This document shows positions 1 through 64,000 of a stretch of DNA of 64,000 nucleotides, piece after piece (within the stretch, counting starts at the first letter, position 1; the number at the start of each line of letters is the position of its first letter). Made by a program: the position numbers and the translations under genes. The stretch spans positions 1 through 64,000 of the forward strand of contig QIAU01000179.1 of NCBI GenBank assembly GCA_003225055.1. Direction: 5' to 3'. The notes under the pieces are model-generated. The model did not search any database and had not been told where the DNA came from. It saw only the letters and a program-made list of their open reading frames with translations. Source of the DNA: Acidobacteriota bacterium. Its GTDB lineage: Bacteria; Acidobacteriota; Terriglobia; Terriglobales; Acidobacteriaceae.

Positions 1-1
1 C

Positions 2-271
2 ATCCGAAAGCTATCGTACAAGGCTGAAAGCGCTGGTCGATGGCTGGTGAAAGTGAATGCCCGCGGCACATCGCAACAATGCCCGTGTGGCGCACCTGTG
101 CCAAAGCAGTTGTGGGACAGGAAGCACCATTGTTCGGCTTGCGGTTTCAAGACCATCCGCGACCACGCCTCGGCATTGGAGATTTTAAGGCGCGGACTGC
201 GCCTAAGGACCGAAACGCCTGCGCTAGCTGGCGTGGCCCTTGAAGCCCCTAGCTTTAGCTATGGGGCGTAA
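2..271 (+). CDS. tnpB: IS200/IS605-type TnpB, C-terminal fragment
   Basis: The reading frame is open from the window edge, so only the last 89 residues or so are visible. It starts with the motif SYKAE-AGRWLVKVN-RGTS and then shows the TnpB zinc ribbon: CPCG, a basic stretch, CSACGF and a final RDHASA. This is the usual C-terminal layout of the RNA-guided nuclease TnpB, with the last RuvC acidic residue in RDHASA. The family is encoded by IS200/IS605 and IS607 elements. The stop codon lies inside the right-end hairpin, as is typical. Whether the nuclease is intact cannot be judged, because its N-terminal three quarters lie outside the window. Confidence 0.9.
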   Translation: MRKLSYKAESAGRWLVKVNARGTSQQCPCGAPVPKQLWDRKHHCSACGFKTIRDHASALEILRRGLRLRTETPALAGVALEAPSFSYGA

Positions 272-277
272 GTCACA
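245..277 (+). mobile_element. Right-end hairpin of the IS200/IS605 element, overlapping the tnpB stop
   Basis: GCCCCTAGCT (245-254) and AGCTATGGGGC (257-267) form an imperfect palindrome with a TT loop and one bulged T at 262. It is followed by GTAAGTCAC (268-276). Imperfect hairpins just before the right boundary are the TnpA recognition structures of this family. In TnpB systems the same region is the 3' scaffold of the guide RNA. The exact element boundary, near 272-277, is inferred. Confidence 0.65.
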
Positions 278-325
278 AATGGACGCAACCCTCCTGCCGG
301 GCGACGAGGTGCGCTGGAATTCAGG

Positions 326-1648
326 ATGCCTGAGGTCACCATACCAGCACGAGACAACACGGTCGCTCCGCCAAAGTCCTTTCTCGGCTGGTGGGCAAAA
401 GCCCGCACTTCATTATTGTGGACGGTAGTCATTGCCTTTGCGCTGCGCGTAGGCGCCATCGGGGTAATGCACACCTACAAGTTCCGCACCGCGGAGGCCA
501 ACTTCAGTTTTGGCTGGGAGATGGGACGAATCGGGGCAGCCATTGCTTCCGGGCTGGGATTCAGCAATCCGTTTGAAGGGCAGACCGGGCCCACGGCATG
601 GGAGCCGCCACTTTATCCTTATCTGATTGCCGGCGTCTTCAAGTTATTCGGTATTTATTCGCACGCCTCGGCATTCGTGCTGCTCACTCTGAGTAGTCTG
701 TTTTCAGCGCTCACCTCGATTCCGATTTTCCGCATTGCCAAGCGATGCTTCGGGGAGACGGTCGCCGTCTGGTCGGCTTGGACGTGGGTGCTGCTGCCTT
801 ACACCATGTTTTGGGCGACGAAGGTGGTCTGGGAGACCAGCTTTTCCGCATTGCTGGTGACGCTGATTTTTCGGTTGGCCCTGGAAATGGAAGATGAAGA
901 TAAAGACGGGCTTGCGCCCTGGACTCAGTTCGGGCTGCTCTGGGGGATCGCGGCGCTGACGAGTACCGTGCTGTTGTCATTCCTGCCTGCAGCGGGGCTG
1001 TGGGCCTGGTATCGGCGGGCCAAGCGCGGCAAGTCCTCTTGGGCCGGGATTCTATTGGCCTCGATCATTTTCTGTGCGCTCCTGACACCTTGGATCGCGC
1101 GCAATTACAAAACGTTCGCTGAATTTATTTTCATTCGCGATAACTTTGGCGCTGAACTTCGGCTGGGCAACGGGCCCTGGGCAGACGGCACCTGGATGCG
1201 CTACCTGCACCCTACGCAGAGCGTTTATGCCATGCGGCAATATCGGGAGATGGGTGAACTGGCGTACATCGACATGCGCAAGCGGCAGGCGATGGAGTTC
1301 ATTAAGGAAGATCCGGCGCGGTTTGCCTGGCTCGACTTCAAGCGACTGGTCTACTTCTGGGCGGGAGTGCCGCGCATTGCGAAGGTCTGGTGGCTGGCCG
1401 AGACCAAGAATTCGGGCTTCCTGGCTTCGTCGGTGCTGATGTTCTGGGGGTTGGGACGGGCATTACGCAAGCGCAAGCCGGGTGCCTGGTTGTTCTTCTG
1501 GCTGATTCTCTGCTATCCCGCGATTTATTATTTGGTCTTTCCCTACCCCCGGTACCGGCACCCGATTGAGCCTATGATTGTTATTTTGGGCGTTTTTCTG
1601 ATTTCCGAGGCAGAGGTCAGGGGGAGGCCGATTGGCGGAATCTCGTAG
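326..1648 (+). CDS. GT39-like integral membrane glycosyltransferase
   Basis: A 440-residue polytopic membrane protein. After a short cytoplasmic N-terminus, a first transmembrane segment (about residues 32-48) leads into a loop with acidic and aromatic residues. A row of hydrophobic helices follows, including pairs near 100-130 and 150-175, and a basic C-terminal region ends in further helices. The layout resembles dolichyl-phosphate-mannose or undecaprenyl-phosphate-sugar dependent transferases (GT39/ArnT/PMT-2), which move a sugar from a lipid carrier on the outer face of the membrane. No donor or acceptor can be named. The start at 326 has no strong ribosome-binding site. It stands alone downstream of the insertion element remnant. 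Confidence 0.6.
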   Translation: MPEVTIPARDNTVAPPKSFLGWWAKARTSLLWTVVIAFALRVGAIGVMHTYKFRTAEANFSFGWEMGRIGAAIASGLGFSNPFEGQTGPTAWEPPLYPYLIAGVFKLFGIYSHASAFVLLTLSSLFSALTSIPIFRIAKRCFGETVAVWSAWTWVLLPYTMFWATKVVWETSFSALLVTLIFRLALEMEDEDKDGLAPWTQFGLLWGIAALTSTVLLSFLPAAGLWAWYRRAKRGKSSWAGILLASIIFCALLTPWIARNYKTFAEFIFIRDNFGAELRLGNGPWADGTWMRYLHPTQSVYAMRQYREMGELAYIDMRKRQAMEFIKEDPARFAWLDFKRLVYFWAGVPRIAKVWWLAETKNSGFLASSVLMFWGLGRALRKRKPGAWLFFWLILCYPAIYYLVFPYPRYRHPIEPMIVILGVFLISEAEVRGRPIGGIS

Positions 1649-1803
1649 GCGAGCACGAAAAACCCGGATGCATCGACGTTAAAAGCGCCTCGTCGTCCGC
1701 CCGCGACTTCCTCGGCAGGCTCTGAAGGCATGCCCAGCCACCTATCCTACGGACTCACCGATTTGGCCTTCGCCCGTCTAAACCCCAGAAAAGGGGGTAG
1801 CCC

Positions 1804-2673
1804 ATGCGGGAAAAACACATAGTTGCGCAGCGGTTAGGGTTGATCCTGGGGGCGGTCAGTGCCGTGTTGTTGTCGGTGGCCCTCGGTCACGCCTCCGACT
1901 ACGGTGCTTTCACCGAGGAGTTTCACAGGACGTATCCATTAGCGGCGAACGGACGGGTTGCGCTGGAAAATATCAACGGCGCGGTGCACATTACCGCCTG
2001 GGATCGCAACGAGGTCAACCTGGATGCGGTCAAGCGCGCCCGCAGCAAGGAGCGGCTCGACCAGGCCCAGATCAAGATTGATTCCGACGGTGATTCCATT
2101 TCCATCCGCACCGAGTATCCCGATCATGATCAAACCTTCCGGAACGACGACGCTCATGACAATCCCGCCAGCGTTGAATACACCTTGACCGTCCCGCGCG
2201 GGGCCTCCTTGGACAAAATTGCGCTAATCAACGGCGCTTTCGATGTCGAGGGGCTGTCGGGAGAGGTGCGGGCCTCCTGCATTAACGGCCGTTTGACGGC
2301 TAAGCGATTAGAGGGACGCACCAAGCTTTCCACCGTGAACAGCCGGATCGAAGCGGAATTCGACAAGCTCAGTGGATCAGCGATTGACCTGAATTCGGTT
2401 AACGGCGGCGTGGTGTTGACCCTGCCTTCCGACGCTTCGGCTGACCTTGAGGCTTCCACGGTGAGCGGCAGCATATCGAATGATTTCGGATTGGGCGTGA
2501 ACCACCATCGCTATGTCGGCCACGACCTGCGTGGGCAATTGGCCAGCGGCAGCACGCGAATCCGTTTGAGTAACGTGAATGGTCGAATTGAGATTCGACA
2601 CGCGAATGACAATCGCGCGCTCAGCCCGGTGAAGGACTTGAGCAAGCGCAACGGCGACGAGGATGAGATCTGA
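1804..2673 (+). CDS. Secreted DUF4097-type beta-strand repeat protein
   Basis: 289 residues with an N-terminal signal peptide (hydrophobic stretch at about residues 12-29, cleavage probably after GHA). The body has short repeating beta-strand units of the type G-V-x-I-x-A/T-W-x-R and 'NGxxxxxxLxG', for example around residues 52-62, 140-170 and 195-260. This pattern is typical of the DUF4097/adhesin-like families found in Acidobacteriota and Firmicutes. An AAAAGGGGG tract 8-14 nt upstream of ATG 1804 supports the start. It is probably exported to the periplasm or cell surface. No enzymatic motif is visible, and its role is unknown. Confidence 0.7.
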   Translation: MREKHIVAQRLGLILGAVSAVLLSVALGHASDYGAFTEEFHRTYPLAANGRVALENINGAVHITAWDRNEVNLDAVKRARSKERLDQAQIKIDSDGDSISIRTEYPDHDQTFRNDDAHDNPASVEYTLTVPRGASLDKIALINGAFDVEGLSGEVRASCINGRLTAKRLEGRTKLSTVNSRIEAEFDKLSGSAIDLNSVNGGVVLTLPSDASADLEASTVSGSISNDFGLGVNHHRYVGHDLRGQLASGSTRIRLSNVNGRIEIRHANDNRALSPVKDLSKRNGDEDEI

Positions 2674-2682
2674 AGGTATCGT

Positions 2683-2735
2683 CAGCGGCTTAAAGCCACC
2701 GGCTGCGGAAAAATTCCAAAACGGACCGCAGCGGC
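2683..2735. repeat. Hairpins in the gap between convergent genes
   Basis: GGCTTAAAGCC (2687-2697) is a perfect palindrome apart from its centre. GCTGCGG (2702-2708) pairs with CCGCAGC (2726-2732). They lie between the convergent DUF4097 and methyltransferase genes, where they could end transcription or be an intergenic repeat. There is no clear T-run. Confidence 0.3.
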
Positions 2736-2860
2736 TAAAACCGGTATTGAAAATAGAGGGCGCATAGCGGCCGCTTTAAAGCGCTACGTCACCCAAGCAT
2801 CAGATTGTTTCCAGCAGCCTCGGAGGCGTGCCGGGATAGCAGAGCGGCGCTCCTCGAAGG

Positions 2861-3610
2861 CTAATAGATCGTGTACCCCGGCGCCGGGTTGCGCAGGTCG
2901 GGCTTGGACCCCGCCAGCAGCAGCGCTCCGATGCGCTTGAACGCCCGTAAATCGTCGAGACTGCGGAAGGAAGTTGTTTGGTAGTTATCGGGCGTGGGCG
3001 TGTCATCCGGGATGCGGCACGCCTGCACCTTCGCGAAGGCGTGCTTCCTCAGCAGTTCGACGTATTCCGCCTCCGAGCGCACGTGCACGGGCACTTTCAG
3101 CTTGTCCACCCACTCGAGCGAATACGGATTGTCTTGGTAGAGGTTGATCAGGATGAATAGGCGCCCCTGCGGCGCCATCACGCGAAATAATTCGGACAGC
3201 GCGCGGTCCTGGTCCGGGTAGTAATAGAACGATTCTACCGAGAGCACTTTGTCGAAGAAGTTCTCTTCCCACGGAATCTGCTGCGCCGATCCCCACACGT
3301 AGAGAATGTTGTCAAAATCCTTGGAAGCCGCGCGGGCCTGGCGAATCATCTCGTCGGAGAGGTCGAGACCTACGACCTGGCCGAAGCCTTCGGGGCCTTC
3401 TCCGACCAGGCGAGCGAGCAAGCGCGTGGCCCAACCAGAGCCGCAGCCGAGATCCAGCACCCGCTCTCCGGGACCGAGATCCATCAGGCGGATTGTCTTC
3501 TCGGTGATGACGCGATGATGACGCTCCATCTTCTCGCCTTCGCCAGCGGCGGCCCAGCGATTGAATTCTTCTTGGAGTCCGTCATCGGGAGTAGGTGGTT
3601 TATCCGTCAT
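2861..3610 (-). CDS. Class I SAM-dependent methyltransferase
   Basis: 249 residues. Motif I, VLDLGCGSGWATRLLA (about residues 50-65), and the acidic post-motif GLDLSDEMI mark an S-adenosylmethionine-binding Rossmann fold of the Methyltransf_11/UbiE type. A LSVESFYYYPD segment corresponds to the substrate-proximal motif IV. The C-terminal part, with a RSLDDLRAFKRIGALLLAG segment, has no assignable substrate specificity. The gene is divergent from the zinc-ribbon/permease run, with only about 56 nt between the start codons, so promoters must overlap. Substrate unknown. Confidence 0.8.
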   Translation of the reverse strand: MTDKPPTPDDGLQEEFNRWAAAGEGEKMERHHRVITEKTIRLMDLGPGERVLDLGCGSGWATRLLARLVGEGPEGFGQVVGLDLSDEMIRQARAASKDFDNILYVWGSAQQIPWEENFFDKVLSVESFYYYPDQDRALSELFRVMAPQGRLFILINLYQDNPYSLEWVDKLKVPVHVRSEAEYVELLRKHAFAKVQACRIPDDTPTPDNYQTTSFRSLDDLRAFKRIGALLLAGSKPDLRNPAPGYTIY

Positions 3611-3666
3611 CGTGCCTTTCCTTGGGAATCGTTGGCCCCGGCTTCTATGCTACATTGGGCTTTCTT

Positions 3667-3837
3667 ATGTCGCCAAGCCGCCCGGAACCGGCGCCGAACA
3701 AGGAGCCCGGAGTCCTCTACTGCCCCAATTGCGCCCTAGAGGTCAGCGATCCGCTCACCTGCGGAGACTGCTCCGCCGTGATTTGCCGCCGTTGTGGGAC
3801 GCCTCTGGAATCGCCTGACGAGCTGGGAATCGGATAA
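3667..3837 (+). CDS. Zinc-ribbon miniprotein
   Basis: A 56-residue protein. It contains CPNC followed by CGDC and CRRCG, that is, six cysteines spaced as CxxC...CxxC...CxxC in residues 18-43, which suggests one treble-clef or rubredoxin-like zinc site. A longer upstream in-frame start exists, but it would overlap the divergent methyltransferase gene, so the ATG at 3667 is preferred. The stop lies 3 nt before the permease start, implying co-translation. The function is unknown. The tight spacing suggests a regulatory or accessory role for the permease or the Clp-N protein. Confidence 0.6.
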   Translation: MSPSRPEPAPNKEPGVLYCPNCALEVSDPLTCGDCSAVICRRCGTPLESPDELGIG

Positions 3838-3840
3838 TTC

Positions 3841-5301
3841 ATGAACTCGCCCACAACGGCAGGGCCCGCAACCAGGACCGAGCCCGCATCCAGGACCGAG
3901 CCCGCATCCGGTCCCACGCTGCTTCGTGGACTCACGTTGCTCGACTCGGTGCTGCTGCTGGTCAGCGGCATTATTGGGTCATCGATCTTTCTGACCGCCA
4001 AGGATATTGCGGCGCCTCTGCCCCATCCTGCACTGTTTCTGCTGGTCTGGGTACTGGGCGGAGTGATCTCGCTGTGCGCCTGCGTGGCATTTGCGGAGTT
4101 GGGATCTATGTTCCCGGATTCCGGCGGACAATACGTGTACCTGCGCGAGGCTTACGGCGATCTGATGGCGTTTCTTTACGGCTGGATGCTGTTTGCCGTC
4201 GCCAACGGTGGAACGATTGCCGCCCTGTCGGTGGCATCAGCCGCGTACATGGGACAAATCGTTCCCCTGATCTCCGAGGAAGATGTGATCTTGCGAGTCG
4301 CCGGCATCACCTTCACGCGAGCGCACCTGGTTGGACTGGTACTGATTGTTGTGCTCACTTTCGTGAATGTCTTTGGATTACGCTGGGGAGCGCTGCTGCA
4401 GAATGTCTCGACTTGGGTGAAGTTGACGGCGATGGCCGGGTTCGTGCTGCTGGGGTTCGCAATCGGAAAAGGTGATTGGAGCCACTTCAGCGGACGAGGC
4501 GCAGGCGGACTTGCGATGGGGCTCGGTCCTGCACAATTGATTTCTGCCATGGGCATCGGACTGATTGCTGTCTTTTGGGCCTATGACGGTTGGGTTTACA
4601 TCACGTGGGTGGCGGGTGAGGTCAAAGACCCGCGGCGCAACGTGCCCCTGGCGATGGTCTTGGGCGTGCTCGCGGTCGGCGTGATTTACATCGCGATGAA
4701 CATGACCTACGTGTACGCCCTGCCGCTCAAGGAAGTTGCAAAGCATGAAACCATTGCCCATGCAGCCGCTGCGCAACTGTTTTCTCCGCGCGCGGCAGCC
4801 TGGCTCTCCGCCATGATTGCAGTCTCCTGTTTCAGCGCGGCGGCGACCTGCACGTTGTCGGGCGCGCGGGTGTATCTCGCCATGGCCCAGGACGGGGTGT
4901 TCTTCAAACGCATGGCGCAGATTCATCCCCGGTGGCGAACGCCGGCCTTCAGCTTAATCGGCCAAGGCATCTGGTCGGCGGTGTTGACGATCAGCGGGCG
5001 CTACGACCAGCTTTACACTTACGTCATTTACGGAATGGTGCTGTCCTACACGCTGACCGTAATCGGAATGTTCATTCTGCGCTGGAAGCGTCCGGACGCG
5101 CCGCGTCCCTATCGCTGCACGGGGTATCCATGGGTGCCCGCGATCTACGTGTTGATGGGTGTGGCCTGGACGCTGAATACCATCATCACTCGCCCCACAG
5201 AAGCGTTCTGGGGCACTGCGATCGTGCTGGCAGGAGTGCCGGGATTTGTTTATTGGCGGCGGAGCAGCCGCAAAACGGCGCACCTGATGCAGGTGATGTG
5301 A
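3841..5301 (+). CDS. APC-superfamily amino acid permease
   Basis: 486 residues with about 12 transmembrane helices. The first helix carries the APC signature LLVSGIIGSSIF (GIIGxxIF), which contacts the substrate backbone in AdiC/LAT-type transporters. The following FAELGSMFPDSGGQYVYLREAYG block is the conserved loop and helix 3 region of amino acid/polyamine antiporters and LAT-like permeases. The N-terminus carries a repeated TRTEPAS sequence of low complexity. Substrate not predictable. It sits between the zinc-ribbon miniprotein (3 nt gap) and the Clp-N protein (1 nt overlap), so all three are probably one operon. Confidence 0.85.
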   Translation: MNSPTTAGPATRTEPASRTEPASGPTLLRGLTLLDSVLLLVSGIIGSSIFLTAKDIAAPLPHPALFLLVWVLGGVISLCACVAFAELGSMFPDSGGQYVYLREAYGDLMAFLYGWMLFAVANGGTIAALSVASAAYMGQIVPLISEEDVILRVAGITFTRAHLVGLVLIVVLTFVNVFGLRWGALLQNVSTWVKLTAMAGFVLLGFAIGKGDWSHFSGRGAGGLAMGLGPAQLISAMGIGLIAVFWAYDGWVYITWVAGEVKDPRRNVPLAMVLGVLAVGVIYIAMNMTYVYALPLKEVAKHETIAHAAAAQLFSPRAAAWLSAMIAVSCFSAAATCTLSGARVYLAMAQDGVFFKRMAQIHPRWRTPAFSLIGQGIWSAVLTISGRYDQLYTYVIYGMVLSYTLTVIGMFILRWKRPDAPRPYRCTGYPWVPAIYVLMGVAWTLNTIITRPTEAFWGTAIVLAGVPGFVYWRRSSRKTAHLMQVM

Positions 5302-6104
5302 TGTTTGAACGCTATACGGAAAAGGCACGGCGAGTCATTTTCTTCGCCCGGTATGAGGCGGCTCAGTTTGGGTCGCCGTATATTGAAACGGAGCACCTGC
5401 TGCTCGGGTTACTTCGGGAAAATGCGGCCTTAGTACAAGCGATCAACCTCCCAATTACTTGCGAAGCCGCTCGTAAAGATCTGGAAGCCCGCGTCCGCAT
5501 CGGTAAAAAGACTTCAACCTCCGTCGACGTCCCTCTCAGCAACGAGAACAAGCGTGTTCTGGCCTATGCGGCTGAGGAAGCCGAACGCCTCGGCCACGGG
5601 CACATCGGCGCCGAGCACCTCCTGCTTGGCCTCCTGCGGGAAGCAGGCTGCCTTGCCACCGAGATACTCGGCAAAGCCGGAGCGAATCTGGAAGTCCTGC
5701 GTGGCAAGATTGCTGAGCTTCCAGTTCCATGGAATGAGTCTCACGTTTTTCCGGGAGAACTGCCAGTTTACATTCATGGCCGGGCGTTGGGGAACAGTTA
5801 TATCGAGCGTCGGGCACGCGATTGGCGGCGATTCTTCTGGGAAAAGAAAGAGTTTAGAGCTCCCGATATCGTTCTCCGTCGTGGTGATGGTGCCGTTTCT
5901 TTCGATTTAAGATTAGCGGACGACCGCGACAAGTTCCAACTGGTTAAGGGTGGATGGCAAGAAACCACTTGTCGAATCTGCCATTGGCAATTGGTTGAAA
6001 CGGAGGATTCCGAACGCGGCACCGGCTACAGCAACGGACGCGAGTGGCTATGCTCGGAATGCTACGAGAAATTGGTTTCGCCTGAACCTGGAAAGCAAAC
6101 TTGA
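5301..6104 (+). CDS. Double Clp N-domain protein with C-terminal C4 zinc-finger region
   Basis: 267 residues. Two Clp repeat N-domains are visible: MFERYTEKARRVIFFARYEA...EHLLLGLLRE (1-37) and NKRVLAYAAEEAERLGHGHIGAEHLLLGLLRE (about 81-112). This is the substrate/adaptor-binding module of ClpC/ClpA. No AAA+ ATPase domain follows. The rest is a novel region ending in CRIC...CSEC, a likely C4 zinc site. The start ATG (5301) overlaps the permease stop (TGATG), which makes translation coupled. A long upstream frame extension inside the permease gene was not used. It may act as a substrate-recruitment adaptor or Clp decoy, which is inference. Confidence 0.75.
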   Translation: MFERYTEKARRVIFFARYEAAQFGSPYIETEHLLLGLLRENAALVQAINLPITCEAARKDLEARVRIGKKTSTSVDVPLSNENKRVLAYAAEEAERLGHGHIGAEHLLLGLLREAGCLATEILGKAGANLEVLRGKIAELPVPWNESHVFPGELPVYIHGRALGNSYIERRARDWRRFFWEKKEFRAPDIVLRRGDGAVSFDLRLADDRDKFQLVKGGWQETTCRICHWQLVETEDSERGTGYSNGREWLCSECYEKLVSPEPGKQT

Positions 6105-6108
6105 CTTT

Positions 6109-6137
6109 GTCTACTCCGTGCCTCGGTGACTCCGTGG
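6109..6137 (-). repeat. Intergenic CCACGGAG-type short tandem repeat
   Basis: Read on the minus strand, the gap between the convergent Clp-N and GcvT-like genes contains CCACGGAGTCACCGAGGCAC followed by GGAGTAGAC, a run of degenerate CACNGAGG units. A near copy lies on the plus strand at 55863-55890. Confidence 0.5.
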
Positions 6138-6146
6138 CCGATGGGC

Positions 6147-7343
6147 TCACACCGGCACGGCTGTCTTCCTCGGCGGGTTGAAGAAGGGTGTCTTGACCAC
6201 GGTCGCACCCACCTTCAGCCGGATCGCCTCGATCGTGATCTCCATTTGAACCGTTGTGCCTGGCTTCGAATGTTCCGTCTCGACGCTAGCCAGCGCAATC
6301 ATCTTCTTGAGTAGCGGCGACCAGGTCGTGGAGGTAGCCTTGCCGACTTGCTTGTCGCCAAGGTAAACCGGCACATGCACGCGCGACGCCTGGCTGGGAG
6401 CCTGGGGGGCGAGCCCGACTTTTTCGTACAGCTGCTCGACTTCCGTCCAGTCAACCTCAAGTCCAACCAGCTGGCGCGGCACGCCATATTCCTGATCCTT
6501 CACTAGGGCGGCACGTCCGATGAAGTTTTCTTTCTCGAGGTGGACCATGCGGCCGAAAACCAGCTCATAGGGCGAGTATTTCTGGGACGGGATAAGCGCT
6601 TTCTTGGTGCCGATGTAGTCAACGTCAATCAGCAGCAGGCCGGCTTCGATGCGAGCCACGTCGAGCGCGAGCATTCCGGCGGGATCGAGGTCGAATGCTC
6701 CTCCCTTCTCCATGAGCGTGTCCCAGACTCTCACGGCGGAATCCCACGGCACCCAGATTTCATAGCCCAGATCGCCGGTGTAGCCGGTGCGCGAAATGTG
6801 CACCGGGACGCCGCCGATTTTTCCCCTGGTCATGCGGAAGTATTTCAGGTTGTCGATGTCGCCTTCGGCTGCGGCTTTCAGCAGCTTGGCCGAGGTTGGC
6901 CCTTGCAGGGCCAGGGCGGCGACGCTTTCGGAAATATCCTCGACCTCGACCTCCATATTCAGACCGTTCTGGCGGAACCAGCGCAGGCTGGGGTCGGCGG
7001 CGGTCCAGCGATAACTGTTCTCGCCCAGGCGGGTGATGGTGCCGTCGTCGATGACTTTCCCATGCTCGTCGCACCAGCAGCAGTAAATCACCTGGTTGAC
7101 GGCAACCTTGTTGATGTCGCGCGTGATGATGCGATTCACCAGCTTTGTGGCGTCCCGGCCCGTGACTAAGTATTTGTAGAGCGGGGTAATGTCGATCAAG
7201 GCGGTGGCATTGCGGATGGCGTTGTACTCATGCTCGTGGTGCACTTCATAGACGCTGACCGTGTAGTATCCCGACCACTCGCGGTAGTTTAGGCTGCGGC
7301 AGAGGGCTAAGGTGCGTTCGTGGAAAGCGGTTCCGACCGGCAA
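6147..7343 (-). CDS. GcvT-family (aminomethyltransferase-like) folate-dependent enzyme
   Basis: 398 residues. It has the GcvT fold landmarks: an N-terminal ALIDITPLYKYLVTGRDA block, the GKVIDDGTI segment that carries the folate-binding Asp of T-proteins, a central RTGYTGDLGYEIWVP signature, and a C-terminal GKATSTTWSPLLKKMIALA barrel domain. The usual NAAN motif is replaced by TAADPSLRW. This argues for a GcvT paralogue (demethylase or sarcosine/dimethylglycine-type) and not the glycine cleavage T-protein. No gcvH or gcvP gene lies nearby. It is divergent from two FAD oxidoreductases, with which it may share substrate and control. Substrate unknown. Confidence 0.75.
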   Translation of the reverse strand: MPVGTAFHERTLALCRSLNYREWSGYYTVSVYEVHHEHEYNAIRNATALIDITPLYKYLVTGRDATKLVNRIITRDINKVAVNQVIYCCWCDEHGKVIDDGTITRLGENSYRWTAADPSLRWFRQNGLNMEVEVEDISESVAALALQGPTSAKLLKAAAEGDIDNLKYFRMTRGKIGGVPVHISRTGYTGDLGYEIWVPWDSAVRVWDTLMEKGGAFDLDPAGMLALDVARIEAGLLLIDVDYIGTKKALIPSQKYSPYELVFGRMVHLEKENFIGRAALVKDQEYGVPRQLVGLEVDWTEVEQLYEKVGLAPQAPSQASRVHVPVYLGDKQVGKATSTTWSPLLKKMIALASVETEHSKPGTTVQMEITIEAIRLKVGATVVKTPFFNPPRKTAVPV

Positions 7344-7665
7344 GGCAGTCCCTCGGGGGAAACTGGTGTCTCGCGCGGATTATATGCAGCGGCGCGCTCA
7401 GGCAGCAACTTACAAGTTGCTGTGACTGGGAGTCAGGCAGGGTGGCAGGGTGTACGTGGGCAGACAAAACGAGGGCTCCTCGATAGAATGTGGAGTCATT
7501 TTTGCGGTCAGCCATACATGATCTCGTCATCCCCGAGGATCCGTGAGGTTCCGAAGGACCTGGCGCGCGCTGCCGAGTGCTTGTGGTCGACGCAAGATGC
7601 TTTGCGGGCTTATGCCGGCTCCGGATGGCGACATGTGGGGCTGATGCTCGTCGGCAGGGAACGCG
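7344..7665. promoter_or_regulatory. Divergent intergenic region, GcvT-like / FAD oxidoreductases
   Basis: 322 nt between two divergently transcribed units must hold both promoters. No reliable operator or riboswitch was recognised. An AGGGA sequence about 6 nt before the GTG start at 7666 supports that start. Confidence 0.3.
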
Positions 7666-9264
7666 GTGTCTAAGCATCCCAAATACGATGTCGTTGTGAT
7701 TGGCGGCGGGCACAATGGCTTGGTCAACGCCGCCTATCTGGCGCGGGCCGGCAAGAAGGTGGTTGTACTGGAGCGCCGGCATGTCGTCGGGGGGGCTGCT
7801 GTTACCGAGGAAATCTTTCCCGGTTTCAAGTTCTCGGTTTGCTCTTACGTGGTTTCCCTTTTGCGTCCGGAGATTATTCGCGACCTCGATCTTCCCCGCC
7901 ATGGTCTCGAGATCCTTCCCCTCGACGGAACCTTTACCCCGATGCCGAGTGGCGATTACCTGTGGCGCGTGAACGATCACGGCAAAACGCGGCGCGAGAT
8001 TGCGCGCCATTCTAAAGTGGATGCCGAAGCTTACGAGGAGTTTGGCAAGGCCATGCAGGCCATGTGCCGTTTCGTAAAGCCGATCCTCGCCATGGTTCCT
8101 CCCGATCCGACCACACTGAATCCGCGCGAATTGATGAAACTGCTCTTCGTAGGCCGGCGATTTCTAGCCATGTCAAGCGAGGATAAGTACAACCAGGTGC
8201 AGTTGATGACCATGAGTGCGGCCGACTTTCTCGACCAGTGGTTCGAGACAGACGTGCTCAAGGCAACCATGTCGGCGTCGGGAATTATCGGCACGTTTCT
8301 CGGTGTGCGCTCGCCCGGGACTGCTTACGTTCTGCTGCACCATTATATGGGCGAGATCGACGGCGCATTTCGATCTTGGGGCTTTGCCCGCGGCGGAACC
8401 GGAGCTGTTTCCAATTCCATCGCCGAAGCCGCCAAAGAAGCCGGTGCGGAGATTCGTACCCAGGCAGCGACGGCAAAGATCATCGTCAAGGATGGAAAGG
8501 CGAGAGGGGTCGTCTTGCAGAATGGCGACCAGATCTACGCCGATCTGGTTTCATCCAGCGTTGACCCAAGACATACCTTCATCGAATTCATCGAACCTTC
8601 TCAGTTGCCGGATGATTTCGTAGACGAGGTAAAGCGTTACAAGTTCCGCGGTTCTTCGGGGAAGGTGAATCTTGCTCTCGATGCTTTGCCGGATTTCAAG
8701 TGCCTGCCAGGGCCGGGCGAGCATTTGCGCGGCGCGATTTCCATTTCTCCGAGCGTCGAGTACATGGAGAAAGCCTATGATGAGGCCAAATATGGGAATT
8801 TCTCGCGCCGGCCCTACATCGACATCGTGATTCCTTCTTTGACGGATCCCTCGGTTGCGCCTCCCGGCAAGCACGTCATGTCCTGCTTTGTGCAGTACGC
8901 GCCTTACAAGCTGCGTCCGGAGTTGAACTGGGACGAGCAGCGGGAAGCATTCGGAAACAATGTGATCGATACCATCGCGGAATACGCACCGAATCTGAAA
9001 AGGATCATCATCAACAAGCAGGTGCTGACGCCGCTCGATCTGGAGCGCGAGTTCGGATTAAGTGAGGGCAATATTTTTCAGGGCGAATTATCGCTCGAAC
9101 AGCTTTTCTTCCTGCGTCCGGTTCCGGGCTGGGCCCAATATCGCACCCCCATCAAGAACCTCTACCTGTGCGGATCGGCTACCCATCCTGGCGGCGGCAT
9201 CATGGGCGCGAACGGACGGCTGGCGGCTCTGGAAATCCTCAAAGACTGGAAAGGGGCGGCGTAG
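7666..9264 (+). CDS. CrtI/PYROXD2-like FAD-dependent oxidoreductase (copy 1)
   Basis: 532 residues starting at GTG 7666. The N-terminus YDVVVIGGGHNGLVNAAYLA is a GxGxxG dinucleotide-binding fold, followed by the GGAAVTEE motif. Near the C-terminus LYLCGSATHPGGGIMGANG is the FAD-binding motif of phytoene-desaturase-like amine oxidases. Mid-region FRGSSGKVNLAL fits PYROXD2-type members. These proteins use FAD to desaturate or oxidise substrates, but most bacterial PYROXD2-like members have no known substrate. There are no carotenoid genes nearby, so carotenoid synthesis is unlikely. It is 3 nt from the next, paralogous gene. Confidence 0.8.
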   Translation: MSKHPKYDVVVIGGGHNGLVNAAYLARAGKKVVVLERRHVVGGAAVTEEIFPGFKFSVCSYVVSLLRPEIIRDLDLPRHGLEILPLDGTFTPMPSGDYLWRVNDHGKTRREIARHSKVDAEAYEEFGKAMQAMCRFVKPILAMVPPDPTTLNPRELMKLLFVGRRFLAMSSEDKYNQVQLMTMSAADFLDQWFETDVLKATMSASGIIGTFLGVRSPGTAYVLLHHYMGEIDGAFRSWGFARGGTGAVSNSIAEAAKEAGAEIRTQAATAKIIVKDGKARGVVLQNGDQIYADLVSSSVDPRHTFIEFIEPSQLPDDFVDEVKRYKFRGSSGKVNLALDALPDFKCLPGPGEHLRGAISISPSVEYMEKAYDEAKYGNFSRRPYIDIVIPSLTDPSVAPPGKHVMSCFVQYAPYKLRPELNWDEQREAFGNNVIDTIAEYAPNLKRIIINKQVLTPLDLEREFGLSEGNIFQGELSLEQLFFLRPVPGWAQYRTPIKNLYLCGSATHPGGGIMGANGRLAALEILKDWKGAA

Positions 9265-9267
9265 GTC

Positions 9268-10854
9268 ATGGCCGACGAGCGAGACATCATTATTATTGGC
9301 GGCGGACACAATGGCCTGGTTGCTGCCTTCTATCTCGCCAAAGCTGGATTCAAGCCACTCGTCATTGAACGCCGCGAGCAGCCCGGCGGCGCCGCTATCA
9401 CAGAAGAATTCCACCCCGGGTTCCGTTGTTCGACGCTGGCGCACAGTGCGGGCCCGCTCCGTCCCGATGTTGTCCGCGACCTGCGATTGGAGAGGCATGG
9501 GCTGAAGCTGATCACGCCGGATGTCGGCACGGTTGCGCTTTCTCCCGACGGCCGTGCACTGGTGTTGCACAACGACGTCCGCAAAGCCGCCCAGCAGATC
9601 GCGAATTTTTCCCACAGAGATGCTGCGCAATATCCGGAGCTCGAGCAAGCGCTCTCCCAGATCGGCAAGGTGCTCGCCGGGACGCTGCGGCTCAGTCCGC
9701 CGAATATTGATGATCCCAGCAAAGGCGATTTATGGGCGATGCTGCGGACCGGACGCGCCATCCGCAAGCTGGGCAAGAAAAATATGTACCGGCTGTTGCG
9801 GTGGGGACCCATGGCCGTCGCTGATCTTGCCGCCGAGTTTCTCGAAACTGAACTGTTGCGCGCCACCATCGCGGCGCGTGGAATTTTTGGAACCTCCTTC
9901 GGCCCTTGGTCGGCGGGCAGCAGCCTGGTGCTGCTGATTCGCGCTGCGGGGGACAGCCATCCGGCCGGGTCGGCTTACTTCGCAGCAGGCGGGATGGGAG
10001 CCGTGACCAGGGCGATGGCGGCCGCGGCCCGTCAGGCAGGAGCAGAAATTCGCAGCGGTGTCGAAGTCATCCAGGTTTGCGTGAAAGACAGTGTGGCCAC
10101 CGGAGTTGTGCTTTCGGCGGGCGAGGAAATCAAGGCCAAAGCGGTCATCTCCAATGCCGACCCTAAACGCACGTTGCTCAAACTGGTTGACCCAACCCAT
10201 CTCTCGCCGGAGCTCGTGCAGAGGCTCAAGAACTATCGCATGCCGGGGACGGTGGCCAAGGTTAACTTCGCTCTTTCCGGTTTACCGAAGTTCACTGCTC
10301 TCAAACAGCCTGCCGATGGCGCCTTGAGCGGACGAATTCACCTTGGCCCGGATATCGATTATCTGGAGCGCGCATTTGACGAAGCCAAGTACGGCAATTT
10401 CTCGCGCCAACCCTACCTTGAGGTCGCAATTCCGTCCTTGACCGATCCGTCCCTCGTTCCGGAGGGCAAACACGTGATGTCGGTGTACATGCAGTATGCG
10501 CCTTACAAATTGAAGGGCACGGACTGGGACAAGGAAAGGGGGGCGCTCGGAGACACGGTGGTCAAGACCCTGGCACAGTACGCGCCCAACCTTCCGGAAT
10601 TAATCCTGCATCAGCAGATCATCACGCCGCAGGACCTGGAAGATAATTTCGGACTCACAGGCGGACACATTTTCCACGGCGAGTTGGCGCTCGATCAGTT
10701 CTTTACCATGCGCCCGCTGCTGGATTGGGCGCGTTATCGCACGCCTATCGCGAAGCTCTATTTATGCGGTTCGGGGACACATCCGGGATCGGGGTTGACG
10801 GGTGGTTCAGGGGCCAACGCGGCACGCGAAATCGGGCGGGATTTGAGGAAGTGA
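9268..10854 (+). CDS. CrtI/PYROXD2-like FAD-dependent oxidoreductase (copy 2)
   Basis: 528 residues, a paralogue of the preceding gene along its whole length. It has DIIIIGGGHNGLVAAFYLA with GGAAITEE at the N-terminus and LYLCGSGTHPGSGLTGGSG at the C-terminus. Shared blocks such as AFDEAKYGNFSRQPYLEVAIPSLTDPS show an ancient tandem duplication, since the two copies differ clearly. The 3-nt spacing suggests co-translation and perhaps a heterodimer. Substrate unknown. The divergent folate-dependent GcvT-like gene hints at oxidation of an N- or O-methylated compound, which is inference. Confidence 0.8.
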   Translation: MADERDIIIIGGGHNGLVAAFYLAKAGFKPLVIERREQPGGAAITEEFHPGFRCSTLAHSAGPLRPDVVRDLRLERHGLKLITPDVGTVALSPDGRALVLHNDVRKAAQQIANFSHRDAAQYPELEQALSQIGKVLAGTLRLSPPNIDDPSKGDLWAMLRTGRAIRKLGKKNMYRLLRWGPMAVADLAAEFLETELLRATIAARGIFGTSFGPWSAGSSLVLLIRAAGDSHPAGSAYFAAGGMGAVTRAMAAAARQAGAEIRSGVEVIQVCVKDSVATGVVLSAGEEIKAKAVISNADPKRTLLKLVDPTHLSPELVQRLKNYRMPGTVAKVNFALSGLPKFTALKQPADGALSGRIHLGPDIDYLERAFDEAKYGNFSRQPYLEVAIPSLTDPSLVPEGKHVMSVYMQYAPYKLKGTDWDKERGALGDTVVKTLAQYAPNLPELILHQQIITPQDLEDNFGLTGGHIFHGELALDQFFTMRPLLDWARYRTPIAKLYLCGSGTHPGSGLTGGSGANAAREIGRDLRK

Positions 10855-11557
10855 CTCGATGCGGCATGAAGGGGGCGATTAAGAACGTCGCGGTTGTTGG
10901 TACCGCAATGGCTTCTTTATCGATTCAAACCTCCCGCCTGGGGAGATAAATTAAGTGACTTTTCAAAATCAGCGCTGAGGCCGCGTCTGTGGCGACTCAT
11001 GGTCCGCGCTTAGTTAGAGGGTCGGGGAGGACTTCTGTCGTCCCTCTAAAGTTGTCGCTCTTCTTTCGCCCTCCGGGGCCCATTTCACACGTAATATCCG
11101 CGGCTTTACGAGGTGGGCTTTATTCTTGTGCCGCTTCGCGGGCTTGGGAAAGGTACTCTCCCTAAACTTTTCCCGACTCGCACCAGCTGCGGCACAGACA
11201 CTTGTGGGAATTTTCTCCACAAAACGGCGGGCGCGGAGGTTGGTTTTCACGCGACGGAAAGCTCTGCCCTGATAGGAATCGAGTCGACGGCAGCAACCCT
11301 GCTTGGCTTATGCTTGCCGGGTCTGGAGTTGCCAATATCAGCAAAATTCCGCGCGCGGGTCGGATAGGGGCGATTGCCTCAAGGTCTACAGAAACTGCTG
11401 TACGAGCTAGTGTGGCGAGCTGCTTGCGGGAGGCGCTGTTTGAAAAACTTTCACACTCGCTCTGGCTCGAGTAGCTTGCTCTTAGAGGAAAAGCACGTAG
11501 CAAACAACTGCAACACCACATTGTGCAATCGAAAAGCGGACAAGGAGAGGTAGCAAT
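10855..11557. other. About 700 nt without a recognisable gene
   Basis: Both strands show only short frames without recognisable domains, start signals or family motifs. No tRNA, tmRNA, RNase P or SRP RNA core motif was seen. It must contain the promoter of the small membrane gene at 11558. An unrecognised structured RNA cannot be excluded. Confidence 0.4.
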
Positions 11558-11707
11558 ATGCTTTGGACGATGTTCGTGATTCTCCTGGTTCTCTGGCTGC
11601 TGGGATTCAGCTTTCATGTGGCAGGCGGCCTCATCCACCTGCTGCTGGTAATCGCCGTCATCGTTCTTATCATCAACCTGCTGAGCAGCCGCAGTACCGC
11701 GGTTTGA
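11558..11707 (+). CDS. lmo0937-family small membrane protein
   Basis: A 49-residue protein with two hydrophobic segments: residues 1-20 (MLWTMFVILLVLWLLG) and 26-45 (LIHLLLVIAVIVLIINLL). They are separated by a short FHVAGG turn. The MLWT start and GGLIHLLLVIA core match the widespread lmo0937/YqaE-like short membrane family. These are often stress- or envelope-associated, and their molecular function is unknown. A strong AAGGAGAGG ribosome-binding site lies 7 nt upstream. It is followed after 12 nt by a small secreted basic protein. Confidence 0.8.
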   Translation: MLWTMFVILLVLWLLGFSFHVAGGLIHLLLVIAVIVLIINLLSSRSTAV

Positions 11708-11719
11708 GGTGTACACGTC

Positions 11720-12001
11720 ATGCCAACTATCGTACAGAGATTGCTGTTCATCGTGCTTCTGGTCGGGATGATCCCAGGCGCGGCATTGTCACAGTCGACT
11801 GACCAGACCCAGTCCAACCAAGGCGTCGGGCAGGAGGTGAATAATGCCGGCCACTCGACCCAACAGGCCGCCAAGAAGACGGCGCACAAGGTCAAGCGCG
11901 GCGCTAAGAAGGGGACGCACAAAGCCGCTAAGAAGACTCGCGAAGGCGCGAGCAAGGGGGAAGATAAGACCGAGACACGGCCCTCACAACCACAACAGTA
12001 G
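11720..12001 (+). CDS. Small secreted lysine/alanine-rich basic protein
   Basis: 93 residues. A signal peptide (about residues 7-24, ending GAALS) is followed by a Gln/Asn/Thr-rich spacer. A low-complexity basic tail then repeats AAKKT, KRGAKKGTHKAAKKT and similar units, like histone H1 or antimicrobial tails. No enzymatic domain is visible. The tail could bind nucleic acid, lipopolysaccharide or peptidoglycan in the periplasm. Its location next to the lmo0937-type protein suggests one envelope-related operon. Confidence 0.65.
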   Translation: MPTIVQRLLFIVLLVGMIPGAALSQSTDQTQSNQGVGQEVNNAGHSTQQAAKKTAHKVKRGAKKGTHKAAKKTREGASKGEDKTETRPSQPQQ

Positions 12002-12015
12002 GCACGATCTGGACC

Positions 12016-12037
12016 GGACGGGCGACGACGCCCGTCC
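12016..12037. terminator. Perfect stem-loop between convergent genes
   Basis: GGACGGGCG (12016-12024) pairs perfectly with CGCCCGTCC (12029-12037) around a 4-nt loop. It sits between the convergent basic-protein and rng genes. There is no strong T-run on either side, so termination is plausible but unproven. Confidence 0.45.
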
Positions 12038-12051
12038 CTCCCTGCTTCGGA

Positions 12052-14799
12052 TCAGTTGATGTCGAACTGCTCCTGGTGAACTGCCGGGTCGGACTTCACG
12101 ATAATGGTCTTGCCGGTTAGTTCTTCCATCTCGCTCAGCCAGCGGCCATTGTTCGTTTTCAGCGCCTTGGCCACTTCCGGATTCACGCGCAGCATCACAT
12201 CGCTATGCTCAAGCTGCTTGGCGATCTTGCGCATTTCGACATAAATTTCGTTGCACACCGTGTTCACTGATTTCACGTAGCCGGTGGCTGTGCAATATGG
12301 GCAGGGCGTCCCGATGGTGCGTTCGAGCGACTGCTTGACGCGCTTCCGCGTAATCGCCACCAAGCCGAAATCGTTAAACTGCAAGACCTTGGAGGGAGCG
12401 CGATCGCCGCGCAGCGCTTCTTCCAGCGCCTGCATGACTTTCTGCCGATTGCGGCGCTCGTCCATGTCGATGAAGTCAATGATGATGATGCCCCCCAGAT
12501 CGCGCAGGCGGATCTGGCGGACAATCTCCTTGATTGCATCCACGTTGGTTTTGACGATCGTGTCTTCCAGGCGCGCGGTCTTGCCGACGTACTTGCCGGT
12601 GTTGATGTCGATTGCGACCAGCGCCTCGGTCTGATTGATCACGATGTAGCCGCCGCTCTTCAGCCAGACCTTGGATTTCAGGGCCTTGTTGATCTCCTCG
12701 GTCAGGCCGAACTGCTCAAATAGAGGCGTCTGCTTGGTGTAGAGCTTGACTCGCTTAACCAATGCCGGCTGGAAGCGGTTGGCAAAACGCAGGATGCGTT
12801 CGTATTCCTGCTCGGTGTCGACCCAGATGTGGGTACAGTCGGACGTGACCTGGTCGCGCAGGACGCGCTCGACTACGTTGAGGTCGTGATAGATGAGCGC
12901 GGGTGCCTTGCTGCTTTCCCCACGGCTCTTGATTTCGTTCCACAGTCCCTTGAGGAAGCGAATGTCGGCACGCAGCTCGTCTTCGGCAGCACCTTGGGCG
13001 GCCGTGCGTACGATGAAGCCCCCGTGGCCATTTTCGCGCTCGCTCATCACAATGCGCTTCAGGCGGAACCGTTCGTCTTCGGAAGCAATCTTGCGCGAGA
13101 CGCCAGTGTGATTCACGGTCGGCATGTAGACCAGGAATCGTCCGGGCAGAGCAATGTGGCTGGTGATACGGGCACCCTTTTTGCCGATAGGCTCCTTGGC
13201 AATCTGGACCAGGATTTCCTGGCCTTCCCTGAGAAGATCGGAAATCAAGGGCGCCGCCTGAGCCTGGAAGTCACGGCGGGAGCGGAAACGGCGGCCGCCA
13301 CCGCCACGGCGGCCGCGGCGACGATCCCATCCGGGACGCGGAGCGCGCTGCTGATATCCGGCGGTGCCGGCCGGCGCCCGAACTTCGGCGCGGGCGTCCA
13401 CGGCGCCGTTGCCGCGAGCTTCGGCATCAAGCAATGCCTCGGCCTCTTCCTGAGCTTCTTCCAGTTCGGATTCCTGAGTTTCTTCCTCGGCCGCTTCTTC
13501 CTCATCAGCGGATTCGGCTTCGCCTTCCGCTTCCCCGGCAGGAGACGCGGTCTCGGTTGGACCTTCCGCGGCCGCAGAGACTTTGTCTGCCGGTTCGGGC
13601 CGGCCGCCTGCTTCGGTGGTTTCTTCTTCGAGTTCCTCGAATTGGTCGTCTTCGTCGAGATCTTCTACATAAGAAGAGATGTCAGTTTCCTCTTCTTCGA
13701 TTTCTTCTTCTTCCATAGTGCCGGGAGCGGCAAAAGCAGCTTGCGCGGCTCCGGCAGCAGGTTGGCCGTGACGGACACCACGAAATTCCTCGTCTTCTTT
13801 TGACCCCTCTGAGCTGTCGGCCGCTTGTCCGCCGAAAACCGCAGCTACGTTCATTCGTTCGAAGCGGTCCTGGTCCCGTTCTCGTTCCAGTGGCGCCATG
13901 CGCCGAGCCGCGCGCACTTGAGCCTGTTCTCTGGACGCCTTGAGGTGCGGTTCACGTTCCGCCTGCGGCGGTTGATGCGCGCCAGCTTCCGGCTGGGGCT
14001 GGGCTGCTTTCTCAGGAGCCGCGAACATGGGTTCATCCTGCGGAAAAGCTTCGGCTAAAAGGGGTGTCGCCGACTCCGGAGCAGCAGTTGCCGCCGCCTT
14101 TTCCGGACGCGGCGCAGGCACGGCCGGCTGGTTTTGGTAACGCTGGTACTTAGAAATCGACTCTCCCGGCAGAATGATGGGCTGGTATCCAGGAGGCAGT
14201 CCGTACCCGGAACCGGTTGGGCGTTCGGGTTGGCGCGGGCCTTCCCGAGCGCCTTCTGAAGAGCGCGCGAACCGCGATTCGGGCAAACCGCGTTCCCCAC
14301 GGCGCCCGCGACGACGACGGCGTCCGCGCCAACTGCGAGGTTCGCGTTCGTCGGCTTCGGCCAGGTTGCCGGGCGCGGCGGCGCCGGCCGGTGGCTGCGA
14401 TTCGGTTGCGACTCCTTCTTCTGAAGGTTCTGATTCAATGATGAAAGTCGGCCCACGAGGAGGCGGCGCAGCTTCCGATTCACCCTGAGGAGGCTCCTGA
14501 GGCCGTTGACGGACTTCCTGGACCCCCCGGTTGACCGGGATAACATCGCTGACATCCTCGTCATGCTCTTCCAGTTCCATGAAATCGGAGACGTAGAGGA
14601 ACGCATCACGCTCCAGTCCGATGTCCACGAAAGCGGACTGCATGCCGGGAAGAACGCGGGTCACGCGTCCTTTGTAAATGGATCCGGCAAGGGTGTATTC
14701 GTTTTCGCGCTCGAGGTAGATTTCTGCGAGCTGATCGTCTTCCACCAGGCCCACCTTGGTTTCGTGGGGCGTGGAGGACACAAAAAGTTCTCTTGTCAT
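12052..14799 (-). CDS. rng: Ribonuclease E/G with a ~440-residue disordered insertion in the S1 domain
   Basis: 915 residues. The S1 domain starts normally (GSIYKGRVTRVLPGMQSAFVDIG, about residues 38-60, then DAFLYVSDF). It is interrupted by roughly residues 75-515, rich in Glu, Pro, Ala, Gln and Arg, with acidic runs and an RRGRRGGGGRRFRSRR patch. S1 resumes at LLREGQEILVQIAKEP. The catalytic core is intact: AIDINTGK (Asp about 730) and IDFIDM (Asp about 775) bind magnesium, and TPCPYC (Cys about 833 and 836) is the zinc link. GGAG lies 5-6 nt before the ATG. RNase E/G cuts AU-rich single-stranded RNA and processes rRNA. It lies downstream of the cell-shape genes. Confidence 0.92.
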   Translation of the reverse strand: MTRELFVSSTPHETKVGLVEDDQLAEIYLERENEYTLAGSIYKGRVTRVLPGMQSAFVDIGLERDAFLYVSDFMELEEHDEDVSDVIPVNRGVQEVRQRPQEPPQGESEAAPPPRGPTFIIESEPSEEGVATESQPPAGAAAPGNLAEADEREPRSWRGRRRRRGRRGERGLPESRFARSSEGAREGPRQPERPTGSGYGLPPGYQPIILPGESISKYQRYQNQPAVPAPRPEKAAATAAPESATPLLAEAFPQDEPMFAAPEKAAQPQPEAGAHQPPQAEREPHLKASREQAQVRAARRMAPLERERDQDRFERMNVAAVFGGQAADSSEGSKEDEEFRGVRHGQPAAGAAQAAFAAPGTMEEEEIEEEETDISSYVEDLDEDDQFEELEEETTEAGGRPEPADKVSAAAEGPTETASPAGEAEGEAESADEEEAAEEETQESELEEAQEEAEALLDAEARGNGAVDARAEVRAPAGTAGYQQRAPRPGWDRRRGRRGGGGRRFRSRRDFQAQAAPLISDLLREGQEILVQIAKEPIGKKGARITSHIALPGRFLVYMPTVNHTGVSRKIASEDERFRLKRIVMSERENGHGGFIVRTAAQGAAEDELRADIRFLKGLWNEIKSRGESSKAPALIYHDLNVVERVLRDQVTSDCTHIWVDTEQEYERILRFANRFQPALVKRVKLYTKQTPLFEQFGLTEEINKALKSKVWLKSGGYIVINQTEALVAIDINTGKYVGKTARLEDTIVKTNVDAIKEIVRQIRLRDLGGIIIIDFIDMDERRNRQKVMQALEEALRGDRAPSKVLQFNDFGLVAITRKRVKQSLERTIGTPCPYCTATGYVKSVNTVCNEIYVEMRKIAKQLEHSDVMLRVNPEVAKALKTNNGRWLSEMEELTGKTIIVKSDPAVHQEQFDIN

Positions 14800-15177
14800 G
14801 CTGACTCCGGTTCTGCGGCCGCTAGACGGCGGCAGAGTTCACCGGAACGAGGACAGCAAAAAGCAAGGCAGGATCGAGTTTTGCGATAGAGGCCGTCTGG
14901 GTTACACAACGGCCGGCTCCGGGGGTTCCACCCCAGGACGGAACTTTTCGTACAAGCTTGGAAATCGTTTGCACTTATCGCACTTGCGCCTCGCCAGGGT
15001 TGTGACCGCTCTCTCACCTCGTGAGGGGGCCGTTTACCCGCCCGGCAGCGCTTTTCCGAATCCTACCCGGCCTCTGATTCCGTTCTGGCCGGTGAGTACC
15101 CTCTTTACGCGAGGGCGATCGTAATCTTCTGGGCCGCAATGGCTAACGCGGCGTGTACTTGCCTCTCTTCCATCTGC
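14800..15177 (-). promoter_or_regulatory. Leader region of rng
   Basis: 378 nt between rodA and rng with no gene. A hairpin GGCCGT (14891-14896) / ACGGCC (14909-14914) is visible. rne/rng leaders often fold for autoregulation in other bacteria, but no conserved leader motif was recognised here. It could also hold the rodA terminator. Confidence 0.3.
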
Positions 15178-16266
15178 TCAATTCACGAAACGGCGCATAC
15201 GGATGTTCATCACAATACCCAGCGCCAAAAACATAAATACAACAGAAGACCCGCCATAACTCATTAATGGCAAAGGTATTCCGGTGACTGGCATAAAGCC
15301 GACCACCATGCCGACGTTGACCAGGATATGAAAGCTAAGCACCGCTACCACACCCATGACTACGAACGTGCCGGCACGGTCGGGTGCCGTTTGCGCGTTC
15401 TGCGTCAAACGCATCAGCACTATAAAGTATAGCAGCAGAACGCCTAAGGCTCCTACAAATCCGTGTTCTTCGGAGAACGCGGCGAAAATGAAGTCGGTTT
15501 GCGGCACGGGGAGATATGCCAGGTGGGTCTGGGTCCCCTTGGCAGTTCCCTTGCCCCAGATACCTCCTGATCCCACAGCAATTTGCGACTGAATGACCTG
15601 GTAGCCAGAGCCCTGCTTGTCGGCGTCCGGGTTCATGAAGCTGGTCAGGCGCTCCCGCTGATACGGCTTGAGAACGTGCCATCCGAGGGGGAGCATCAAG
15701 CCCACTAATAGCAGCACCGTTAAGGCCTGCTTCAGCCGCACCTCCCCAAGAAAGAGCCCCATGACGGCTATCGGCAGGTAAGTCAAACACGTACCCAGAT
15801 CGGGCTGCGCCAGAACCATGAGCATGGGCACGCCGACGATCATTCCGGCCTTGATGAAATCCGACCAAGAAAGCTCCTTTTGTCGCATGTCAGCGAAGTA
15901 GCGGGCCACTGCCAGGACGAGAATCAACTTCACCCACTCGGAGGGCTGAAAGTGGTTGCCACCGATTTTTACCCAGCGGCGGGCACCCAGATATTTCTGC
16001 CCAAAGACCAGAACCAACATCAGGGAGGCAATGGAGGCGATGTACATCCAATGCACCTGTTCGAGCATGGCCTGATAGTTGATCAAGCTCACGGCGAACA
16101 TGAGCACCACCCCGCCCAGGATCCAGTAAATCTGCTTGATGTGGGCCCCGGCAAATTTGGTGTGCAACGTCGCGCTGTAAATTTCGGTCACACCGATACC
16201 GCAAATCAGCAGGACGAAGCCCAGCAGCAGCCAATCGAAATCACGAAAGGAAACGTAGCGAGCCAT
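15178..16266 (-). CDS. rodA: RodA, SEDS-family peptidoglycan glycosyltransferase
   Basis: 362 residues with about 10 transmembrane helices. Signature stretches are the LGARRWVKIGG loop, the WSDFIKAGMIVGVPMLMVLAQPDLGT segment with the conserved Asp of SEDS proteins, and the C-terminal GIPLPLMSYGGSSV motif of FtsW/RodA/SpoVE. RodA polymerises glycan strands from lipid II during side-wall growth, paired with PBP2. Directly downstream of mrdA in the same direction, so co-transcription is likely. The short gap between them contains TTGGTCGTTAGTCG-type repeats. Confidence 0.93.
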   Translation of the reverse strand: MARYVSFRDFDWLLLGFVLLICGIGVTEIYSATLHTKFAGAHIKQIYWILGGVVLMFAVSLINYQAMLEQVHWMYIASIASLMLVLVFGQKYLGARRWVKIGGNHFQPSEWVKLILVLAVARYFADMRQKELSWSDFIKAGMIVGVPMLMVLAQPDLGTCLTYLPIAVMGLFLGEVRLKQALTVLLLVGLMLPLGWHVLKPYQRERLTSFMNPDADKQGSGYQVIQSQIAVGSGGIWGKGTAKGTQTHLAYLPVPQTDFIFAAFSEEHGFVGALGVLLLYFIVLMRLTQNAQTAPDRAGTFVVMGVVAVLSFHILVNVGMVVGFMPVTGIPLPLMSYGGSSVVFMFLALGIVMNIRMRRFVN

Positions 16267-16338
16267 AGAATCAGTGGTTGGTCGTTAGTCGTTGGTTGTT
16301 AGCCAAACCCTTTTGCTACTAGGTACTGGGTACGGGTA

Positions 16339-18309
16339 CTAGTTCACTCGCGGCGCCCGAGCGGCCAGCGGCCAGGGCTTCTTCGGGACATCCACTACCA
16401 ACCTGCCCGCGTGCAACGTTTCGCTTTGGTCCGCGTCAGCCCGACCGTTCCAGACCCCCCGAATCTCAACTTTCTCTGGCTTGCGGCTGGCCATCTTGCT
16501 CGGCCGCCGGTTCTGCTTCTCCACGTACGCCTTGATCACCTGCGAAGCGACTCGCGCCGCCAGATATCCGTGCTCACCTTCTTCCAGCAGAGCGCAAACC
16601 ACAATCTCCGGATTGCGCCGCGGTTCTACGCCGACAAACCAGCCGTTGTCTTTGAACTTGGTCTTGCCATTGGCTAAGCGCGCCTTGGCGAGGTTGCTGA
16701 TGGTCTGCGCGCTGCCGGTTTTGCCGGCAAAGTCGATGCCCTCGAGATGAGCGCTGGGCGCCGTCCCGATCGGGTTCACGACATTCGCCATGGCGTCGGT
16801 AATAATCTGCCAGTTAGCCGGATCAATCGGAACCCTCACTTCATCCGGCATGTCCGCGGCCGGCAACACGTTGCCCGGAAAATCTCCCGGGAAGGCAACA
16901 TGCGGTCGCTGCAGAACACCGCCGCTGGCTACCCCGCCTATGGCTCGAGCCAACTGGATCGGGGTTACGGCGACAGCGCCCTGCCCGATGCCCACCGAGA
17001 TGGTTTCACCCGCGTACCACTTCTGCTTGAAGTTGCGAATCTTCCATTCTTCCGAGGGCATAACCCCGGCAACTTCCTGGGGAAGGTCGATTCCAGTTTT
17101 CTGTCCCAGGCCCAGCGCGGTTGCGTATTTTGCGATGCGGCCGATGCCCAGCTTTTCCGCCAGGGTGTAAAAGAACACATCGCACGATTGATAGATTGCC
17201 TTGCTGATGTTGGTTACGCCATGGACGCGGTGCTCAGACGTCACCCAACACTTGAAGTAGCGTCCGTAGAAGCTGGCTCCGCCTGCGCAATTTACCTTCA
17301 TGTCTTGAGCGATTCCTTCCTCGAGGCCAGCCGTCGCCATGATGATTTTGAAAACCGAGCCGGGCGCCAGTTGCGCCTGAATCGCCTTGTTCAGCAGGGG
17401 GTGATTCTCGTCGCTGACCAGCTTGTTCCATTCGTCACGCGAGATGCGCACCGCGAAGTTGTTGGGATCGAAAGTGGGGCGGCTCACCATGGCCAGAATT
17501 TCGCCCTTGCGCGGGTCCATAGCCACGATGGCGCCATTTTTGTCGGCCAGGGCTTGTTCGGCGGCAATCTGCAGATCGACGTCAACGGTCAGCTTTAGCT
17601 GCTCACCGGGAACCGCCGGGGTTGAGTCCAGTTGCTGTACTTCTTTTCCTCGACTGGTTACCACCGAACGCCGCGATCCGTTCTTGCCCATCAACATTTG
17701 GTTGTACTGCTTCTCGACGCCAGAGACTCCGACCACGTCGCCCGGGTTGTAGAACTCAAACTGCGGCTGGTTGAGCATGTCCTCCGTCACTTCGCCCACG
17801 TACCCGATCAGGTGGGCCATAAAGCCCTTGCGAGGATACAAACGCCGGTACGCCATGATCGTGTCCAGCTCGGGCAGCTCGTTGCGATGCGCCTCAATGA
17901 AGGCCAACTCGTCAGGTGTGATGTCTTCTTTGAGGAAAATCGGCTGGTACTGCGGCATCGATGCGAAATGACGCACCCGGCTGCGTATCTCCTCCGAGGT
18001 CGTGTGCAGGCCCTGGGCAATCGGAACGGCGTCGGCATTGAGGTCCCGGCCCTGATCGCGCAGCAGCAACGCGGTAAAGGAGGGATAGTTGTCGACGATA
18101 GTCCTTCCTTCGCGGTCCAGAATTTTTCCGCGGGGCGCGAGAATGGGAACGTTGCGGATGCGATTCTTTTCCGCTTGCGACGCGTAGAAGTCTTGCTGCA
18201 TAACCTGGAGGCGCCATAGGCCGTAGGCCAGGAGCAAAAAGATGCCGAGAATGATGTACTGTACCCCGGTGAGGCGCACCGGCGAGACTTTTTCGTCGCG
18301 ACCTAACAT
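16339..18309 (-). CDS. mrdA: Penicillin-binding protein 2 (peptidoglycan transpeptidase)
   Basis: 656 residues. One N-terminal transmembrane segment (about 15-33) is followed by the class B PBP dimerisation domain, and then the transpeptidase domain. The active-site SxxK is S318-V-F-K321, the SxN-type motif is SCD, and KTG occurs in FAGKTGSAQT. A basic C-terminal extension of about 45 residues follows the catalytic domain. PBP2 crosslinks side-wall peptidoglycan with RodA. It lies between mreD and rodA in the usual mre order. Confidence 0.93.
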   Translation of the reverse strand: MLGRDEKVSPVRLTGVQYIILGIFLLLAYGLWRLQVMQQDFYASQAEKNRIRNVPILAPRGKILDREGRTIVDNYPSFTALLLRDQGRDLNADAVPIAQGLHTTSEEIRSRVRHFASMPQYQPIFLKEDITPDELAFIEAHRNELPELDTIMAYRRLYPRKGFMAHLIGYVGEVTEDMLNQPQFEFYNPGDVVGVSGVEKQYNQMLMGKNGSRRSVVTSRGKEVQQLDSTPAVPGEQLKLTVDVDLQIAAEQALADKNGAIVAMDPRKGEILAMVSRPTFDPNNFAVRISRDEWNKLVSDENHPLLNKAIQAQLAPGSVFKIIMATAGLEEGIAQDMKVNCAGGASFYGRYFKCWVTSEHRVHGVTNISKAIYQSCDVFFYTLAEKLGIGRIAKYATALGLGQKTGIDLPQEVAGVMPSEEWKIRNFKQKWYAGETISVGIGQGAVAVTPIQLARAIGGVASGGVLQRPHVAFPGDFPGNVLPAADMPDEVRVPIDPANWQIITDAMANVVNPIGTAPSAHLEGIDFAGKTGSAQTISNLAKARLANGKTKFKDNGWFVGVEPRRNPEIVVCALLEEGEHGYLAARVASQVIKAYVEKQNRRPSKMASRKPEKVEIRGVWNGRADADQSETLHAGRLVVDVPKKPWPLAARAPRVN

Positions 18310-18600
18310 GAATTCTCAGTTCCCGGTTCTCGGTTGCCGTTCCTAGCAGGCGGACGTCGTTCCGAGGTTAAACACACTTCCCGCTTGGGCAAAGCCAGAT
18401 TGGAGGGTGTTTCGATTATTGTAACTCCACTCTGGCCTGGGCGGACGTAGCCGCGTTTGCCGCGGTGACCAAGGTCACTCGCATCAGTTCTCGGTCCCTG
18501 GTTCCGGGTTGCCGGTTTTTCGGTTCCCATTGCTCTCTGGCGGAGGTCTCGGCGCCTGCCGTTTCTCCGAGAAACGAGAACCAGGCACTCGGAACTGCCC
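18310..18600. repeat. Repeat-rich gap between mreD and mrdA
   Basis: Contains imperfect copies of GGTTCTCGG/GGTTCCCGG on one strand (18311-18343, 18482-18530) and complementary CGAGAACCAGG near 18570-18590. The copies can pair with each other in the operon transcript. There is no gene. Confidence 0.5.
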
Positions 18601-19119
18601 TCAAGCTCTCTGTTTTAGCCGATCTAGGACGGCAAACAGGACGACGGCGACGCCGGCGTTGGCGACTGCGGCGACGAACTCGTGCGCCCAGTTCCACTGG
18701 ACGCTGAGGCTGACCATGCCGCGCGCCACGACGAAGTAGATGACTTCATGGACCAGGTAGAAGAAAACCGTACCGAGAAAGCGAGCGCCGACATTCTCGA
18801 CGTCAATTCGCACGCCCAACGATGACGCGCCATATCCAACTACGGTCTTGGCGATTCCGTAAATACCAATAGGCTGATGTGTCAGCGAGTCCTGCAGCAG
18901 GCCGATCAGAGCACCGGTGATTAGCCCCGCGACCTGGCTGCGGCGTGCTACCGCGAAGAAGATCACCACCAGCAGGGGCAGATCGAACATCGCGAAGAAC
19001 GGAAAACGCAAGGGTATGAACCCCTGCAGGAAGAGCGCGATCAGTGGTACCAGGACGGCTACCGGCAGATTGAACCGATATACCTCAACCTGTTCTTGGG
19101 AAGTGTAGAGGATCTGCAC
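18601..19119 (-). CDS. mreD: Rod shape-determining protein MreD
   Basis: 172 residues with about five transmembrane segments. FFAVARRSQVAGLITGALIGLLQDSL, with the GLLQD motif, is characteristic of MreD. It starts 1 nt after the mreC stop, so translation is probably coupled. MreD is the membrane scaffold linking MreB and MreC to PBP2 and RodA. The size fits the family. Confidence 0.88.
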   Translation of the reverse strand: MQILYTSQEQVEVYRFNLPVAVLVPLIALFLQGFIPLRFPFFAMFDLPLLVVIFFAVARRSQVAGLITGALIGLLQDSLTHQPIGIYGIAKTVVGYGASSLGVRIDVENVGARFLGTVFFYLVHEVIYFVVARGMVSLSVQWNWAHEFVAAVANAGVAVVLFAVLDRLKQRA

Positions 19120-19120
19120 G

Positions 19121-20518
19121 CTACTGGCGTTTATCCTCCACCGGCGCCGGTTCTGGCTTGGCGCTCTTGTCCTCCGGCTTAGCCGCCGGAGCAGAGCTCC
19201 TGGGGACGACCGCAGGCTTCTGAACTACAGCCGGTTTCACACTGCCGGGCGCTGCCGTAGTTGTGGCCGCGGTGGCCGGCTTCAGAACATCCCCGACAGG
19301 TACTTGAGAAGGGGGCGTCGTCTCAGGTGCGCCTGCCGAATTCTTCACGTTCAGATTCGCATTGGCCGGCGGGGTTTTGGGAAGGAGGGCCTCGGGCTGC
19401 GCTAGTAAGGTCTTGCCGGGAACGGTGACGCCCGGACCCGCCGGCTTCATGCCGGGGAGCGGATTGAAGGTAGCGGGTTTGGCCGCTCCATTCGGAGTTC
19501 CCAGAGTTCCTGGAGTTGCACCCTCGAACACGGTTCCCCGCGGCGTGACCACCGGGGTCTTGGCCGGAACTGCCGGCGTAGCGGCTGCTTTCTTGGGATC
19601 AACGACCGGCTTATCCGGCACAGAGGGCAGGCGCTGGCTCAAAACATCCACAGCGCGAACCCGTCCTGCCATCTCGCCGGGCACCGGCAACTTCGTTTCG
19701 ACGCCCGTTACCACCAGAACTTCTTCGAGCTTGCTCAAGTTGGCAGCCGGCTTCACGATGATGTTGAGAAATGAGTCAGCCCCGGCTTTCACCCCCGACA
19801 CCGTTCCGATGGTGAGCCCTTTGGGGAAAATCTGGTCGCCACCGCTGGTGATCACACGTTCTCCGGGTTGTACCGACTCGTCGTTCATTACTCTTTCAAC
19901 GGCAACACCTCCCAGTGGCGTGCCACGCAGGACGCCCTGGAGACGGGACCTCTCGAGAATCACTCCGACTCCGCTGCTTTGGTCGTTGATCAGCAGCACC
20001 AGCGAAGTTGAACCATAGACGTGCAAAACCTTCCCGACGACTCCGTCAGCCGTGAGAACCGCCTGGTCGGGCTCGATTCCGTCTTTTGATCCTTTGTCGA
20101 TGTAAACCGAACGGGACTGCTCGCTGCCGCTGGAGCCGATTACTTGGGCAGCGAGGGTCTTGGAGATGAATTTTTCTTTGAAGCCCAGCAGCAGTTGCAA
20201 GCGGCGAGCCTGCTCCGCGTCTTCCGAGAGGCGTACCTGCTCCAGCCGCATGCGCTCGATTTCTTGCTTGAGCTCGCGGTTCTCGGCGCGCACACCGCGG
20301 AGATAGACGTAGTTGTGCCACATGCCCCCCGTGCCTTGCTGCATCCAGATTACGGCCTTCTCAAACGGCGTGACTGCGCTGACGGCCCAGATGCGAATCA
20401 GGCGAGTATCCTCGGCATTGGCGGAGCGCTTGACCTGCACCGCCAATCCCAGTACCTGCGCAAACAAAACAGCCACCAGGATGCTCACGTTCCGGTGGCG
20501 TGTGATTAGGTTCTCCAT
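19121..20518 (-). CDS. mreC: Rod shape-determining protein MreC with a long Pro/Ala-rich tail
   Basis: 465 residues. It has an N-terminal membrane anchor (about 12-26), a coiled-coil stretch (ENRELKQEIERMRLEQVRLSEDA), and the beta-barrel MreC core with SRSVYIDKGSKDGIEPDQAVLT and GVIVKPAANLSKLEEVLV-like signatures up to about residue 280. The last roughly 180 residues are low complexity, rich in Pro, Ala, Thr and Lys. The usual MreC is 280-370 residues, so the tail is a large extension. It acts in the periplasm as a scaffold for the elongasome. Confidence 0.9.
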   Translation of the reverse strand: MENLITRHRNVSILVAVLFAQVLGLAVQVKRSANAEDTRLIRIWAVSAVTPFEKAVIWMQQGTGGMWHNYVYLRGVRAENRELKQEIERMRLEQVRLSEDAEQARRLQLLLGFKEKFISKTLAAQVIGSSGSEQSRSVYIDKGSKDGIEPDQAVLTADGVVGKVLHVYGSTSLVLLINDQSSGVGVILERSRLQGVLRGTPLGGVAVERVMNDESVQPGERVITSGGDQIFPKGLTIGTVSGVKAGADSFLNIIVKPAANLSKLEEVLVVTGVETKLPVPGEMAGRVRAVDVLSQRLPSVPDKPVVDPKKAAATPAVPAKTPVVTPRGTVFEGATPGTLGTPNGAAKPATFNPLPGMKPAGPGVTVPGKTLLAQPEALLPKTPPANANLNVKNSAGAPETTPPSQVPVGDVLKPATAATTTAAPGSVKPAVVQKPAVVPRSSAPAAKPEDKSAKPEPAPVEDKRQ

Positions 20519-20524
20519 GACTAC

Positions 20525-20632
20525 CGTTTCAAGTTTCCAGTTTCTGGTTTCAAGTTTCGAAAGGCTTAGGTTCTATGCTTAGACCGAGCTCCGGACACCT
20601 CACCAGAAACTTGAAACCCGAAACTCGAAACT
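20525..20632. repeat. GTTTCAAG repeats forming an inverted pair between mreB and mreC
   Basis: GGTTTCAAGTTTC (20546-20558) is perfectly complementary to GAAACTTGAAACC (20606-20618), giving a 13-bp stem in the operon transcript. Both arms are embedded in further imperfect heptamer copies (CCAGTTTCTGG and CCCGAAACTCGAAACTG). It may act as an attenuator or RNA-stability element between mreB and mreC. Confidence 0.65.
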
Positions 20633-20633
20633 G

Positions 20634-21698
20634 CTACTCGATCGAAATTTTGCGCAGCAGCTTGAAGTCGCTGAGCATTTTGCCTGTGCCCAGCACTACG
20701 CTGCAGAGCGGATCGTCGGCGATGGATACCGGCAAGCCGGTTTCTTCGCGGATTCGCTTATCTAAATTCTTCAGCAGTGCGCCTCCCCCGGTGAGCACGA
20801 TACCGCGATCGCTGATGTCCGCGGAAAGCTCAGGGGGCGTACGTTCCAGGGCTACGCGAATGGCGTTCATGATCGTCGAAACACATTCGCTCAGCGCTTC
20901 GCGAACTTCGCTGTCATCTACGGTGATCGTCTTGGGCACGCCTTCAATCAGGTTGCGGCCTTTGATTTCCATGGTCAGCGGCTTGTCCAGCGGATAGGCA
21001 GAGCCGATTTCAATCTTGATCTGTTCGGCCGTGCGCTCGCCGATGAGCAAGTTATATTTCCGCTTCAGGTAATTCATGATGGCTTCATCCATCTGGTTGC
21101 CGGCCATGCGCACGGAACGCGAATAGACGATGCCACTCAGAGAAATGACCGCGATATCGGTGGTGCCGCCACCGATGTCTACCACCATGTTTCCGCTCGG
21201 TTCAGTGATGGGCAGACCGGCGCCGATTGCGGCCACCATGGCTTGCTCCACCAAATGCACTTCGCTGGCCTTGGCACGATAAGCCGAGTCCATCACGGCG
21301 CGCTTTTCTACTTGCGTAATTTCCGAAGGCACCCCGATCACGATGCGAGGATGCACCAGCATCTTGCGGTTGTGCGCCTTCTGGATGAAGTAGTTGAGCA
21401 TCTTCTCGGTAACCTTGAAGTCGGCGATGACGCCGTCCTTCATGGGCTTGATGGCGACGATGTTGCCCGGCGTGCGGCCAAGCATCTCCTTTGCCTCTTT
21501 GCCTACGGCTTCAACTTCACCGGTATTCTTGTTGATGGCAACGATGGAAGGCTCGTTCACCACAATGCCCTTGCCGCGCGCGTAGACCAAGGTGTTAGCT
21601 GTCCCCAGATCAATCGCGAGGTCGCTGGAAAATACGCTGAAAAGCGAGCGCAGGTTATGAATACGCGAAGCGTTGCTGTGGAATCCGTTCGATGACAT
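20634..21698 (-). CDS. mreB: Actin-like cell-shape protein MreB
   Basis: 354 residues. It has the actin-family motifs: phosphate 1 [20 protein letters not shown], connect and phosphate 2 [17 protein letters not shown], and adenosine [15 protein letters not shown]. MreB polymerises on the membrane and positions the side-wall synthesis complex. GAGAGAG about 15 nt upstream is a candidate ribosome-binding site. First gene of the mreB-mreC-mreD-mrdA-rodA series. Length is typical. Confidence 0.96.
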
Positions 21699-21873
21699 TG
21701 CTCAGACTTCTCTCTCTAAAATTTGTGTTTCGACCGCTTACGCCGGAATTTGCCCGTTTTCTTGCCGCTTGTCTGGAGAAGGGGATCTCTCCATAGATTC
21801 TATATGGAAATCGTCTTTTTTGGCGGCACACGAAAGTTCTTGCACTGCCAGTTGCCTCCCGGGAGTCCGGCTT

Positions 21874-23154
21874 CTACTGGATCACCACCGTCTTCTGCTG
21901 AGTATTTACACCGCCACGGGCGTTCTGGGTAGTGACGGTGATCAGACTCTCCCCTAACGGCAGGGGCGGCGTGAAGTAATGAAAAGAGCCATCCGACCCG
22001 ATGAAGGGCACTTCCCTTCCGTTCACCATGACCCGGGCTCCGATTTCGGTCTTGCCCGTCACCTCGATGACATGACCGTGCTGAACAAACGGGCTTAGCT
22101 CAAGGCTCATGGCAACCGTGTCTTTGCCCTTGGGAATGATGGTAAAGCGGTTCTTCTCGCTTTCCACCGATTCTTTCCCCGCGGGGTCATAGGACTGGAC
22201 CGCCCAATAATAGGCGCCTTCGGTCAAGCCTGATACCCGCACCTCGGGGGTGGGAATCCTGGTGTCGATAATGGTCGAGGAGAAGTACGGGTTGCGGGAG
22301 ACGCGCAGGCGATATCCAGCCGCGTTGGCCATGGGAGTCCACGCGAAATCAATGTCTTTGCTCTCGCCGGCTATGAAAATAGGGGCCATGTTAGCCGGAG
22401 AGATCGGGGTGGGCGGACCCACCTCCTTGCTCTTGGCCATCTTCGTGGAGTCTTTCTGGAAACTGACCTTTTCGAAGTCAGCTAGGTGGACGGTTTGGGT
22501 GCCCCGGACGATGTCGCCGGATCCTTTCTTGACTAAAATTTCGTGCTTGTCGGCCTTGGGATCATTCTGAACCATGGCCGCGCTGTCGGGCGCGAAGGAG
22601 GCCGTGGCTCCCGCAATGTTTACCTTGGAACTGGAGCCTTGGACGTAGGTTCCGGTGGCCAGGTCCACCGTACCGGTGCTTACCGTGACGGCCACGCTGG
22701 TTTGCTGCTTGTCATTGGCCGCATTTTCCTCGATGACAATGAGCGAATCTTGCTTAACCGTGTAGTTGGTACCGTCGTTGAAGACGACTTTAGCCATACC
22801 CTCGGAGGTGGTTTGAATGACGTCGCCCTTTTCGAGGGGCAGACTGTAATCGGCGGTCCGCCAACTGTTGCTATTAGCCTTCTTGACCTTGACCACACCT
22901 TCGAGGTTGGTGAAATGGGCCTGTCGGCTGCTGGAGGCGCTTATTTTGTCGGGAGTTGCCTCTCCCGCGATGGCCTCGAAGATCCGGTTACCGAGTTTGC
23001 CAGCTTGCTCGATCCCGGCGTGGGTAGCTTGCGGAAATGCAAAGTGCAGGGCGGCAACAATAATCAACAAGACGGCGAGCACCATCAGCACCACACTGCG
23101 GTAGGTGACGGTCCTCCATGCGAGGTAAATTCCGGGTTTTCGTCTGTCTGACAC
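21874..23154 (-). CDS. FecR-domain protein with fibronectin-III-like C-terminal domains
   Basis: 426 residues. A membrane-spanning N-terminal segment (about 17-38) precedes a FecR-type domain of about residues 70-200 (KANSNSWRTADYSLPLEKGDVIQT, VVFNDGTNYTV). A Fn3-like module (about 255-345, GYRLRVSRNP..., YYWAVQSYDPAGKES) and a terminal Ig/beta domain follow. Such proteins in Acidobacteriota are common and anchored in the inner membrane facing the periplasm. There is no ECF sigma factor or TonB receptor in the neighbourhood, so classic FecR signalling is unlikely. It may be structural or peptidoglycan-related. Confidence 0.75.
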   Translation of the reverse strand: MSDRRKPGIYLAWRTVTYRSVVLMVLAVLLIIVAALHFAFPQATHAGIEQAGKLGNRIFEAIAGEATPDKISASSSRQAHFTNLEGVVKVKKANSNSWRTADYSLPLEKGDVIQTTSEGMAKVVFNDGTNYTVKQDSLIVIEENAANDKQQTSVAVTVSTGTVDLATGTYVQGSSSKVNIAGATASFAPDSAAMVQNDPKADKHEILVKKGSGDIVRGTQTVHLADFEKVSFQKDSTKMAKSKEVGPPTPISPANMAPIFIAGESKDIDFAWTPMANAAGYRLRVSRNPYFSSTIIDTRIPTPEVRVSGLTEGAYYWAVQSYDPAGKESVESEKNRFTIIPKGKDTVAMSLELSPFVQHGHVIEVTGKTEIGARVMVNGREVPFIGSDGSFHYFTPPLPLGESLITVTTQNARGGVNTQQKTVVIQ

Positions 23155-23209
23155 TGGCCGCTACAGAATCCTGTTAAATCCTAGAAAGTACGAGATAAGT
23201 CGAAGGTTA

Positions 23210-23449
23210 TCACAGGGTTGCGGAAGGAGAAACGGTAACTTGGATGCAGGCAGGTACTGAGGTAACTTGGCTCCGAGAAGAGCCGCTTTGCGGGGGGACG
23301 CCCTGCCGGTCAATACCGGTCAACACCGCCACGGCTATGCCGATGACAGCCACTCCGAAGGTGAAAAAGGCACGCCTATTACGCTGCGGATGGGTGTGAG
23401 GCTGTTGTTTTCTTCCCCCGTCGCTCGAAACAGACCAGAACCCCAGCAA
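23210..23449 (-). CDS. Possible small membrane protein after the MnhB-like gene
   Basis: A 79-residue frame beginning with TTG. It contains a hydrophobic segment AFFTFGVAVIGIAVAVLTGI, and just upstream in the same frame lies another, LFGLTAAVLLGFWSV. No family was recognised and the start is uncertain. It begins 12 nt after the MnhB-like stop, so it could be a remnant of a further Mrp/Mnh-type subunit or random frame. Confidence 0.25.
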   Translation of the reverse strand: MLGFWSVSSDGGRKQQPHTHPQRNRRAFFTFGVAVIGIAVAVLTGIDRQGVPPQSGSSRSQVTSVPACIQVTVSPSATL

Positions 23450-23460
23450 AACCGCCGCGG

Positions 23461-23772
23461 TTAGGCCGAATAAAGATCGTCCAATCGATAGGGAATCGTG
23501 CCTCCGGAAAAAACATCACCCGTGGTTCCAAGGGGGAGCACATTTTCGGAGAAAAATCCTAATCCGGCGGCTTCCCCCAGCTCGACCATCGCTTGACCGG
23601 TAATCTTTTTGAAAGTCTCGAGATCGCCGGCGAGATAGACCAACAAGGGGGCAGTAGCCAGGATGACGCCGCCTTGAAAATCGCCACCCGGCGTCAGTTG
23701 GCCATGCGTGATTAGGTAGATACCAAAGACAACGCCGATCAGCAGGACGTGCAGGATGGAGTCTCGCTTCAT
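23461..23772 (-). CDS. Orphan MnhB/MrpB-domain subunit of a cation/proton antiporter
   Basis: 103 residues. A membrane segment (about 7-22) is followed by the hallmark HGQLTPGGDFQGGVILATAPLLVYLAG of MnhB subunits. A short GTTGDVFSGGTIP tail follows, and then the protein ends. Typical MnhB is about 130-150 residues and ends in a further membrane helix, so this copy is short at its C-terminus. No other mnh/mrp genes (A, C-G) surround it. Mrp antiporters need the full set, so it may be a remnant or have another partner. Confidence 0.65.
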   Translation of the reverse strand: MKRDSILHVLLIGVVFGIYLITHGQLTPGGDFQGGVILATAPLLVYLAGDLETFKKITGQAMVELGEAAGLGFFSENVLPLGTTGDVFSGGTIPYRLDDLYSA

Positions 23773-23924
23773 GGTGCCGCCAAGGACGCTACGCCCCTCA
23801 ATCTAGAGAGGAACCCAGGGACCCGAGGTTGCCTAGCGACCGCCGAGGCATGATCCGCGTCACTTGCCGCTCCCCTAGCCGGGCGGTACGATGAGTAGTT
23901 TCAGGAATCGTCCCAGGAGGCTTT

Positions 23925-25463
23925 ATGGCTACTGACACGGTGACCTCTGCCCCGATACTGGGCTCGGCCACCCGGTCGAAGATCCTTAAGAACTTCATCG
24001 ATGGCGAGTGGGTGGAGTCGGTCAGCGGCGAGACGTTCGAGAATCAGAACCCGGCTGACACGCGGGACCTCGTCGGAATTTTCCAGAAGTCAGGCAAACA
24101 GGATATAGACGCGGCCATTGAGGCGGCCAAGCGTGCATTTGCGAAATGGCGGCTGGTGCCTGCGCCGCGTCGCGCCGAAATCGTCTACCGGGCGGCCGAG
24201 ATGCTCATCGAACGCAAGGAAGAGTACGCCCGCGACATGACTCGCGAGATGGGCAAGATTCTGAAGGAAACCCGCGGGGACGTGCAGGAGGCCATTGACA
24301 CCGCTTATTACATGGCGGGGGAAGGCCGGCGCATGTTTGGACCTACCACTCCTTCCGAGCTGCCTAACAAGTTCGCCATGGCCATACGCCAGCCGCTGGG
24401 CGTCTGCGCCATGATCACGCCGTGGAACTTTCCGATGGCGATTCCCTCCTGGAAGCTGCTACCGGCAATTGTGTGCGGCAACACCTGCGTGATCAAGCCG
24501 GCGCAGGACACGCCGCTCTCCACTTTCAACCTGGTGCGCACATTGACGGACGCCGGCGTCCCCCGGGGCGTCCTGAACATCGTCAGCGGCTTTGGTTCTC
24601 GCCTTGGCGCGCCGCTCATGGAGCATCCGGACGTGCGGGCCATTTCGCTGACCGGTTCGACCGATGTCGGCCGCATCGTTGGCACCACGGCGGCCAAGAG
24701 TTTCAAACACTGCTCGCTGGAGCTGGGCGGCAAGAACCCGATGATCGTGCTCGATGACGCCAATCTTGAGTTGGCTCTTGACGGCGGCCTGTGGGGCGGC
24801 TTTGGTACGACCGGGCAGCGTTGCACGGCGACCAGCCGCATCATCGTGCAGAAAGGCGTTTATGGTGAGTTCGCCCACCGCTACGTGGAGCGAGCTAAGA
24901 CTTTAAAGATCGGAAACGGGCTCGACGAGTCGGTGGATATGGGCCCCGCCATTAACGAAGCCCAACTGAAGACCGACCTCAATTATGTTGAAATCGGCCG
25001 GTCGGAAGGGGCCAAGCTGCTATGCGGCGGACATCGGCTGGAGCAGGGTGAGTTCAAATATGGCTGGTTCATGGAGCCTACGGTGTTCGGCGACGTCGAT
25101 CCGAAGATGCGCATCGCGCAGGAAGAAATTTTCGGGCCGGTCGTCTCCATTATTCCGTGCGACAACCTGGAGCATGCCATCCAGATCGCTAACGACATCG
25201 AGTACGGGCTGTCGTCGGCGCTGTACACCAAGGACGTGAACCGGGCTTTTAAAGCCATGCGCGACCTCCATGCCGGCATCACTTACATCAACGCGCCAAC
25301 CATCGGCGCCGAGGTGCACCTGCCCTTTGGCGGAGTGAAGGCCACCGGCAACGGACACCGGGAAGGCGGCATCGGTGCAATCGATTTCTACACCGAGTGG
25401 AAATCGGTCTACGTGGATTATTCGGACAAGCTCCAGAAAGCGCAGATCGACCGGGGGGATTAA
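23925..25463 (+). CDS. NAD(P)-dependent aldehyde dehydrogenase
   Basis: 512 residues with all ALDH landmarks: the [18 protein letters not shown] cofactor loop, catalytic Glu about 266 in LELGGKNP and catalytic Cys about 300 in TTGQRC. The length and the N-terminal [18 protein letters not shown] fit the ALDH superfamily broadly, including semialdehyde-type subfamilies. Oxidises an aldehyde to the acid. The substrate cannot be read from the sequence. It is followed by a palindromic repeat and an aminotransferase, which together suggest amino-acid semialdehyde metabolism. Confidence 0.88.
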
Positions 25464-25470
25464 GCAGAGG

Positions 25471-25528
25471 TTTCACCGCCGAGATCGCCGAGCAAAATCC
25501 CGTGGTCTTGGCGGTCTCGGCAGTGAAA
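25471..25528. repeat. TTTCACCGCCGAG inverted repeat
   Basis: TTTCACCGCCGAGATCGCCG at 25471-25490 (plus AG) is mirrored by the reverse complement of CTTGGCGGTCTCGGCAGTGA(AA) at 25507-25528, with 18 of 22 positions matching. It forms a hairpin with a 14-nt loop between the aldehyde dehydrogenase and the aminotransferase. Related single copies occur at 26760 and 46072. Confidence 0.6.
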
Positions 25529-25547
25529 AAAGCAGAGAGAACAACTG

Positions 25548-26756
25548 ATGCCCACAACTCAGGTCCGGGAAATTTCCGCTGCCACCCGCCTCGACAACGT
25601 TCGCTATGCGATCCGGGATCTCGCCGTTCTTGCCGAGCAGGTCACCCAGCAGGGCCACAGGGTCCTGCCGCTGAATATCGGCGATCCGCTCAATTTCGAT
25701 TTCCAGACGCCAGCGCACATGATTGAGGCCGTCTCCAAGGCCATGCGCGACGGGAAGAACGGGTACGCTCCTTCCGCGGGCATCAAGGAGGCACTCGACG
25801 CGATTCGCCGGCAGGCGGAGGGAAAAGGCATCCCCAATATCCAAGACATCTTCATCACCTCCGGCGTGAGCGAAGCGGTGGACGTCTGCCTCGCCGCACT
25901 GCTCAATCCCGGCGAAAACGTTCTGACGCCCGCACCCGACTACCCGTTGTATTCAGCTGTGCTCGCCAAGCTCGGCGTTCGACTGAACCCCTATGAGCTG
26001 AATGAGGACGACGGATGGCAGCCCGATCTCACGGATATTACCCGCAAGATCTCTCCCCGCACGCGCGGGATCGTGCTGATCAATCCCAACAATCCGACTG
26101 GCTCGGTGTGCTCGCGGGCAAGATTGGAGTCGGTGGCTGAGCTGGCCCGGCGGCACAACCTGGTCATCTTCGCCGACGAGATTTACGACAAGTTGATTCT
26201 CGATAACGATCCGCATACCGCCATGGCGGCGGTTGCTCGGGATGTGCCGGTCGTGACCTTTGGCGGATTGTCAAAGAACTATCTGGCTCCCGGGTGGCGG
26301 ATCGGCTGGGGGGTGGTGACGGGCGATGGGGCTGCTGTGAAGCCGTACGTCGAAGGCATTAACCGGCTGCTGCGCGCACGTTTGTGCGCGAATCATCCTG
26401 AGCAGTATGCCATCAGGCCGGCGCTCGAAGGGCCGCAGGATCATCTCGTCGAGATCAACCGCAAGCTGCGCTCCCGCCGTGATCTGACCGTGAAGTGGAC
26501 GAATTCCACGCCGCGCGTGAGCTGTGTTCCGCCTCGCGGGGCGTTCTACGCATTCCCCAGCCTGGACATTCCGGAAGGCGACGATGTGTTCGTGAAGGAA
26601 CTGCTGCTACAAAAGCATGTGCTGCTCGTGCACGGCTCGGGCTTTGGGCAAAGAGCCGGGAGCAAGCACTTTCGCATCGTTTTTCTACCCGATGAGAAGA
26701 CGCTGGGCTCCGCCTATCAGGCCATTGCGGACTTCTTGCGTGAGCGATATCACTAG
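25548..26756 (+). CDS. Class I/II PLP-dependent aminotransferase (AlaA-like)
   Basis: 402 residues. It has NPNNPTGSVCS (the substrate-binding NPxNPTG motif), LVIFADEIYDKLI with the Asp that contacts the pyridine ring, and FGGLSKNYLAPGWRIGW with the PLP-binding Lys in SKN. NIGDPLNFDFQTP and NGYAPSAGIKEAL resemble AlaA/alanine transaminases. Transfers an amino group, probably between alanine, glutamate and 2-oxoacids. In the same direction as the preceding aldehyde dehydrogenase, 84 nt away. Confidence 0.88.
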   Translation: MPTTQVREISAATRLDNVRYAIRDLAVLAEQVTQQGHRVLPLNIGDPLNFDFQTPAHMIEAVSKAMRDGKNGYAPSAGIKEALDAIRRQAEGKGIPNIQDIFITSGVSEAVDVCLAALLNPGENVLTPAPDYPLYSAVLAKLGVRLNPYELNEDDGWQPDLTDITRKISPRTRGIVLINPNNPTGSVCSRARLESVAELARRHNLVIFADEIYDKLILDNDPHTAMAAVARDVPVVTFGGLSKNYLAPGWRIGWGVVTGDGAAVKPYVEGINRLLRARLCANHPEQYAIRPALEGPQDHLVEINRKLRSRRDLTVKWTNSTPRVSCVPPRGAFYAFPSLDIPEGDDVFVKELLLQKHVLLVHGSGFGQRAGSKHFRIVFLPDEKTLGSAYQAIADFLRERYH

Positions 26757-26759
26757 GAA

Positions 26760-26792
26760 TTCACCGCCGGCAGCGCAGAGATCGCCGAGAGG
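26760..26792 (+). repeat. TTCACCGCCG-type intergenic repeat
   Basis: TTCACCGCCGGCAGCGCAGA followed by GATCGCCGAGAGG lies between the aminotransferase and the CpsB-like gene. It is a variant of the half-site of the inverted repeat at 25471. Confidence 0.5.
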
Positions 26793-26806
26793 CCTATTAT
26801 TCAATC

Positions 26807-27544
26807 GTGATTGACATCCACTCTCATATCCTTCCTGACGTTGACGACGGCCCCAAATCCTGGGAAGTGGCCTTCGAGATGTGCCGGCTGTCCGCCGAAG
26901 ATGGCGTCGAGCACATCGTTGCCACTCCTCATGCCAACGACCGCTATCCCTATGATCGCGAGTACCTGAACGGAGCCCGAGCCCATCTGCAGACACTCGT
27001 GGGAGACTCGCCGAAGGTCGGCCTCGGTTGCGACTTCCACCTGTCGTACGACAACTTCGAGGACGTGCTGGTTCGGCCGACTCGCTATACGATCGAGGGC
27101 ACCAAATATCTTCTCGTCGAGCTGAGCAACTACAGCGTTCCTCCGCAGATTGGCGACCACCTGGTGCGCTTGGCAGACACCGGCCTGGTGCCGATTCTCA
27201 CCCACCCGGAGCGTAATCCAATCCTGCAGAAAAGTCCGAAACGGGTACTGGAGTGGGTGGAAAAAGGACTTGTCGTGCAGGTTACGGCGGCGGCGTTCAC
27301 AGGCGCCTGGGGCGACAGCATCCGTCGCGGCGCCTTATGGCTGCTGGAACATGATGCGGTTCACGTGCTGGCCAGCGACGCTCACGATACCCAACATCGG
27401 GTTCCGGGACTGTCGGCGGCGCGCGATGCCGTTGCAAAAGTCTGCGGAGTGGATGTCGCACTGGCGCTCGTCGATGGCAATCCCCGCGCGGTCGTAAACG
27501 GGCAGCCGTTGCCTTACTTTCCTAAGCCGGTGATGAAGGGGTAG
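26807..27544 (+). CDS. CpsB/YwqE-type PHP-domain tyrosine-protein phosphatase
   Basis: 245 residues starting at GTG. The PHP metal site is seen as DIHSHILPDVDDGP (His 5, His 7), EHIVATPHAN, PILTHPERN and DAHDT. This is the CpsB/CapC/YwqE family. It removes phosphate from tyrosines of BY-kinases and other capsule or exopolysaccharide regulators using divalent metals. No capsule or BY-kinase genes are in the window, so its partner is elsewhere. The GTG start is chosen because the conserved N-terminal DIHSH follows directly. Confidence 0.85.
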   Translation: MIDIHSHILPDVDDGPKSWEVAFEMCRLSAEDGVEHIVATPHANDRYPYDREYLNGARAHLQTLVGDSPKVGLGCDFHLSYDNFEDVLVRPTRYTIEGTKYLLVELSNYSVPPQIGDHLVRLADTGLVPILTHPERNPILQKSPKRVLEWVEKGLVVQVTAAAFTGAWGDSIRRGALWLLEHDAVHVLASDAHDTQHRVPGLSAARDAVAKVCGVDVALALVDGNPRAVVNGQPLPYFPKPVMKG

Positions 27545-27622
27545 TGTCGGGAGGCCCCGTTGAATCGCCATGGCCGACAACCATCCAATCGGGCGCGCAG
27601 GCGCTTGCAGCTGGAGCGGAGA

Positions 27623-29317
27623 TCAGAGCCCACGGGGAATCAAACCAAACTTCTCGATTGCTATTTCTGCACTCCATCGCTCGCGGGGGGATCCTAATTC
27701 GAAACGTATAGTCGCCTCGTCAAACCTCTGAATCGCCGCTTGTGCTGGCATTCGAAAACTCAGAACTTCTTTGACGGGAGGTCTGCTGTCACCCGGAAAC
27801 CAGTGCAGAGTCGAGTTCACGGGGGCTATCCCGAGTGACTGGTGAGGCTCGCCGGGCAGGGTCGTGTTGGTCAGGATCAGTTCCACTCGAACCGTGCCTG
27901 GGCGTCGGTCGCCGTTTGAGATGAGTAGTTCGATCGCTTTGTAGCATGACAGGTCAATTAGGGATCCGAAATTCTGGCGCGCCTCCATCGAGATCGGGCT
28001 GAAGTCTGTTGTCTTGAATTCCGTCGCGGCGGGGTCACCCCGTATTTCGACCGCGCCAGCCGGCAGCCTCTTCTCAGCGGCTCTGAAAAACCAGTATGCT
28101 CCAAAGAAGGGTATGGAAAACGGATCTGCCCTACGCTCGTTTGGCTTCCCGTCGAACACCCGCCGCGTCGGCAATGCAGGCACTATGGTGACGTAATTCT
28201 CCACCTTCGGCCGTAGAATTATCCCCGGCACCGCGTCACCCGCCACGAGTACAGTCGATTCGCTCTTGTTCGACGTTCTTCGCAGAGAACTAGATTCTGA
28301 TCCGCTCACCATTTTGCCCTCTCCGAATAGAGCTTGAAGAGCGCGGTAGGGGCGAGCGCTAGATGCTCGGTCACCATGTCCACCTGGAGCGCTTGGTTGC
28401 GGATTATCGGCCAGGAGCCTTCGTAAGAACGAACCTGCCGATTGAAGAAAACTTGCCTTTGCTCTCGTTGACCTCCTTCCCGGCTTTGCCATCGAATGTT
28501 CCGTAGTCGCACTCGTATCCGCAGAGCTTGCGTCCTCGATTTGCACCCTCAGATATGGCGTCAGACTGGCTGCAACCAAGATGATCGCGAGACCCAGAGG
28601 AATCGAAAGACGTACTACGGCTTTGGACAATCGTGGCCGCAATTGGGATTGATTCAACGCGGTTGCTGTTTGCTGAAAGAAGGAGATCACAATGCTCGCG
28701 CTACCGATCAGCATGGTGGCCGGGTGTGCCATTGATGCCAGAAGGAAGACAGCTCCGAGCTGGAGTAAGAGCGCGGCAAACGTGAGCGCCATAAGGCGTC
28801 TGGCGTGAGAAAGCTCTGTGAGTTGTGGCTCGGCAGCGGCCATGTCACGCGCGCCACTTGCGAGATGATAACGATAGATCAACCTGGAACCGAACGCCGA
28901 GAATACGAAAGCTGCCGAGACAGCCCACAACGAATCCCGCTTGTAGAACGCGACCATCGGCGTCATCCACGCTGCTACGCTGGCAAAAAGTAGCCAAACC
29001 CGCCAGACGGACAATTCCCGTCTGCGCCGAGCAACAAGAGTGCCGGATGCAGCAAGTACGCCCGCACCCGCCGCGACAGTTGCGAGAACGTCGGTGATGG
29101 CAAGAAATAGAGCCCTGGCAGCAGATACTGTTTGCGATCGTGGGACCGGGCAAAAGGCCAACGCGACTAGTGCCGAGGCCAGCAATCCAAGAAAGATCGG
29201 TAACCAGGTTAGAACTGGTGACGGATCATTCTGTCCATAGACAGCGAACAACTGTCGCCCCGCTTCGTGCGATGGGCCGGCCGCAGCTGTCTCAACGTTC
29301 GCGCGCTTCTCGCACAT
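27623..29317 (-). CDS. Polytopic membrane protein with a soluble C-terminal domain, unknown
   Basis: 564 residues. The first half has several transmembrane segments (about 36-54, 70-90, 105-125, 130-147, 170-195, 200-215, 240-256). A Ser/Arg-rich linker and a soluble domain of about 250 residues with beta-rich sequence and no known motif follow. It is preceded at 18 nt by the S41 peptidase on the same strand, so the two are probably one operon. No family recognised, and the boundaries are well supported by a long open frame. Confidence 0.65.
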   Translation of the reverse strand: MCEKRANVETAAAGPSHEAGRQLFAVYGQNDPSPVLTWLPIFLGLLASALVALAFCPVPRSQTVSAARALFLAITDVLATVAAGAGVLAASGTLVARRRRELSVWRVWLLFASVAAWMTPMVAFYKRDSLWAVSAAFVFSAFGSRLIYRYHLASGARDMAAAEPQLTELSHARRLMALTFAALLLQLGAVFLLASMAHPATMLIGSASIVISFFQQTATALNQSQLRPRLSKAVVRLSIPLGLAIILVAASLTPYLRVQIEDASSADTSATTEHSMAKPGRRSTRAKASFLQSAGSFLRRLLADNPQPSAPGGHGDRASSARPYRALQALFGEGKMVSGSESSSLRRTSNKSESTVLVAGDAVPGIILRPKVENYVTIVPALPTRRVFDGKPNERRADPFSIPFFGAYWFFRAAEKRLPAGAVEIRGDPAATEFKTTDFSPISMEARQNFGSLIDLSCYKAIELLISNGDRRPGTVRVELILTNTTLPGEPHQSLGIAPVNSTLHWFPGDSRPPVKEVLSFRMPAQAAIQRFDEATIRFELGSPRERWSAEIAIEKFGLIPRGL

Positions 29318-29334
29318 TGGCGTAGTTGACGGAT

Positions 29335-30714
29335 CTATGGCACGGGGTTCTTTTTTTCGTTGTCCTTGATACGCTCTGTCGCCAGCTTGACTGCCACATC
29401 CAGGGCTTGCGATGCATCAACCTTCACGTCCGGCTCGATGCCAGTCCCTTCCCAGTCCGTTTTGGTGACCGGGTTTACGGCACGCGCGAAGGGGACTCCA
29501 ATCATGAAGTGATGGTCGATACTATGTCCCCATACCGGATGGGCACCGCCACCAGTCGTTTCGCCCACAATCGTGGCGCGCTTGAGGCTCTTCAGGTTAT
29601 AAGTAAACTCCTCCGCGCCCGAAAAGGTGCTCTTTGAGGTCACAACCAATGCGGGCTTGTTAGCCAGCGTCGGGCCGGGAACGTAGGGCAGGGTCCAGTA
29701 TTGGGTCGTGAAGTCCTCTTTCCGGTTATAGAGGTCGTTGAGGTGAGTCGGTTTGTCGAAGAGATAACTTGAGATCATAGCGACCATCTTCGGGTCACCT
29801 CCGCCGTTCTCGCGAAGATCGAAAATGATGCCATCCACATGCGCCAGAAAATTCATGGCTGCAACGGCGGTTGGACCACAAATGGTTGGGTCTGGGAAGG
29901 CATTGAACTTGACGTAGCCAATGTTGCGCGGCAGGATTTCGACTTTCTCAAAGGAACAATTCGTTTGCTCTAACATCTTTCGGAACTGTGCCTCTTCTTC
30001 GGCGCTGGGCTTCTGTCCTTCGGGAGGAAGCTTAACGGGGCTGTAATTCACGCCGAGATGCTTGTCATGACTGACGGCCTGCAAGTCATGCGTGAGCCGG
30101 GTCGCGAACGAATCGGGGTCGGTGATCGCGTCGTAATCGCCCCGTTTCTGATTCGCTCGAATGGCATCCTCCATCTTCTGTGCCAGATCGGGATAGACGT
30201 AGGATTCCTTCAAGTTCTTCGCTACCCCGTCAATCACACGTTGCCGCTCAGCGGAATCCACCTTCACGTTTTCTACAACGGCGCCCGCAGGAATTGCCCG
30301 CAAGCTAAAGCTTTCGATAACTCCTGACTGAGCATCCTTCAGGTGTATGCTTCCGATTGCGATCGTCGAACTCGCTTTTTCTTTGACGCGAAACTTGATC
30401 AGCAACGGCTCGCTGCTTTCGATTGCCCGCAGATCGAACCCGCCTGTCCGATTGTAAAATGCCATCATGCGCTCGATCGATTGCTCGGGCTCGAACGTCT
30501 TGACGTACGCTTCGACTTTCGCTCGATCACCGCTGTTAAATGCATCGAGCCATGCACGAAGAGCTTTTCCGGCCGGAGTATCGGGTATCGTCGTTTGCGC
30601 GTACCCGATTGCGGCAAACAGCAATGCTGGAATGAACAATACGATTTTCAGGTTTTTAGGTCGTGCTGGAGATAAGAGCGAGCCGAAGCCCCCAAGTGTC
30701 GCAAGCATGTGCAT
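29335..30714 (-). CDS. S41-family (IRBP-like) serine peptidase
   Basis: About 460 residues. An N-terminal hydrophobic signal segment is followed by an uncharacterised N-terminal domain and an S41/IRBP domain. In TSKSTFSGAEEFTYNLKSLKR the Ser of FSGAEEF is the likely nucleophile, and IVGETTGGGAHP is the family's conserved stretch. DGIIFDLRENGGGDPKM is the usual substrate-binding core. An SD-like GAGGAGG lies about 11 nt before the ATG at 30714, so this start is preferred over an upstream GTG. It cleaves C-terminal regions of exported or periplasmic proteins or peptides. It heads an operon with the membrane protein downstream. Confidence 0.8.
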   Translation of the reverse strand: MHMLATLGGFGSLLSPARPKNLKIVLFIPALLFAAIGYAQTTIPDTPAGKALRAWLDAFNSGDRAKVEAYVKTFEPEQSIERMMAFYNRTGGFDLRAIESSEPLLIKFRVKEKASSTIAIGSIHLKDAQSGVIESFSLRAIPAGAVVENVKVDSAERQRVIDGVAKNLKESYVYPDLAQKMEDAIRANQKRGDYDAITDPDSFATRLTHDLQAVSHDKHLGVNYSPVKLPPEGQKPSAEEEAQFRKMLEQTNCSFEKVEILPRNIGYVKFNAFPDPTICGPTAVAAMNFLAHVDGIIFDLRENGGGDPKMVAMISSYLFDKPTHLNDLYNRKEDFTTQYWTLPYVPGPTLANKPALVVTSKSTFSGAEEFTYNLKSLKRATIVGETTGGGAHPVWGHSIDHHFMIGVPFARAVNPVTKTDWEGTGIEPDVKVDASQALDVAVKLATERIKDNEKKNPVP

Positions 30715-30726
30715 AAGCGGCCACAC

Positions 30727-31044
30727 CTCCTCAATAGGGAGAGCATTCTAGTCGGGACTTCATATCAGTTGGCGAACAGGCGATACGCAGGCACAGGGAG
30801 GAACTCTGGCCGATTGTGGCGATATTGCAACCGCAAACACGCCCAAGGAATGCCCAGCATGATGCGGTCTCGAGACATTTTGAGCCGTCGACTGCCAACC
30901 GTATTCCACCGAGCACGGCGGACAGAACCACTTCCTGCCTCCAATGACACCATTTGAATCCCGAAAGTTCCCCGCCGGCTCACCATGCATCACGACGTGG
31001 GCCTCAGGCGCGCCGGGCATGACGCTTGTAGGCGGTCCCAATTC
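30727..31044. other. 318 nt between two minus-strand genes, no gene seen
   Basis: Neither strand shows a supportable gene. It presumably contains the promoter of the S41 peptidase. No repeat or RNA motif was recognised. Confidence 0.4.
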
Positions 31045-33525
31045 CTATTCCCATCTCAGAGCTGCCATAGGGTCGATCTTCATGGCTCCACGTGCCGGCC
31101 AATATCCGGCGGCTACGGCTCCGACCGCGAGAAGCGCAATGCCGGCGATCGCAAATGTCAGCGGATCGTCGGGCCCCACACCGAAGAGCATGTGTGCGAC
31201 CAGGCGGGTAGCCGCAAACGCACAGGGCGTGCCGATCATGACTCCCGCCGCGCTGAGCAGCAGCGACTGGCCTAGGACCAGCTGTAGGATGGCAGTTCGC
31301 TGCGCTCCCATCGCCATTCGAATTCCTATCTCGCGCGTTCTCTTGGCCACCGTGTACGACATCAAGCCGAACAATCCAATACCAGCCAGCGACAGGGCCA
31401 GTGCCGCGAACAGGCTCGACAACATGGCCGTCGCGCGGTCCTCCACCATAGCCTGATCGTTGGTATCCTCGAGCGTCTTCGCGTCAATCGAGTACTCACG
31501 GCCCTGCGACCGAATCTCGTCTTCGACTGCTCTCGTGACCCGGGCGGGATTTTGCGCCCGGACAAACAGGTTTCCTAGTTCGCTGTAGTGCCGATGCTGC
31601 GGGGCGGGCACATAGATAACCAGTTTATTAGGATCGCGCAAGCTTATAAGGCGGGCGCTGCGTGCGACTCCCACCACCTGCAGCTCCTGTAATTCGGGCT
31701 GAACACCGAAACGTACACGCGTACCGAGCACATCTCCAGCCGGAACGAGCCGCCGAGCCAGATTATTGTCGACGATCGCCACGCGGGGGTGCTGTTCATC
31801 GTCGGTCCAGTCGAAATTGCGTCCTGAAATAATCGGGATACCCAGGGTTTGGAAGAAGCCTGGCGACACGATTACCAGGTTGGCGACCCGGGTCGCGTCG
31901 GCCGGCAAGTCCACGGCAGCAACGGACACCGTGTCGGTCCATCCGGTGTCCTCGGCCGGTATTTCTAATCCTGCAAAACTTGCGGAAACAACTCCCGGCA
32001 GGCTCGCTACCGCTTCAACGAGCTGCTTGCGGTAGCTGTTGATGTCGACATTCTTGAATCCCTCAGGCCGAGGATTCAGCCGCACCTGAACCACGCTCCT
32101 TATCTGGAACTGTGGATCTAACGAGCGCAGCGCTTCCAAGGTCCGCAACAATAACCCCGCCCCGACCAGCAGCACAAGGGACGCCGCAATTTGGGTGACG
32201 ATGAGGACTTTACTCAGCCACCCCACTGTACCTGCCAAGGTTCGCTGGTTGTTTCTTAGGACATCAGCGGGGTCCTGCCGCAACATTTGCCAGGCGGGCG
32301 CGAACGCAATGAGTCCGGCTGTTCCTACTGCCGCAGAGGCCGCAAAACCGAAGACTCGCCAGTCAGGACGCAAGTCCAAGATGACCTGAGTAGCAGCTCC
32401 TTCGGTGATCATCGCCACCAGCAAGTGGCTGCCGCCGACCGCCAAACCCAGAGCAAGCAGCGCCCCTAACCCGGACAGCAAAAGGCTTTCGACTAAAAGC
32501 TGACGAACGATATGCAGCCGCGTTGCTCCCAGCGCCACCCGCACGCTCATTTCCCGGCTGCGGGCAGTCACGCGGGCCAATGTCATATTTGCCAGGTTGA
32601 CACAAGCAACGAGGAGAATAAGACCAACCACACCCATAAGGACGTGCAGGGGGCGCTCAAAACGCGAGCGCAGTTCGGCGTTGATGCCGGTCGCCGCTGA
32701 ATTAACTTCCAACTCCATGCCCAGCCACGACTGCAGGCGCTGGCCGGGAAGCGTTGTCGGGGCTGTGGCGGCTAGTACTTCCCGCCAGAACGACCGCAAT
32801 TGCGCGCCCGCCTGCTGGATCGTGACCCCTTCCCTCAATCGTCCCGTAGCGAAGATCCATAGCGACGCACGGTTCGAGGTGAGGGTCGCAAAGCGTCCTG
32901 CCGTGATTGGAATCGTGATGTCCGGCGGGGTCCCAGGAGTCAGGCCTGCAAACCACTTGCGGCTGACGCCGACGATCGTGAACGGTTCGCCTTCAATCAG
33001 AATCACTCGACCGATCACGCCGGGATCGCGGCCAAACTGGTGCTCCCAGAATTCATATCCGAGCACCGCTATCGGTGCTCCTGAATTGGCGGCGGCATCA
33101 TCGGAACCGACCAGCCTTCCCAGCCCAGGCGTCGCGCCAAGCGCGCTGTAATAGTTGCCCGACACTCCACGAACACTGGCGAGCACCAGCGCGTTGTCCA
33201 CTTCCAGGTTACGGCGGAAACTGCCAGTCCAGCCGAACAGCGCGGAGAAAACGCGCTGATTATCCTGTAGCTGTTGAAACATAGGAAACGATAAGGGCAC
33301 CGTTTGACCGTTGCGGTAAATCGGCGTGACCTGAACCAGGCGATCCGCCTGCCAAACCGGAAGAATCCGCAGCACCAGCGCGTCCAGGATGCTGAAGATA
33401 GCGGTATTCGCACCAATCCCCAGCGCCAGGGTCAGGATCGTTACGGCGGCAAATCCGGGGCTGTGCCTGATCAGCCGCACAGCACAAAGCACGTCCTGCC
33501 GAAGAGTTTGCATACAAAGTGGCAT
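31045..33525 (-). CDS. ADOP-type MacB/FtsX orphan permease
   Basis: 826 residues. N-terminal DVLCAVRLIRHSPGFAAVTI is followed by the ALGIGANTAIFSIL membrane anchor, a periplasmic MacB-PCD domain (about 60-270) and FtsX-like membrane region (about 295-430, MSVRVALGATRLHIVRQLL). A second MacB-PCD domain and FtsX region follow (about 470-820, REIGIRMAMGAQRTAILQLV). The double layout without a linked ATPase is that of acidobacterial duplicated orphan permeases. These probably work with a shared MacB-type ATPase, in export or mechanotransmission. It supports an Acidobacteriota origin. Confidence 0.9.
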   Translation of the reverse strand: MPLCMQTLRQDVLCAVRLIRHSPGFAAVTILTLALGIGANTAIFSILDALVLRILPVWQADRLVQVTPIYRNGQTVPLSFPMFQQLQDNQRVFSALFGWTGSFRRNLEVDNALVLASVRGVSGNYYSALGATPGLGRLVGSDDAAANSGAPIAVLGYEFWEHQFGRDPGVIGRVILIEGEPFTIVGVSRKWFAGLTPGTPPDITIPITAGRFATLTSNRASLWIFATGRLREGVTIQQAGAQLRSFWREVLAATAPTTLPGQRLQSWLGMELEVNSAATGINAELRSRFERPLHVLMGVVGLILLVACVNLANMTLARVTARSREMSVRVALGATRLHIVRQLLVESLLLSGLGALLALGLAVGGSHLLVAMITEGAATQVILDLRPDWRVFGFAASAAVGTAGLIAFAPAWQMLRQDPADVLRNNQRTLAGTVGWLSKVLIVTQIAASLVLLVGAGLLLRTLEALRSLDPQFQIRSVVQVRLNPRPEGFKNVDINSYRKQLVEAVASLPGVVSASFAGLEIPAEDTGWTDTVSVAAVDLPADATRVANLVIVSPGFFQTLGIPIISGRNFDWTDDEQHPRVAIVDNNLARRLVPAGDVLGTRVRFGVQPELQELQVVGVARSARLISLRDPNKLVIYVPAPQHRHYSELGNLFVRAQNPARVTRAVEDEIRSQGREYSIDAKTLEDTNDQAMVEDRATAMLSSLFAALALSLAGIGLFGLMSYTVAKRTREIGIRMAMGAQRTAILQLVLGQSLLLSAAGVMIGTPCAFAATRLVAHMLFGVGPDDPLTFAIAGIALLAVGAVAAGYWPARGAMKIDPMAALRWE

Positions 33526-33708
33526 CCACTCATCTCTTTACAGCTAAAATCCGTGGCCGAATGGAAGAACTTTGTGCAATTTTACGATTCATCTTCGCCT
33601 TGCCGAAAGTCTAGAACAGAGCTATCCCTCAAAGCAGGCACTTACAGAAAGCACCCCGCTGGCGACGGTTGCAGCAATTAAATCTTAATCTCGGCTGAGT
33701 GATGGAAA

Positions 33709-34212
33709 TTACTTCTGTGGGTGGCTGCTGGTCCTGGCGGGATCGGCAGTGAGGTTGGAGGGGGTCGTACGCTTGGGTGTCTCGATTGGCGTCGTCATCG
33801 CGCTTTCCGGGTTGAGCAGGTGGTCGTGATTCGGACCGAGGCCAAGTTTGATGAGGGCGCGCGAGTCAGGAATGGTTTTCGTCTGCCAACCGTTGTCAGC
33901 CTGATATCGCTCCATGGCGCTCTGCGATTCTTGGTCCCAGATGCCCGTCGGTTCGCGCTCCAGATAATGTTCGCGAATCAGAGCTTGCTGGATCTGGAAG
34001 GTGCGTTGCGTGTCGGGCTTCTGCTGGCCGCGCTTCCAACTGGCCTTGCGTGATTTTTTCCCCTGGCGCGAGTGGAAGCGAGACTTGGTAGTGCTCTTGG
34101 TCGCGGAGGGTTTGGGGCTGGATTTGGAGGTCGCGGCGAAGGCAAGCGTACCAGCGAGCAAAAGCGTACATGCCACGCCCGCGAATCGTCCGGTTGTTCC
34201 AGCCATGAACAT
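33709..34212 (-). CDS. Secreted protein with a peptidoglycan-binding-like domain
   Basis: 167 residues. A signal peptide (MFMAGTTGRFAGVACTLLLAGT, cleaved after AFA) leads into a lysine/serine-rich low-complexity linker of about 45 residues. A domain RTFQIQQALIREHYLEREPTGIWDQESQSAM resembles PG_binding_1, which binds peptidoglycan with a three-helix bundle. The C-terminal tail is basic and low complexity. ATG 34212 is preferred to an upstream start because it leaves a normal signal peptide, with AGGGA about 11 nt upstream. Confidence 0.65.
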   Translation of the reverse strand: MFMAGTTGRFAGVACTLLLAGTLAFAATSKSSPKPSATKSTTKSRFHSRQGKKSRKASWKRGQQKPDTQRTFQIQQALIREHYLEREPTGIWDQESQSAMERYQADNGWQTKTIPDSRALIKLGLGPNHDHLLNPESAMTTPIETPKRTTPSNLTADPARTSSHPQK

Positions 34213-34431
34213 TTGGGGTCGTCCCTGCGGAACTCGGTTCCTAATTTTCCTGTCAACCCAGCGCTGACGCGCTGGGCCACTCGCCATGGTCTCTACGGGA
34301 CCTGCGCTCGTCAGATGCTACTTCTTCCAAAACGGGATCGCCATGAACATAGGGCCTGAAACAGGCACTGGAGTTCTCTTGAAATCATCGCTGATTCAGC
34401 GGTCCAGTGCCAGTCCCAAACGGTCTTGGCC

Positions 34432-36036
34432 TTACGGGAGTGTACCCGCCAGGAAGATAGTACCGTCCTGCGCTCCTGAGCCGCGGGGCCGGACCAGGAA
34501 GACGACATCTTGACCACTCTTGAGGGTAGTCTGCACTTTATTGAAGTCGTCTTCGCTGTTGACGGGCTGCTTGTTGACCTCCAGGATAACGTCGCCGCGA
34601 TTCAGACCGACATCATCGGCGAACGAGCCGGGCTTGACGTCGTGAACCACCACGCCTTTGCCTGCGGCCACGCCCAGGCGATCCGCCATGTCAGCCGTCA
34701 AACTGCCAACCGTAAGTCCGAGTTTGCTGGGCTTGGGCTGAGTCTCGTCATTGCCTTCCTCGTCCTGGCCGAGGCGCGAGGCGAACAACTTGGCACGATC
34801 GGCGATCGTAACCGTGGTTTCCTGCTTCTTTCCATTGCGGACAAAGCCCATCCTGGCCTTGGCGCCCGGCTTCAAACCGGCAATCTCGGCCACCAATTCG
34901 TCGCCATTTTTGACCTCTTTGCCTTCCACGCTCGTGATGGTGTCGCCGACTTTCAGGCCAGCCTGCTCGGCAGGGCTTCCCGGTACCACGTTCTGAATGG
35001 TCACACCACTACCGTTGACCCCATAGACACGAGCAATCGCCGGATTCTGCTGCGAAGAGAATTCAACTCCGATCGATCCGCGCGAAACCCGGTGTTCCGG
35101 ACCAATGAGCTGGTTGTAAACCTGCACCACGGTGTTCGAAGGCAGGGCGAAGCCGACCCCGGCGTAAGAACTGGTTTCAGTGAGGATCGCGGTATTGATA
35201 CCAATCACTTCACCGGCCATGTTGACCAGCGGCCCGCCGGAGTTGCCGGGATTGATGGCAGCATCGGTCTGAATGAACGACTGGAAGTTGCGCTGGGGGA
35301 CGATCTCGCGACCTTTGGCCGAAACAATGCCGGCCGTCACGGTTTCCTGCAGGCCGAAGGGACTGCCGACGGCGAGCACCCAGTCGCCCACTTGCATGCC
35401 GTCAGAATTGCCCAGCTTGGCGGCGGGTAGCGGCTTGCTGTAGTCGATCTTGATGACGGCCAAGTCAGTTTCCTGATCGGTGCCAATTACCTTCGCATCA
35501 TGCAGCACCCCCGGCGGGTCATCCTGGAGTCTCACGCGAATGCGGTCCGCCTTCTCCACCACGTGCCGGTTGGTGATGATGTATCCCTTGCCGTCGACGA
35601 TTACACCCGAGCCGAGCGACTTCTCACGAATGGTGCCGGCATCCGGTCCACCCTGGCCACCGAAGAAACGATCGAAGAAGTCCTGGAAGGGATTGTCGTC
35701 GTCTCCGCCTCCATCCGGAACATGGGGATTATCGGGACCAGGCCGTAGCCGTCCCCGCCGGTGCGGATTCTTGATGGTCGATTCGGTGTTGATGTTTACG
35801 ACGCTCGGCTCTAATTGCTTGGCTATCTGGGAGAAGGCGTTGGAAAGCTGCTGCGGCGCCGGGACCGAAAGAGGGGTGGCATCGGAGGCCTTGCTCTGGC
35901 CCTCCTTGCCCTTTACTCCATAGGAAATCACCGTGCCGATTAGAATGCCAACCGCCAGCGTGACCAGGATGGTCAGCGTGTAGGCCAGGCGGTTTGCTTT
36001 AAAACGTACCCAGAGAGCGCTGGCGCGCGGGTCCAT
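34432..36036 (-). CDS. Do-like serine protease (DegP/DegQ family)
   Basis: 534 residues. One N-terminal membrane segment (about 20-40) is followed by the trypsin-like domain. The catalytic triad is His158 (NRHVV), Asp191 (DLAVIK) and Ser266 (GNSGGPL). PDZ domains follow at about residues 320-400 and 440-520. GGAGG lies about 11 nt before the ATG. Periplasmic Do proteases remove misfolded or damaged proteins and respond to envelope stress. The acidic DGGGDDDNPFQDFFDRFFGG stretch before the protease domain resembles the regulatory loop region of this family. Confidence 0.93.
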   Translation of the reverse strand: MDPRASALWVRFKANRLAYTLTILVTLAVGILIGTVISYGVKGKEGQSKASDATPLSVPAPQQLSNAFSQIAKQLEPSVVNINTESTIKNPHRRGRLRPGPDNPHVPDGGGDDDNPFQDFFDRFFGGQGGPDAGTIREKSLGSGVIVDGKGYIITNRHVVEKADRIRVRLQDDPPGVLHDAKVIGTDQETDLAVIKIDYSKPLPAAKLGNSDGMQVGDWVLAVGSPFGLQETVTAGIVSAKGREIVPQRNFQSFIQTDAAINPGNSGGPLVNMAGEVIGINTAILTETSSYAGVGFALPSNTVVQVYNQLIGPEHRVSRGSIGVEFSSQQNPAIARVYGVNGSGVTIQNVVPGSPAEQAGLKVGDTITSVEGKEVKNGDELVAEIAGLKPGAKARMGFVRNGKKQETTVTIADRAKLFASRLGQDEEGNDETQPKPSKLGLTVGSLTADMADRLGVAAGKGVVVHDVKPGSFADDVGLNRGDVILEVNKQPVNSEDDFNKVQTTLKSGQDVVFLVRPRGSGAQDGTIFLAGTLP

Positions 36037-36213
36037 ACTTAACGTTCCTCCAGAGAACTCGAACTAAAAGATTATACCTGCCGGGAATAAAGTGGTGCTC
36101 GGGCAGGAACCTCCTATGGTTGTTAGACGCGGACTGCGGGCAAAGAGTTACCGCGGTTTCCAGTCTATTTCCCGCATCTTCAAGCTCGCTTCCCGGCGAC
36201 GCGGAATCCGGCC

Positions 36214-37476
36214 TCATTCGCCCACCCCGGCGAGCGCCAGCAGGGTAAGCAGAATTCGCTTCAATCCAACTTCGCGGCCGTGGCCATCGAACCATTCCTG
36301 CAAGGTGTGCGCCCCGCCCCCTGTGCCACCCCCGCCGATAGCGATCGCTTCGCGTCCGAGAGAGAGCGGAATGTTGGCGTCGGTTGACGCGCGCTGCACC
36401 TGCGCCACATTGCCCAGGTGAGCGTCGGCCGCGCGGACTACCTCGAGAATGCGGGCGCCAGCCGGTAGCTCTCCGCCGGGACGATTGCCGATCGTCACCA
36501 CTTCCGAGCTCAAGCCGAACGGGCGGCGCTGCGAGTTGGGACGGGACTCCATCTGAATGTTCTCCGTTTCGATGGCGTGGTCAAGGGCAACACGCAGCAC
36601 GCCCGCCAGTCGCTCGATTTCGGCCGTCGAGGTCGACCGGATATCCACTCGCATGCTGGCCGATTCGGGAATGGAATTCACCGACGTCCCGCCGCGGATT
36701 ACGCCAATATTGAAAGTCGTTTTGGGCGAGGCGGGCAGCGGAGTTTGAGCAAACATCTCGATGGCCCGGGCCAGCACCACGATCGGGTTGGGTGCTCCAA
36801 AGTCGCTCCAGGAGTGTCCGCCCGGGCCGCGCACGATGATTTCAAAACGCCGGCTGCCCAGCGCTTCAGCAACAATCGTGTCGTTCCCCGCACCATCCAG
36901 CACAACGTTGCTGGCGATCGAATCGCGCCAGTGCCGCTCGGAAAAAATATGTCTCATGCCGCGAAGATCGCCCTCACCTTCCTCCCCGACATTGCCGATG
37001 AACAAAAGCGGCGCGGCGTTCTTGAGGCGCGACTCGCGCAGCGCTCCGGCCACGGCCAGCAGGGCGATGACCCCGGCGCCATTGTCCGACACCCCGGGGC
37101 CGTAGAGGCGAGTTCCCTGCTGACGGATGTTGAGGGGAGTACCCGCGGGAAAAACCGTGTCTACATGCGCGCTCAGGGCAACGTACTTGTTGCCGGTTCC
37201 GGGGCGAATGCCGAAAACGTTTCCTACCCGATCGCTATGAACGTCACCCAAGCCAAGTTCGAGGAAACGTTCCCGCAGCCACTCGCTGCGCCCTTGCTCC
37301 CCAAAAGGGGGAGCCGGAATGCTGGCCAGGTCCAGCTGCCATTGGGTCAGTTCGTCCTCGTTCGACAAGAACCAGGCGAAGGCGGAACGGACTTCGGCTA
37401 GAGCCGCCAGACGCGCGATTTCCTGCTGCAGCGCCGGGAATAAATTGGAGACCTCCGGGCGCGAGGTGAGGGCCAT
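36214..37476 (-). CDS. M20-family metallopeptidase (peptidase T/CPG2-like)
   Basis: About 420 residues. Zinc-site motifs of the M20 family are visible: SAHVDTVFPAG (His and Asp), GVSDNGAGVIALL (Asp) and GNVGEEGEGDL (Glu pair). A dimerisation domain, RFEIIVRGPGGHSWSDFGAPNPI, follows. The ATG at 37476 is preferred to an upstream TTG, since it follows the usual start codon choice. It cleaves dipeptides, tripeptides or acylated amino acids. It stands alone. Confidence 0.85.
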   Translation of the reverse strand: MALTSRPEVSNLFPALQQEIARLAALAEVRSAFAWFLSNEDELTQWQLDLASIPAPPFGEQGRSEWLRERFLELGLGDVHSDRVGNVFGIRPGTGNKYVALSAHVDTVFPAGTPLNIRQQGTRLYGPGVSDNGAGVIALLAVAGALRESRLKNAAPLLFIGNVGEEGEGDLRGMRHIFSERHWRDSIASNVVLDGAGNDTIVAEALGSRRFEIIVRGPGGHSWSDFGAPNPIVVLARAIEMFAQTPLPASPKTTFNIGVIRGGTSVNSIPESASMRVDIRSTSTAEIERLAGVLRVALDHAIETENIQMESRPNSQRRPFGLSSEVVTIGNRPGGELPAGARILEVVRAADAHLGNVAQVQRASTDANIPLSLGREAIAIGGGGTGGGAHTLQEWFDGHGREVGLKRILLTLLALAGVGE

Positions 37477-37664
37477 GGTCAATTGGCATATTACAACGCT
37501 GGGGAAGGTGCGGGGGAACGGCCTTGGCAGGTTGTAGATTACGCAAGATTGAGTGAGGGATTACCGTTGCGGGGCCCTTTATGATGCCGCTGGTCGACGC
37601 AAGATCCTGGGTACGCCTCCTCACATCACGACATCCCTTAGATGGTTGCGTGTCGATCAGGCCC

Positions 37665-38909
37665 TCAGCGGGCTTTGGCGGACTGCAGGCATTCCAGGAT
37701 TTCCGCTTCGGTGAGGGTGTGATCGGACGATTTGGCGCGCTTGTAGATGCGTTCCACCAGTTCTTCGGACGCCTCCAGGCCGCGGTGCTCCAACCAGAAA
37801 ATCACGTTGGATTTGCCGCTCATGGGACCGATGTCGATGATCTGCTCCAGGCCGAAAACATGGGAAGGAACGCCGGAGTAGACCGTGTTGGCCAGTTCGA
37901 CATCGTTCTTCTTGAAGGCTTTGATGACGGCAGCGGCGTGAACCCCCGTCGCAGTGCGGAACGCATCTTCGCCGAGCACGGGATAATTTACCGGGATAGG
38001 AACGCCGGTTGCTTTCGAGACGGCGTGACAGTAGTCCTTCAGCCGGGTCAGATCCTGTTCGGCCCACGGCGAAAGGCCCATGAGCTTCAGATTGACCAGC
38101 ATCTGGTCCATTTGCGTGTTGCCCACGCGCTCTCCGATTCCGATCGCCGTGGCATGGACGCAAGTGGCTCCGGCAACGAGCGCTGCCATGGCATTGGCAA
38201 TCGCGAGACCACGGTCGCAGTGTCCATGCCAGTCCACGCGAATGGTCTCGCCCGAAGGTTTGACAATTTCATCCAGCACAAAGCGTACCAAGGCGAAGGC
38301 GCCCATGGGAGTGGCGTGTCCGGCGGTGTCGCAGATGACGATGGCGCGTGCGCCGCAGTTTATGGCCGTCGAATAGAGCCGCTTTACCGTTTCCGGATCG
38401 CAGCGAGTGGTGTCTTCGGTGACATACATCACCGGCAGCCCTAGCGAGACCGCATACTCAACCGCGCTCTCGGTGGTCTGGAGCAGGAAGTCGTCAGTCC
38501 AGCCTTCGGTGTAGCGGCGGATGGGACTGGAACCCAGGAACGCCGCGGCCTCAATGGTGAGACCTGTTCTCTCGACGATGTCGGCAATCGGGCGGATGTC
38601 GTTCTGATGCGTGCGGGCGGCGCAATTCGCCCGGATTTTCATTTTGTGCTTTACGATTTCGCGCGCCAGAGCTTCAACATGCTCAACCGCGCGGGGGCCG
38701 GCACCGGGCAAACCGAGATCGAGCGAATTGATACCAAGTTCCTCCATCAGGTGGAGGATCACAATTTTTTCCTGGATCGACGGATCGCGTACGGAGGGCG
38801 ACTGCAGGCCGTCGCGCAGGCTTTCGTCGTTGAGCAGCACCGGGCCCGCCGGCTTGAGCGATGCCGGATGCATTTGGTTCCAATCGTAGATGAGCTCGGA
38901 GGCCTTCAC
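37665..38909 (-). CDS. HMGL-like/2-isopropylmalate synthase-type DRE-TIM enzyme
   Basis: 414 residues starting at GTG. VLLNDESLRDGLQSPSV contains the DRE-TIM metallolyase catalytic motif (Arg-Asp). RVDWHGHCDRGLAIANAMAA contains the second metal/catalytic block (HGH) typical of LeuA/HCS/citramalate-type synthases and lyases. CDTAGHATPMGAF and AIGIGERVGNTQMDQML are the further signature blocks. It lacks the LeuA C-terminal regulatory domain, so it is not a feedback-regulated LeuA. Substrate unknown. Confidence 0.8.
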   Translation of the reverse strand: MKASELIYDWNQMHPASLKPAGPVLLNDESLRDGLQSPSVRDPSIQEKIVILHLMEELGINSLDLGLPGAGPRAVEHVEALAREIVKHKMKIRANCAARTHQNDIRPIADIVERTGLTIEAAAFLGSSPIRRYTEGWTDDFLLQTTESAVEYAVSLGLPVMYVTEDTTRCDPETVKRLYSTAINCGARAIVICDTAGHATPMGAFALVRFVLDEIVKPSGETIRVDWHGHCDRGLAIANAMAALVAGATCVHATAIGIGERVGNTQMDQMLVNLKLMGLSPWAEQDLTRLKDYCHAVSKATGVPIPVNYPVLGEDAFRTATGVHAAAVIKAFKKNDVELANTVYSGVPSHVFGLEQIIDIGPMSGKSNVIFWLEHRGLEASEELVERIYKRAKSSDHTLTEAEILECLQSAKAR

Positions 38910-39050
38910 GCGATTTGCCAGTGGAGGAGTGGGCGTCTTGGCTCGCCCACCCGGGCAGAGCCCGGGGGCTTACCCTTAGTACTCCACATCAGGTCGGAGA
39001 TTTTGAATAGTAACCTTCAAATTACCCTAACTTTGACGGCCCAGGGCGAT

Positions 39051-39386
39051 TTATCCTTTCGGGGGCAGCGTCAATCCAAACACCGAGATCTGCCCCTGCC
39101 CGGCAACATTCACCCCGCGCAGATCTTCCGGGTTGGGCAGGTACAAAGTCTTGCAATATTCGCAGCGATAGACCTCGGCATCCTTACCCCAGGCTTGCTC
39201 TACGTCGCCACATCCCTGCTCGACAACGTCTGTCATGTAGTACCAGCGCTTGAGATGGCCGCCGCAGAACTTGCCTTTGTCATCCTTCTCATTGCAGGAG
39301 CGCTGGCCGACTTTCTTAATCTTTACTTTATGATGAGGGAGTTGCTGGGGAGTTTGTACCATTTCGGTTGTGGCCAAAGGACTCAC
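39051..39386 (-). CDS. Small C-rich hypothetical protein
   Basis: 111 residues. Cysteines RSCNEKDDKGKFC and YRCEYCKTLY suggest one zinc site (Cx8C...CxxC). The N-terminal start is uncertain: GTG 39386 has a weak GAG ribosome site, and ATG 39362 is also possible. No recognised family. The sequence resembles small FmdB-like or rubredoxin-like proteins. Confidence 0.5.
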   Translation of the reverse strand: MSPLATTEMVQTPQQLPHHKVKIKKVGQRSCNEKDDKGKFCGGHLKRWYYMTDVVEQGCGDVEQAWGKDAEVYRCEYCKTLYLPNPEDLRGVNVAGQGQISVFGLTLPPKG

Positions 39387-39491
39387 CCTCGCCCGCGGCC
39401 GGAGCCGCCGGATTCGGCGCCTTTCATTTTAACCGAAGGGATGGAACAGAGCCAGATTCGCCGGCTCGACACAGGCTCGACTTAGTCGGGC

Positions 39492-39971
39492 TTAGTCGAA
39501 CTCGCGTCTCGGAGCGGATTGTTCCGGTCCTACGCGACCGGCAGTGATGTCGGCGACGTAGTAGTTCTCGCCCCGGATGGGGGCGCCTGAGACGCGCCGC
39601 AGCATGGCAATCTGCCCCACATGACTCAGAGCATCGGCGATCGGACCTTGGAAGAGTTTTTCGACCGGAGCCTCGAGAGGCTGGTCGGAGGCGAGGTAAT
39701 CATCGAATGCTTTTAAAGCGCTGAAAAACCGGTCCACGTCTTTGTCCCAGTTCTGGGGCGCCGAGTCATGCCATTCGCGCTTGCCTTTGGCCATCGACAG
39801 AGCCCAATCCAGCAGGTCACCGAGATGGGCGAGTATCTTGCCCGGGACGCGTACTGTGTCACCACAGCGAAAATCGGCGAATTCCGACGGCGCGTTGCGA
39901 ATCGCCTTGCCACCGCGATAGGCCAGAGTAGCCAGCGTGTGCCGTAACATCTCGCGCTTAGGATCGGGCAC
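39492..39971 (-). CDS. DinB-superfamily-like protein
   Basis: 159 residues. HTLATLAYRGGKAI and HLGDLLDWALSMAKG, followed by GPIADALSHVGQIAMLRR, resemble the four-helix bundle with spaced histidines of DinB-like/DUF-type thiol transferase or metal-binding proteins. Substrate unknown. It is 18 nt downstream of the aldehyde dehydrogenase on the same strand, so the two are likely co-transcribed. Confidence 0.65.
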   Translation of the reverse strand: MPDPKREMLRHTLATLAYRGGKAIRNAPSEFADFRCGDTVRVPGKILAHLGDLLDWALSMAKGKREWHDSAPQNWDKDVDRFFSALKAFDDYLASDQPLEAPVEKLFQGPIADALSHVGQIAMLRRVSGAPIRGENYYVADITAGRVGPEQSAPRREFD

Positions 39972-39989
39972 TTTCTCCTCCTTGCGACA

Positions 39990-41564
39990 CTAGAGCCGCC
40001 CTTTGCGGACGTACGCGCCGGTCGAGCGCAGCGCTCCCTGAACCCGCGTCAGCCAGCTCGGCGAGAACATCAGATCGACGAAACCTTCCATCTGCCGCGT
40101 GAACGCTTCGCCGTAACCATACCACCAGACTTTTTTTACGCCCGGCAGCCGGTCCGAATCCACGTACTTCGTGCGCACCATCTCTTCCAGGCCTAATGGC
40201 CCGTGGGTGCGGCCGAGTCCGCTGACCCGTACGCCGCCATGCGGCGCCTCGCTGATGCCAAACGAGCTCACGACATCGTTCACCAGCACCGAGCCGGCGG
40301 AAATGCGCGCCGCCATTCGTTCTCCGCGAGCGCGATCCCGGGTCCACAGGCTGGCGGCAAGTCCAAACTCCGAGTCGTTGGCGAGGCGAACCGCTTCCTC
40401 GTCGTTGTCAAAGGGCATGATCGGCAACACCGGACCAAACGTCTCTTCGCGCATGATGCGCATTCGGTGAGTTACATCGGCCAGCACAGTGGGGGCGTAG
40501 AAATTCGGCCCCCGCTCGGGCAGACGTTTCCCCCCGGTCAGCACACGGGCTCCCAGCGCCCTGGCATCTTCCACGTGAGATTCGACGATGCGCAACTGCC
40601 GTTCGTGGATGATCGGGCCGACATCGGTCTCGGGATCGAGGCCATTGCCGACCCGCAGCTTGCGGGTCTTCTCGACACACCGCTCGACAAAGCGGTCGTA
40701 CAAGCTGCGGTGCACGTAGCAGCGCTCGACCGAGAGGCACGCCTGTCCCGCGTTGACGAAGGCGCCCCAAACGGCACCGCTAGAAACGACGTCCACATCA
40801 ACGTCATCCAGAACCAGCATGGGATCTTTGCCGCCCAGCTCGAGGACAACCGGAAGCAGGCGTGCGGCAGCAACCTGTGCGACTCTCTTGCCGCTGGGAA
40901 CACTTCCGGTAAAGATCAGTTTGTCGAGCTCCGAGTCGGCGAGCGCGGCGCCGGTGGCGCCGTCTCCCACCACCAGTTGAAAGACATCCTGGGGCACGCC
41001 TGCGGCATGGAGTAACGAGTTGAGCTCCAGCGCGCACAGCGATGTGAACTCGGAGGGCTTGAGCAAAACCGCGTTTCCGGCGACCAGCGCGCCCAGCACC
41101 TCGGTGGCGGGAGTCGAGAACGGATAATTCCAGGGGGAAATGATGCCGATCACGCCATAAGGTTCGCGGAGCAAGAGGCCTGACTTCGTCTTCATCGCCA
41201 GGCTGCCGTGGGGTACCGGTTCGGGGCGCAGCAGGCGATAGGCGTTGTCGAGGAGAAACCGCGCCGTGTCCAACACAACAACGACTTCTGTGAGTAAAGC
41301 CTCCACGTAGGGCTTGCCCACTTCGCGACTGACTAGCTGCGCGACCCCGGATTTGTTCTCGTGCAGAAGCTGTTGAAACTTGCGGATTATGGCAAGCCGA
41401 TTTCGAATGCCAAGCGCATTCCAATTCCCTTGTGCACTATGGGCGCGCGATACCGCCCGGCGAACCTCTTCACCGCTGGCGGAGTCAAACGAGCCCAAGG
41501 TCTCGCCGGTCGCGGGATTGGTTGAGACCACCTTGTGGACAGCGATTTCAAGGTCGGTTGCCAT
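39990..41564 (-). CDS. Aldehyde dehydrogenase
   Basis: 524 residues. Landmarks are YGVIGIISPWNYPFSTPATE, catalytic Glu about 242 in LELGGKDP and catalytic Cys about 276 in NAGQAC. The C-terminal extension after the catalytic domain (residues about 470-524, RQMEGFVDLMFSPSW) is longer than in the first ALDH of the window and resembles ALDHs with a membrane-associated tail such as coniferyl/fatty aldehyde enzymes. Substrate not predictable. The DinB-like gene follows. Confidence 0.88.
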   Translation of the reverse strand: MATDLEIAVHKVVSTNPATGETLGSFDSASGEEVRRAVSRAHSAQGNWNALGIRNRLAIIRKFQQLLHENKSGVAQLVSREVGKPYVEALLTEVVVVLDTARFLLDNAYRLLRPEPVPHGSLAMKTKSGLLLREPYGVIGIISPWNYPFSTPATEVLGALVAGNAVLLKPSEFTSLCALELNSLLHAAGVPQDVFQLVVGDGATGAALADSELDKLIFTGSVPSGKRVAQVAAARLLPVVLELGGKDPMLVLDDVDVDVVSSGAVWGAFVNAGQACLSVERCYVHRSLYDRFVERCVEKTRKLRVGNGLDPETDVGPIIHERQLRIVESHVEDARALGARVLTGGKRLPERGPNFYAPTVLADVTHRMRIMREETFGPVLPIMPFDNDEEAVRLANDSEFGLAASLWTRDRARGERMAARISAGSVLVNDVVSSFGISEAPHGGVRVSGLGRTHGPLGLEEMVRTKYVDSDRLPGVKKVWWYGYGEAFTRQMEGFVDLMFSPSWLTRVQGALRSTGAYVRKGRL

Positions 41565-41738
41565 GGAACCCCAGTCTAGACCAGTTCAGGGTCTGAGAGT
41601 GCGGTTTCACGGTCGATCGCCGCGAAAATTGCCCAGTTCTGACCCGGGATCCTTCACAGCCTGGCCTCCGTCCAGGATGCCCTTCTATGGATCTGGCCTT
41701 CTCGGCGTACGCGGCGTTCTCGGCGGCAAATCCGATTC

Positions 41739-42491
41739 TTAATATTCCACGGAAACCAGGCACAGCCCGCTGGCGGGTGCGGTTGCGCCGGCGGCGGAAC
41801 GGTCCCGGGCTTCTAAAATTCCTCTGACCTCTTCCGGCTGCAGCGTTCCTTTGCCCACCAAAACAAACGTGCCTACCAGGTTGCGAACCATGTGATGAAG
41901 GAAGCCGCTGCCTCGCACGGCGTAGATGAGTTCGTCCATCTGGCGTTTCCATTCCGAACAAAAGATTGTCCGAAGATTAGATATTTCTTGATCCTCTTGG
42001 CCGCGCTCCGGATCGACTGCACGAAAGGAGGTAAAATCGTGCTCGCCAACCACGAATTTCGCGGCACAGGACATCGCGTTCTCGTCCAGCGGATAAGGGA
42101 AATGCCAGACATAACGTGCCAGAAAGGGCGGGCAAATCGGAGCGCGGTAGATGCGGTACTGGTAGGTTTTGGCGCGGGCCGACTTACGAGCATGAAACTC
42201 TGCCGGGACTTCCTTCGCTTCTAATACCCGAACCGACGCAGGCAATACATCGTTTAGGGCTTTGACCAGATTTTCCGCGGGAATGGTCGATTGCGTGCCG
42301 AAGGTGGCTACCTGCGCCTGAGCATGCACACCTCGGTCGGTGCGGCCCGAGCCTTGCGGCAAGACCTTTTCTCCGGTTACACGTCCAATAGCTGTTGCGA
42401 GCGTTCCCTGGACCGTTGGTGTCTCCGGCTGCACCTGCCATCCGGAGAACTCCGACCCGTCGTAGGACAGGATGAGCTTCAGGTTACGCAT
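41739..42491 (-). CDS. truA: tRNA pseudouridine(38-40) synthase TruA
   Basis: About 250 residues. MRNLKLILSYDGSEFSGWQ is the TruA start; SGRTDRGVHA holds the catalytic Asp, and KTYQYRIYR, FLHHMVRNLVG and AGATAPASGLCL are the conserved blocks. It forms pseudouridine at positions 38, 39 or 40 of the anticodon stem of many tRNAs. The ATG at 42491 (MRNLKLIL) is preferred to an upstream start because of family length. Confidence 0.93.
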   Translation of the reverse strand: MRNLKLILSYDGSEFSGWQVQPETPTVQGTLATAIGRVTGEKVLPQGSGRTDRGVHAQAQVATFGTQSTIPAENLVKALNDVLPASVRVLEAKEVPAEFHARKSARAKTYQYRIYRAPICPPFLARYVWHFPYPLDENAMSCAAKFVVGEHDFTSFRAVDPERGQEDQEISNLRTIFCSEWKRQMDELIYAVRGSGFLHHMVRNLVGTFVLVGKGTLQPEEVRGILEARDRSAAGATAPASGLCLVSVEY

Positions 42492-42746
42492 CCCGCTTTT
42501 TTGGAATCCTCCCGGCACGCGGGTCATCTTAAAGATTTACCAGCGGGCGTGTCGGCAATCACCAACCGTCCGCAAAGCGTCAGCTATACTATTGCATTTC
42601 CCAGGCAACCACAGCACAAGGCAGAGAATGCTCTCGGCCGCGCGGCGAAGAACGGGAACCAGAGCCGCGCATTTTGCGTAATACGTGTTGATTACCAGGA
42701 ACTTTTGCAGTCTGCATGCAAGCTTTCATTCCATGGAGATGATCGA

Positions 42747-44900
42747 ATGCAATTGCCGCGTTTGACCTCTGCCGTCCGGCTCGCGCTGGTTTCGGTGTTC
42801 GCCCTCATTCTGATCTCCTTCAGCTGGGGACAACAGCCTGGATCGTCCGAGCCGCAGTCCTCGAGTGCCCAGCCACAGCAACAACCGCCAGTTACACCTC
42901 AGCCGGCTCCCCAGGCGGAAAAGCCGGCAGCGCCCTTTCGGTTTACCGACTACTCCAAACCAAAGTCTCATTTCCCCAACCTGCTCGCGCCTTACACGGC
43001 ACGGAACGTGTCGCCGCCGAGTCTGAGCAACACACCGCGCATTGAGCAGCTCATGCAGAACGGCAAGCTCATGCTATCGCTCAACGACACCATTGCGCTG
43101 GCATTGGAGAACAACCTCGACATCGCGATTGCCCGCTACAACCTGCCCATTGCCGACACCGATATCATGCTCGCCAATGCCGGCCAATCCACGCGCGGCG
43201 TCAACACCGGGGTGGTACAGGGAACGCCGGGTGGCGGCGTGGGCGGCATCGGCGGAACCAGCACCACCGGCTCGCAAGGGGGCGGAGCGGGCGGAACCAC
43301 GGCTGGAGCCGGCGGCGCTGGCACCGGAACTTCCGGCCTGGTTACCTCTGCCCTCGGTGCAGGGGCGGCCATACCTTCCTTCGATCCTATGGTTACGAGC
43401 ACCCTGCAATTGGACCGGAACCGCACCCAGAGCACCAGCGCGTTCGGCGGCTTACCTTTCGTTTCCCAAAATACCAGCACGGTAAATTTTGGCTATCAGC
43501 AAGGCTTCCATGTAGGCACCAATCTCGCGGTATCCTTCAACAACAGCCGTACCACAACCAACCAGCCCTTCGCCCTGTTGAGTCCCGGGCTTGCTTCCGG
43601 TCTCCGTTTCAGCCTTACCCAACCCCTACTGCAGGGCCTTGGTTTTGCTTCCAACACGCGTTTCATTCGCATCGCCAAAAACAACCGCGAAATCTCAGAC
43701 GTCGCCTTCCGCCTGCAAGTGATTACCAGCGTGGACCAGATCGAGAATATTTACTGGGACCTGACCAATGCCTACGAGAACGTAAAGGTGCAGCAGGGCT
43801 CCCTGGCCCTGGCGCAGAAGACGCTGGAGGATAACAAGAAGCAGGTGCAGATCGGCACCTTGGCGCCCATCGAAGTGGTACGTGCCGAGAGTGTCGTGGC
43901 TACGGGGCAGCAGACCCTGATCGTCGCCCAGACCAACCTCCAATTGCAGCAGCTGTTGATGAAAAATGCGCTCAGCCGAACCTTGGTCGACCCAGTGCTG
44001 GCGGAGGCCGAGGTGATCCCCACCTCCACCATGGTGGTGCCGGCGAACGAACCCGTGGTGCCCATCCAGGATCTGATCAACGATGCGCTCAGCCATCGCG
44101 CGGAACTGGCCGAGTCGCGAATTGATCTGACGAACCGCGACATCACCAACCGCTCCGCACGGAATGCCTTGTTGCCCAGTCTTGGTCTGTTTGCCTACTA
44201 CTCCGGCACCGGCACAGGAGGAGCCATCAATCCCACTCTGGTTCTGTGTCCTCCCCCTCCGGGTGTGAGTTTTTGTACCGAGGCCAGCAAGATCCCCCCC
44301 ACCTTCAGGAACTCCGCTGGCCAGCCAACAAATGTCAGCATCGGGGGTACTTTCGGCCAAGTGTTCGACTCCACCGCCCCGGATAAGGGTATCGGACTCC
44401 AGCTGAACATTCCGCTGCGCAATCGCGCAGCACAGGCTACGCAAGTGCGCGCCGAACTGGAATACCGTCAGGCCCAGATGCGCCTGCAGCAGCTCGAGAA
44501 CCAGGTTCGGATCGAGGTGCGCAACGCACAGTTCGCCGTGCAACAAAATCGCGCCAGCGTGGAAGCCGCCCAAGCGGCGGTCGCGTTGGCCCAGCAGTCG
44601 CTCGATGCCGAGCAGAAAAAGTATGCTCTGGGAGCATCGACCACCACTCTGGTTCTGCAGGCGCAGCGCGACCTAACCCAGGCGCAGTCCAACCTGGTCT
44701 CTGCCAAGGCGACCTACGAGAAATCGCGGGTCGAACTGGACCGTGCCACCGGCCTGACGCTGCTCCATAATGGCATCCAACTCGCCGAAGCCATCAGCGG
44801 CCAGGTGACTCAGATGCCCAGCGTGCCCTATGCTGCCCCAAGGCCGGAGCAACCGCAGCAACCGGCCCCCGCGCAACCCCAGAAGCCGCAAACGAACTAG
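42747..44900 (+). CDS. TolC-like outer membrane efflux protein
   Basis: 717 residues. A signal peptide (residues about 8-28, cleaved near SWG) is followed by a Pro/Gln/Ser-rich linker. Two TolC-type repeats carry alpha-helical coils with many Gln/Asn, for example VEAAQAAVALAQQSLDAEQKKYALGAST. A Gly-rich insertion (about 155-195) breaks the first repeat. The outer-membrane beta-barrel and periplasmic coiled coil form an efflux/secretion channel. GGAG lies 8 nt before ATG 42747. No inner-membrane pump lies next to it. A clear terminator follows. Confidence 0.85.
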   Translation: MQLPRLTSAVRLALVSVFALILISFSWGQQPGSSEPQSSSAQPQQQPPVTPQPAPQAEKPAAPFRFTDYSKPKSHFPNLLAPYTARNVSPPSLSNTPRIEQLMQNGKLMLSLNDTIALALENNLDIAIARYNLPIADTDIMLANAGQSTRGVNTGVVQGTPGGGVGGIGGTSTTGSQGGGAGGTTAGAGGAGTGTSGLVTSALGAGAAIPSFDPMVTSTLQLDRNRTQSTSAFGGLPFVSQNTSTVNFGYQQGFHVGTNLAVSFNNSRTTTNQPFALLSPGLASGLRFSLTQPLLQGLGFASNTRFIRIAKNNREISDVAFRLQVITSVDQIENIYWDLTNAYENVKVQQGSLALAQKTLEDNKKQVQIGTLAPIEVVRAESVVATGQQTLIVAQTNLQLQQLLMKNALSRTLVDPVLAEAEVIPTSTMVVPANEPVVPIQDLINDALSHRAELAESRIDLTNRDITNRSARNALLPSLGLFAYYSGTGTGGAINPTLVLCPPPPGVSFCTEASKIPPTFRNSAGQPTNVSIGGTFGQVFDSTAPDKGIGLQLNIPLRNRAAQATQVRAELEYRQAQMRLQQLENQVRIEVRNAQFAVQQNRASVEAAQAAVALAQQSLDAEQKKYALGASTTTLVLQAQRDLTQAQSNLVSAKATYEKSRVELDRATGLTLLHNGIQLAEAISGQVTQMPSVPYAAPRPEQPQQPAPAQPQKPQTN

Positions 44901-44914
44901 AGTCATCGTCCGCG

Positions 44915-44952
44915 CCCGCACGCCTCGGCGCTGCGGGGCAATTTGTTTTTTT
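44915..44952 (+). terminator. Rho-independent terminator after the TolC-like gene
   Basis: CCCGCA (44915-44920) CGCC...GGCG TGCGGG (44932-44937) forms a 10-bp stem with a small bulge and TC loop, followed by GCAATTTG and a run of seven T. It starts 15 nt after the gene. Confidence 0.85.
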
Positions 44953-44985
44953 GCTGAATCGAGGTCGGACGGCCGTTACTCTTGA

Positions 44986-45255
<270 letters not shown>

Positions 45256-45335
45256 AACCCAGATTTCCTGCGCGGCTGCAGCCGCCCCCCCGAATAACAA
45301 GCTAAAGGCTAAGAGCTGAGGGTTTAAAGCCACAA

Positions 45336-46047
45336 ATGATTTCCCTCTTCAAATCGGTTCGGGAAGACATCGCCGTGGTTTTCGAACCTGATCCCGCAGC
45401 GCGGGCGTATCTGGAAGTTCGCGTCTGCTATCCGGGACGGCATGTGCTCTGGGCTCATCGCTTGAACCGTTGGTTATGGCAGCGCAGCGTACGATTTGCG
45501 GCGCGCTTTCATGCCGCAGGTGATTCGCGCTTTACCGGAATTGAAATCCACCCAGGTGCCGAAATCGGCCGCCGCTGGTTCATTGACCACGGCATGGCGT
45601 GGTGATCAGGAAAACAGCGATTGTCGGCGAGGATGTGACCCTGTACCAGGGCGTCAGGTTGGACGGCACAGGCAAAGAAAAAGGCAAACGTCATCTGACT
45701 AGTGAAAACATTGTGAGCATCGGCGGGGCGCGCGCATTCTGGGCAATATCACCATCGGCGAAAACTGCCGGGTGGGAGCCGGTTCGGTAGTGCTGCGGTC
45801 GCTGCCGCAGAATTCCACGATCGTCGGCGGTCCCGGGCATATCGTGTTGCGCAAGGGAAAGCGTGTGCTGATCACCTATCCCAAGCAAGTCAGCGACCCG
45901 CTGTCCGAGGTTCTGATCAAAATGGCTGCCGAAATCCACGAGCTGCGGGAAAAGTTCCAAGAGCCCACGCACGAGCGCCGCAGTCCCGAGCCTGAAATCG
46001 ATTTCGACCAGCGATACCAGACGTTCTCCGACGGAGCAGGAGTTTAG
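45336..46047 (+). pseudogene. cysE: Serine O-acetyltransferase (cysE), two frameshifts
   Basis: The first frame reads [20 protein letters not shown]... to [21 protein letters not shown] 1-nt loss near 45597 (expected GMGVVI) moves it to a second frame with AIVGEDVTLYQGV and GTGKEKGKRH. A second 1-nt loss near 45726 leads to a third frame with [20 protein letters not shown] and [12 protein letters not shown]. The parts together form the left-handed hexapeptide-repeat CysE of about 237 residues. CysE makes O-acetylserine for the missing CysK next door. Both indels lie near G-runs, so sequencing error is an alternative to decay. Confidence 0.8.
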
Positions 46048-46071
46048 ACCCCCAGAACAACCAAGCTAAAA

Positions 46072-46104
46072 TTTCACCGCCGATAAGGCCGAGAAGGATC
46101 GCCG
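46072..46104 (+). repeat. TTTCACCGCCG-type intergenic repeat
   Basis: TTTCACCGCCGATAAGGCCG followed by AGAAGGATCGCCG lies between the cysE pseudogene and the GT2 gene. It is a variant of the unit at 25471 and 26760. Confidence 0.45.
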
Positions 46105-46195
46105 CCCGGCTGACAATTGAGACGTGCCCGGGAATTCGATCCCGGAACCCGGCCGGCAATTTCCGCTGTTGCTTTCCCCGGTTTATCCTCTCACC

Positions 46196-47017
46196 GTGAC
46201 GCTCTCGGTCGTCATCATCACCTATAACGAGGAAGCCAATCTTCCGCGCACACTGGAAAGCGTGAAGCCGCTGGTTTCCGACGTAAAGGGCGAAATCATT
46301 ATTGTCGATTCGCACTCCACAGATCGCACCGTCGAAATTGCGCGCGCCTACGGCGCGAAGCTGTTCTTGGAAGACTGGAAGGGCTACGCCGCGCAGAAGA
46401 ATTCGGCGATTGACAAGGCGGGTGGCGATTGGATTTTGAGCCTCGATGGAGACGAATCAGTCGACGACGAGCTTTGCGCTAGTATCCGTTTTGTTATTTT
46501 GGGTGAAGCCAGGTCCTCTATCACGAACCCTATCGATGTCTGTCGAATTCCGTTCATCGATACCAATCTCCGCGGGTTCTGGATTAGCAGAAAGAACCAT
46601 TTTCTCGGCCGCTGGATCAAGCACGGCGGCTTTTGGCCCGATCCGAAACTTCGTCTGTTTCGCCGCGGCGCAGCAAGGTTTGAAGATCGTCCGGTCCACG
46701 AAGACGCGAAGCTGGAGGGACCTGCGGGAAGACTCAGCGGTACTCTTATTCACCATTCCTATCCAACCCTCTCCGACTACATCGCCCACATGAACCGCTA
46801 TTCCTCGCTGGGCGCGGAGATGGCGGCTGCCAAGAGTCATCGCGGCTTCAGCCGAATGAACATCGTTCTGCGACCGCTGGCGACATTCCTCTACAACTAT
46901 TTCTTCCGGCTTGGTTTTCTGGACGGACCGGAAGGCCTGCTCCTGCACCTCTATCATGCCGTTTACGTTTCGTGGAAATACGCCAAAGCGTGGGAACTGG
47001 CTAACCAGGGACGGTAG
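46196..47017 (+). CDS. GT2-family glycosyltransferase (WaaE/KdtX-like)
   Basis: About 273 residues from GTG 46196. [22 protein letters not shown] is the GT-A start; [18 protein letters not shown] carries the first metal/nucleotide Asp, and [15 protein letters not shown] contains the DXD-like motif. [26 protein letters not shown] resembles lipopolysaccharide core beta-glucosyltransferases. A C-terminal hydrophobic segment is present. An alternative GTG at 46124 gives 24 extra residues. GTG 46196 is preferred because family members start within a few residues of [10 protein letters not shown]. It adds a sugar to a surface glycan. Confidence 0.82.
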
Positions 47018-47141
47018 AGGCGAGGCAAGCCTCGTCCCTACCGACACGGATTTCTGGGCCGCCAACCGTCCGGTCGGTCACATCGCCGGTTATCTTGCCC
47101 CGCCTCAGGCGCTCTTCTATCATCATAAGGTTAACAACGCC

Positions 47142-48947
47142 ATGGGTGGCACCAAGAAGCCTTATTCCAAGCCGCAAGCAACCGAGAGCCCGACCGCTGA
47201 CGTCTTTGAAGGGCGGCATCCCTCCGAATCGGAAAAGCAGTGGGCCGAGAAGACGCTTGGTCCGACCCTCGAAAAGGCTCCGGAGAAGCCCCTGGGCGCT
47301 GCTACGGGCGTTAATGTCGACGAGCATGGCCAAGCCCGATACACCACGGTCTCCGGTGTCCCCATTCGCCGACTCTACACCCAGGCCGACCTGCCCGAAG
47401 ACTGGAACTACGAGAAATATCTCGGCTATCCCGGACAGCCTCCTTACACGCGCGGGATTCACGCCACGGGATATCGCGGCAAGCTTTACACCATGCGCCA
47501 GTTCTCCGGTTTCGCTGCGCCGGAAGAAACCAACCAGCGCTACAAATATCTGCTCGAACATGGCGGCAGCGGGCTGTCGGTTGCTTTTGATCTGCCGACG
47601 CTGATGGGCTACGACTCCGATCATCCGGCCAGCGAAGGTGAGGTCGGAAAGTGCGGTGTGGCCATCGATTCGCTCGAGGATATGGAAATCCTCTTCAGCG
47701 GCATTGACCTGGAAACAACCACCACCTCGATGACCATCAACTCGCCCGCTTCCGTGCTGTGGGCGATGTACCTGGTAGTGGCGGAAAAACAGGGCGCTGA
47801 CTGGAAGAAAATTTCCGGCACGATTCAGAATGACATCCTAAAGGAATACATCGCGCAGAAGGAGTACATCTATCCCCCCGCGCCATCCATGCGGCTGGTG
47901 GTGGACACCTTCGAATTCGGCTCGAAGTTCATTCCGCGGTGGAATACGATTTCAATCAGCGGCTACCACATCCGCGAAGCGGGCTCGACTGCACTCCAAG
48001 AATTAGCTTTCACGTTGTACGACGGCGTGGAGTACGTGGAATGGGCGCTGCGCCGCGGACTGGACGTCGACGATTTCGGGCCGCGCCTCAGCTTCTTCTT
48101 TAACGCCCACAACGACTTCTTCGAAGAGATCGCTAAATACCGGGCGGCCCGAAAGATCTGGTATCGCGTGATGAAGGATCGCTTCCAGGCGAAGAACGAT
48201 CGCACGCGCCTCATGCGCTTTCATACTCAGACGGCTGGTGTTTCCTTACCTGCGCAGCAGCCGATGAATAATATCGCTCGCGTGGCGATTCAGGCCATGG
48301 CGGCGGTGCTGGGCGGCACGCAGTCATTGCACACCGACGCCTATGATGAGGCCTTCGCCCTGCCCACCGAGGAAGCTGCCCGCATTGCCCTGCGCACCCA
48401 GCAAATCATCGCCCATGAATCCGGGGTGACCGAGACCGTCGATCCGCTGGGCGGATCGTATTTCCTCGAGCGTTTCACACTGGATATGGAAAAGGGCGCC
48501 TTCGAGTACTTCGACAAGCTGGATGCCATGGGCGGTATGGTGAAAGCGATCGAGCGCGGCTACCCGCAGAGGGAAATTGCCGAGGCCGCCTACCAATATC
48601 AGCGCGCGGTCGAGGCCAATGAGAAGATAATCGTCGGCGTCAATGAATTTCAGATCGAGGAGCAGCCGCCCAATATTCTCTACATCGATGAAGCCGTGGC
48701 GCGCCAGCAGAGCGTCAAACTCAAGGCTCTGCGGGCCCGCCGCTCGAGCGAGGAAGTAGGCCGCCGGCTAGACGCATTAAAGAAAGCTGCTGGCAAAGAA
48801 GCGAAGGCCGCCCGCAACGACAAGATTTCCGACGCCAACACGATGCCCTACATCCTAGATGCGGTTCGCGCCTACGCCACAGTGGGCGAAATCTGCGAAG
48901 CGCTGCGCCAGGTTTACGGGACCTACACCGAGGTGAGCGTCACCTAG
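47142..48947 (+). CDS. Methylmalonyl-CoA mutase, large (catalytic) subunit
   Basis: 601 residues. [27 protein letters not shown] is the mutase N-terminal TIM-barrel signature, with PYTRG and RQFSGF typical of MCM substrate binding. [20 protein letters not shown] and [22 protein letters not shown] are later blocks. The B12-binding domain is absent and is encoded separately at 54768-55199. It interconverts methylmalonyl-CoA and succinyl-CoA in propionate and branched-chain amino acid breakdown. AAGG lies 10-13 nt before ATG 47142. An upstream frame extension is rejected because it overlaps the GT2 gene. Confidence 0.93.
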
Positions 48948-49269
48948 ACACTACCAACCCGTTTGAAGACAGGCTGCAAGCTGGGTGATCGCACCGACAT
49001 CGGGGTGTCGAGCGAAGTGGTTGCCAAATATAAGTTCCTGTCCCTAATTTCATTCTCCAATCGGGCGCTTCGGTAATGATCCCGCCGAGTATAGAAAGCT
49101 TATCCGGCAAAGCTTCGTGAGTTGCACCGAAAAAGGCCAGGGGAAATGGACACTTGTGCCGACGGGCGTGGGATATCAGCGCTCGGCAAGTAAGCGCCGC
49201 CTGCATTGAAACCAATCGCGCACCGGCCGCTGCCACTGGCACGCGGAGGGCGCCGAAGGAGGGTCCCTT
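48948..49269. other. 322 nt with no supported gene
   Basis: Only short frames on both strands, without motifs. It lies between the mutase gene and the degraded cytochrome b gene and may be further decayed DNA. Confidence 0.4.
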
Positions 49270-49925
49270 GTGAAAGAACCCATCCTGAGCCCTGATCTGG
49301 CCGCCCCGGCTTCGATAACCCCGAGTGTCAGAATCGCGACTACGCCGGTGCCGCCCGCGCGCCCGCGTCTCCGCCATGGCGGTTGATTCTCCGCTTTCCG
49401 AGATCGGAACAGTTGCTGCACTGGTCTATCGCGGTTCCCTTCATGGTGTGCTATTTCACGGCAGCCATCCTGATTCTGATTCTGTTCTTTGGGCTGCATT
49501 CGGAGCGGCCGACCCGCGAGATTTTGTCCCGGATTCACCCAACCGCGGGCGGCTGCTTGTTGACCTTCCCGCTTTGGACTCTGTTGCGGAACTGGCATGA
49601 CTACAAGTTGCATCTGACTAACATCCGGCCAGCGTGGCGTTGGGCCTGGGCCCGTGTGAAATGGCTCGTGCTCATGGGTGTGGCCGCCGTAACCCCCGTA
49701 TGCAATTGCCGGAGCAAGGTAAGTTCAACGCTGCAGAAAAACATGAATTCCATGATGGTGATGGGAACCTATCCGGTCTTCATCGTGACCGGCGTGCTGC
49801 TGTGGCTCCCGGGAATCGCACTCGTCTCTTGGATTCTGACGTCGGGATGCGCTGGTCCGTTGCCCGGACTGCCACAGCGAGCACCTCGCGGCATCGTGGG
49901 TACGCCTAATTTTGGGTATGCCTGA
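49270..49925 (+). pseudogene. Formate-dehydrogenase-type cytochrome b subunit, multiple frameshifts
   Basis: From GTG 49270 the frame reads VKEPILSPDLAAPASITP. A shift near 49370 leads to RFPRSEQLLHWSIAVPFMVC, with a heme-ligand His, and HPTAGGCLLTFPLW. A shift near 49685 leads to MQLPEQGKFNAAEK, and another near 49742 returns to NSMMVMGTYPVFIVTGVLLW. Together they spell a FdoI/FdnI-like membrane cytochrome b. The fourth helix and the C-terminus are lost. No formate dehydrogenase alpha or beta subunit is nearby. It may be a relic or sequencing indels near homopolymers. Confidence 0.7.
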
Positions 49926-50188
49926 TCGAAAGCGTGCTGGAGGCTCACCCGCTCGGGTGCCCGGGTTGTGGCGCGAGCGCGCAGACCGTTTCTGTCATCA
50001 TGGAGCCTGCCGAAGCGGTTCCCATGCTGCGGGCTCTGGACCAGACCGGCAAGAGCCTGATCGGGGGTATACGGAAGAGGCGACAGCACCAACGCTTCGG
50101 ACTTCGGAAAAGCAACCGCCAGCACGCTCAGCGACTCATCCTGATAGCTTCGCGGATTGATGACTCGGGAATGAAGGGTCGGGGATTC
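49926..50188 (+). other. Possible fragment of a transposase-like zinc motif; otherwise no gene
   Basis: Frame 49934 onward reads LEAHPLGCPGCGASAQTVSV and IMEPAEAVPMLRAL. This loosely resembles the CPxCGG...IEDP C-terminus found in some transposases, but no flanking element or further motif supports it. The rest is not assignable. Confidence 0.25.
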
Positions 50189-50440
50189 TCAGGCTAACTT
50201 TTCGCTGAAATAGCACAGGGGAGTGCCTGCCCTGTACGCTCTATATCCCCGCTCGGTGAAGCGGATTACGCCGCGCACTTCTTCTTCCACGTAGCCTTCG
50301 TTTCGCAGTTCGGCGACTGTTTCGCGAAACAGGGCGGAGGCAAGATCGCCCTTGGGAATTCGGCAAAACTCCCGCGGATTATTCTCGTAGTATTCGGCCA
50401 GAGTAAGAAGCAGGCTGTCACGAACTGTATCTTCAAGCAT
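50189..50440 (-). CDS. Small acidic helical protein, unknown
   Basis: 83 residues from ATG 50440: MLEDTVRDSLLLTLAEYYENN..., then AELRNEGYVEEEVRGVIRF and YRAYRAGTPLCYF. Two or three helices and a beta hairpin (ERGYRAYR) are predicted by eye, like a short winged-helix domain. GGAG lies 8-11 nt before ATG 50440, which makes this start more likely than ATG 50455. No family recognised. It is divergent from the AmgK-like gene, with 295 nt between. Confidence 0.5.
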   Translation of the reverse strand: MLEDTVRDSLLLTLAEYYENNPREFCRIPKGDLASALFRETVAELRNEGYVEEEVRGVIRFTERGYRAYRAGTPLCYFSEKLA

Positions 50441-50735
50441 AAACCCGCGCTCCATAAGCGTGATAGTAGCGAGCCGGTAGCCTGATCGGAATGGCCCGTC
50501 CGTGCCAAAACACGGCAAAAACGGGGTTACTTTCGTGCATGTCCGATTGCGATGCGGTAGGAGCCAGAGTCCAAAGTTCTCGCCCATCTCAGCTCCATGA
50601 TTCGTCGACAGAACCGGGCCTCGAGGGGTATCGGCCGCGCTTTTTCTGGAGCCTATTGTCCCTAGGGGCGCGGACCCGGTGCCTCGATTGGGCGACGAGT
50701 TCGATGTTATCTTTACTCGATCGGGACCGATACTC

Positions 50736-52163
50736 ATGGAAGTTCTCAAGAATCTTTTTGAGCGGCATTTCCACGCGCCTGTCGAACGGGTGCAGCCGCT
50801 GCAGGGCCAGCTGGGCGGTTCGGGCCGAAAAGTCCTGCGGTTGTCCAACGAAGAATCCAGCGCTATCGGAATTCTGTACGACGTGCGCGAGGAGAATGTC
50901 GCTTTCCTGGAATTTTCCCGGCACTTTCGCCGGCATGGGCTGCCGGTGCCGGAGATTTACGCGGAAGACCTGACCCAGGGGGCATATTTGGAAGAAGACC
51001 TGGGCGACACAACGCTTTTCGACTTTCTCTCCAAGAACCGCACAGGCAGGGATATTGCTCGGCAAGTAGTGGAGATCTATGAGAAAGTTGCCGCCGTTCT
51101 GCCGCGTTTCCAGATCGAGGCCGGACGCGATTTGAATTACAAGGTGTGTTATCCACGGGGCAGCTTCGATCGCCAGTCCATCGCGTGGGACTTGAATTAT
51201 TTCAAGTATTACTTCCTCAGGCTCGCCGCCATTCCCTTCAGCGAACAGGCCCTGGAAGATGATTTCGGCCGCCTGACGAAATTCCTGCTCAGCGCAGACC
51301 ACAACTATTTTCTTTATCGCGACTTCCAGTCACGCAACGTGATGCTGCGCGATGGCCAGCCGTTTTTCCTCGATTACCAGGGTGGCCGCAAAGGCGCCCT
51401 GCAATATGACATTGCCTCGCTTTTGTACGACGCCAAGGCGGATTTGCCTCCTGAGCTGCGCCAGCAATTGCTCGATCATTATCTCGACAGCGTGGGTAGC
51501 CTGATTCAGCTTGATCGCGGGGCGTTCATCGAGTACTACTACGGCTACGTCTATGTCCGCATCATGCAGGCGCTGGGTGCGTATGGCTTTCGCGGCTTCT
51601 ATGAACGCAAAGCGCATTTTCTGCAGAGCGTGCCCTACGCGCTGAAGAATTTGCGCTGGCTGCTTCATCACGTCACGTTGCCCGTCGCTTTACCCGCGCT
51701 GATGGACGCTTTTCAGGGCATGCTGCGCTCGGAGAAATTGCAGAGCCTGGCTTCCGACGCCGATAATCTGGCAGTTCGGATTTTCAGTTTCTCGTTTCAC
51801 CGCGGCCTGCCCAAGGATGAAAGCGGAAATGGGGGTGGGTTTGTGTTCGATGGCCGCAGCCTCCCTAATCCCGGACGCGAGGAACGATTCAAGAGCCTGA
51901 CGGGGAAAGATGCGCCAGTGATCGATTACCTGAACCAGCAGGAAAGCGTGCATCAGTATCTCGCCAGCGTCATGTCGCTGGTGGATGCCAGCATCGCCAA
52001 TTATCAGAGCCGGGGGTTCAAAAATTTGATGGTTTCCTTCGGCTGCACCGGCGGCCAGCATCGCTCGGTTTACCTGGCCGAGCAGTTGGCGAAACATTTG
52101 CGGGCCCGGAATGGGCTGGCAGTGGCGGTGCGGCATGTTGAACTGGAGAACCTGGGTAAATGA
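50736..52163 (+). CDS. AmgK-like sugar kinase fused to a RapZ C-terminal domain
   Basis: 475 residues. The first 310 residues or so resemble aminoglycoside phosphotransferase-type kinases such as AmgK: YLEEDLGDTTLFDFL, LYRDFQSRNVML (catalytic Asp about 196) and FFLDYQGGRKGAL (metal Asp about 213). The last 130 residues match the RapZ C-terminal domain: SFSFHRGLPKDESGNGGGFV, GKDAPVIDYL and VSFGCTGGQHRSVYLAEQLA. AmgK phosphorylates N-acetylmuramate or GlcNAc at the anomeric carbon for cell-wall recycling. RapZ-C binds glucosamine-6-phosphate. The MurU-like gene overlaps its stop by 4 nt. Likely makes sugar-1-phosphate for the neighbour, with the RapZ domain as sensor, which is inference. Confidence 0.85.
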   Translation: MEVLKNLFERHFHAPVERVQPLQGQLGGSGRKVLRLSNEESSAIGILYDVREENVAFLEFSRHFRRHGLPVPEIYAEDLTQGAYLEEDLGDTTLFDFLSKNRTGRDIARQVVEIYEKVAAVLPRFQIEAGRDLNYKVCYPRGSFDRQSIAWDLNYFKYYFLRLAAIPFSEQALEDDFGRLTKFLLSADHNYFLYRDFQSRNVMLRDGQPFFLDYQGGRKGALQYDIASLLYDAKADLPPELRQQLLDHYLDSVGSLIQLDRGAFIEYYYGYVYVRIMQALGAYGFRGFYERKAHFLQSVPYALKNLRWLLHHVTLPVALPALMDAFQGMLRSEKLQSLASDADNLAVRIFSFSFHRGLPKDESGNGGGFVFDGRSLPNPGREERFKSLTGKDAPVIDYLNQQESVHQYLASVMSLVDASIANYQSRGFKNLMVSFGCTGGQHRSVYLAEQLAKHLRARNGLAVAVRHVELENLGK

Positions 52164-52906
52164 AAGCGATGGTTCTGGCCGCCGGCCTGGGTACGCGCTT
52201 ACGGCCGCTTACGGACGATCGCCCCAAGGCCCTGGTGGAGATCGCGGGCCGCACGCTGTTGGAAATCACCCTGGCTCGCCTGCGCAGCTTTGGGATTCAC
52301 GAGGTGATCATCAACGTACATCACTTCGCCGACATGGTTGTGGAGTATTTGAAAGCCAACCACAACTTCGGCATGCGGATCGCGGTCTCTCGCGAGGACG
52401 TCTTACTCGATACCGGCGGCGGCCTGAAGAAGGCTGCCTATTTTTTCCTGGAGAATTCGACGAATCCCGACCCCTCTTTCATTCTGCACAATGTCGACGT
52501 CATCAGCACGATTGACCTCGGTCGCATGGTCGAATTTCATTTGGAAAATCACGCCCTCGCCACTCTGGCGGTACAGGACCGCAAGACTTCCCGGTACCTG
52601 CTCTTTGACGAGCGGCTTCAGCTTTGCGGTCGTAGGGCCGGGCGCGATCAGCCCGATGCCCTGGTTCGCCCGTCGCCCCAGCCAGAGCCGCTGGCGTTTT
52701 CCGGCATCCACGTCATTTCCCCGCGTCTTCTTCCCATGATGAAGGAAGAAGGCATTTTCTCCATTATTACGTCTTATCTAAGTCTTGCCGCACGGGGAGA
52801 AAAAATCGTGGGTTTCCGCGCCGACCAGTATTATTGGCGCGACTTGGGCAGGCCGGAGAACGTAAAACAAGCCGCTTTGGACCTAAAAGAAAAAGCTCTC
52901 CCGTAG
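52160..52906 (+). CDS. murU: MurU-like sugar-1-phosphate nucleotidyltransferase
   Basis: 248 residues. KAMVLAAGLGTRLRPLTDDRPKALVEI is the nucleotidyltransferase signature (GxGTRxxPxT...KxxxxI), followed by DTGGGLKKAAYFF and a VDVISTIDLGRMV acidic active-site region. Best matching type is the N-acetylmuramate-1-phosphate uridylyltransferase or a related N-acetylhexosamine-1-phosphate enzyme. Start ATG overlaps the preceding stop (ATGA), so translation is coupled. With the AmgK-like protein it would turn MurNAc into UDP-MurNAc and bypass de novo peptidoglycan precursor synthesis. Confidence 0.82.
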   Translation: MKAMVLAAGLGTRLRPLTDDRPKALVEIAGRTLLEITLARLRSFGIHEVIINVHHFADMVVEYLKANHNFGMRIAVSREDVLLDTGGGLKKAAYFFLENSTNPDPSFILHNVDVISTIDLGRMVEFHLENHALATLAVQDRKTSRYLLFDERLQLCGRRAGRDQPDALVRPSPQPEPLAFSGIHVISPRLLPMMKEEGIFSIITSYLSLAARGEKIVGFRADQYYWRDLGRPENVKQAALDLKEKALP

Positions 52907-52920
52907 GCTCATCTACGCCT

Positions 52921-53655
52921 ATGCTCTTCCAGTTGATTGCGTTCCTGGCCGCCGCAATTGCGGGCGGGATCGGCTCGATCGCCGGTTTCGGCATTGGAAG
53001 CATTCTTACTCCGCTCGTGGCCGGGCGGCTCGGCACCAAGCCGGCGGTTGCGGCGGTTTCGTTTCCGCATCTCGCGGGAACCCTGCTGCGCTTCTGGTTC
53101 ATTCGAAAACACGTGGATCGCCGCGTGCTCCTCACGTTCGGGATCAGCAGCGCCGCTGGTGGATTGGCCGGGGCTTGGCTCCAGGTGTGGTTCAAAAGCG
53201 CTGTGCTGGGCTATGTTCTTGGCGCTCTGCTGGTCTTCGCTGGCGTTATGGGACTAACTGGGCTCGCCTCGCGCATGCGATTTGGCAAAGGAACAGGTTT
53301 GGTCGCGGGCGCCTTGTCGGGCGTATTTGGCGGGCTGGTGGGAAATCAAGGTGGCATCCGCTCCGCCGCCCTGATGGGCTTCCAACTGAGCAAAGAAGCC
53401 TTCGTGGCCACCGCCACCGCTATCGCGCTGCTCGTGGATGTGTTCCGCATGCCCGTGTACATCGCTTCGGAGTGGAGCGAGCTGATCGGCACCTGGCCTT
53501 TGGTCCTGGTGGCGTCCCTGGGCGTTTTGGCCGGTACTATCTTCGGACAACCGCTGCTGCGCCGGATCCCGGAGCGAATCTTTCGAGCGCTTGTCTCCTC
53601 GATCATCCTGGCGCTCGGTATTGCCATGCTGCTTCATCCGGGAGGTCACGACTAG
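52921..53655 (+). CDS. TauE/SafE-family sulfite/anion exporter-like membrane protein
   Basis: 244 residues with about seven or eight transmembrane segments. FLAAAIAGGIGSIAGFGIGS near the N-terminus and the repeated GALSGVFGGLVGNQGGIRSAAL block are typical of the TauE/SafE (DUF81) family, thought to export sulfite, sulfoacetate or other organic anions. ATG 52921 is preferred to an upstream frame start within murU. Same direction and 14 nt after murU, but a functional link is uncertain. Confidence 0.8.
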   Translation: MLFQLIAFLAAAIAGGIGSIAGFGIGSILTPLVAGRLGTKPAVAAVSFPHLAGTLLRFWFIRKHVDRRVLLTFGISSAAGGLAGAWLQVWFKSAVLGYVLGALLVFAGVMGLTGLASRMRFGKGTGLVAGALSGVFGGLVGNQGGIRSAALMGFQLSKEAFVATATAIALLVDVFRMPVYIASEWSELIGTWPLVLVASLGVLAGTIFGQPLLRRIPERIFRALVSSIILALGIAMLLHPGGHD

Positions 53656-53667
53656 AGTCGCAGCGAT

Positions 53668-53925
53668 TCACATTGCAGCGAATCGAGGGTCTCGCCCCCT
53701 CAACTGGAACATCACCCCGGTGCCTGCCTGCATGAAGGTATAGCGTTGGTGTCCTCCGATGCAGCCCTGCAAGGTGAGGTCTCGGGCGGCTGTTTCTGTC
53801 TTCGAGGAGTTGCTATGGGAAGACAGCACGCCGCGGTTTTGACTGCTCTGGGCCCCGGCGGCAGCAATCGACAACAGGAGGACTGCCGAAACGAGCAGTG
53901 TTTGGGTTAGACCGTCCTCGACCAT
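53668..53925 (-). CDS. Small secreted protein, unknown
   Basis: 85 residues. A signal peptide (LTQTLLVSAVLLLSIAAAGAQ, residues about 6-26) precedes a Ser/Asn-rich segment and LTLQGCIGGHQRYTFMQAGT, with a single cysteine. The core resembles the GC-xxxx-YTLxxxxG-xxYQL units of small acidobacterial periplasmic proteins, but the length is short and it may be truncated. Convergent with the TauE/SafE gene. Confidence 0.5.
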   Translation of the reverse strand: MVEDGLTQTLLVSAVLLLSIAAAGAQSSQNRGVLSSHSNSSKTETAARDLTLQGCIGGHQRYTFMQAGTGVMFQLRGRDPRFAAM

Positions 53926-54052
53926 GGAGCTTTAGACTGAACAGGCGGAGATGGGGTTGCCCGCTCAGGGGCTTGGGGCTCAGGAGCACAGTCCCGGAAC
54001 CGGGTCAGCATTTTCTTGCGTCTCCGGATAACTTCTCTGAATCAGTACTCGC

Positions 54053-54652
54053 ATGCGCAAAGGCATTGTTCACCTGAAAAAGTCCGATCCTGTACTGGCG
54101 GCGCTCATCGAACGCGTCGGGCCGTTTCGCATGAACTATGACGAACCTGGGTTTCATCATCTGGCCGAAGCCATCGTCTACCAGCAACTGCATGGCAAAG
54201 CCGCCGCGACCATTTTCAAGCGTCTCACGGATCTAGCCGGCTCGCCCCTCACGCCTGAGGGCATTCTCAAGCTATCGGAAGACGAGTTACGCGGGGTCGG
54301 TCTGTCCCGGCAAAAGCTCTCGTACCTGCGCGACCTGGCGGCCAAAACACAGTCCGGCGAACTCAATTTCGGCCAACTGCCTGCCCTTTCTGATGCTGAG
54401 GTAATCAAGCGACTCACCGAGGTGAAAGGCATTGGGGTGTGGACCGCGCACATGTTCCTGATGTTCGCACTGCGGCGTCCGGATGTGTTGCCCACAGGTG
54501 ATCTGGGCATACAGATGGCGATTCGCAAGCACTACAACAAACGCAAGCTGCCCAAGCCGCTCGAGGTGGAGAAGATCGCAAAATGCTGGGCGCCCTACCG
54601 CAGCGTGGCTTGCTGGTATCTGTGGCGCAGCATGGACATCAAGACAATGTAG
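54053..54652 (+). CDS. DNA-3-methyladenine glycosylase II-type (AlkA) repair enzyme
   Basis: 199 residues. LTEVKGIGVWTAHMFLMFAL is the helix-hairpin-helix DNA-binding motif, and the PTGDLGIQMAI that follows has the catalytic Asp of the HhH-GPD superfamily. The N-terminal YQQLHGKAAATIFKRL also fits AlkA/MAG1. It removes alkylated bases such as 3-methyladenine from DNA. Shorter than E. coli AlkA (282 residues) because the extra N-terminal domain is missing, as in many bacterial and yeast-MAG-like forms. Confidence 0.87.
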   Translation: MRKGIVHLKKSDPVLAALIERVGPFRMNYDEPGFHHLAEAIVYQQLHGKAAATIFKRLTDLAGSPLTPEGILKLSEDELRGVGLSRQKLSYLRDLAAKTQSGELNFGQLPALSDAEVIKRLTEVKGIGVWTAHMFLMFALRRPDVLPTGDLGIQMAIRKHYNKRKLPKPLEVEKIAKCWAPYRSVACWYLWRSMDIKTM

Positions 54653-54656
54653 AAAA

Positions 54657-54745
54657 TTGCTGATTGTCGATTTCCCATTGCCAATCGAAACCGGCCGTTC
54701 CGCGCAGGTCCAAATCGGCAGTCGGCAATTGGCAATGTTCGTGGA
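54657..54745. repeat. Inverted GGCAATTGGCAATG-type repeat before the mutase small subunit
   Basis: TTGCTGATTGTCGATTTCCC with ATTGCCAATCG (54659-54690) and AAATCGGCAGTCGGCAATTG with GCAATG (54711-54736) are complementary imperfect repeats in opposite orientation, forming a hairpin-like structure just upstream of the B12-binding subunit gene. Confidence 0.5.
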
Positions 54746-54767
54746 ACTTCGTCTGGTTTGTGATTAA

Positions 54768-55199
54768 ATGAGGGCGATGGCGAAGGAAGCGAAAATCCGC
54801 GTCCTGGTGGCCAAGCCGGGATTGGACGGGCACGATCGCGGCGCTAAAGTGATTGCCCGCGCGCTGCGCGATGCCGGCATGGAGGTCATCTATACCGGGT
54901 TGCGCCAGACTCCGGAGATGGTGGTAAATGCGGCACTGCAGGAAGACGTGGACGTCATAGGATTGTCGATTCTCTCCGGCGCCCATAACGCCATCGTGCC
55001 GCGCGTCATGGACCTGCTCAAGCAACACAAGATGGCTGACGTGCTGGTAGTGGTCGGGGGCATCATTCCCGACCAGGACATCGATGGGCTCAAGAAAGCC
55101 GGCGTTGCCGCCATCTTTCAGCCGGGCACGGCCATGGACGAGATCGTCACCTTCATTCGCGCCAACGTGAAGCCGCGCGGCGTGCCAGCCGCTGGATAG
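54768..55199 (+). CDS. Methylmalonyl-CoA mutase small, B12-binding subunit
   Basis: 143 residues. [24 protein letters not shown] carries the DxHxxG cobalamin-binding motif with the His that replaces dimethylbenzimidazole. [26 protein letters not shown] and [11 protein letters not shown] follow the B12-binding Rossmann fold. It completes the mutase whose catalytic subunit is at 47142-48947, so the holoenzyme is split over 5.8 kb. A downstream ATG at 54777 (MAKEAK) is also possible. Confidence 0.93.
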
Positions 55200-55269
55200 G
55201 TCTTCAAATTCAAGAACGCACGTAGCTCCCAAGACCTTCCGGCCGCACTTCTGTATGCTTGCTGCGAGA

Positions 55270-55896
55270 ATGTCTGCCCCTTCTCCCCACTTCACGATCG
55301 AAAGCTGCGAGGGGATCACGCTTTTGCGCTTCGAGTCGGCTGACGGCACGAATCGCCTGACTCGCGCCTGCGTGCTCGCGCTGACTGCCGCGGTTCGCGA
55401 ATTAGCTTTGGATCCCAAGCCCTTGATCATCACGGGAAACAAGAAGTTCTTTTCCGCGGGAGCCGAACTGGCGGAGATCGTTCGACTGACCGGGCCGCAG
55501 GGGTATGAATTTTCAAAGATGGGTCAGGCACTCATGGCGGATGTCGAGCGCTTCCCTGCCCCCGTGTATGCGGCAATCAACGGCTACTGCATGGGAGGCG
55601 CACTGGACTTGGTGCTGGCATGTCATCGACGGATTGCGTCGCCAACCGCGATTTTTGGGCATCAAGGCGCCGCCCTGGGCTTGATCACCGGATGGGGAGG
55701 AACCCAGCGGTTACCTCGATTGATCGGCAAGGCAAGGGCTCTCGAGATGTTCATCGCGGCGGAGAAGATTCATGCTCCCGCCGCGCTCGGGTTCGGTCTG
55801 GTGGACGAGGTGACTGAGAATCCAGTTGCCGAAGCCGCAGGTGAACTCGGTAGAAGAATCCGCCACAGAGGCACGGAGGCACAGAGAAGAAGTTAA
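55270..55896 (+). CDS. Enoyl-CoA hydratase/isomerase family, truncated C-terminus
   Basis: 208 residues. FFSAGAELAEIVRLTG and INGYCMGGALDLVLACHRRIA carry the two oxyanion-hole segments of the crotonase fold. The family normally has about 255-265 residues. Here the frame runs into the CACAGAGGCACGGAGG intergenic repeat and ends in RHRGTEAQRR, so the final helices that build the trimer are lost. MSAPSPHF at 55270 is used as start instead of the upstream MLAARM. Perhaps inactive, or the C-terminus was rebuilt by the repeat. Confidence 0.75.
   Translation: MSAPSPHFTIESCEGITLLRFESADGTNRLTRACVLALTAAVRELALDPKPLIITGNKKFFSAGAELAEIVRLTGPQGYEFSKMGQALMADVERFPAPVYAAINGYCMGGALDLVLACHRRIASPTAIFGHQGAALGLITGWGGTQRLPRLIGKARALEMFIAAEKIHAPAALGFGLVDEVTENPVAEAAGELGRRIRHRGTEAQRRS
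55863..55890 (+). repeat. CCACAGAG/GCACGGAGG repeat at the hydratase 3' end
   Basis: CCACAGAGGCACGGAGGCAC followed by AGAGAAGA, a near copy of the minus-strand repeat at 6109-6137. It forms the last codons of the truncated hydratase frame. Confidence 0.55.
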
Positions 55897-56118
55897 GTTC
55901 ACCAGGAAACGTAGAGATCCTTCGCTATGCCGGCTTTGGTTTTGTCTTTTAACCTTGCCAACACCCGTCGTTGTCACGGACAGAATGACAGCACTTTTTG
56001 GGCCTGAGACCTGATACCTTGACCCGACAGCTTCCGTCTGCGCCCGGCGCGCCCTGCCGCCGGGTTTGCACCTCTCTGCTCCGCTGGTATACCGTAACCA
56101 GTTTCGGGTACCGAACCG

Positions 56119-57828
56119 ATGGTTGACCGTAGAGACCCTGCCGATCCCAGTACGCTGACGATTTCGAATGTCCTCGAATCGCGGGTGGACGCCACTTCCC
56201 GGCGTTTTGAAGCCAATATGCGCGCCCTGGCCGACCTGATGGCAGCCGTCCACAATGAAGAGGAAAAAATTCGTGAAGGTGGCGGGCCCAAGGCGATCGA
56301 GAGCCAGCACGCGAAGGGTCGGATGACCGCGCGCGAGCGCATTGACCTGCTCGCCGATCCGGGATCGTTCTTCGAGCTGGGCATTTACGCGGCACACGGG
56401 ATGTACGAGGAATGGGGCGGCGCGCCGGCTGCGGGAGTGATCACGGGTTTGGCGCGCATTCACACCCGAATGGTGATGCTGATCGTGAACGACGCCACGG
56501 TGAAGGCGGGGGCGTTCTTTCCCATGACCTCAAAAAAAGTCATCCGGGCACAGAACATCGCGATCGAGAATCGGATTCCGACCCTTTATTTGGTGGACTC
56601 GGCCGGAGTGTTTCTGCCGCTGCAGGAAGATGTCTTTCCCGACACCGACGATTTTGGGCGCGTGTTTCGCAACAACGCGGTGATGTCGGCCATGGGCATT
56701 CCGCAGATTGCGGCCATTATGGGGATGTGCGTCGCCGGAGGCGGATATCTGCCGGTCATGTGCGATCACGTGCTGATGACTGAAGGCAGCGGGCTGTTCC
56801 TCGCCGGCCCGGCGCTGGTGCAGGCGGCAATCGGGCAGAAATGTTCCGCGGAAGAGTTGGGCGGCGCGGCCATGCATTCAGCCATCAGCGGGACCGCCGA
56901 TTTTCGCGAGCCGAATGATGAGGCCTGCATCGCCCGCATTCGATCCCTGGTTGAGAAATGGGGCTACCGGCGCCAGTCGCCGTGGGATCGCAAGCAACCC
57001 CGGCCGCCGGCCCAGGCCGCCGAGGAAATCTACGGCATCTTTGATTCCTCGCCGGCGCGCCCCTATGACACGAAGGAGATCCTGGCGCGCGTCATGGATG
57101 AAAGCCGGTTCGATGAATACAAGCCGGAGTACGGCAAGACCGTCATCTGTGGCTACGCGCGGATAGGGGGATTTGCCGTCGGCATCGTCGCCAATCAGAA
57201 ATTACATGCGCAGCAGGTGGATCACGAAGGCCGCAAGCGCATGGAATTCGGGGGCGTGATTTATACCGAGTCGGCGGAAAAAGCGGCGCGCTTCATCATG
57301 GACTGCAACCAGAACCTGGTTCCGCTGGTCTTCTTCCACGACGTGAACGGCTTCATGGTCGGCCGCGACGCGGAGTGGAGCGGGATTATCAAAGCTGGCG
57401 CGAAGATGGTGAACGCTGTCTCCAATTCCGTCGTGCCGAAAATCTCGGTGATCATCGGCGGCTCGTTCGGCGCCGGACACTATGCCATGTGCGGGAAAGC
57501 CTACGACCCGCGATTCGTTTTCGCCTGGCCCACGGCCCGCTATGCAGTCATGAGCGGCGATTCGGCGGCGGGCACGCTGGTGGAAATCAAGATCAAGCAG
57601 CTGGAGCGCGGCGGCAAGAAGTTGAGCGAAGACGAGCGTAAGGAACTGTACGAGTCGGTGAAGAAAACTTACCAGGAGCAGACCGATCCTCGGTATGGTG
57701 CTGCGCGATTGTGGATCGACAAGATTATTGATCCGCTCGAAACTCGTGACGCCATCATGCAGGCGCTGGAAGCCACGGCGCTCAACCCGGACGTGGCAGA
57801 GTTCAAGGTGGGAGTCTTGCAGACTTAG
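56119..57828 (+). CDS. Acyl-CoA carboxylase carboxyltransferase beta subunit (MCC-like)
   Basis: 569 residues. GRMTARERIDLLADPGSFFELG, the TLYLVDSAGVFLPLQEDVFPD segment and GKAYDPRFVFAWPTARYAVM match the biotin-dependent carboxyltransferase fold. The LPLQxxVFPD block is close to 3-methylcrotonyl-CoA carboxylase beta (MCC). It transfers carboxyl from carboxybiotin to the acyl-CoA. The biotin carboxylase/carrier alpha subunit is not in the window. With HMG-CoA lyase and the hydratase next to it, leucine degradation is likely. Confidence 0.87.
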   Translation: MVDRRDPADPSTLTISNVLESRVDATSRRFEANMRALADLMAAVHNEEEKIREGGGPKAIESQHAKGRMTARERIDLLADPGSFFELGIYAAHGMYEEWGGAPAAGVITGLARIHTRMVMLIVNDATVKAGAFFPMTSKKVIRAQNIAIENRIPTLYLVDSAGVFLPLQEDVFPDTDDFGRVFRNNAVMSAMGIPQIAAIMGMCVAGGGYLPVMCDHVLMTEGSGLFLAGPALVQAAIGQKCSAEELGGAAMHSAISGTADFREPNDEACIARIRSLVEKWGYRRQSPWDRKQPRPPAQAAEEIYGIFDSSPARPYDTKEILARVMDESRFDEYKPEYGKTVICGYARIGGFAVGIVANQKLHAQQVDHEGRKRMEFGGVIYTESAEKAARFIMDCNQNLVPLVFFHDVNGFMVGRDAEWSGIIKAGAKMVNAVSNSVVPKISVIIGGSFGAGHYAMCGKAYDPRFVFAWPTARYAVMSGDSAAGTLVEIKIKQLERGGKKLSEDERKELYESVKKTYQEQTDPRYGAARLWIDKIIDPLETRDAIMQALEATALNPDVAEFKVGVLQT

Positions 57829-57841
57829 GAGGAATTTTCGA

Positions 57842-57931
57842 ATGCGAATTTTCGGATTGACCGACCCAAAGTCCGAAATTCGACAGTTGTTAATTCGAAA
57901 ATCCCGATCAACACCATGCCTGACGCAGTGA
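57842..57931 (+). CDS. Possible 29-residue leader ORF ahead of HMG-CoA lyase
   Basis: A strong AGGAGG (57828-57833) follows the carboxylase stop and lies 8 nt before an ATG at 57842. That ATG opens the frame MRIFGLTDPKSEIRQLLIRK with a short tail and ends at 57931, 16 nt inside the lyase gene in another frame. A 10-bp inverted repeat (57834-57843 with 57893-57902) overlaps it. Either a small leader ORF controlling the lyase, or a chance ribosome site. The first is favoured weakly. Confidence 0.35.
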   Translation: MRIFGLTDPKSEIRQLLIRKSRSTPCLTQ

Positions 57932-58794
57932 AACTCATCGAATGTCCGCGCGATGCCTGGCAGGGGCTGAAAGGGCAGATTCCTACGCACATTAAGATTG
58001 ATTATCTGCAGGCTTTGATCAGCGCGGGTTTCAAGCACATCGATGCGGTCTCCTTCGTTTCGCCCCAGGCGGTGCCGCAGATGGCTGACTCGGAACAAGT
58101 GCTGGCGGAGGTCGATCCGCCGGACGATGTCGAGATCATCGGTATCGTGGTGAACGAGAAAGGGGCGGAGCGGGCGATCAGCACCAACGCGGTGCGCACC
58201 CTGGGTTTTCCCTATTCGGTTTCGCCAACCTTCCTGCGCAATAACCAGAAACAGGCGTTGGATGAGGCCATCGACGAATTGGAAAAAATTAAGGGCAAGG
58301 CGAACCAAGCGGGGCTGGGCGTGGTGGTGTACATCTCGATGGCCTTCGGTAACCCCTACGGCGAGGACTGGAGCGTGGAGGAAGTGGTTGAGGCGGTCGG
58401 ACTGCTGGAAGCGGAAGATATTCACATGATTTCGCTGGCCGACACGGTCGGATTAGCAACACCAGAGCAGATTCGGGAATTGGTCGGCGCCGTGAGAGCG
58501 CAATACGACTATCTGGAAATCGGGCTGCATCTGCACAGCCGCCCGGGACACGCCGCGGACAAGATATTGGCGGCTTACGACGCGGGCTGCCGCAGGTTCG
58601 ATTCGGCCCTGGCCGGACTGGGCGGATGTCCCTTCGCGCAGGACGCACTCGTAGGAAACATTCCCACCGAAAAGGTGCTTGAGACGCTGGGCGGAAAGGG
58701 CGCCGGGTTGCCGCCCCTGAAATCTCTGGATGGGCTGCTCAAAGCATCGTTGGGGATTGGCGCGAAGTACATCGGTTCTTCCGCGGCGGACTGA
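57916..58794 (+). CDS. mvaB: Hydroxymethylglutaryl-CoA lyase
   Basis: 292 residues. IECPRDAWQGLKGQIPT is the catalytic N-terminal motif (canonical PRDGLQN), MGNPYG-like SMAFGNPYGEDWS and EIGLHLHSRPGHAADKI are the active-site blocks, and FDSALAGLGGCPFAQ is the conserved C-terminal block with the catalytic Cys region. It splits HMG-CoA into acetyl-CoA and acetoacetate, the last step of leucine catabolism. The PRDA form instead of PRDG occurs in a Bacteroidetes/acidobacterial-like subgroup. A 29-residue ORF with a strong ribosome site overlaps its start. Confidence 0.87.
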   Translation: MPDAVKLIECPRDAWQGLKGQIPTHIKIDYLQALISAGFKHIDAVSFVSPQAVPQMADSEQVLAEVDPPDDVEIIGIVVNEKGAERAISTNAVRTLGFPYSVSPTFLRNNQKQALDEAIDELEKIKGKANQAGLGVVVYISMAFGNPYGEDWSVEEVVEAVGLLEAEDIHMISLADTVGLATPEQIRELVGAVRAQYDYLEIGLHLHSRPGHAADKILAAYDAGCRRFDSALAGLGGCPFAQDALVGNIPTEKVLETLGGKGAGLPPLKSLDGLLKASLGIGAKYIGSSAAD

Positions 58795-58921
58795 AAACGA
58801 AGTCCTTCGCTTCGCTCAGAGTTTGTGCTTTTTGGGATTGAGGCGATTTTCCGGCACCTAAGCGGCTCGTTTTCCGGCATCACGGGCTGCGAGAAAACGA
58901 AAAAGTCACAAACTTCAGGAT

Positions 58922-58975
58922 GACAAGTCATAAGGAGACAAGTCATAAGGAATAAGGAATAAAGATGACAAGTCA
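58922..58975 (+). repeat. Tandem GACAAGTCATAAGGA repeat
   Basis: Two perfect 15-nt copies (58922-58936 and 58937-58951), followed by ATAAGGA, ATAAAGAT and a third partial copy GACAAGTCA (58967-58975). It lies between the HMG-CoA lyase and the next hydratase gene. Confidence 0.7.
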
Positions 58976-59008
58976 ATCCATAAATTGCATGACCACTCAA
59001 CAGAAAGC

Positions 59009-59791
59009 ATGAACTACTCGGCGATCCAAGTTGCGCACCATGGTGGCGTTGCCACGGTTACTCTAAATCGGCCCGAGAAACGCAATGCCATCAGCTTTCA
59101 ACTTGTCGACGAGTTGATGGCGGCGCTCGACGAAATCGAGCGTTCTCCCTCGCAAGTCGTCATCCTCGCCGGTGCGGGCAAAGCCTTTTGCGCGGGCATG
59201 GACCTGGACGAGCTGAAAGGGCTGCTGGGCAACACGCACGACGACAACCTGAAAGATTCCGCCCGCATGGCTGGCATCTTCCGCGGGCTTTATGAATTTC
59301 CCAAGCCGACGATTGCCGCTGTTAACGGCGCCGCGATTGCGGGAGGCACGGGCCTGGCCACAATGTGCGACTTCACCCTGGCGGTTCCCGAAGCCAAGTT
59401 CGGGTACACCGAAGTGAAGATCGGCTTTGTGCCAGCGATTGTTTCCTCGATCCTCGTCTGGCAAGTGGGACACAAGATTGCGCGCGATTTGCTGTTGACG
59501 GGGCGCCTCTTCGATGCGGCCGAGGCGCATCGCTATGGGCTGGTGAATGAAGTTGTAGCGTCAGAACGCCTGCGGGAGCGGGCGCACGAGCTGGCCTCGC
59601 AGCTTCTGGAGAACAGTCCGTCTTCGGTCCGTGCCACCAAGAAGTTAATCAACGGATTCATTGCCTCGCAACTGGATCAGCAGATTCGAGACGCGATCGA
59701 AGACAATGCCCGCATTCGAACCACTGGGGATTTTCGCGAGGGAATCACGTCGTTTTTGGAGAAGCGCAAGCCGCGGTGGGTTTCGAAATGA
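59009..59791 (+). CDS. Enoyl-CoA hydratase (candidate methylglutaconyl-CoA hydratase)
   Basis: 260 residues. ATVTLNRPEKRNAIS, FCAGMDLDELKG and VNGAAIAGGTGLATMCDFTL are the crotonase signatures, the last forming the oxyanion hole; FGYTEVKIGFVPAIVSSI follows. Family length is normal, unlike the truncated copy upstream. Between HMG-CoA lyase and a thioesterase, it would be the hydratase that makes HMG-CoA from 3-methylglutaconyl-CoA. It starts at ATG 59009 and its stop overlaps the next ATG. Confidence 0.87.
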   Translation: MNYSAIQVAHHGGVATVTLNRPEKRNAISFQLVDELMAALDEIERSPSQVVILAGAGKAFCAGMDLDELKGLLGNTHDDNLKDSARMAGIFRGLYEFPKPTIAAVNGAAIAGGTGLATMCDFTLAVPEAKFGYTEVKIGFVPAIVSSILVWQVGHKIARDLLLTGRLFDAAEAHRYGLVNEVVASERLRERAHELASQLLENSPSSVRATKKLINGFIASQLDQQIRDAIEDNARIRTTGDFREGITSFLEKRKPRWVSK

Positions 59792-60243
59792 CTGGCGCGA
59801 GGAGCGATGGGGAGCCCACAATCTCAGAGAGCCGGGTGCGGGTGCGTTACGCGGAAACCGACCAGATGGGCGTGGTGTATCACTCGAATTATTTCATCTG
59901 GTTTGAAGTTGGACGCGTAGAACTGCTGCGGCAACTCGGGTTCTCTTATCGCGAGATGGAACGCGAAGACGGCTGCTACATCGCCGTGGTGAATGCGCGC
60001 TGCCGGTACAAAGCACCGGCCCGGTATGATGACGAGATCGTCATTCGCACGCATCTGAAAAACGTCCGCGAGTCGGTGGTGCGTTTCAAATACCAGGCCG
60101 TGCGGGTGAGTGATCGAACGCTTCTGGCCGAGGCAGAAACGACTCATGTCGTAACCGATGAGAACCTGAACCGGAGATTGATTCCGGAAAAGTATATGCG
60201 TGCGTTTCGTGAGGCCGTGGGCCGTGTGGGGCCGGGCCTTTGA
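59788..60243 (+). CDS. 4-HBT/YbgC-type acyl-CoA thioesterase
   Basis: 151 residues. RVRYAETDQMGVVYHSNYFIWFEVGR contains the hot-dog-fold signature with the catalytic Asp of DQMGVVYH. RCRYKAPARYDDEIVIRT is the second half of the fold. It hydrolyses short-chain or aromatic acyl-CoA to free acid and CoA. The ATG (59788) overlaps the hydratase stop (ATGA), so they are co-translated. Confidence 0.85.
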   Translation: MTGARSDGEPTISESRVRVRYAETDQMGVVYHSNYFIWFEVGRVELLRQLGFSYREMEREDGCYIAVVNARCRYKAPARYDDEIVIRTHLKNVRESVVRFKYQAVRVSDRTLLAEAETTHVVTDENLNRRLIPEKYMRAFREAVGRVGPGL

Positions 60244-60289
60244 CCGGCCAGGCAGGTCCGAGACTCCACACCAGAAACTAGAGACTCCC

Positions 60290-61852
60290 TTGCAAGCTCT
60301 CCACATCAACGGCAACGACCTGACTCTCGAGCAGGTACGCGAGGTCGCGGTGGAGCATCGTCCGGTTCTGCTCCATCCCGAGGCACGTGTGGCGGTCGAT
60401 CGCGCGCGGGCAGTGGTCGATGCTCTGGTGGCGGGCAACAAGGTCGCTTATGCGATCACCACCGGGGTGGGAAAGTTGGCTGACGTGCGCATTGCCGGGG
60501 ATCAGATTCGCGAACTGCAAGTGAACCTGCTGCGCTCGCATGCGGCGGGAGTCGGCGAGCCGCTTTCCATTCCCGAAACCCGGGCCATGATGCTGTTGCG
60601 CGCTAATTCTTTGTCCAAGGGATTCTCAGGGATACGCGCCATTGTTCTCGACAGGTTTTGCGAGATGCTGAACCGCAGCGTCACACCCGTCGTTCCTTCC
60701 CAGGGCAGCGTGGGAGCCAGCGGCGACCTGGCTCCTTTGGCGCATCTTGCCCTGGTGCTGATTGGCGAAGGCGAGTGCTTCGACGCCAGAGGTGGCCGAA
60801 TCTCCGGTGCCGAAGGCATGGGGGCGGCGCAAATCAAGCCGATCGTGCCCGAGGCTAAAGAAGCGGTGTCGCTGATAAACGGAACGCAAGCGATGCTTGC
60901 CGTCGGGACGCTGGCCCTGCTGGCAGGGGAGACTCTAGTTGATTCGGCGGACGTGATCGGCGCCTTGACGCTGGACGCGCTGCGCGGGACCGATGTGGCT
61001 TTCGATGAACGCATTCACCAAGCGCGCCCTCATCCCGGGCAGCTGAAAACAGCAGAAAATTTGCGCAAGGTCCTCGAGGGGAGCCAGATTCGGGAATCGC
61101 ATCGCGATTGCCAGCGGGTGCAGGACGCCTATTCCCTGCGCTGTATCCCGCAAGTACACGGCGCGGTGCGCGACACGCTGGCCCATGCGAGGGAAGTCAT
61201 GGAAACGGAAATCAATTCCGCCGTGGATAACCCGCTGGTCTTTGCGCGGGCACGGGAAGTCGGCGACCGCTCCATGGGCACGGTGTTGGATGCGCCGCAC
61301 GGCGATGTCCTTTCTGGCGGCAATTTTCATGGCGAGCCGGTGGCGTTCGCGCTGGACTTTCTGGCCATTGCGCTCACTTCGCTGGCGGGGATCAGCGAGC
61401 GACGCATAGAACGCCTGGTGAACCCCGCTCTGAACGAAGGCTTGCCGCCATTTCTCGCGGCTGGGGCAGGACTCAACTCCGGGTTCATGATGGCGCAGGT
61501 GACGGCGGCGGCCCTGGTCAGCGAGAACAAAGTGCTGGCCCACCCCGCGTCGGTGGACTCGATTACGACTTCGGGAAACAAGGAAGACTACGTTTCGATG
61601 GGCATGACAGCCTCGCTGAAGCTGAGGCGCATCGTTGACAACACCCGGAATGTGCTGGCCATTGAAGCCATGGCCGCCGCCCAGGCGCTGGACTTTCTAG
61701 CTCCCATGAAGACAAGCAAGCGGTTGCTGAGTGCCTATGGTGCGATTCGAGCCGTGTGTTCCCCGATGGAAAAAGATAGGACGATGTACAGCGATTTCGC
61801 CAGGATTGCGGACGTACTCTCGGCCGGAAAGATTGCCTCGGCGCTGCGGTAA
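60290..61852 (+). CDS. hutH: Histidine ammonia-lyase
   Basis: 520 residues from TTG 60290. VGASGDLAPL contains the Ala143-Ser144-Gly145 triad that forms the MIO prosthetic group. ITTGVGKLADV carries the conserved Tyr-region block, and FHGEPVAFALDFL and TSGNKEDYVSMGM match HAL. It converts histidine to urocanate. The rest of the hut pathway is not in the window. The TTG start is chosen by family length; longer starts enter the preceding gene. Confidence 0.9.
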   Translation: MQALHINGNDLTLEQVREVAVEHRPVLLHPEARVAVDRARAVVDALVAGNKVAYAITTGVGKLADVRIAGDQIRELQVNLLRSHAAGVGEPLSIPETRAMMLLRANSLSKGFSGIRAIVLDRFCEMLNRSVTPVVPSQGSVGASGDLAPLAHLALVLIGEGECFDARGGRISGAEGMGAAQIKPIVPEAKEAVSLINGTQAMLAVGTLALLAGETLVDSADVIGALTLDALRGTDVAFDERIHQARPHPGQLKTAENLRKVLEGSQIRESHRDCQRVQDAYSLRCIPQVHGAVRDTLAHAREVMETEINSAVDNPLVFARAREVGDRSMGTVLDAPHGDVLSGGNFHGEPVAFALDFLAIALTSLAGISERRIERLVNPALNEGLPPFLAAGAGLNSGFMMAQVTAAALVSENKVLAHPASVDSITTSGNKEDYVSMGMTASLKLRRIVDNTRNVLAIEAMAAAQALDFLAPMKTSKRLLSAYGAIRAVCSPMEKDRTMYSDFARIADVLSAGKIASALR

Positions 61853-61872
61853 TTATCCGATGGAGCCTAAAA

Positions 61873-61899
61873 CCTCGCCCTTAGTTAGTTAGGGCGGGG
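61873..61899. terminator. Stem-loop after hutH (or IS200-type end hairpin)
   Basis: CCTCGCCC (61873-61880) pairs with GGGCGGGG (61892-61899) around TTAGTTAGTTA. It lies 20 nt after hutH and just before the C-terminus of a minus-strand IS200 TnpA remnant, so it may be the terminator or the element's end hairpin. Confidence 0.5.
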
Positions 61900-61914
61900 A
61901 TATAAGCGACTCGG

Positions 61915-62090
61915 TTAAGTCGGTGTCTTCTCAGATTCTATGTACTGCTTGAGGATGCGGATTGGGGCTCCTCCACAGGTTGCAGCCAAGTAGGAAGGTG
62001 ACCCAAGTACTCCCTTCCAGTATTGGTGTGCATTTTCCAATTCGCAATCGAGACTGTCATAGTCGGATCGTGATCGACCCCTTTGATCCC
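61915..62090 (-). pseudogene. tnpA: IS200-type TnpA transposase remnant
   Basis: On the minus strand, starting roughly at 62090 and ending with TAA at 61915-61917, the frame contains YWKGVLGSPSYLAATCGG and APIRILKQYIESEKTPT. This matches the C-terminus of Y1-type IS200 TnpA (SPSYFAASCGGAPI...KQYIEQQ). The catalytic Tyr and HUH region are missing. A hairpin follows at 61873. Confidence 0.65.
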
Positions 62091-62136
62091 ATCCGGAAGA
62101 TGATTCGTCCGGGCGGCCGAGTATTGCGCCCCGAAT

Positions 62137-62520
62137 TTGAGCTGCTCTCGAAAGGGATCATCCCATCAGCAGTCAAACGTGGAGCAACCGAGCATCAAGC
62201 CCGCGGGGAACGGGGCAATTGGAGTTCCAGCAAAAGAACTTAACTCCGAGGTAAGGAATGGTCTTCCTGCTGCAGCGGCTACGATTCCGGAGATCAGAGA
62301 ACTGTATTTGTTCCCGAGGGCCTTTGCCAGAGAAGCAGAATGGTCGGGCGACACCGTCATTAGAATCGATCTTCGTTACTGTTTGCCAGAAGCGCGGGCG
62401 CGCGAAATTGTGCAGAAGAGGGGGAGCAGTATTCAGCCGGTGCTGGCCACGGGCGAGTCGCTGGATTTTGCGGTTCTTCGCGAAAACTTGGCACCCAAGT
62501 CAGAGCAGACGGCGTCTTGA
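62137..62520 (+). CDS. Possible hypothetical protein (uncertain)
   Basis: A frame of up to 127 residues whose second half, RELYLFPRAFAREAEWSGDT and VIRIDLRYCLPEARAREIVQ, has a balanced composition, but no family or start signal was found. It overlaps the region near the TnpA remnant and may be a fragment of a former gene. Confidence 0.3.
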   Translation: MSCSRKGSSHQQSNVEQPSIKPAGNGAIGVPAKELNSEVRNGLPAAAATIPEIRELYLFPRAFAREAEWSGDTVIRIDLRYCLPEARAREIVQKRGSSIQPVLATGESLDFAVLRENLAPKSEQTAS

Positions 62521-62577
62521 TATACCGCCGGTAGTAGCCGGAGTAGCTTTCCTCTGCACAGAGGAGGGCGGCTGTGC

Positions 62578-63162
62578 CTACGTAGTTTGCGCTTTCGCCG
62601 CGGTTCCCTCCAGGCCAAGCTTGCCGGCGATTGCCTTCATGGCTTCGAGGCAGAAGGCGATGTGCTCTTCGAGGTCAACGCCCAGTGCGGCGGCGCCCTG
62701 GACTATGTCGTTGCGGTTTACGCTGCGGGCGAAAGCTTTGTCCTTCATTTTCTTTCGCACGGATTTGGCTTCCACTTCCGCCAGAGACTTCCCTGGTTTG
62801 ACCAGAGCGCAGGCGGTGATGAATCCGGCCAGTTCGTCGCAGGCAAAGAGCGCTTTCTCCAGCGGCGTCTCGCGAGGCACACCGGTGTACTCGGCGTGCG
62901 ACATGACGGCTTTGCGAATCTCGTCAGGCCAGCCACGCTCTTTCAGAATCTCGTTCCCTTTGTACGGGTGATCTTCCCGGCCGGGATATTTCTCGTAGTC
63001 GAAATCGTGGATAAGGCCGACCACGCCCCAGAGATTTTCGTCTCCTCCCAGCTTGCGGGCGTAGGAGCGCATGCATGCTTCCACCGCCAGGGCGTGCTTG
63101 CGTAAACTTTCTGACTGGGTGAACTCAGTTAGTAAACACCACGCCGAATCGCGATCATTCAT
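62578..63162 (-). CDS. HD-domain hydrolase
   Basis: 194 residues from ATG 63162. SESLRKHALAVEACMRSYAR, VGLIHDFDYEKYPGR and VMSHAEYTGVPR carry the spaced His/Asp ligands of an HD/HDIG domain, and CDELAGFITA has a later Asp. These bind divalent metal and hydrolyse phosphoester bonds, often in nucleotides or cyclic dinucleotides. Substrate unknown. The ATG at 63162 is preferred to an upstream frame extension because the core begins nearby. Confidence 0.8.
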   Translation of the reverse strand: MNDRDSAWCLLTEFTQSESLRKHALAVEACMRSYARKLGGDENLWGVVGLIHDFDYEKYPGREDHPYKGNEILKERGWPDEIRKAVMSHAEYTGVPRETPLEKALFACDELAGFITACALVKPGKSLAEVEAKSVRKKMKDKAFARSVNRNDIVQGAAALGVDLEEHIAFCLEAMKAIAGKLGLEGTAAKAQTT

Positions 63163-63345
63163 GTCTTTTACCCGTCTTCTCTGGTTTTTTCCCCGAATGG
63201 TTTTGGTTTTAATACGACCAACCTGCTGTTTACTTCCAGAATTCCCTTGACTTCCACAGGCATCTCCCGCAGATTTGGGGTTGGTTGGGATCGTTTCCTC
63301 CGCGATTCCAGGAGTAGCCCGGCTCTGGCAACTCCCAAAACCTAG

Positions 63346-63882
63346 ATGGCTACGATCCTCGCCCCTGTGAATTCCAGGGAAGTCGTTCGCTGCGACCGTT
63401 GTCTTCTCGTTCAATTCCGTACAACTAACAATCTTTGCCGCCGCTGCCACACTGCGCTCGACCAGGAGGAAGCGGAGGTGGTAATAGCTCCACCCACGCC
63501 GCATGTCATGCCGGTCGTCACCGGCCATGGACACCTGAACCTGGCGACGTCGATCCGCTCGTTGCGCTTGCGCAACGGGCTAAGCCAGCGACAACTGGCG
63601 ACGCGCATGGCCGTGCCGCGGACTTACGTCTCCAAGATCGAGAACGAGAAAGCCACCCCAACCCTGTCCTCCTTGGCGCGGTTGGCGCGTGCCCTCGAAG
63701 TCACGGTACCCGACTTGCTCAGCGGCGGCGAGCGTAACCGGCAGGAGGAAATCCGCGTACTGGCCGAGGACCAGTTTATCGCGGAACTGCTGCCGTTTAT
63801 CTCGCAACTGAACGGCATGCAGATGTCCAGCGTGCTGGCGCAGGTGCGGGATTTGACGGTGCGCCCGCGCAGGAGCGCGTAG
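63346..63882 (+). CDS. XRE-family transcriptional regulator with N-terminal zinc ribbon
   Basis: 178 residues. CDRC (Cys 16, 19) and CRRC (Cys 31, 34) make a likely zinc ribbon. The helix-turn-helix follows at about residues 64-122, SIRSLRLRNGLSQRQLATRM and PRTYVSKIENEKATPTLSS. A C-terminal helical segment ELLPFISQLNGMQMSSVL may dimerise. It probably regulates transcription in response to metal or redox state, an inference from the zinc ribbon. Targets unknown. Divergent from the HD-domain gene. Confidence 0.8.
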   Translation: MATILAPVNSREVVRCDRCLLVQFRTTNNLCRRCHTALDQEEAEVVIAPPTPHVMPVVTGHGHLNLATSIRSLRLRNGLSQRQLATRMAVPRTYVSKIENEKATPTLSSLARLARALEVTVPDLLSGGERNRQEEIRVLAEDQFIAELLPFISQLNGMQMSSVLAQVRDLTVRPRRSA

Positions 63883-63974
63883 CGGAAGCAACTGTAGCCA
63901 GTGATTTGTAATCCAAGGGCGCTGGCAAAAGAATTGGTCATGCGAGTTTTTTCCGGGCAACCAGCCAACTCACT

Positions 63975-63997
63975 GCCGGGGTCCTCCGGGCCCCGGC
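63975..63997 (+). terminator. Hairpin at the window end
   Basis: GCCGGGG (63975-63981) pairs with CCCCGGC (63991-63997) around a 9-nt loop, with TTT following to the window edge. It is a terminator candidate, 93 nt after the regulator. The T-run is cut by the window edge. Confidence 0.5.
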
Positions 63998-64000
63998 TTT

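Follow-up and report, generated by a model that had tools for sequence, protein, structure and literature searches.

A RapZ C-terminal domain fused to an AmgK-like kinase beside a MurU-like gene: a candidate two-step enzyme of MurNAc salvage

What does the C-terminal domain of RapZ (RapZ_C) do at the end of a sugar kinase? The question is raised by one gene in the window, the whole 64,000-nucleotide stretch of DNA that was analyzed; its host is a soil bacterium. In the AnmK-MupP-AmgK-MurU route of Pseudomonas putida, Pseudomonas aeruginosa and Caulobacter, AnmK converts anhydro-MurNAc to MurNAc-6-phosphate (MurNAc-6-P), for which MurQ is a competitor. MupP, the MurNAc-6-P phosphatase of Pseudomonas, is a HAD protein unrelated to RapZ_C. 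The locus studied here resembles that route in having an AmgK-like kinase coupled to MurU and AnmK in the genome, and differs from it in that RapZ_C is fused to the kinase.

The fusion gene and its MurU-like partner

Pfam identified just two domains in the fusion protein (Table 1), APH (PF01636, residues 51-250, 53.5 bits against a cut-off of 23.2) and RapZ_C (cut-off 27). The N-terminal P-loop (Walker A) domain of RapZ was absent by this search, its place being occupied by the APH kinase, as was a HAD-superfamily fold like that of MupP. The NCBIfam RapZ model scored 114.7 bits, below its cut-off of 244, because half of that family model is missing from the fusion. With NCBIfam matches taken at E values up to 0.01, the only models to match the kinase were two for AmgK, at 55 and 47 bits; as these scores are far below the equivalog cut-offs of 500 and 550, we refer to the kinase as AmgK-like.

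Mean pLDDT of the AlphaFold2 models was 91.1 for the whole fusion and 93.3 for the C-terminal domain alone. The former matched the APH-type kinase 3csv (Z 29.2, rmsd 2.6, 306 residues aligned) and the latter the C-terminal domain of E. coli RapZ, 5o5s (rmsd 1.3, 123 residues aligned). Full-length orthologues of the fusion, 51-82% identical, were found in relatives (n=12). The fusion of an AmgK-like kinase to RapZ_C, as stated in the original prediction, is real and more than chance. An in-frame GTG at 50679, upstream of the ATG, would add 19 residues if used.

Alignments and the fold match gave the kinase both an APH fold and the catalytic D...N...D residues of an AmgK-type enzyme, with D196, N201 and D213 present in at least 90% of a set of 51 sequences. 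We take the R195-N201 loop to be the D...N of APH-type kinases.

For the downstream gene, the top two NCBIfam models were both MurU (120 and 115 bits); the scores are under the cut-offs of 250 and 370, and we therefore call it MurU-like. Its best PDB sequence match was 4y7t. The coupling to MurU through a four-nucleotide overlap that had been predicted was borne out at this locus and extended to others: MurU was close to the fusion in 71 of 80 named loci, and 41 of those 71 had a 4-nt overlap, as judged from the start of the MurU profile and not from each start codon. Promoter and terminator scans at the locus found no more than in shuffled sequences.

Table 1. Features of the fusion locus, in window coordinates.
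Feature	Position	Strand	Remarks
Kinase-RapZ_C fusion gene, 475 aa	50736..52163	+	single open frame, ATG at 50736
AmgK-like APH-fold sugar kinase domain, ~aa 1-330	50736..51725	+	Pfam PF01636; weak NCBIfam AmgK; fold 3csv
Kinase catalytic loop R195-D-F-Q-S-R-N201	51318..51338	+	D196, N201 invariant in 13/13
Kinase residue D213, 3' of catalytic loop	51372-51374	+	invariant in 13/13
RapZ C-terminal domain (RapZ_C), aa 346-470	51771..52145	+	PF22740 121.3 bits; fold 5o5s Z 20.8
GNGGG loop, in insertion specific to salvage-type RapZ_C; Gly at E. coli D178	51825..51839	+	insertion vs E. coli RapZ
N-P-G-R: Gly for pocket residue H190, then Arg/Lys; salvage-type	51867..51878	+	94/94 fusions
C437-T-G-G-Q-H-R443-S444 phosphate-binding loop, C-x5-R-S (E. 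coli C247-S254)	52044..52067	+	strand-loop-helix; C 94/94
ATGA overlap, fusion gene / MurU-like gene	52160..52163	+	4 nt shared
MurU-like nucleotidyltransferase, 248 aa	52160..52906	+	NCBIfam NF045761/NF045697; PDB 4y7t E 9.6e-21

Sequence and models show that the locus encodes an AmgK-like kinase joined to a RapZ C-terminal domain, together with a MurU-like uridylyltransferase. A two-gene MurNAc salvage unit would be the best explanation of the pair, and the salvage of MurNAc or amino sugars first proposed for it is a likely role. Alternatively, the pair could make another UDP- or NDP-sugar unrelated to MurNAc. The scores below the curated cut-offs would allow this, as would the matches of the kinase fold to GlcNAc 1-kinase (4ocj, Z 19.7) and glucosamine kinase (6hwl, Z 19.9). 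We consider it quite improbable in view of AmgK and MurU being the best models for the two genes, their occurrence together in most loci and the association with AnmK described below. In addition, the gene that follows in one relative (L009) has what we presume, by eye, to be a MurA-like start.

A conserved anion-binding loop in an altered pocket

The RapZ_C of the fusion shares with the C-terminal domains of E. coli RapZ and Bacillus subtilis YvcJ its fold, the C-T-G-G-x-H-R-S loop and residues D182, R184 and N188 (E. coli numbering). It differs from those proteins in having no N-terminal P-loop domain and no final KRK cluster, in the substitution of Gly for H190 and D178, and in the GNGGG insertion. 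Residue counts were made on 94 fusions (93 of 96 fused frames, three short or identical ones having been dropped, plus that of the window) and on 29 of 29 canonical RapZ proteins. The loop Cys and D182, R184 and N188 were present in all 123 sequences, and the loop Arg in 93 of the 94 fusions and all 29 canonical proteins. Four of the five residues of the RapZ pocket set (T248, G249, H252 and R253) were kept in the fusions, and the fifth, H190, was Gly in every one; in canonical RapZ this position was H, N, Y or F, with H in 15 of 29. In E. coli RapZ, the H190A variant was inactive (PMC9841335). The D178 position was likewise Gly in 94/94 fusions, and the GxGGG motif was invariant across the fusion relatives aligned.

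Of the 94 fusion rows, the single deviating one comes from locus L077. An apparent single kinase-RapZ_C-MurU frame at that locus was rejected as a triple fusion, as RapZ_C leaves the family frame just after CTGG, and was read as a frameshift.

The fusion protein ends RARNGLAVAVRHVELENLGK, with the RNA-binding KRK cluster absent, and position 270 is hydrophobic in the fusions. The C-terminal RNA-binding consensus of RapZ has been given as RxRxKNxQxRHRTxxKRK (PMC7525490) and is said to be confined to Enterobacteriaceae.

In the AlphaFold2 model the C-x-x-G-x-x-R-S of RapZ_C follows a strand and leads into a helix, giving the domain an invariant C-x5-R-[ST] motif in a strand-loop-helix setting. 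We take C-x5-R-S to be the core of the protein-tyrosine-phosphatase (PTP) signature, and the C-x-x-G-x-x-R-S loop of PTP and LMW-PTP cysteine phosphatases is placed alike. In contrast to those enzymes, no WPD-type acid loop was identified in RapZ_C, and fold searches with the domain returned no PTP among the matches listed (50 of 185 for Foldseek, 50 entries for VIA), where RapZ was followed by phosphofructokinases and P-loop kinases. RapZ crystals have an oxyanion bound at the C-x5-R-S loop (PMC5737377).

These residues bear on the main rival to a catalytic role, the sensor of the original prediction. An amino-sugar 6-phosphate, be it GlcN6P as in E. coli or MurNAc-6-P/GlcNAc-6-P, would bind to RapZ_C and turn the kinase on or off, so that salvage would track amino-sugar supply. 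We regard such a sensor as nearly as likely as a catalytic role. RapZ binds GlcN6P with a KD of 186 nM and its isolated C-terminal domain binds it more tightly (PMC7073468), and the fusions have retained the anion loop (93-94 of 94). Two points count against a sensor: the loss of H190, although this position varies in canonical RapZ too, and the invariance of a Cys that is not among the residues named as anion contacts.

Spread of the fusion and its genomic company

The original prediction suggested that the fusion may be a distinct regulatory design and called for a survey across phyla. A survey did not support a design of this organism in particular: every one of the 80 best named relatives, kept out of 581, carried the fusion, under about nine phylum labels. 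The kinase-RapZ_C pair is old and widespread, and not peculiar to the host genome. Apart from MurU, no conserved neighbor was found, any given frame cluster being shared by at most 5 of the 80 loci. Extra N-terminal fusions in L098 (a 963-aa frame) and L106 were rejected, as they looked by eye like high-GC open frame and not like a domain.

Trees fit one fusion event followed by two losses of RapZ_C, in G060 and in G399, the latter on a long branch that makes its position unsure. Of the 81 genomes with RapZ_C (counting fused or salvage-type separate frames, and a duplicate Bacteroidota genome, G390, once), 77 have it joined to the kinase, which speaks for a sensor. RapZ_C formed a separate frame in four Bacteroidota genomes, firmly in two: four stops and a gap divide it from the kinase in G402, and the two are on different contigs in G570. 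In G485 the RapZ_C start Met is the one found in G402, yet just one stop divides it from the kinase, as is also the case in G421. The natural stand-alone domain has about 135 residues. These frames indicate that RapZ_C can work in trans, which counts for an enzyme role; a purely intramolecular GlcN6P sensor fits them poorly, as such a switch leaves them unexplained.

Among the 80 named loci, searches for AnmK, MurQ and RapZ_C covered 41 genomes, those of L070-L112 except L077 and L089. In 29 of these 41 no other RapZ_C was found, so the fusion there is not the partner of a canonical RapZ. This bears on a further alternative, that RapZ_C serves to dimerize the kinase, or forms a pair with canonical RapZ and so links salvage to GlmS control. 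The RapZ C-terminal domain can dimerize on its own (PMC7073468), and the host genome encodes a second, canonical RapZ elsewhere (G000:C98). We nevertheless find this reading unlikely given the invariant pocket residues, and the 29 genomes led us to reject a heterodimer with canonical RapZ as a general mechanism.

Among 146 kinase genomes, AnmK was found in 66 of the 81 with RapZ_C and in none of the 65 without it; in a wider set it was found in 3 of 119 kinase genomes without RapZ_C. Unfused kinase matches accompanied AnmK in three genomes of the wider Acidobacteriota set (at least 78 kinase rows), with a MurU-like neighbor in G184 and none in G237 or G305. Both genomes of the fused clade that lost RapZ_C are without AnmK. 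The link is confounded by clade, as one gain and two losses provide three contrasts, none of them against it (median sign test p 0.25), and kinase-less relatives have AnmK just as often (41/47 in Acidobacteriota, 119/134 in the Bacteroidota draw). AnmK was rejected as an absolute partner: 15 genomes out of the 81 with RapZ_C had none over the cut-off, among them each of the three Opitutia searched; one genome with RapZ_C and no AnmK, G052, shares its family with G060.

MurQ, as a competitor for MurNAc-6-P, counts against a phosphatase ahead of the kinase, since most RapZ_C genomes searched have it. It was found in 10 of 14 kinase genomes of one set and in 26 of the 41 named fusion genomes at E 1e-30 (16 over cut-off). 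Its absence was a weak candidate for a partner trait and was set aside: no MurQ over the cut-off was found in 4 of the 14 kinase genomes (G004, G031, G057 and G060) against 3 of 47 others (G025, which has part only, G041 and G059). The frequent presence of MurQ alongside the fusion differs from Pseudomonas, which is without it (PMC5371407).

The company that RapZ_C keeps with AnmK points to MurNAc-6-P rather than GlcN6P, and suggests that the second half of the fusion may handle, and perhaps dephosphorylate, a recycled wall sugar before the kinase. A sensor of MurNAc-6-P would fit the AnmK link equally well. The claim that the domain is simply the GlcN6P sensor of E. coli RapZ, taken over unchanged, was weakened by this company together with the two Gly substitutions and the separate frames.

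RapZ_C as a candidate MurNAc-6-P phosphatase

Our tentatively preferred reading, with a probability of about 0.38, is of RapZ_C as a MurNAc-6-P phosphatase that takes the part of MupP ahead of the kinase. AnmK would produce MurNAc-6-P from anhydro-MurNAc, RapZ_C would strip off the 6-phosphate, the kinase domain would convert MurNAc to MurNAc-1-P, and MurU would convert this to UDP-MurNAc. C437 would be the nucleophile, R443 and the loop amides would cradle the phosphate, and MurNAc would pass between the two active sites of the fusion. We hold more firmly the broader proposal that RapZ_C of the kinase-linked family acts, as catalyst or sensor, on a hexosamine-6-phosphate made by AnmK.

Published observations are consistent with a catalytic role. 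A MurNAc-6-P phosphatase is required in routes that lead from AnmK to AmgK (PMC5371407). E. coli RapZ C247A and C247S were inactive in RNA regulation, leading their authors to suggest a catalytic -SH, and the crystal pocket with GlcN6P had density of "likely a chemically transformed product" (PMC9841335). As every variant tested by pull-down in that study had lost RNA binding, the C247 phenotype alone is no proof of catalysis. YvcJ has been described with "NTPase and phosphatase activities", and phosphatase activity is named in the title of a report on HpaP (both as cited in PMC7525490); the phosphatase activity of both could belong to their N-terminal P-loop domain.

In the literature searched, with subscription journals largely outside it, no joint mention of AmgK and RapZ was found. 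Within the same literature, nothing was found that joins RapZ to a phosphotransferase fusion with homologs in Bacteroidetes, or MupP to AmgK there; RapZ with peptidoglycan recycling returned just small-RNA work, and RapZ and CX5R never appeared together among the matches listed. AmgK and MurU are named in Tannerella forsythia, also of the Bacteroidota, in a paper that has no mention of RapZ (PMC7670621).

More speculatively, and with greater doubt, RapZ_C may at root be a cysteine-dependent sugar-6-phosphate phosphatase whose C-x5-R loop had an origin separate from, or only very distantly connected with, that of PTPs. It would then be the missing MurNAc-6-P phosphatase of anabolic wall recycling in Acidobacteriota, Bacteroidota, Elusimicrobiota, Calditrichota and others, fused as a two-step enzyme, and the RNA/GlcN6P regulation by E. 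coli RapZ would be a later use of the active site.

To our knowledge, many of these phyla have no assigned MurNAc-6-P phosphatase. If RapZ_C dephosphorylates MurNAc-6-P, the step of MupP would be filled in many phyla, and the RapZ C-terminal domain would gain a chemical function that would explain the loss of E. coli RapZ function by C247S. If it is instead a sensor, a widespread salvage kinase would have a built-in receptor for amino-sugar phosphates. On either reading, the domain is small, comes from a well-studied riboregulator and can be assayed directly, also as a natural stand-alone protein.

The kinase–RapZ_C fusion and its surroundings

The predicted fusion of an AmgK-like kinase to the C-terminal domain of RapZ (RapZ_C), in a gene overlapping that of a MurU-like protein by 4 nt, was borne out. 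Pfam matches to an APH kinase and to the RapZ C-terminal domain both exceeded their cut-offs in the 475-aa protein, and its gene shares the sequence ATGA with that of the 248-aa MurU-like protein. The only NCBIfam models matched by the fusion at E values up to 0.01 were RapZ and, weakly, two AmgK models. The AlphaFold2 models were confident (pLDDT 91.1 for the whole fusion and 93.3 for the C-terminal domain), and in fold comparison they resembled an APH-type kinase as well as the C-terminal domain of E. coli RapZ. The source genome also encodes AnmK, MurQ and, on another contig, a canonical RapZ with its P-loop domain.

The nearest recognised neighbours of the pair, methylmalonyl-CoA mutase upstream and a TauE/SafE permease downstream, are unrelated to it. 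The mutase and B12-binding subunit genes, together with genes for enoyl-CoA hydratase, a carboxyl transferase and an HMGL-like protein, flank the pair on both sides (46911-58794), as if it had been inserted into a propionate/branched-chain cluster. The interval from the mutase gene to the fusion contains, at 49383-50197, short plus-strand frames with no Pfam match; the frame at 49383 resembles, by eye, a membrane protein fragment and is perhaps a decayed gene. A 219-aa minus-strand frame (50189-50848), also with no Pfam match, overlaps the start of the fusion; its final part looks by eye like a small winged-helix protein, and the stretch that covers the fusion gene is probably spurious.

Coordinates of the salvage pair, two flanking genes and a free-standing RapZ_C
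Feature	Position	Strand	Source or basis
Kinase–RapZ_C fusion gene, 475 aa	50736-52163	+	Open frame, Pfam domains
MurU-like gene, 248 aa	52160-52906	+	Closest family MurU
Methylmalonyl-CoA mutase, large part	46911-48947		Window
B12-binding subunit	54768-55199		Window
Free-standing salvage-type RapZ_C, 133 aa	G570:C18 (L212) 1535-1936	-	Bacteroidota draw

Spread and history of the fused domain

The kinase was present in 14 of 61 genomes (the source and its relatives), each time accompanied by a MurU-like frame within the flanking sequence fetched; the sole same-genus genome among the 61 lacked it. A survey of named genomes found RapZ_C joined to the kinase in all of the best 80 of 581 loci, a ranking by full-length match that favours the fusion (one locus was cut by a contig end and another, L077, was frame-shifted). 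These 80 carried nine labels: Acidobacteriota, Calditrichota, KSB1, Elusimicrobiota, Neomarinimicrobiota, Bacteroidota, Ignavibacteria, Opitutia and Deferribacteres. A MurU-like frame accompanied 71 of them, with a 4-nt overlap in 41 of the 71 as judged from the MurU profile; two of the other nine lay at a contig edge and seven were from Bacteroidota. In one relative (G031, locus L009, 3840-4433) the gene after MurU starts, by eye, like MurA, the UDP-GlcNAc enolpyruvyl transferase, which places salvage next to de novo UDP-MurNAc synthesis. The full fusion occurred in 6 of 297 genomes of the Acidobacteriota draw, and a full-length match in 23 of 198 of the Bacteroidota draw, three of these (G402, G421 and G485) with interdomain stops.

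In the midpoint-rooted kinase tree the fused kinases formed a single clade (SH-aLRT 99), and a branch with support of 99 split salvage-type RapZ_C from canonical RapZ. One gain and two losses of RapZ_C accounted for its distribution on the tree of 146 kinases, with separate frames scored as present. The first loss, in the relative G060, falls within the fused clade; RapZ_C is cleanly missing there, and the kinase end and MurU start share the same ATGA. The second, in G399, again leaves a 4-nt overlap with MurU, on a long branch whose exact position is unsure. Unfused kinases of both phyla also adjoin a MurU-like gene (63 of 78 listed in Acidobacteriota, loci L118-L141 and L249-L302, transferase first; 38 of 39 in Bacteroidota, kinase first), so the pairing of kinase and MurU-like gene appears to predate the addition of RapZ_C. 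The Acidobacteriota unfused pairs have the opposite gene order to the kinase-first fusion clade.

Four genomes carried RapZ_C separately from the kinase. Its frame in G402 sits between kinase and MurU, after four stops; in G485 it starts at the same Met, behind a single stop; in G421 a single stop, possibly a sequencing error, divides the two. In G570 it is a gene of its own, with the kinase on a different contig and no kinase or MurU match within the 3.6 kb fetched around it. The best tree implied three changes to separate frames, of which well supported branches forced one.

The RapZ_C pocket

We compared 94 fusions with 29 canonical RapZ proteins (E. coli numbering). C247, T248, G249, G250, D182, R184, N188 and P189 were invariant in both sets, and H252, R253 and S254 were found in 93 of the 94 fusions (the exception being the frame-shifted L077) and all 29 canonical proteins. 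Changes specific to the fusions were H190 to G and D178 to G, both in 94 of 94, W191 to R or K, and K238 to F; position 190 of the canonical proteins held H (15), N (8), Y (5) or F (1). K270, of the RNA-binding tail, was conserved in neither set.

In the AlphaFold2 model the loop C-x-x-G-x-x-R-S, which is the core of the protein-tyrosine-phosphatase signature, sits between a strand and a helix. No such phosphatase was among the fold matches listed, so the likeness, if real, is local. In two structure papers (PMC9841335, PMC5737377) the word "phosphatase" does not appear and the likeness is not named. They describe sulphate or malonate bound in the C247 loop of E. coli RapZ crystals (PMC5737377), and inactive C247A and C247S variants with a catalytic -SH suggested, although all variants tested by pull-down had also lost RNA binding (PMC9841335). 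For the C-terminal domain with GlcN6P, density that likely belongs to a chemically transformed product is reported (PMC9841335). For YvcJ, PMC7525490 states NTPase and phosphatase activities.

AnmK company and the proposed role of RapZ_C

MurNAc would be the substrate of the kinase, as it is for AmgK, whereas AnmK yields MurNAc-6-phosphate; the Pseudomonas route therefore needs the phosphatase MupP, according to PMC5371407. For this reason we compared AnmK with RapZ_C among kinase-bearing genomes, not counting canonical RapZ as RapZ_C. Where RapZ_C was present, AnmK was found in 16 of 17 Acidobacteriota, 17 of 24 genomes of the Bacteroidota draw and 34 of 41 named genomes (over cut-off), or 66 of 81 in all, one genome being common to two sets. 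Where it was absent, AnmK was found in none of 65 (0/25 Acidobacteriota, 0/40 Bacteroidota). Among the 78 listed unfused Acidobacteriota kinases plus G060 it occurred in 3 of 79 genomes (G184, G237 and G305), or 3 of 119 with Bacteroidota included, and among the 63 of the 78 paired with a MurU-like gene only in G184. Fisher's test on the 146 genomes gave 3.6e-27 with relatives treated as independent; a tree-based test had three contrasts only, and none ran counter to the link (median p 0.25). In relatives that lack this kind of kinase altogether, AnmK was just as frequent (41/47; 119/134 in the Bacteroidota draw). Most telling is that both RapZ_C losses inside the fused clade are in genomes without AnmK. 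There are counter-cases, however: G052, of the same family as G060, and all three Opitutia searched keep RapZ_C without AnmK. MurQ, a competitor for MurNAc-6-phosphate, was found in 10 of 14 kinase genomes and, of 41 named genomes, in 26 at E 1e-30 and in 16 over cut-off. As metagenome drafts are frequent among the named genomes, absences from them are soft.

The analysis establishes the domain layout and spread of the fusion, the form of the tree with its losses, the separate frames, and which pocket residues are kept or changed. We infer that MurNAc is what the kinase phosphorylates and that RapZ_C acts on a hexosamine-6-phosphate. Only slightly less likely than our first choice below is that it does so as a sensor of MurNAc-6-phosphate or GlcN6P, which would account for the fusion and the AnmK company nearly as well as a phosphatase, but would leave the separate copies of RapZ_C and its invariant cysteine unexplained. 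Our first choice, held tentatively at a probability of a little under 0.4, is a phosphatase, based on that cysteine, on the capacity of the domain to exist detached from the kinase, and on the need of the pathway for such a step.
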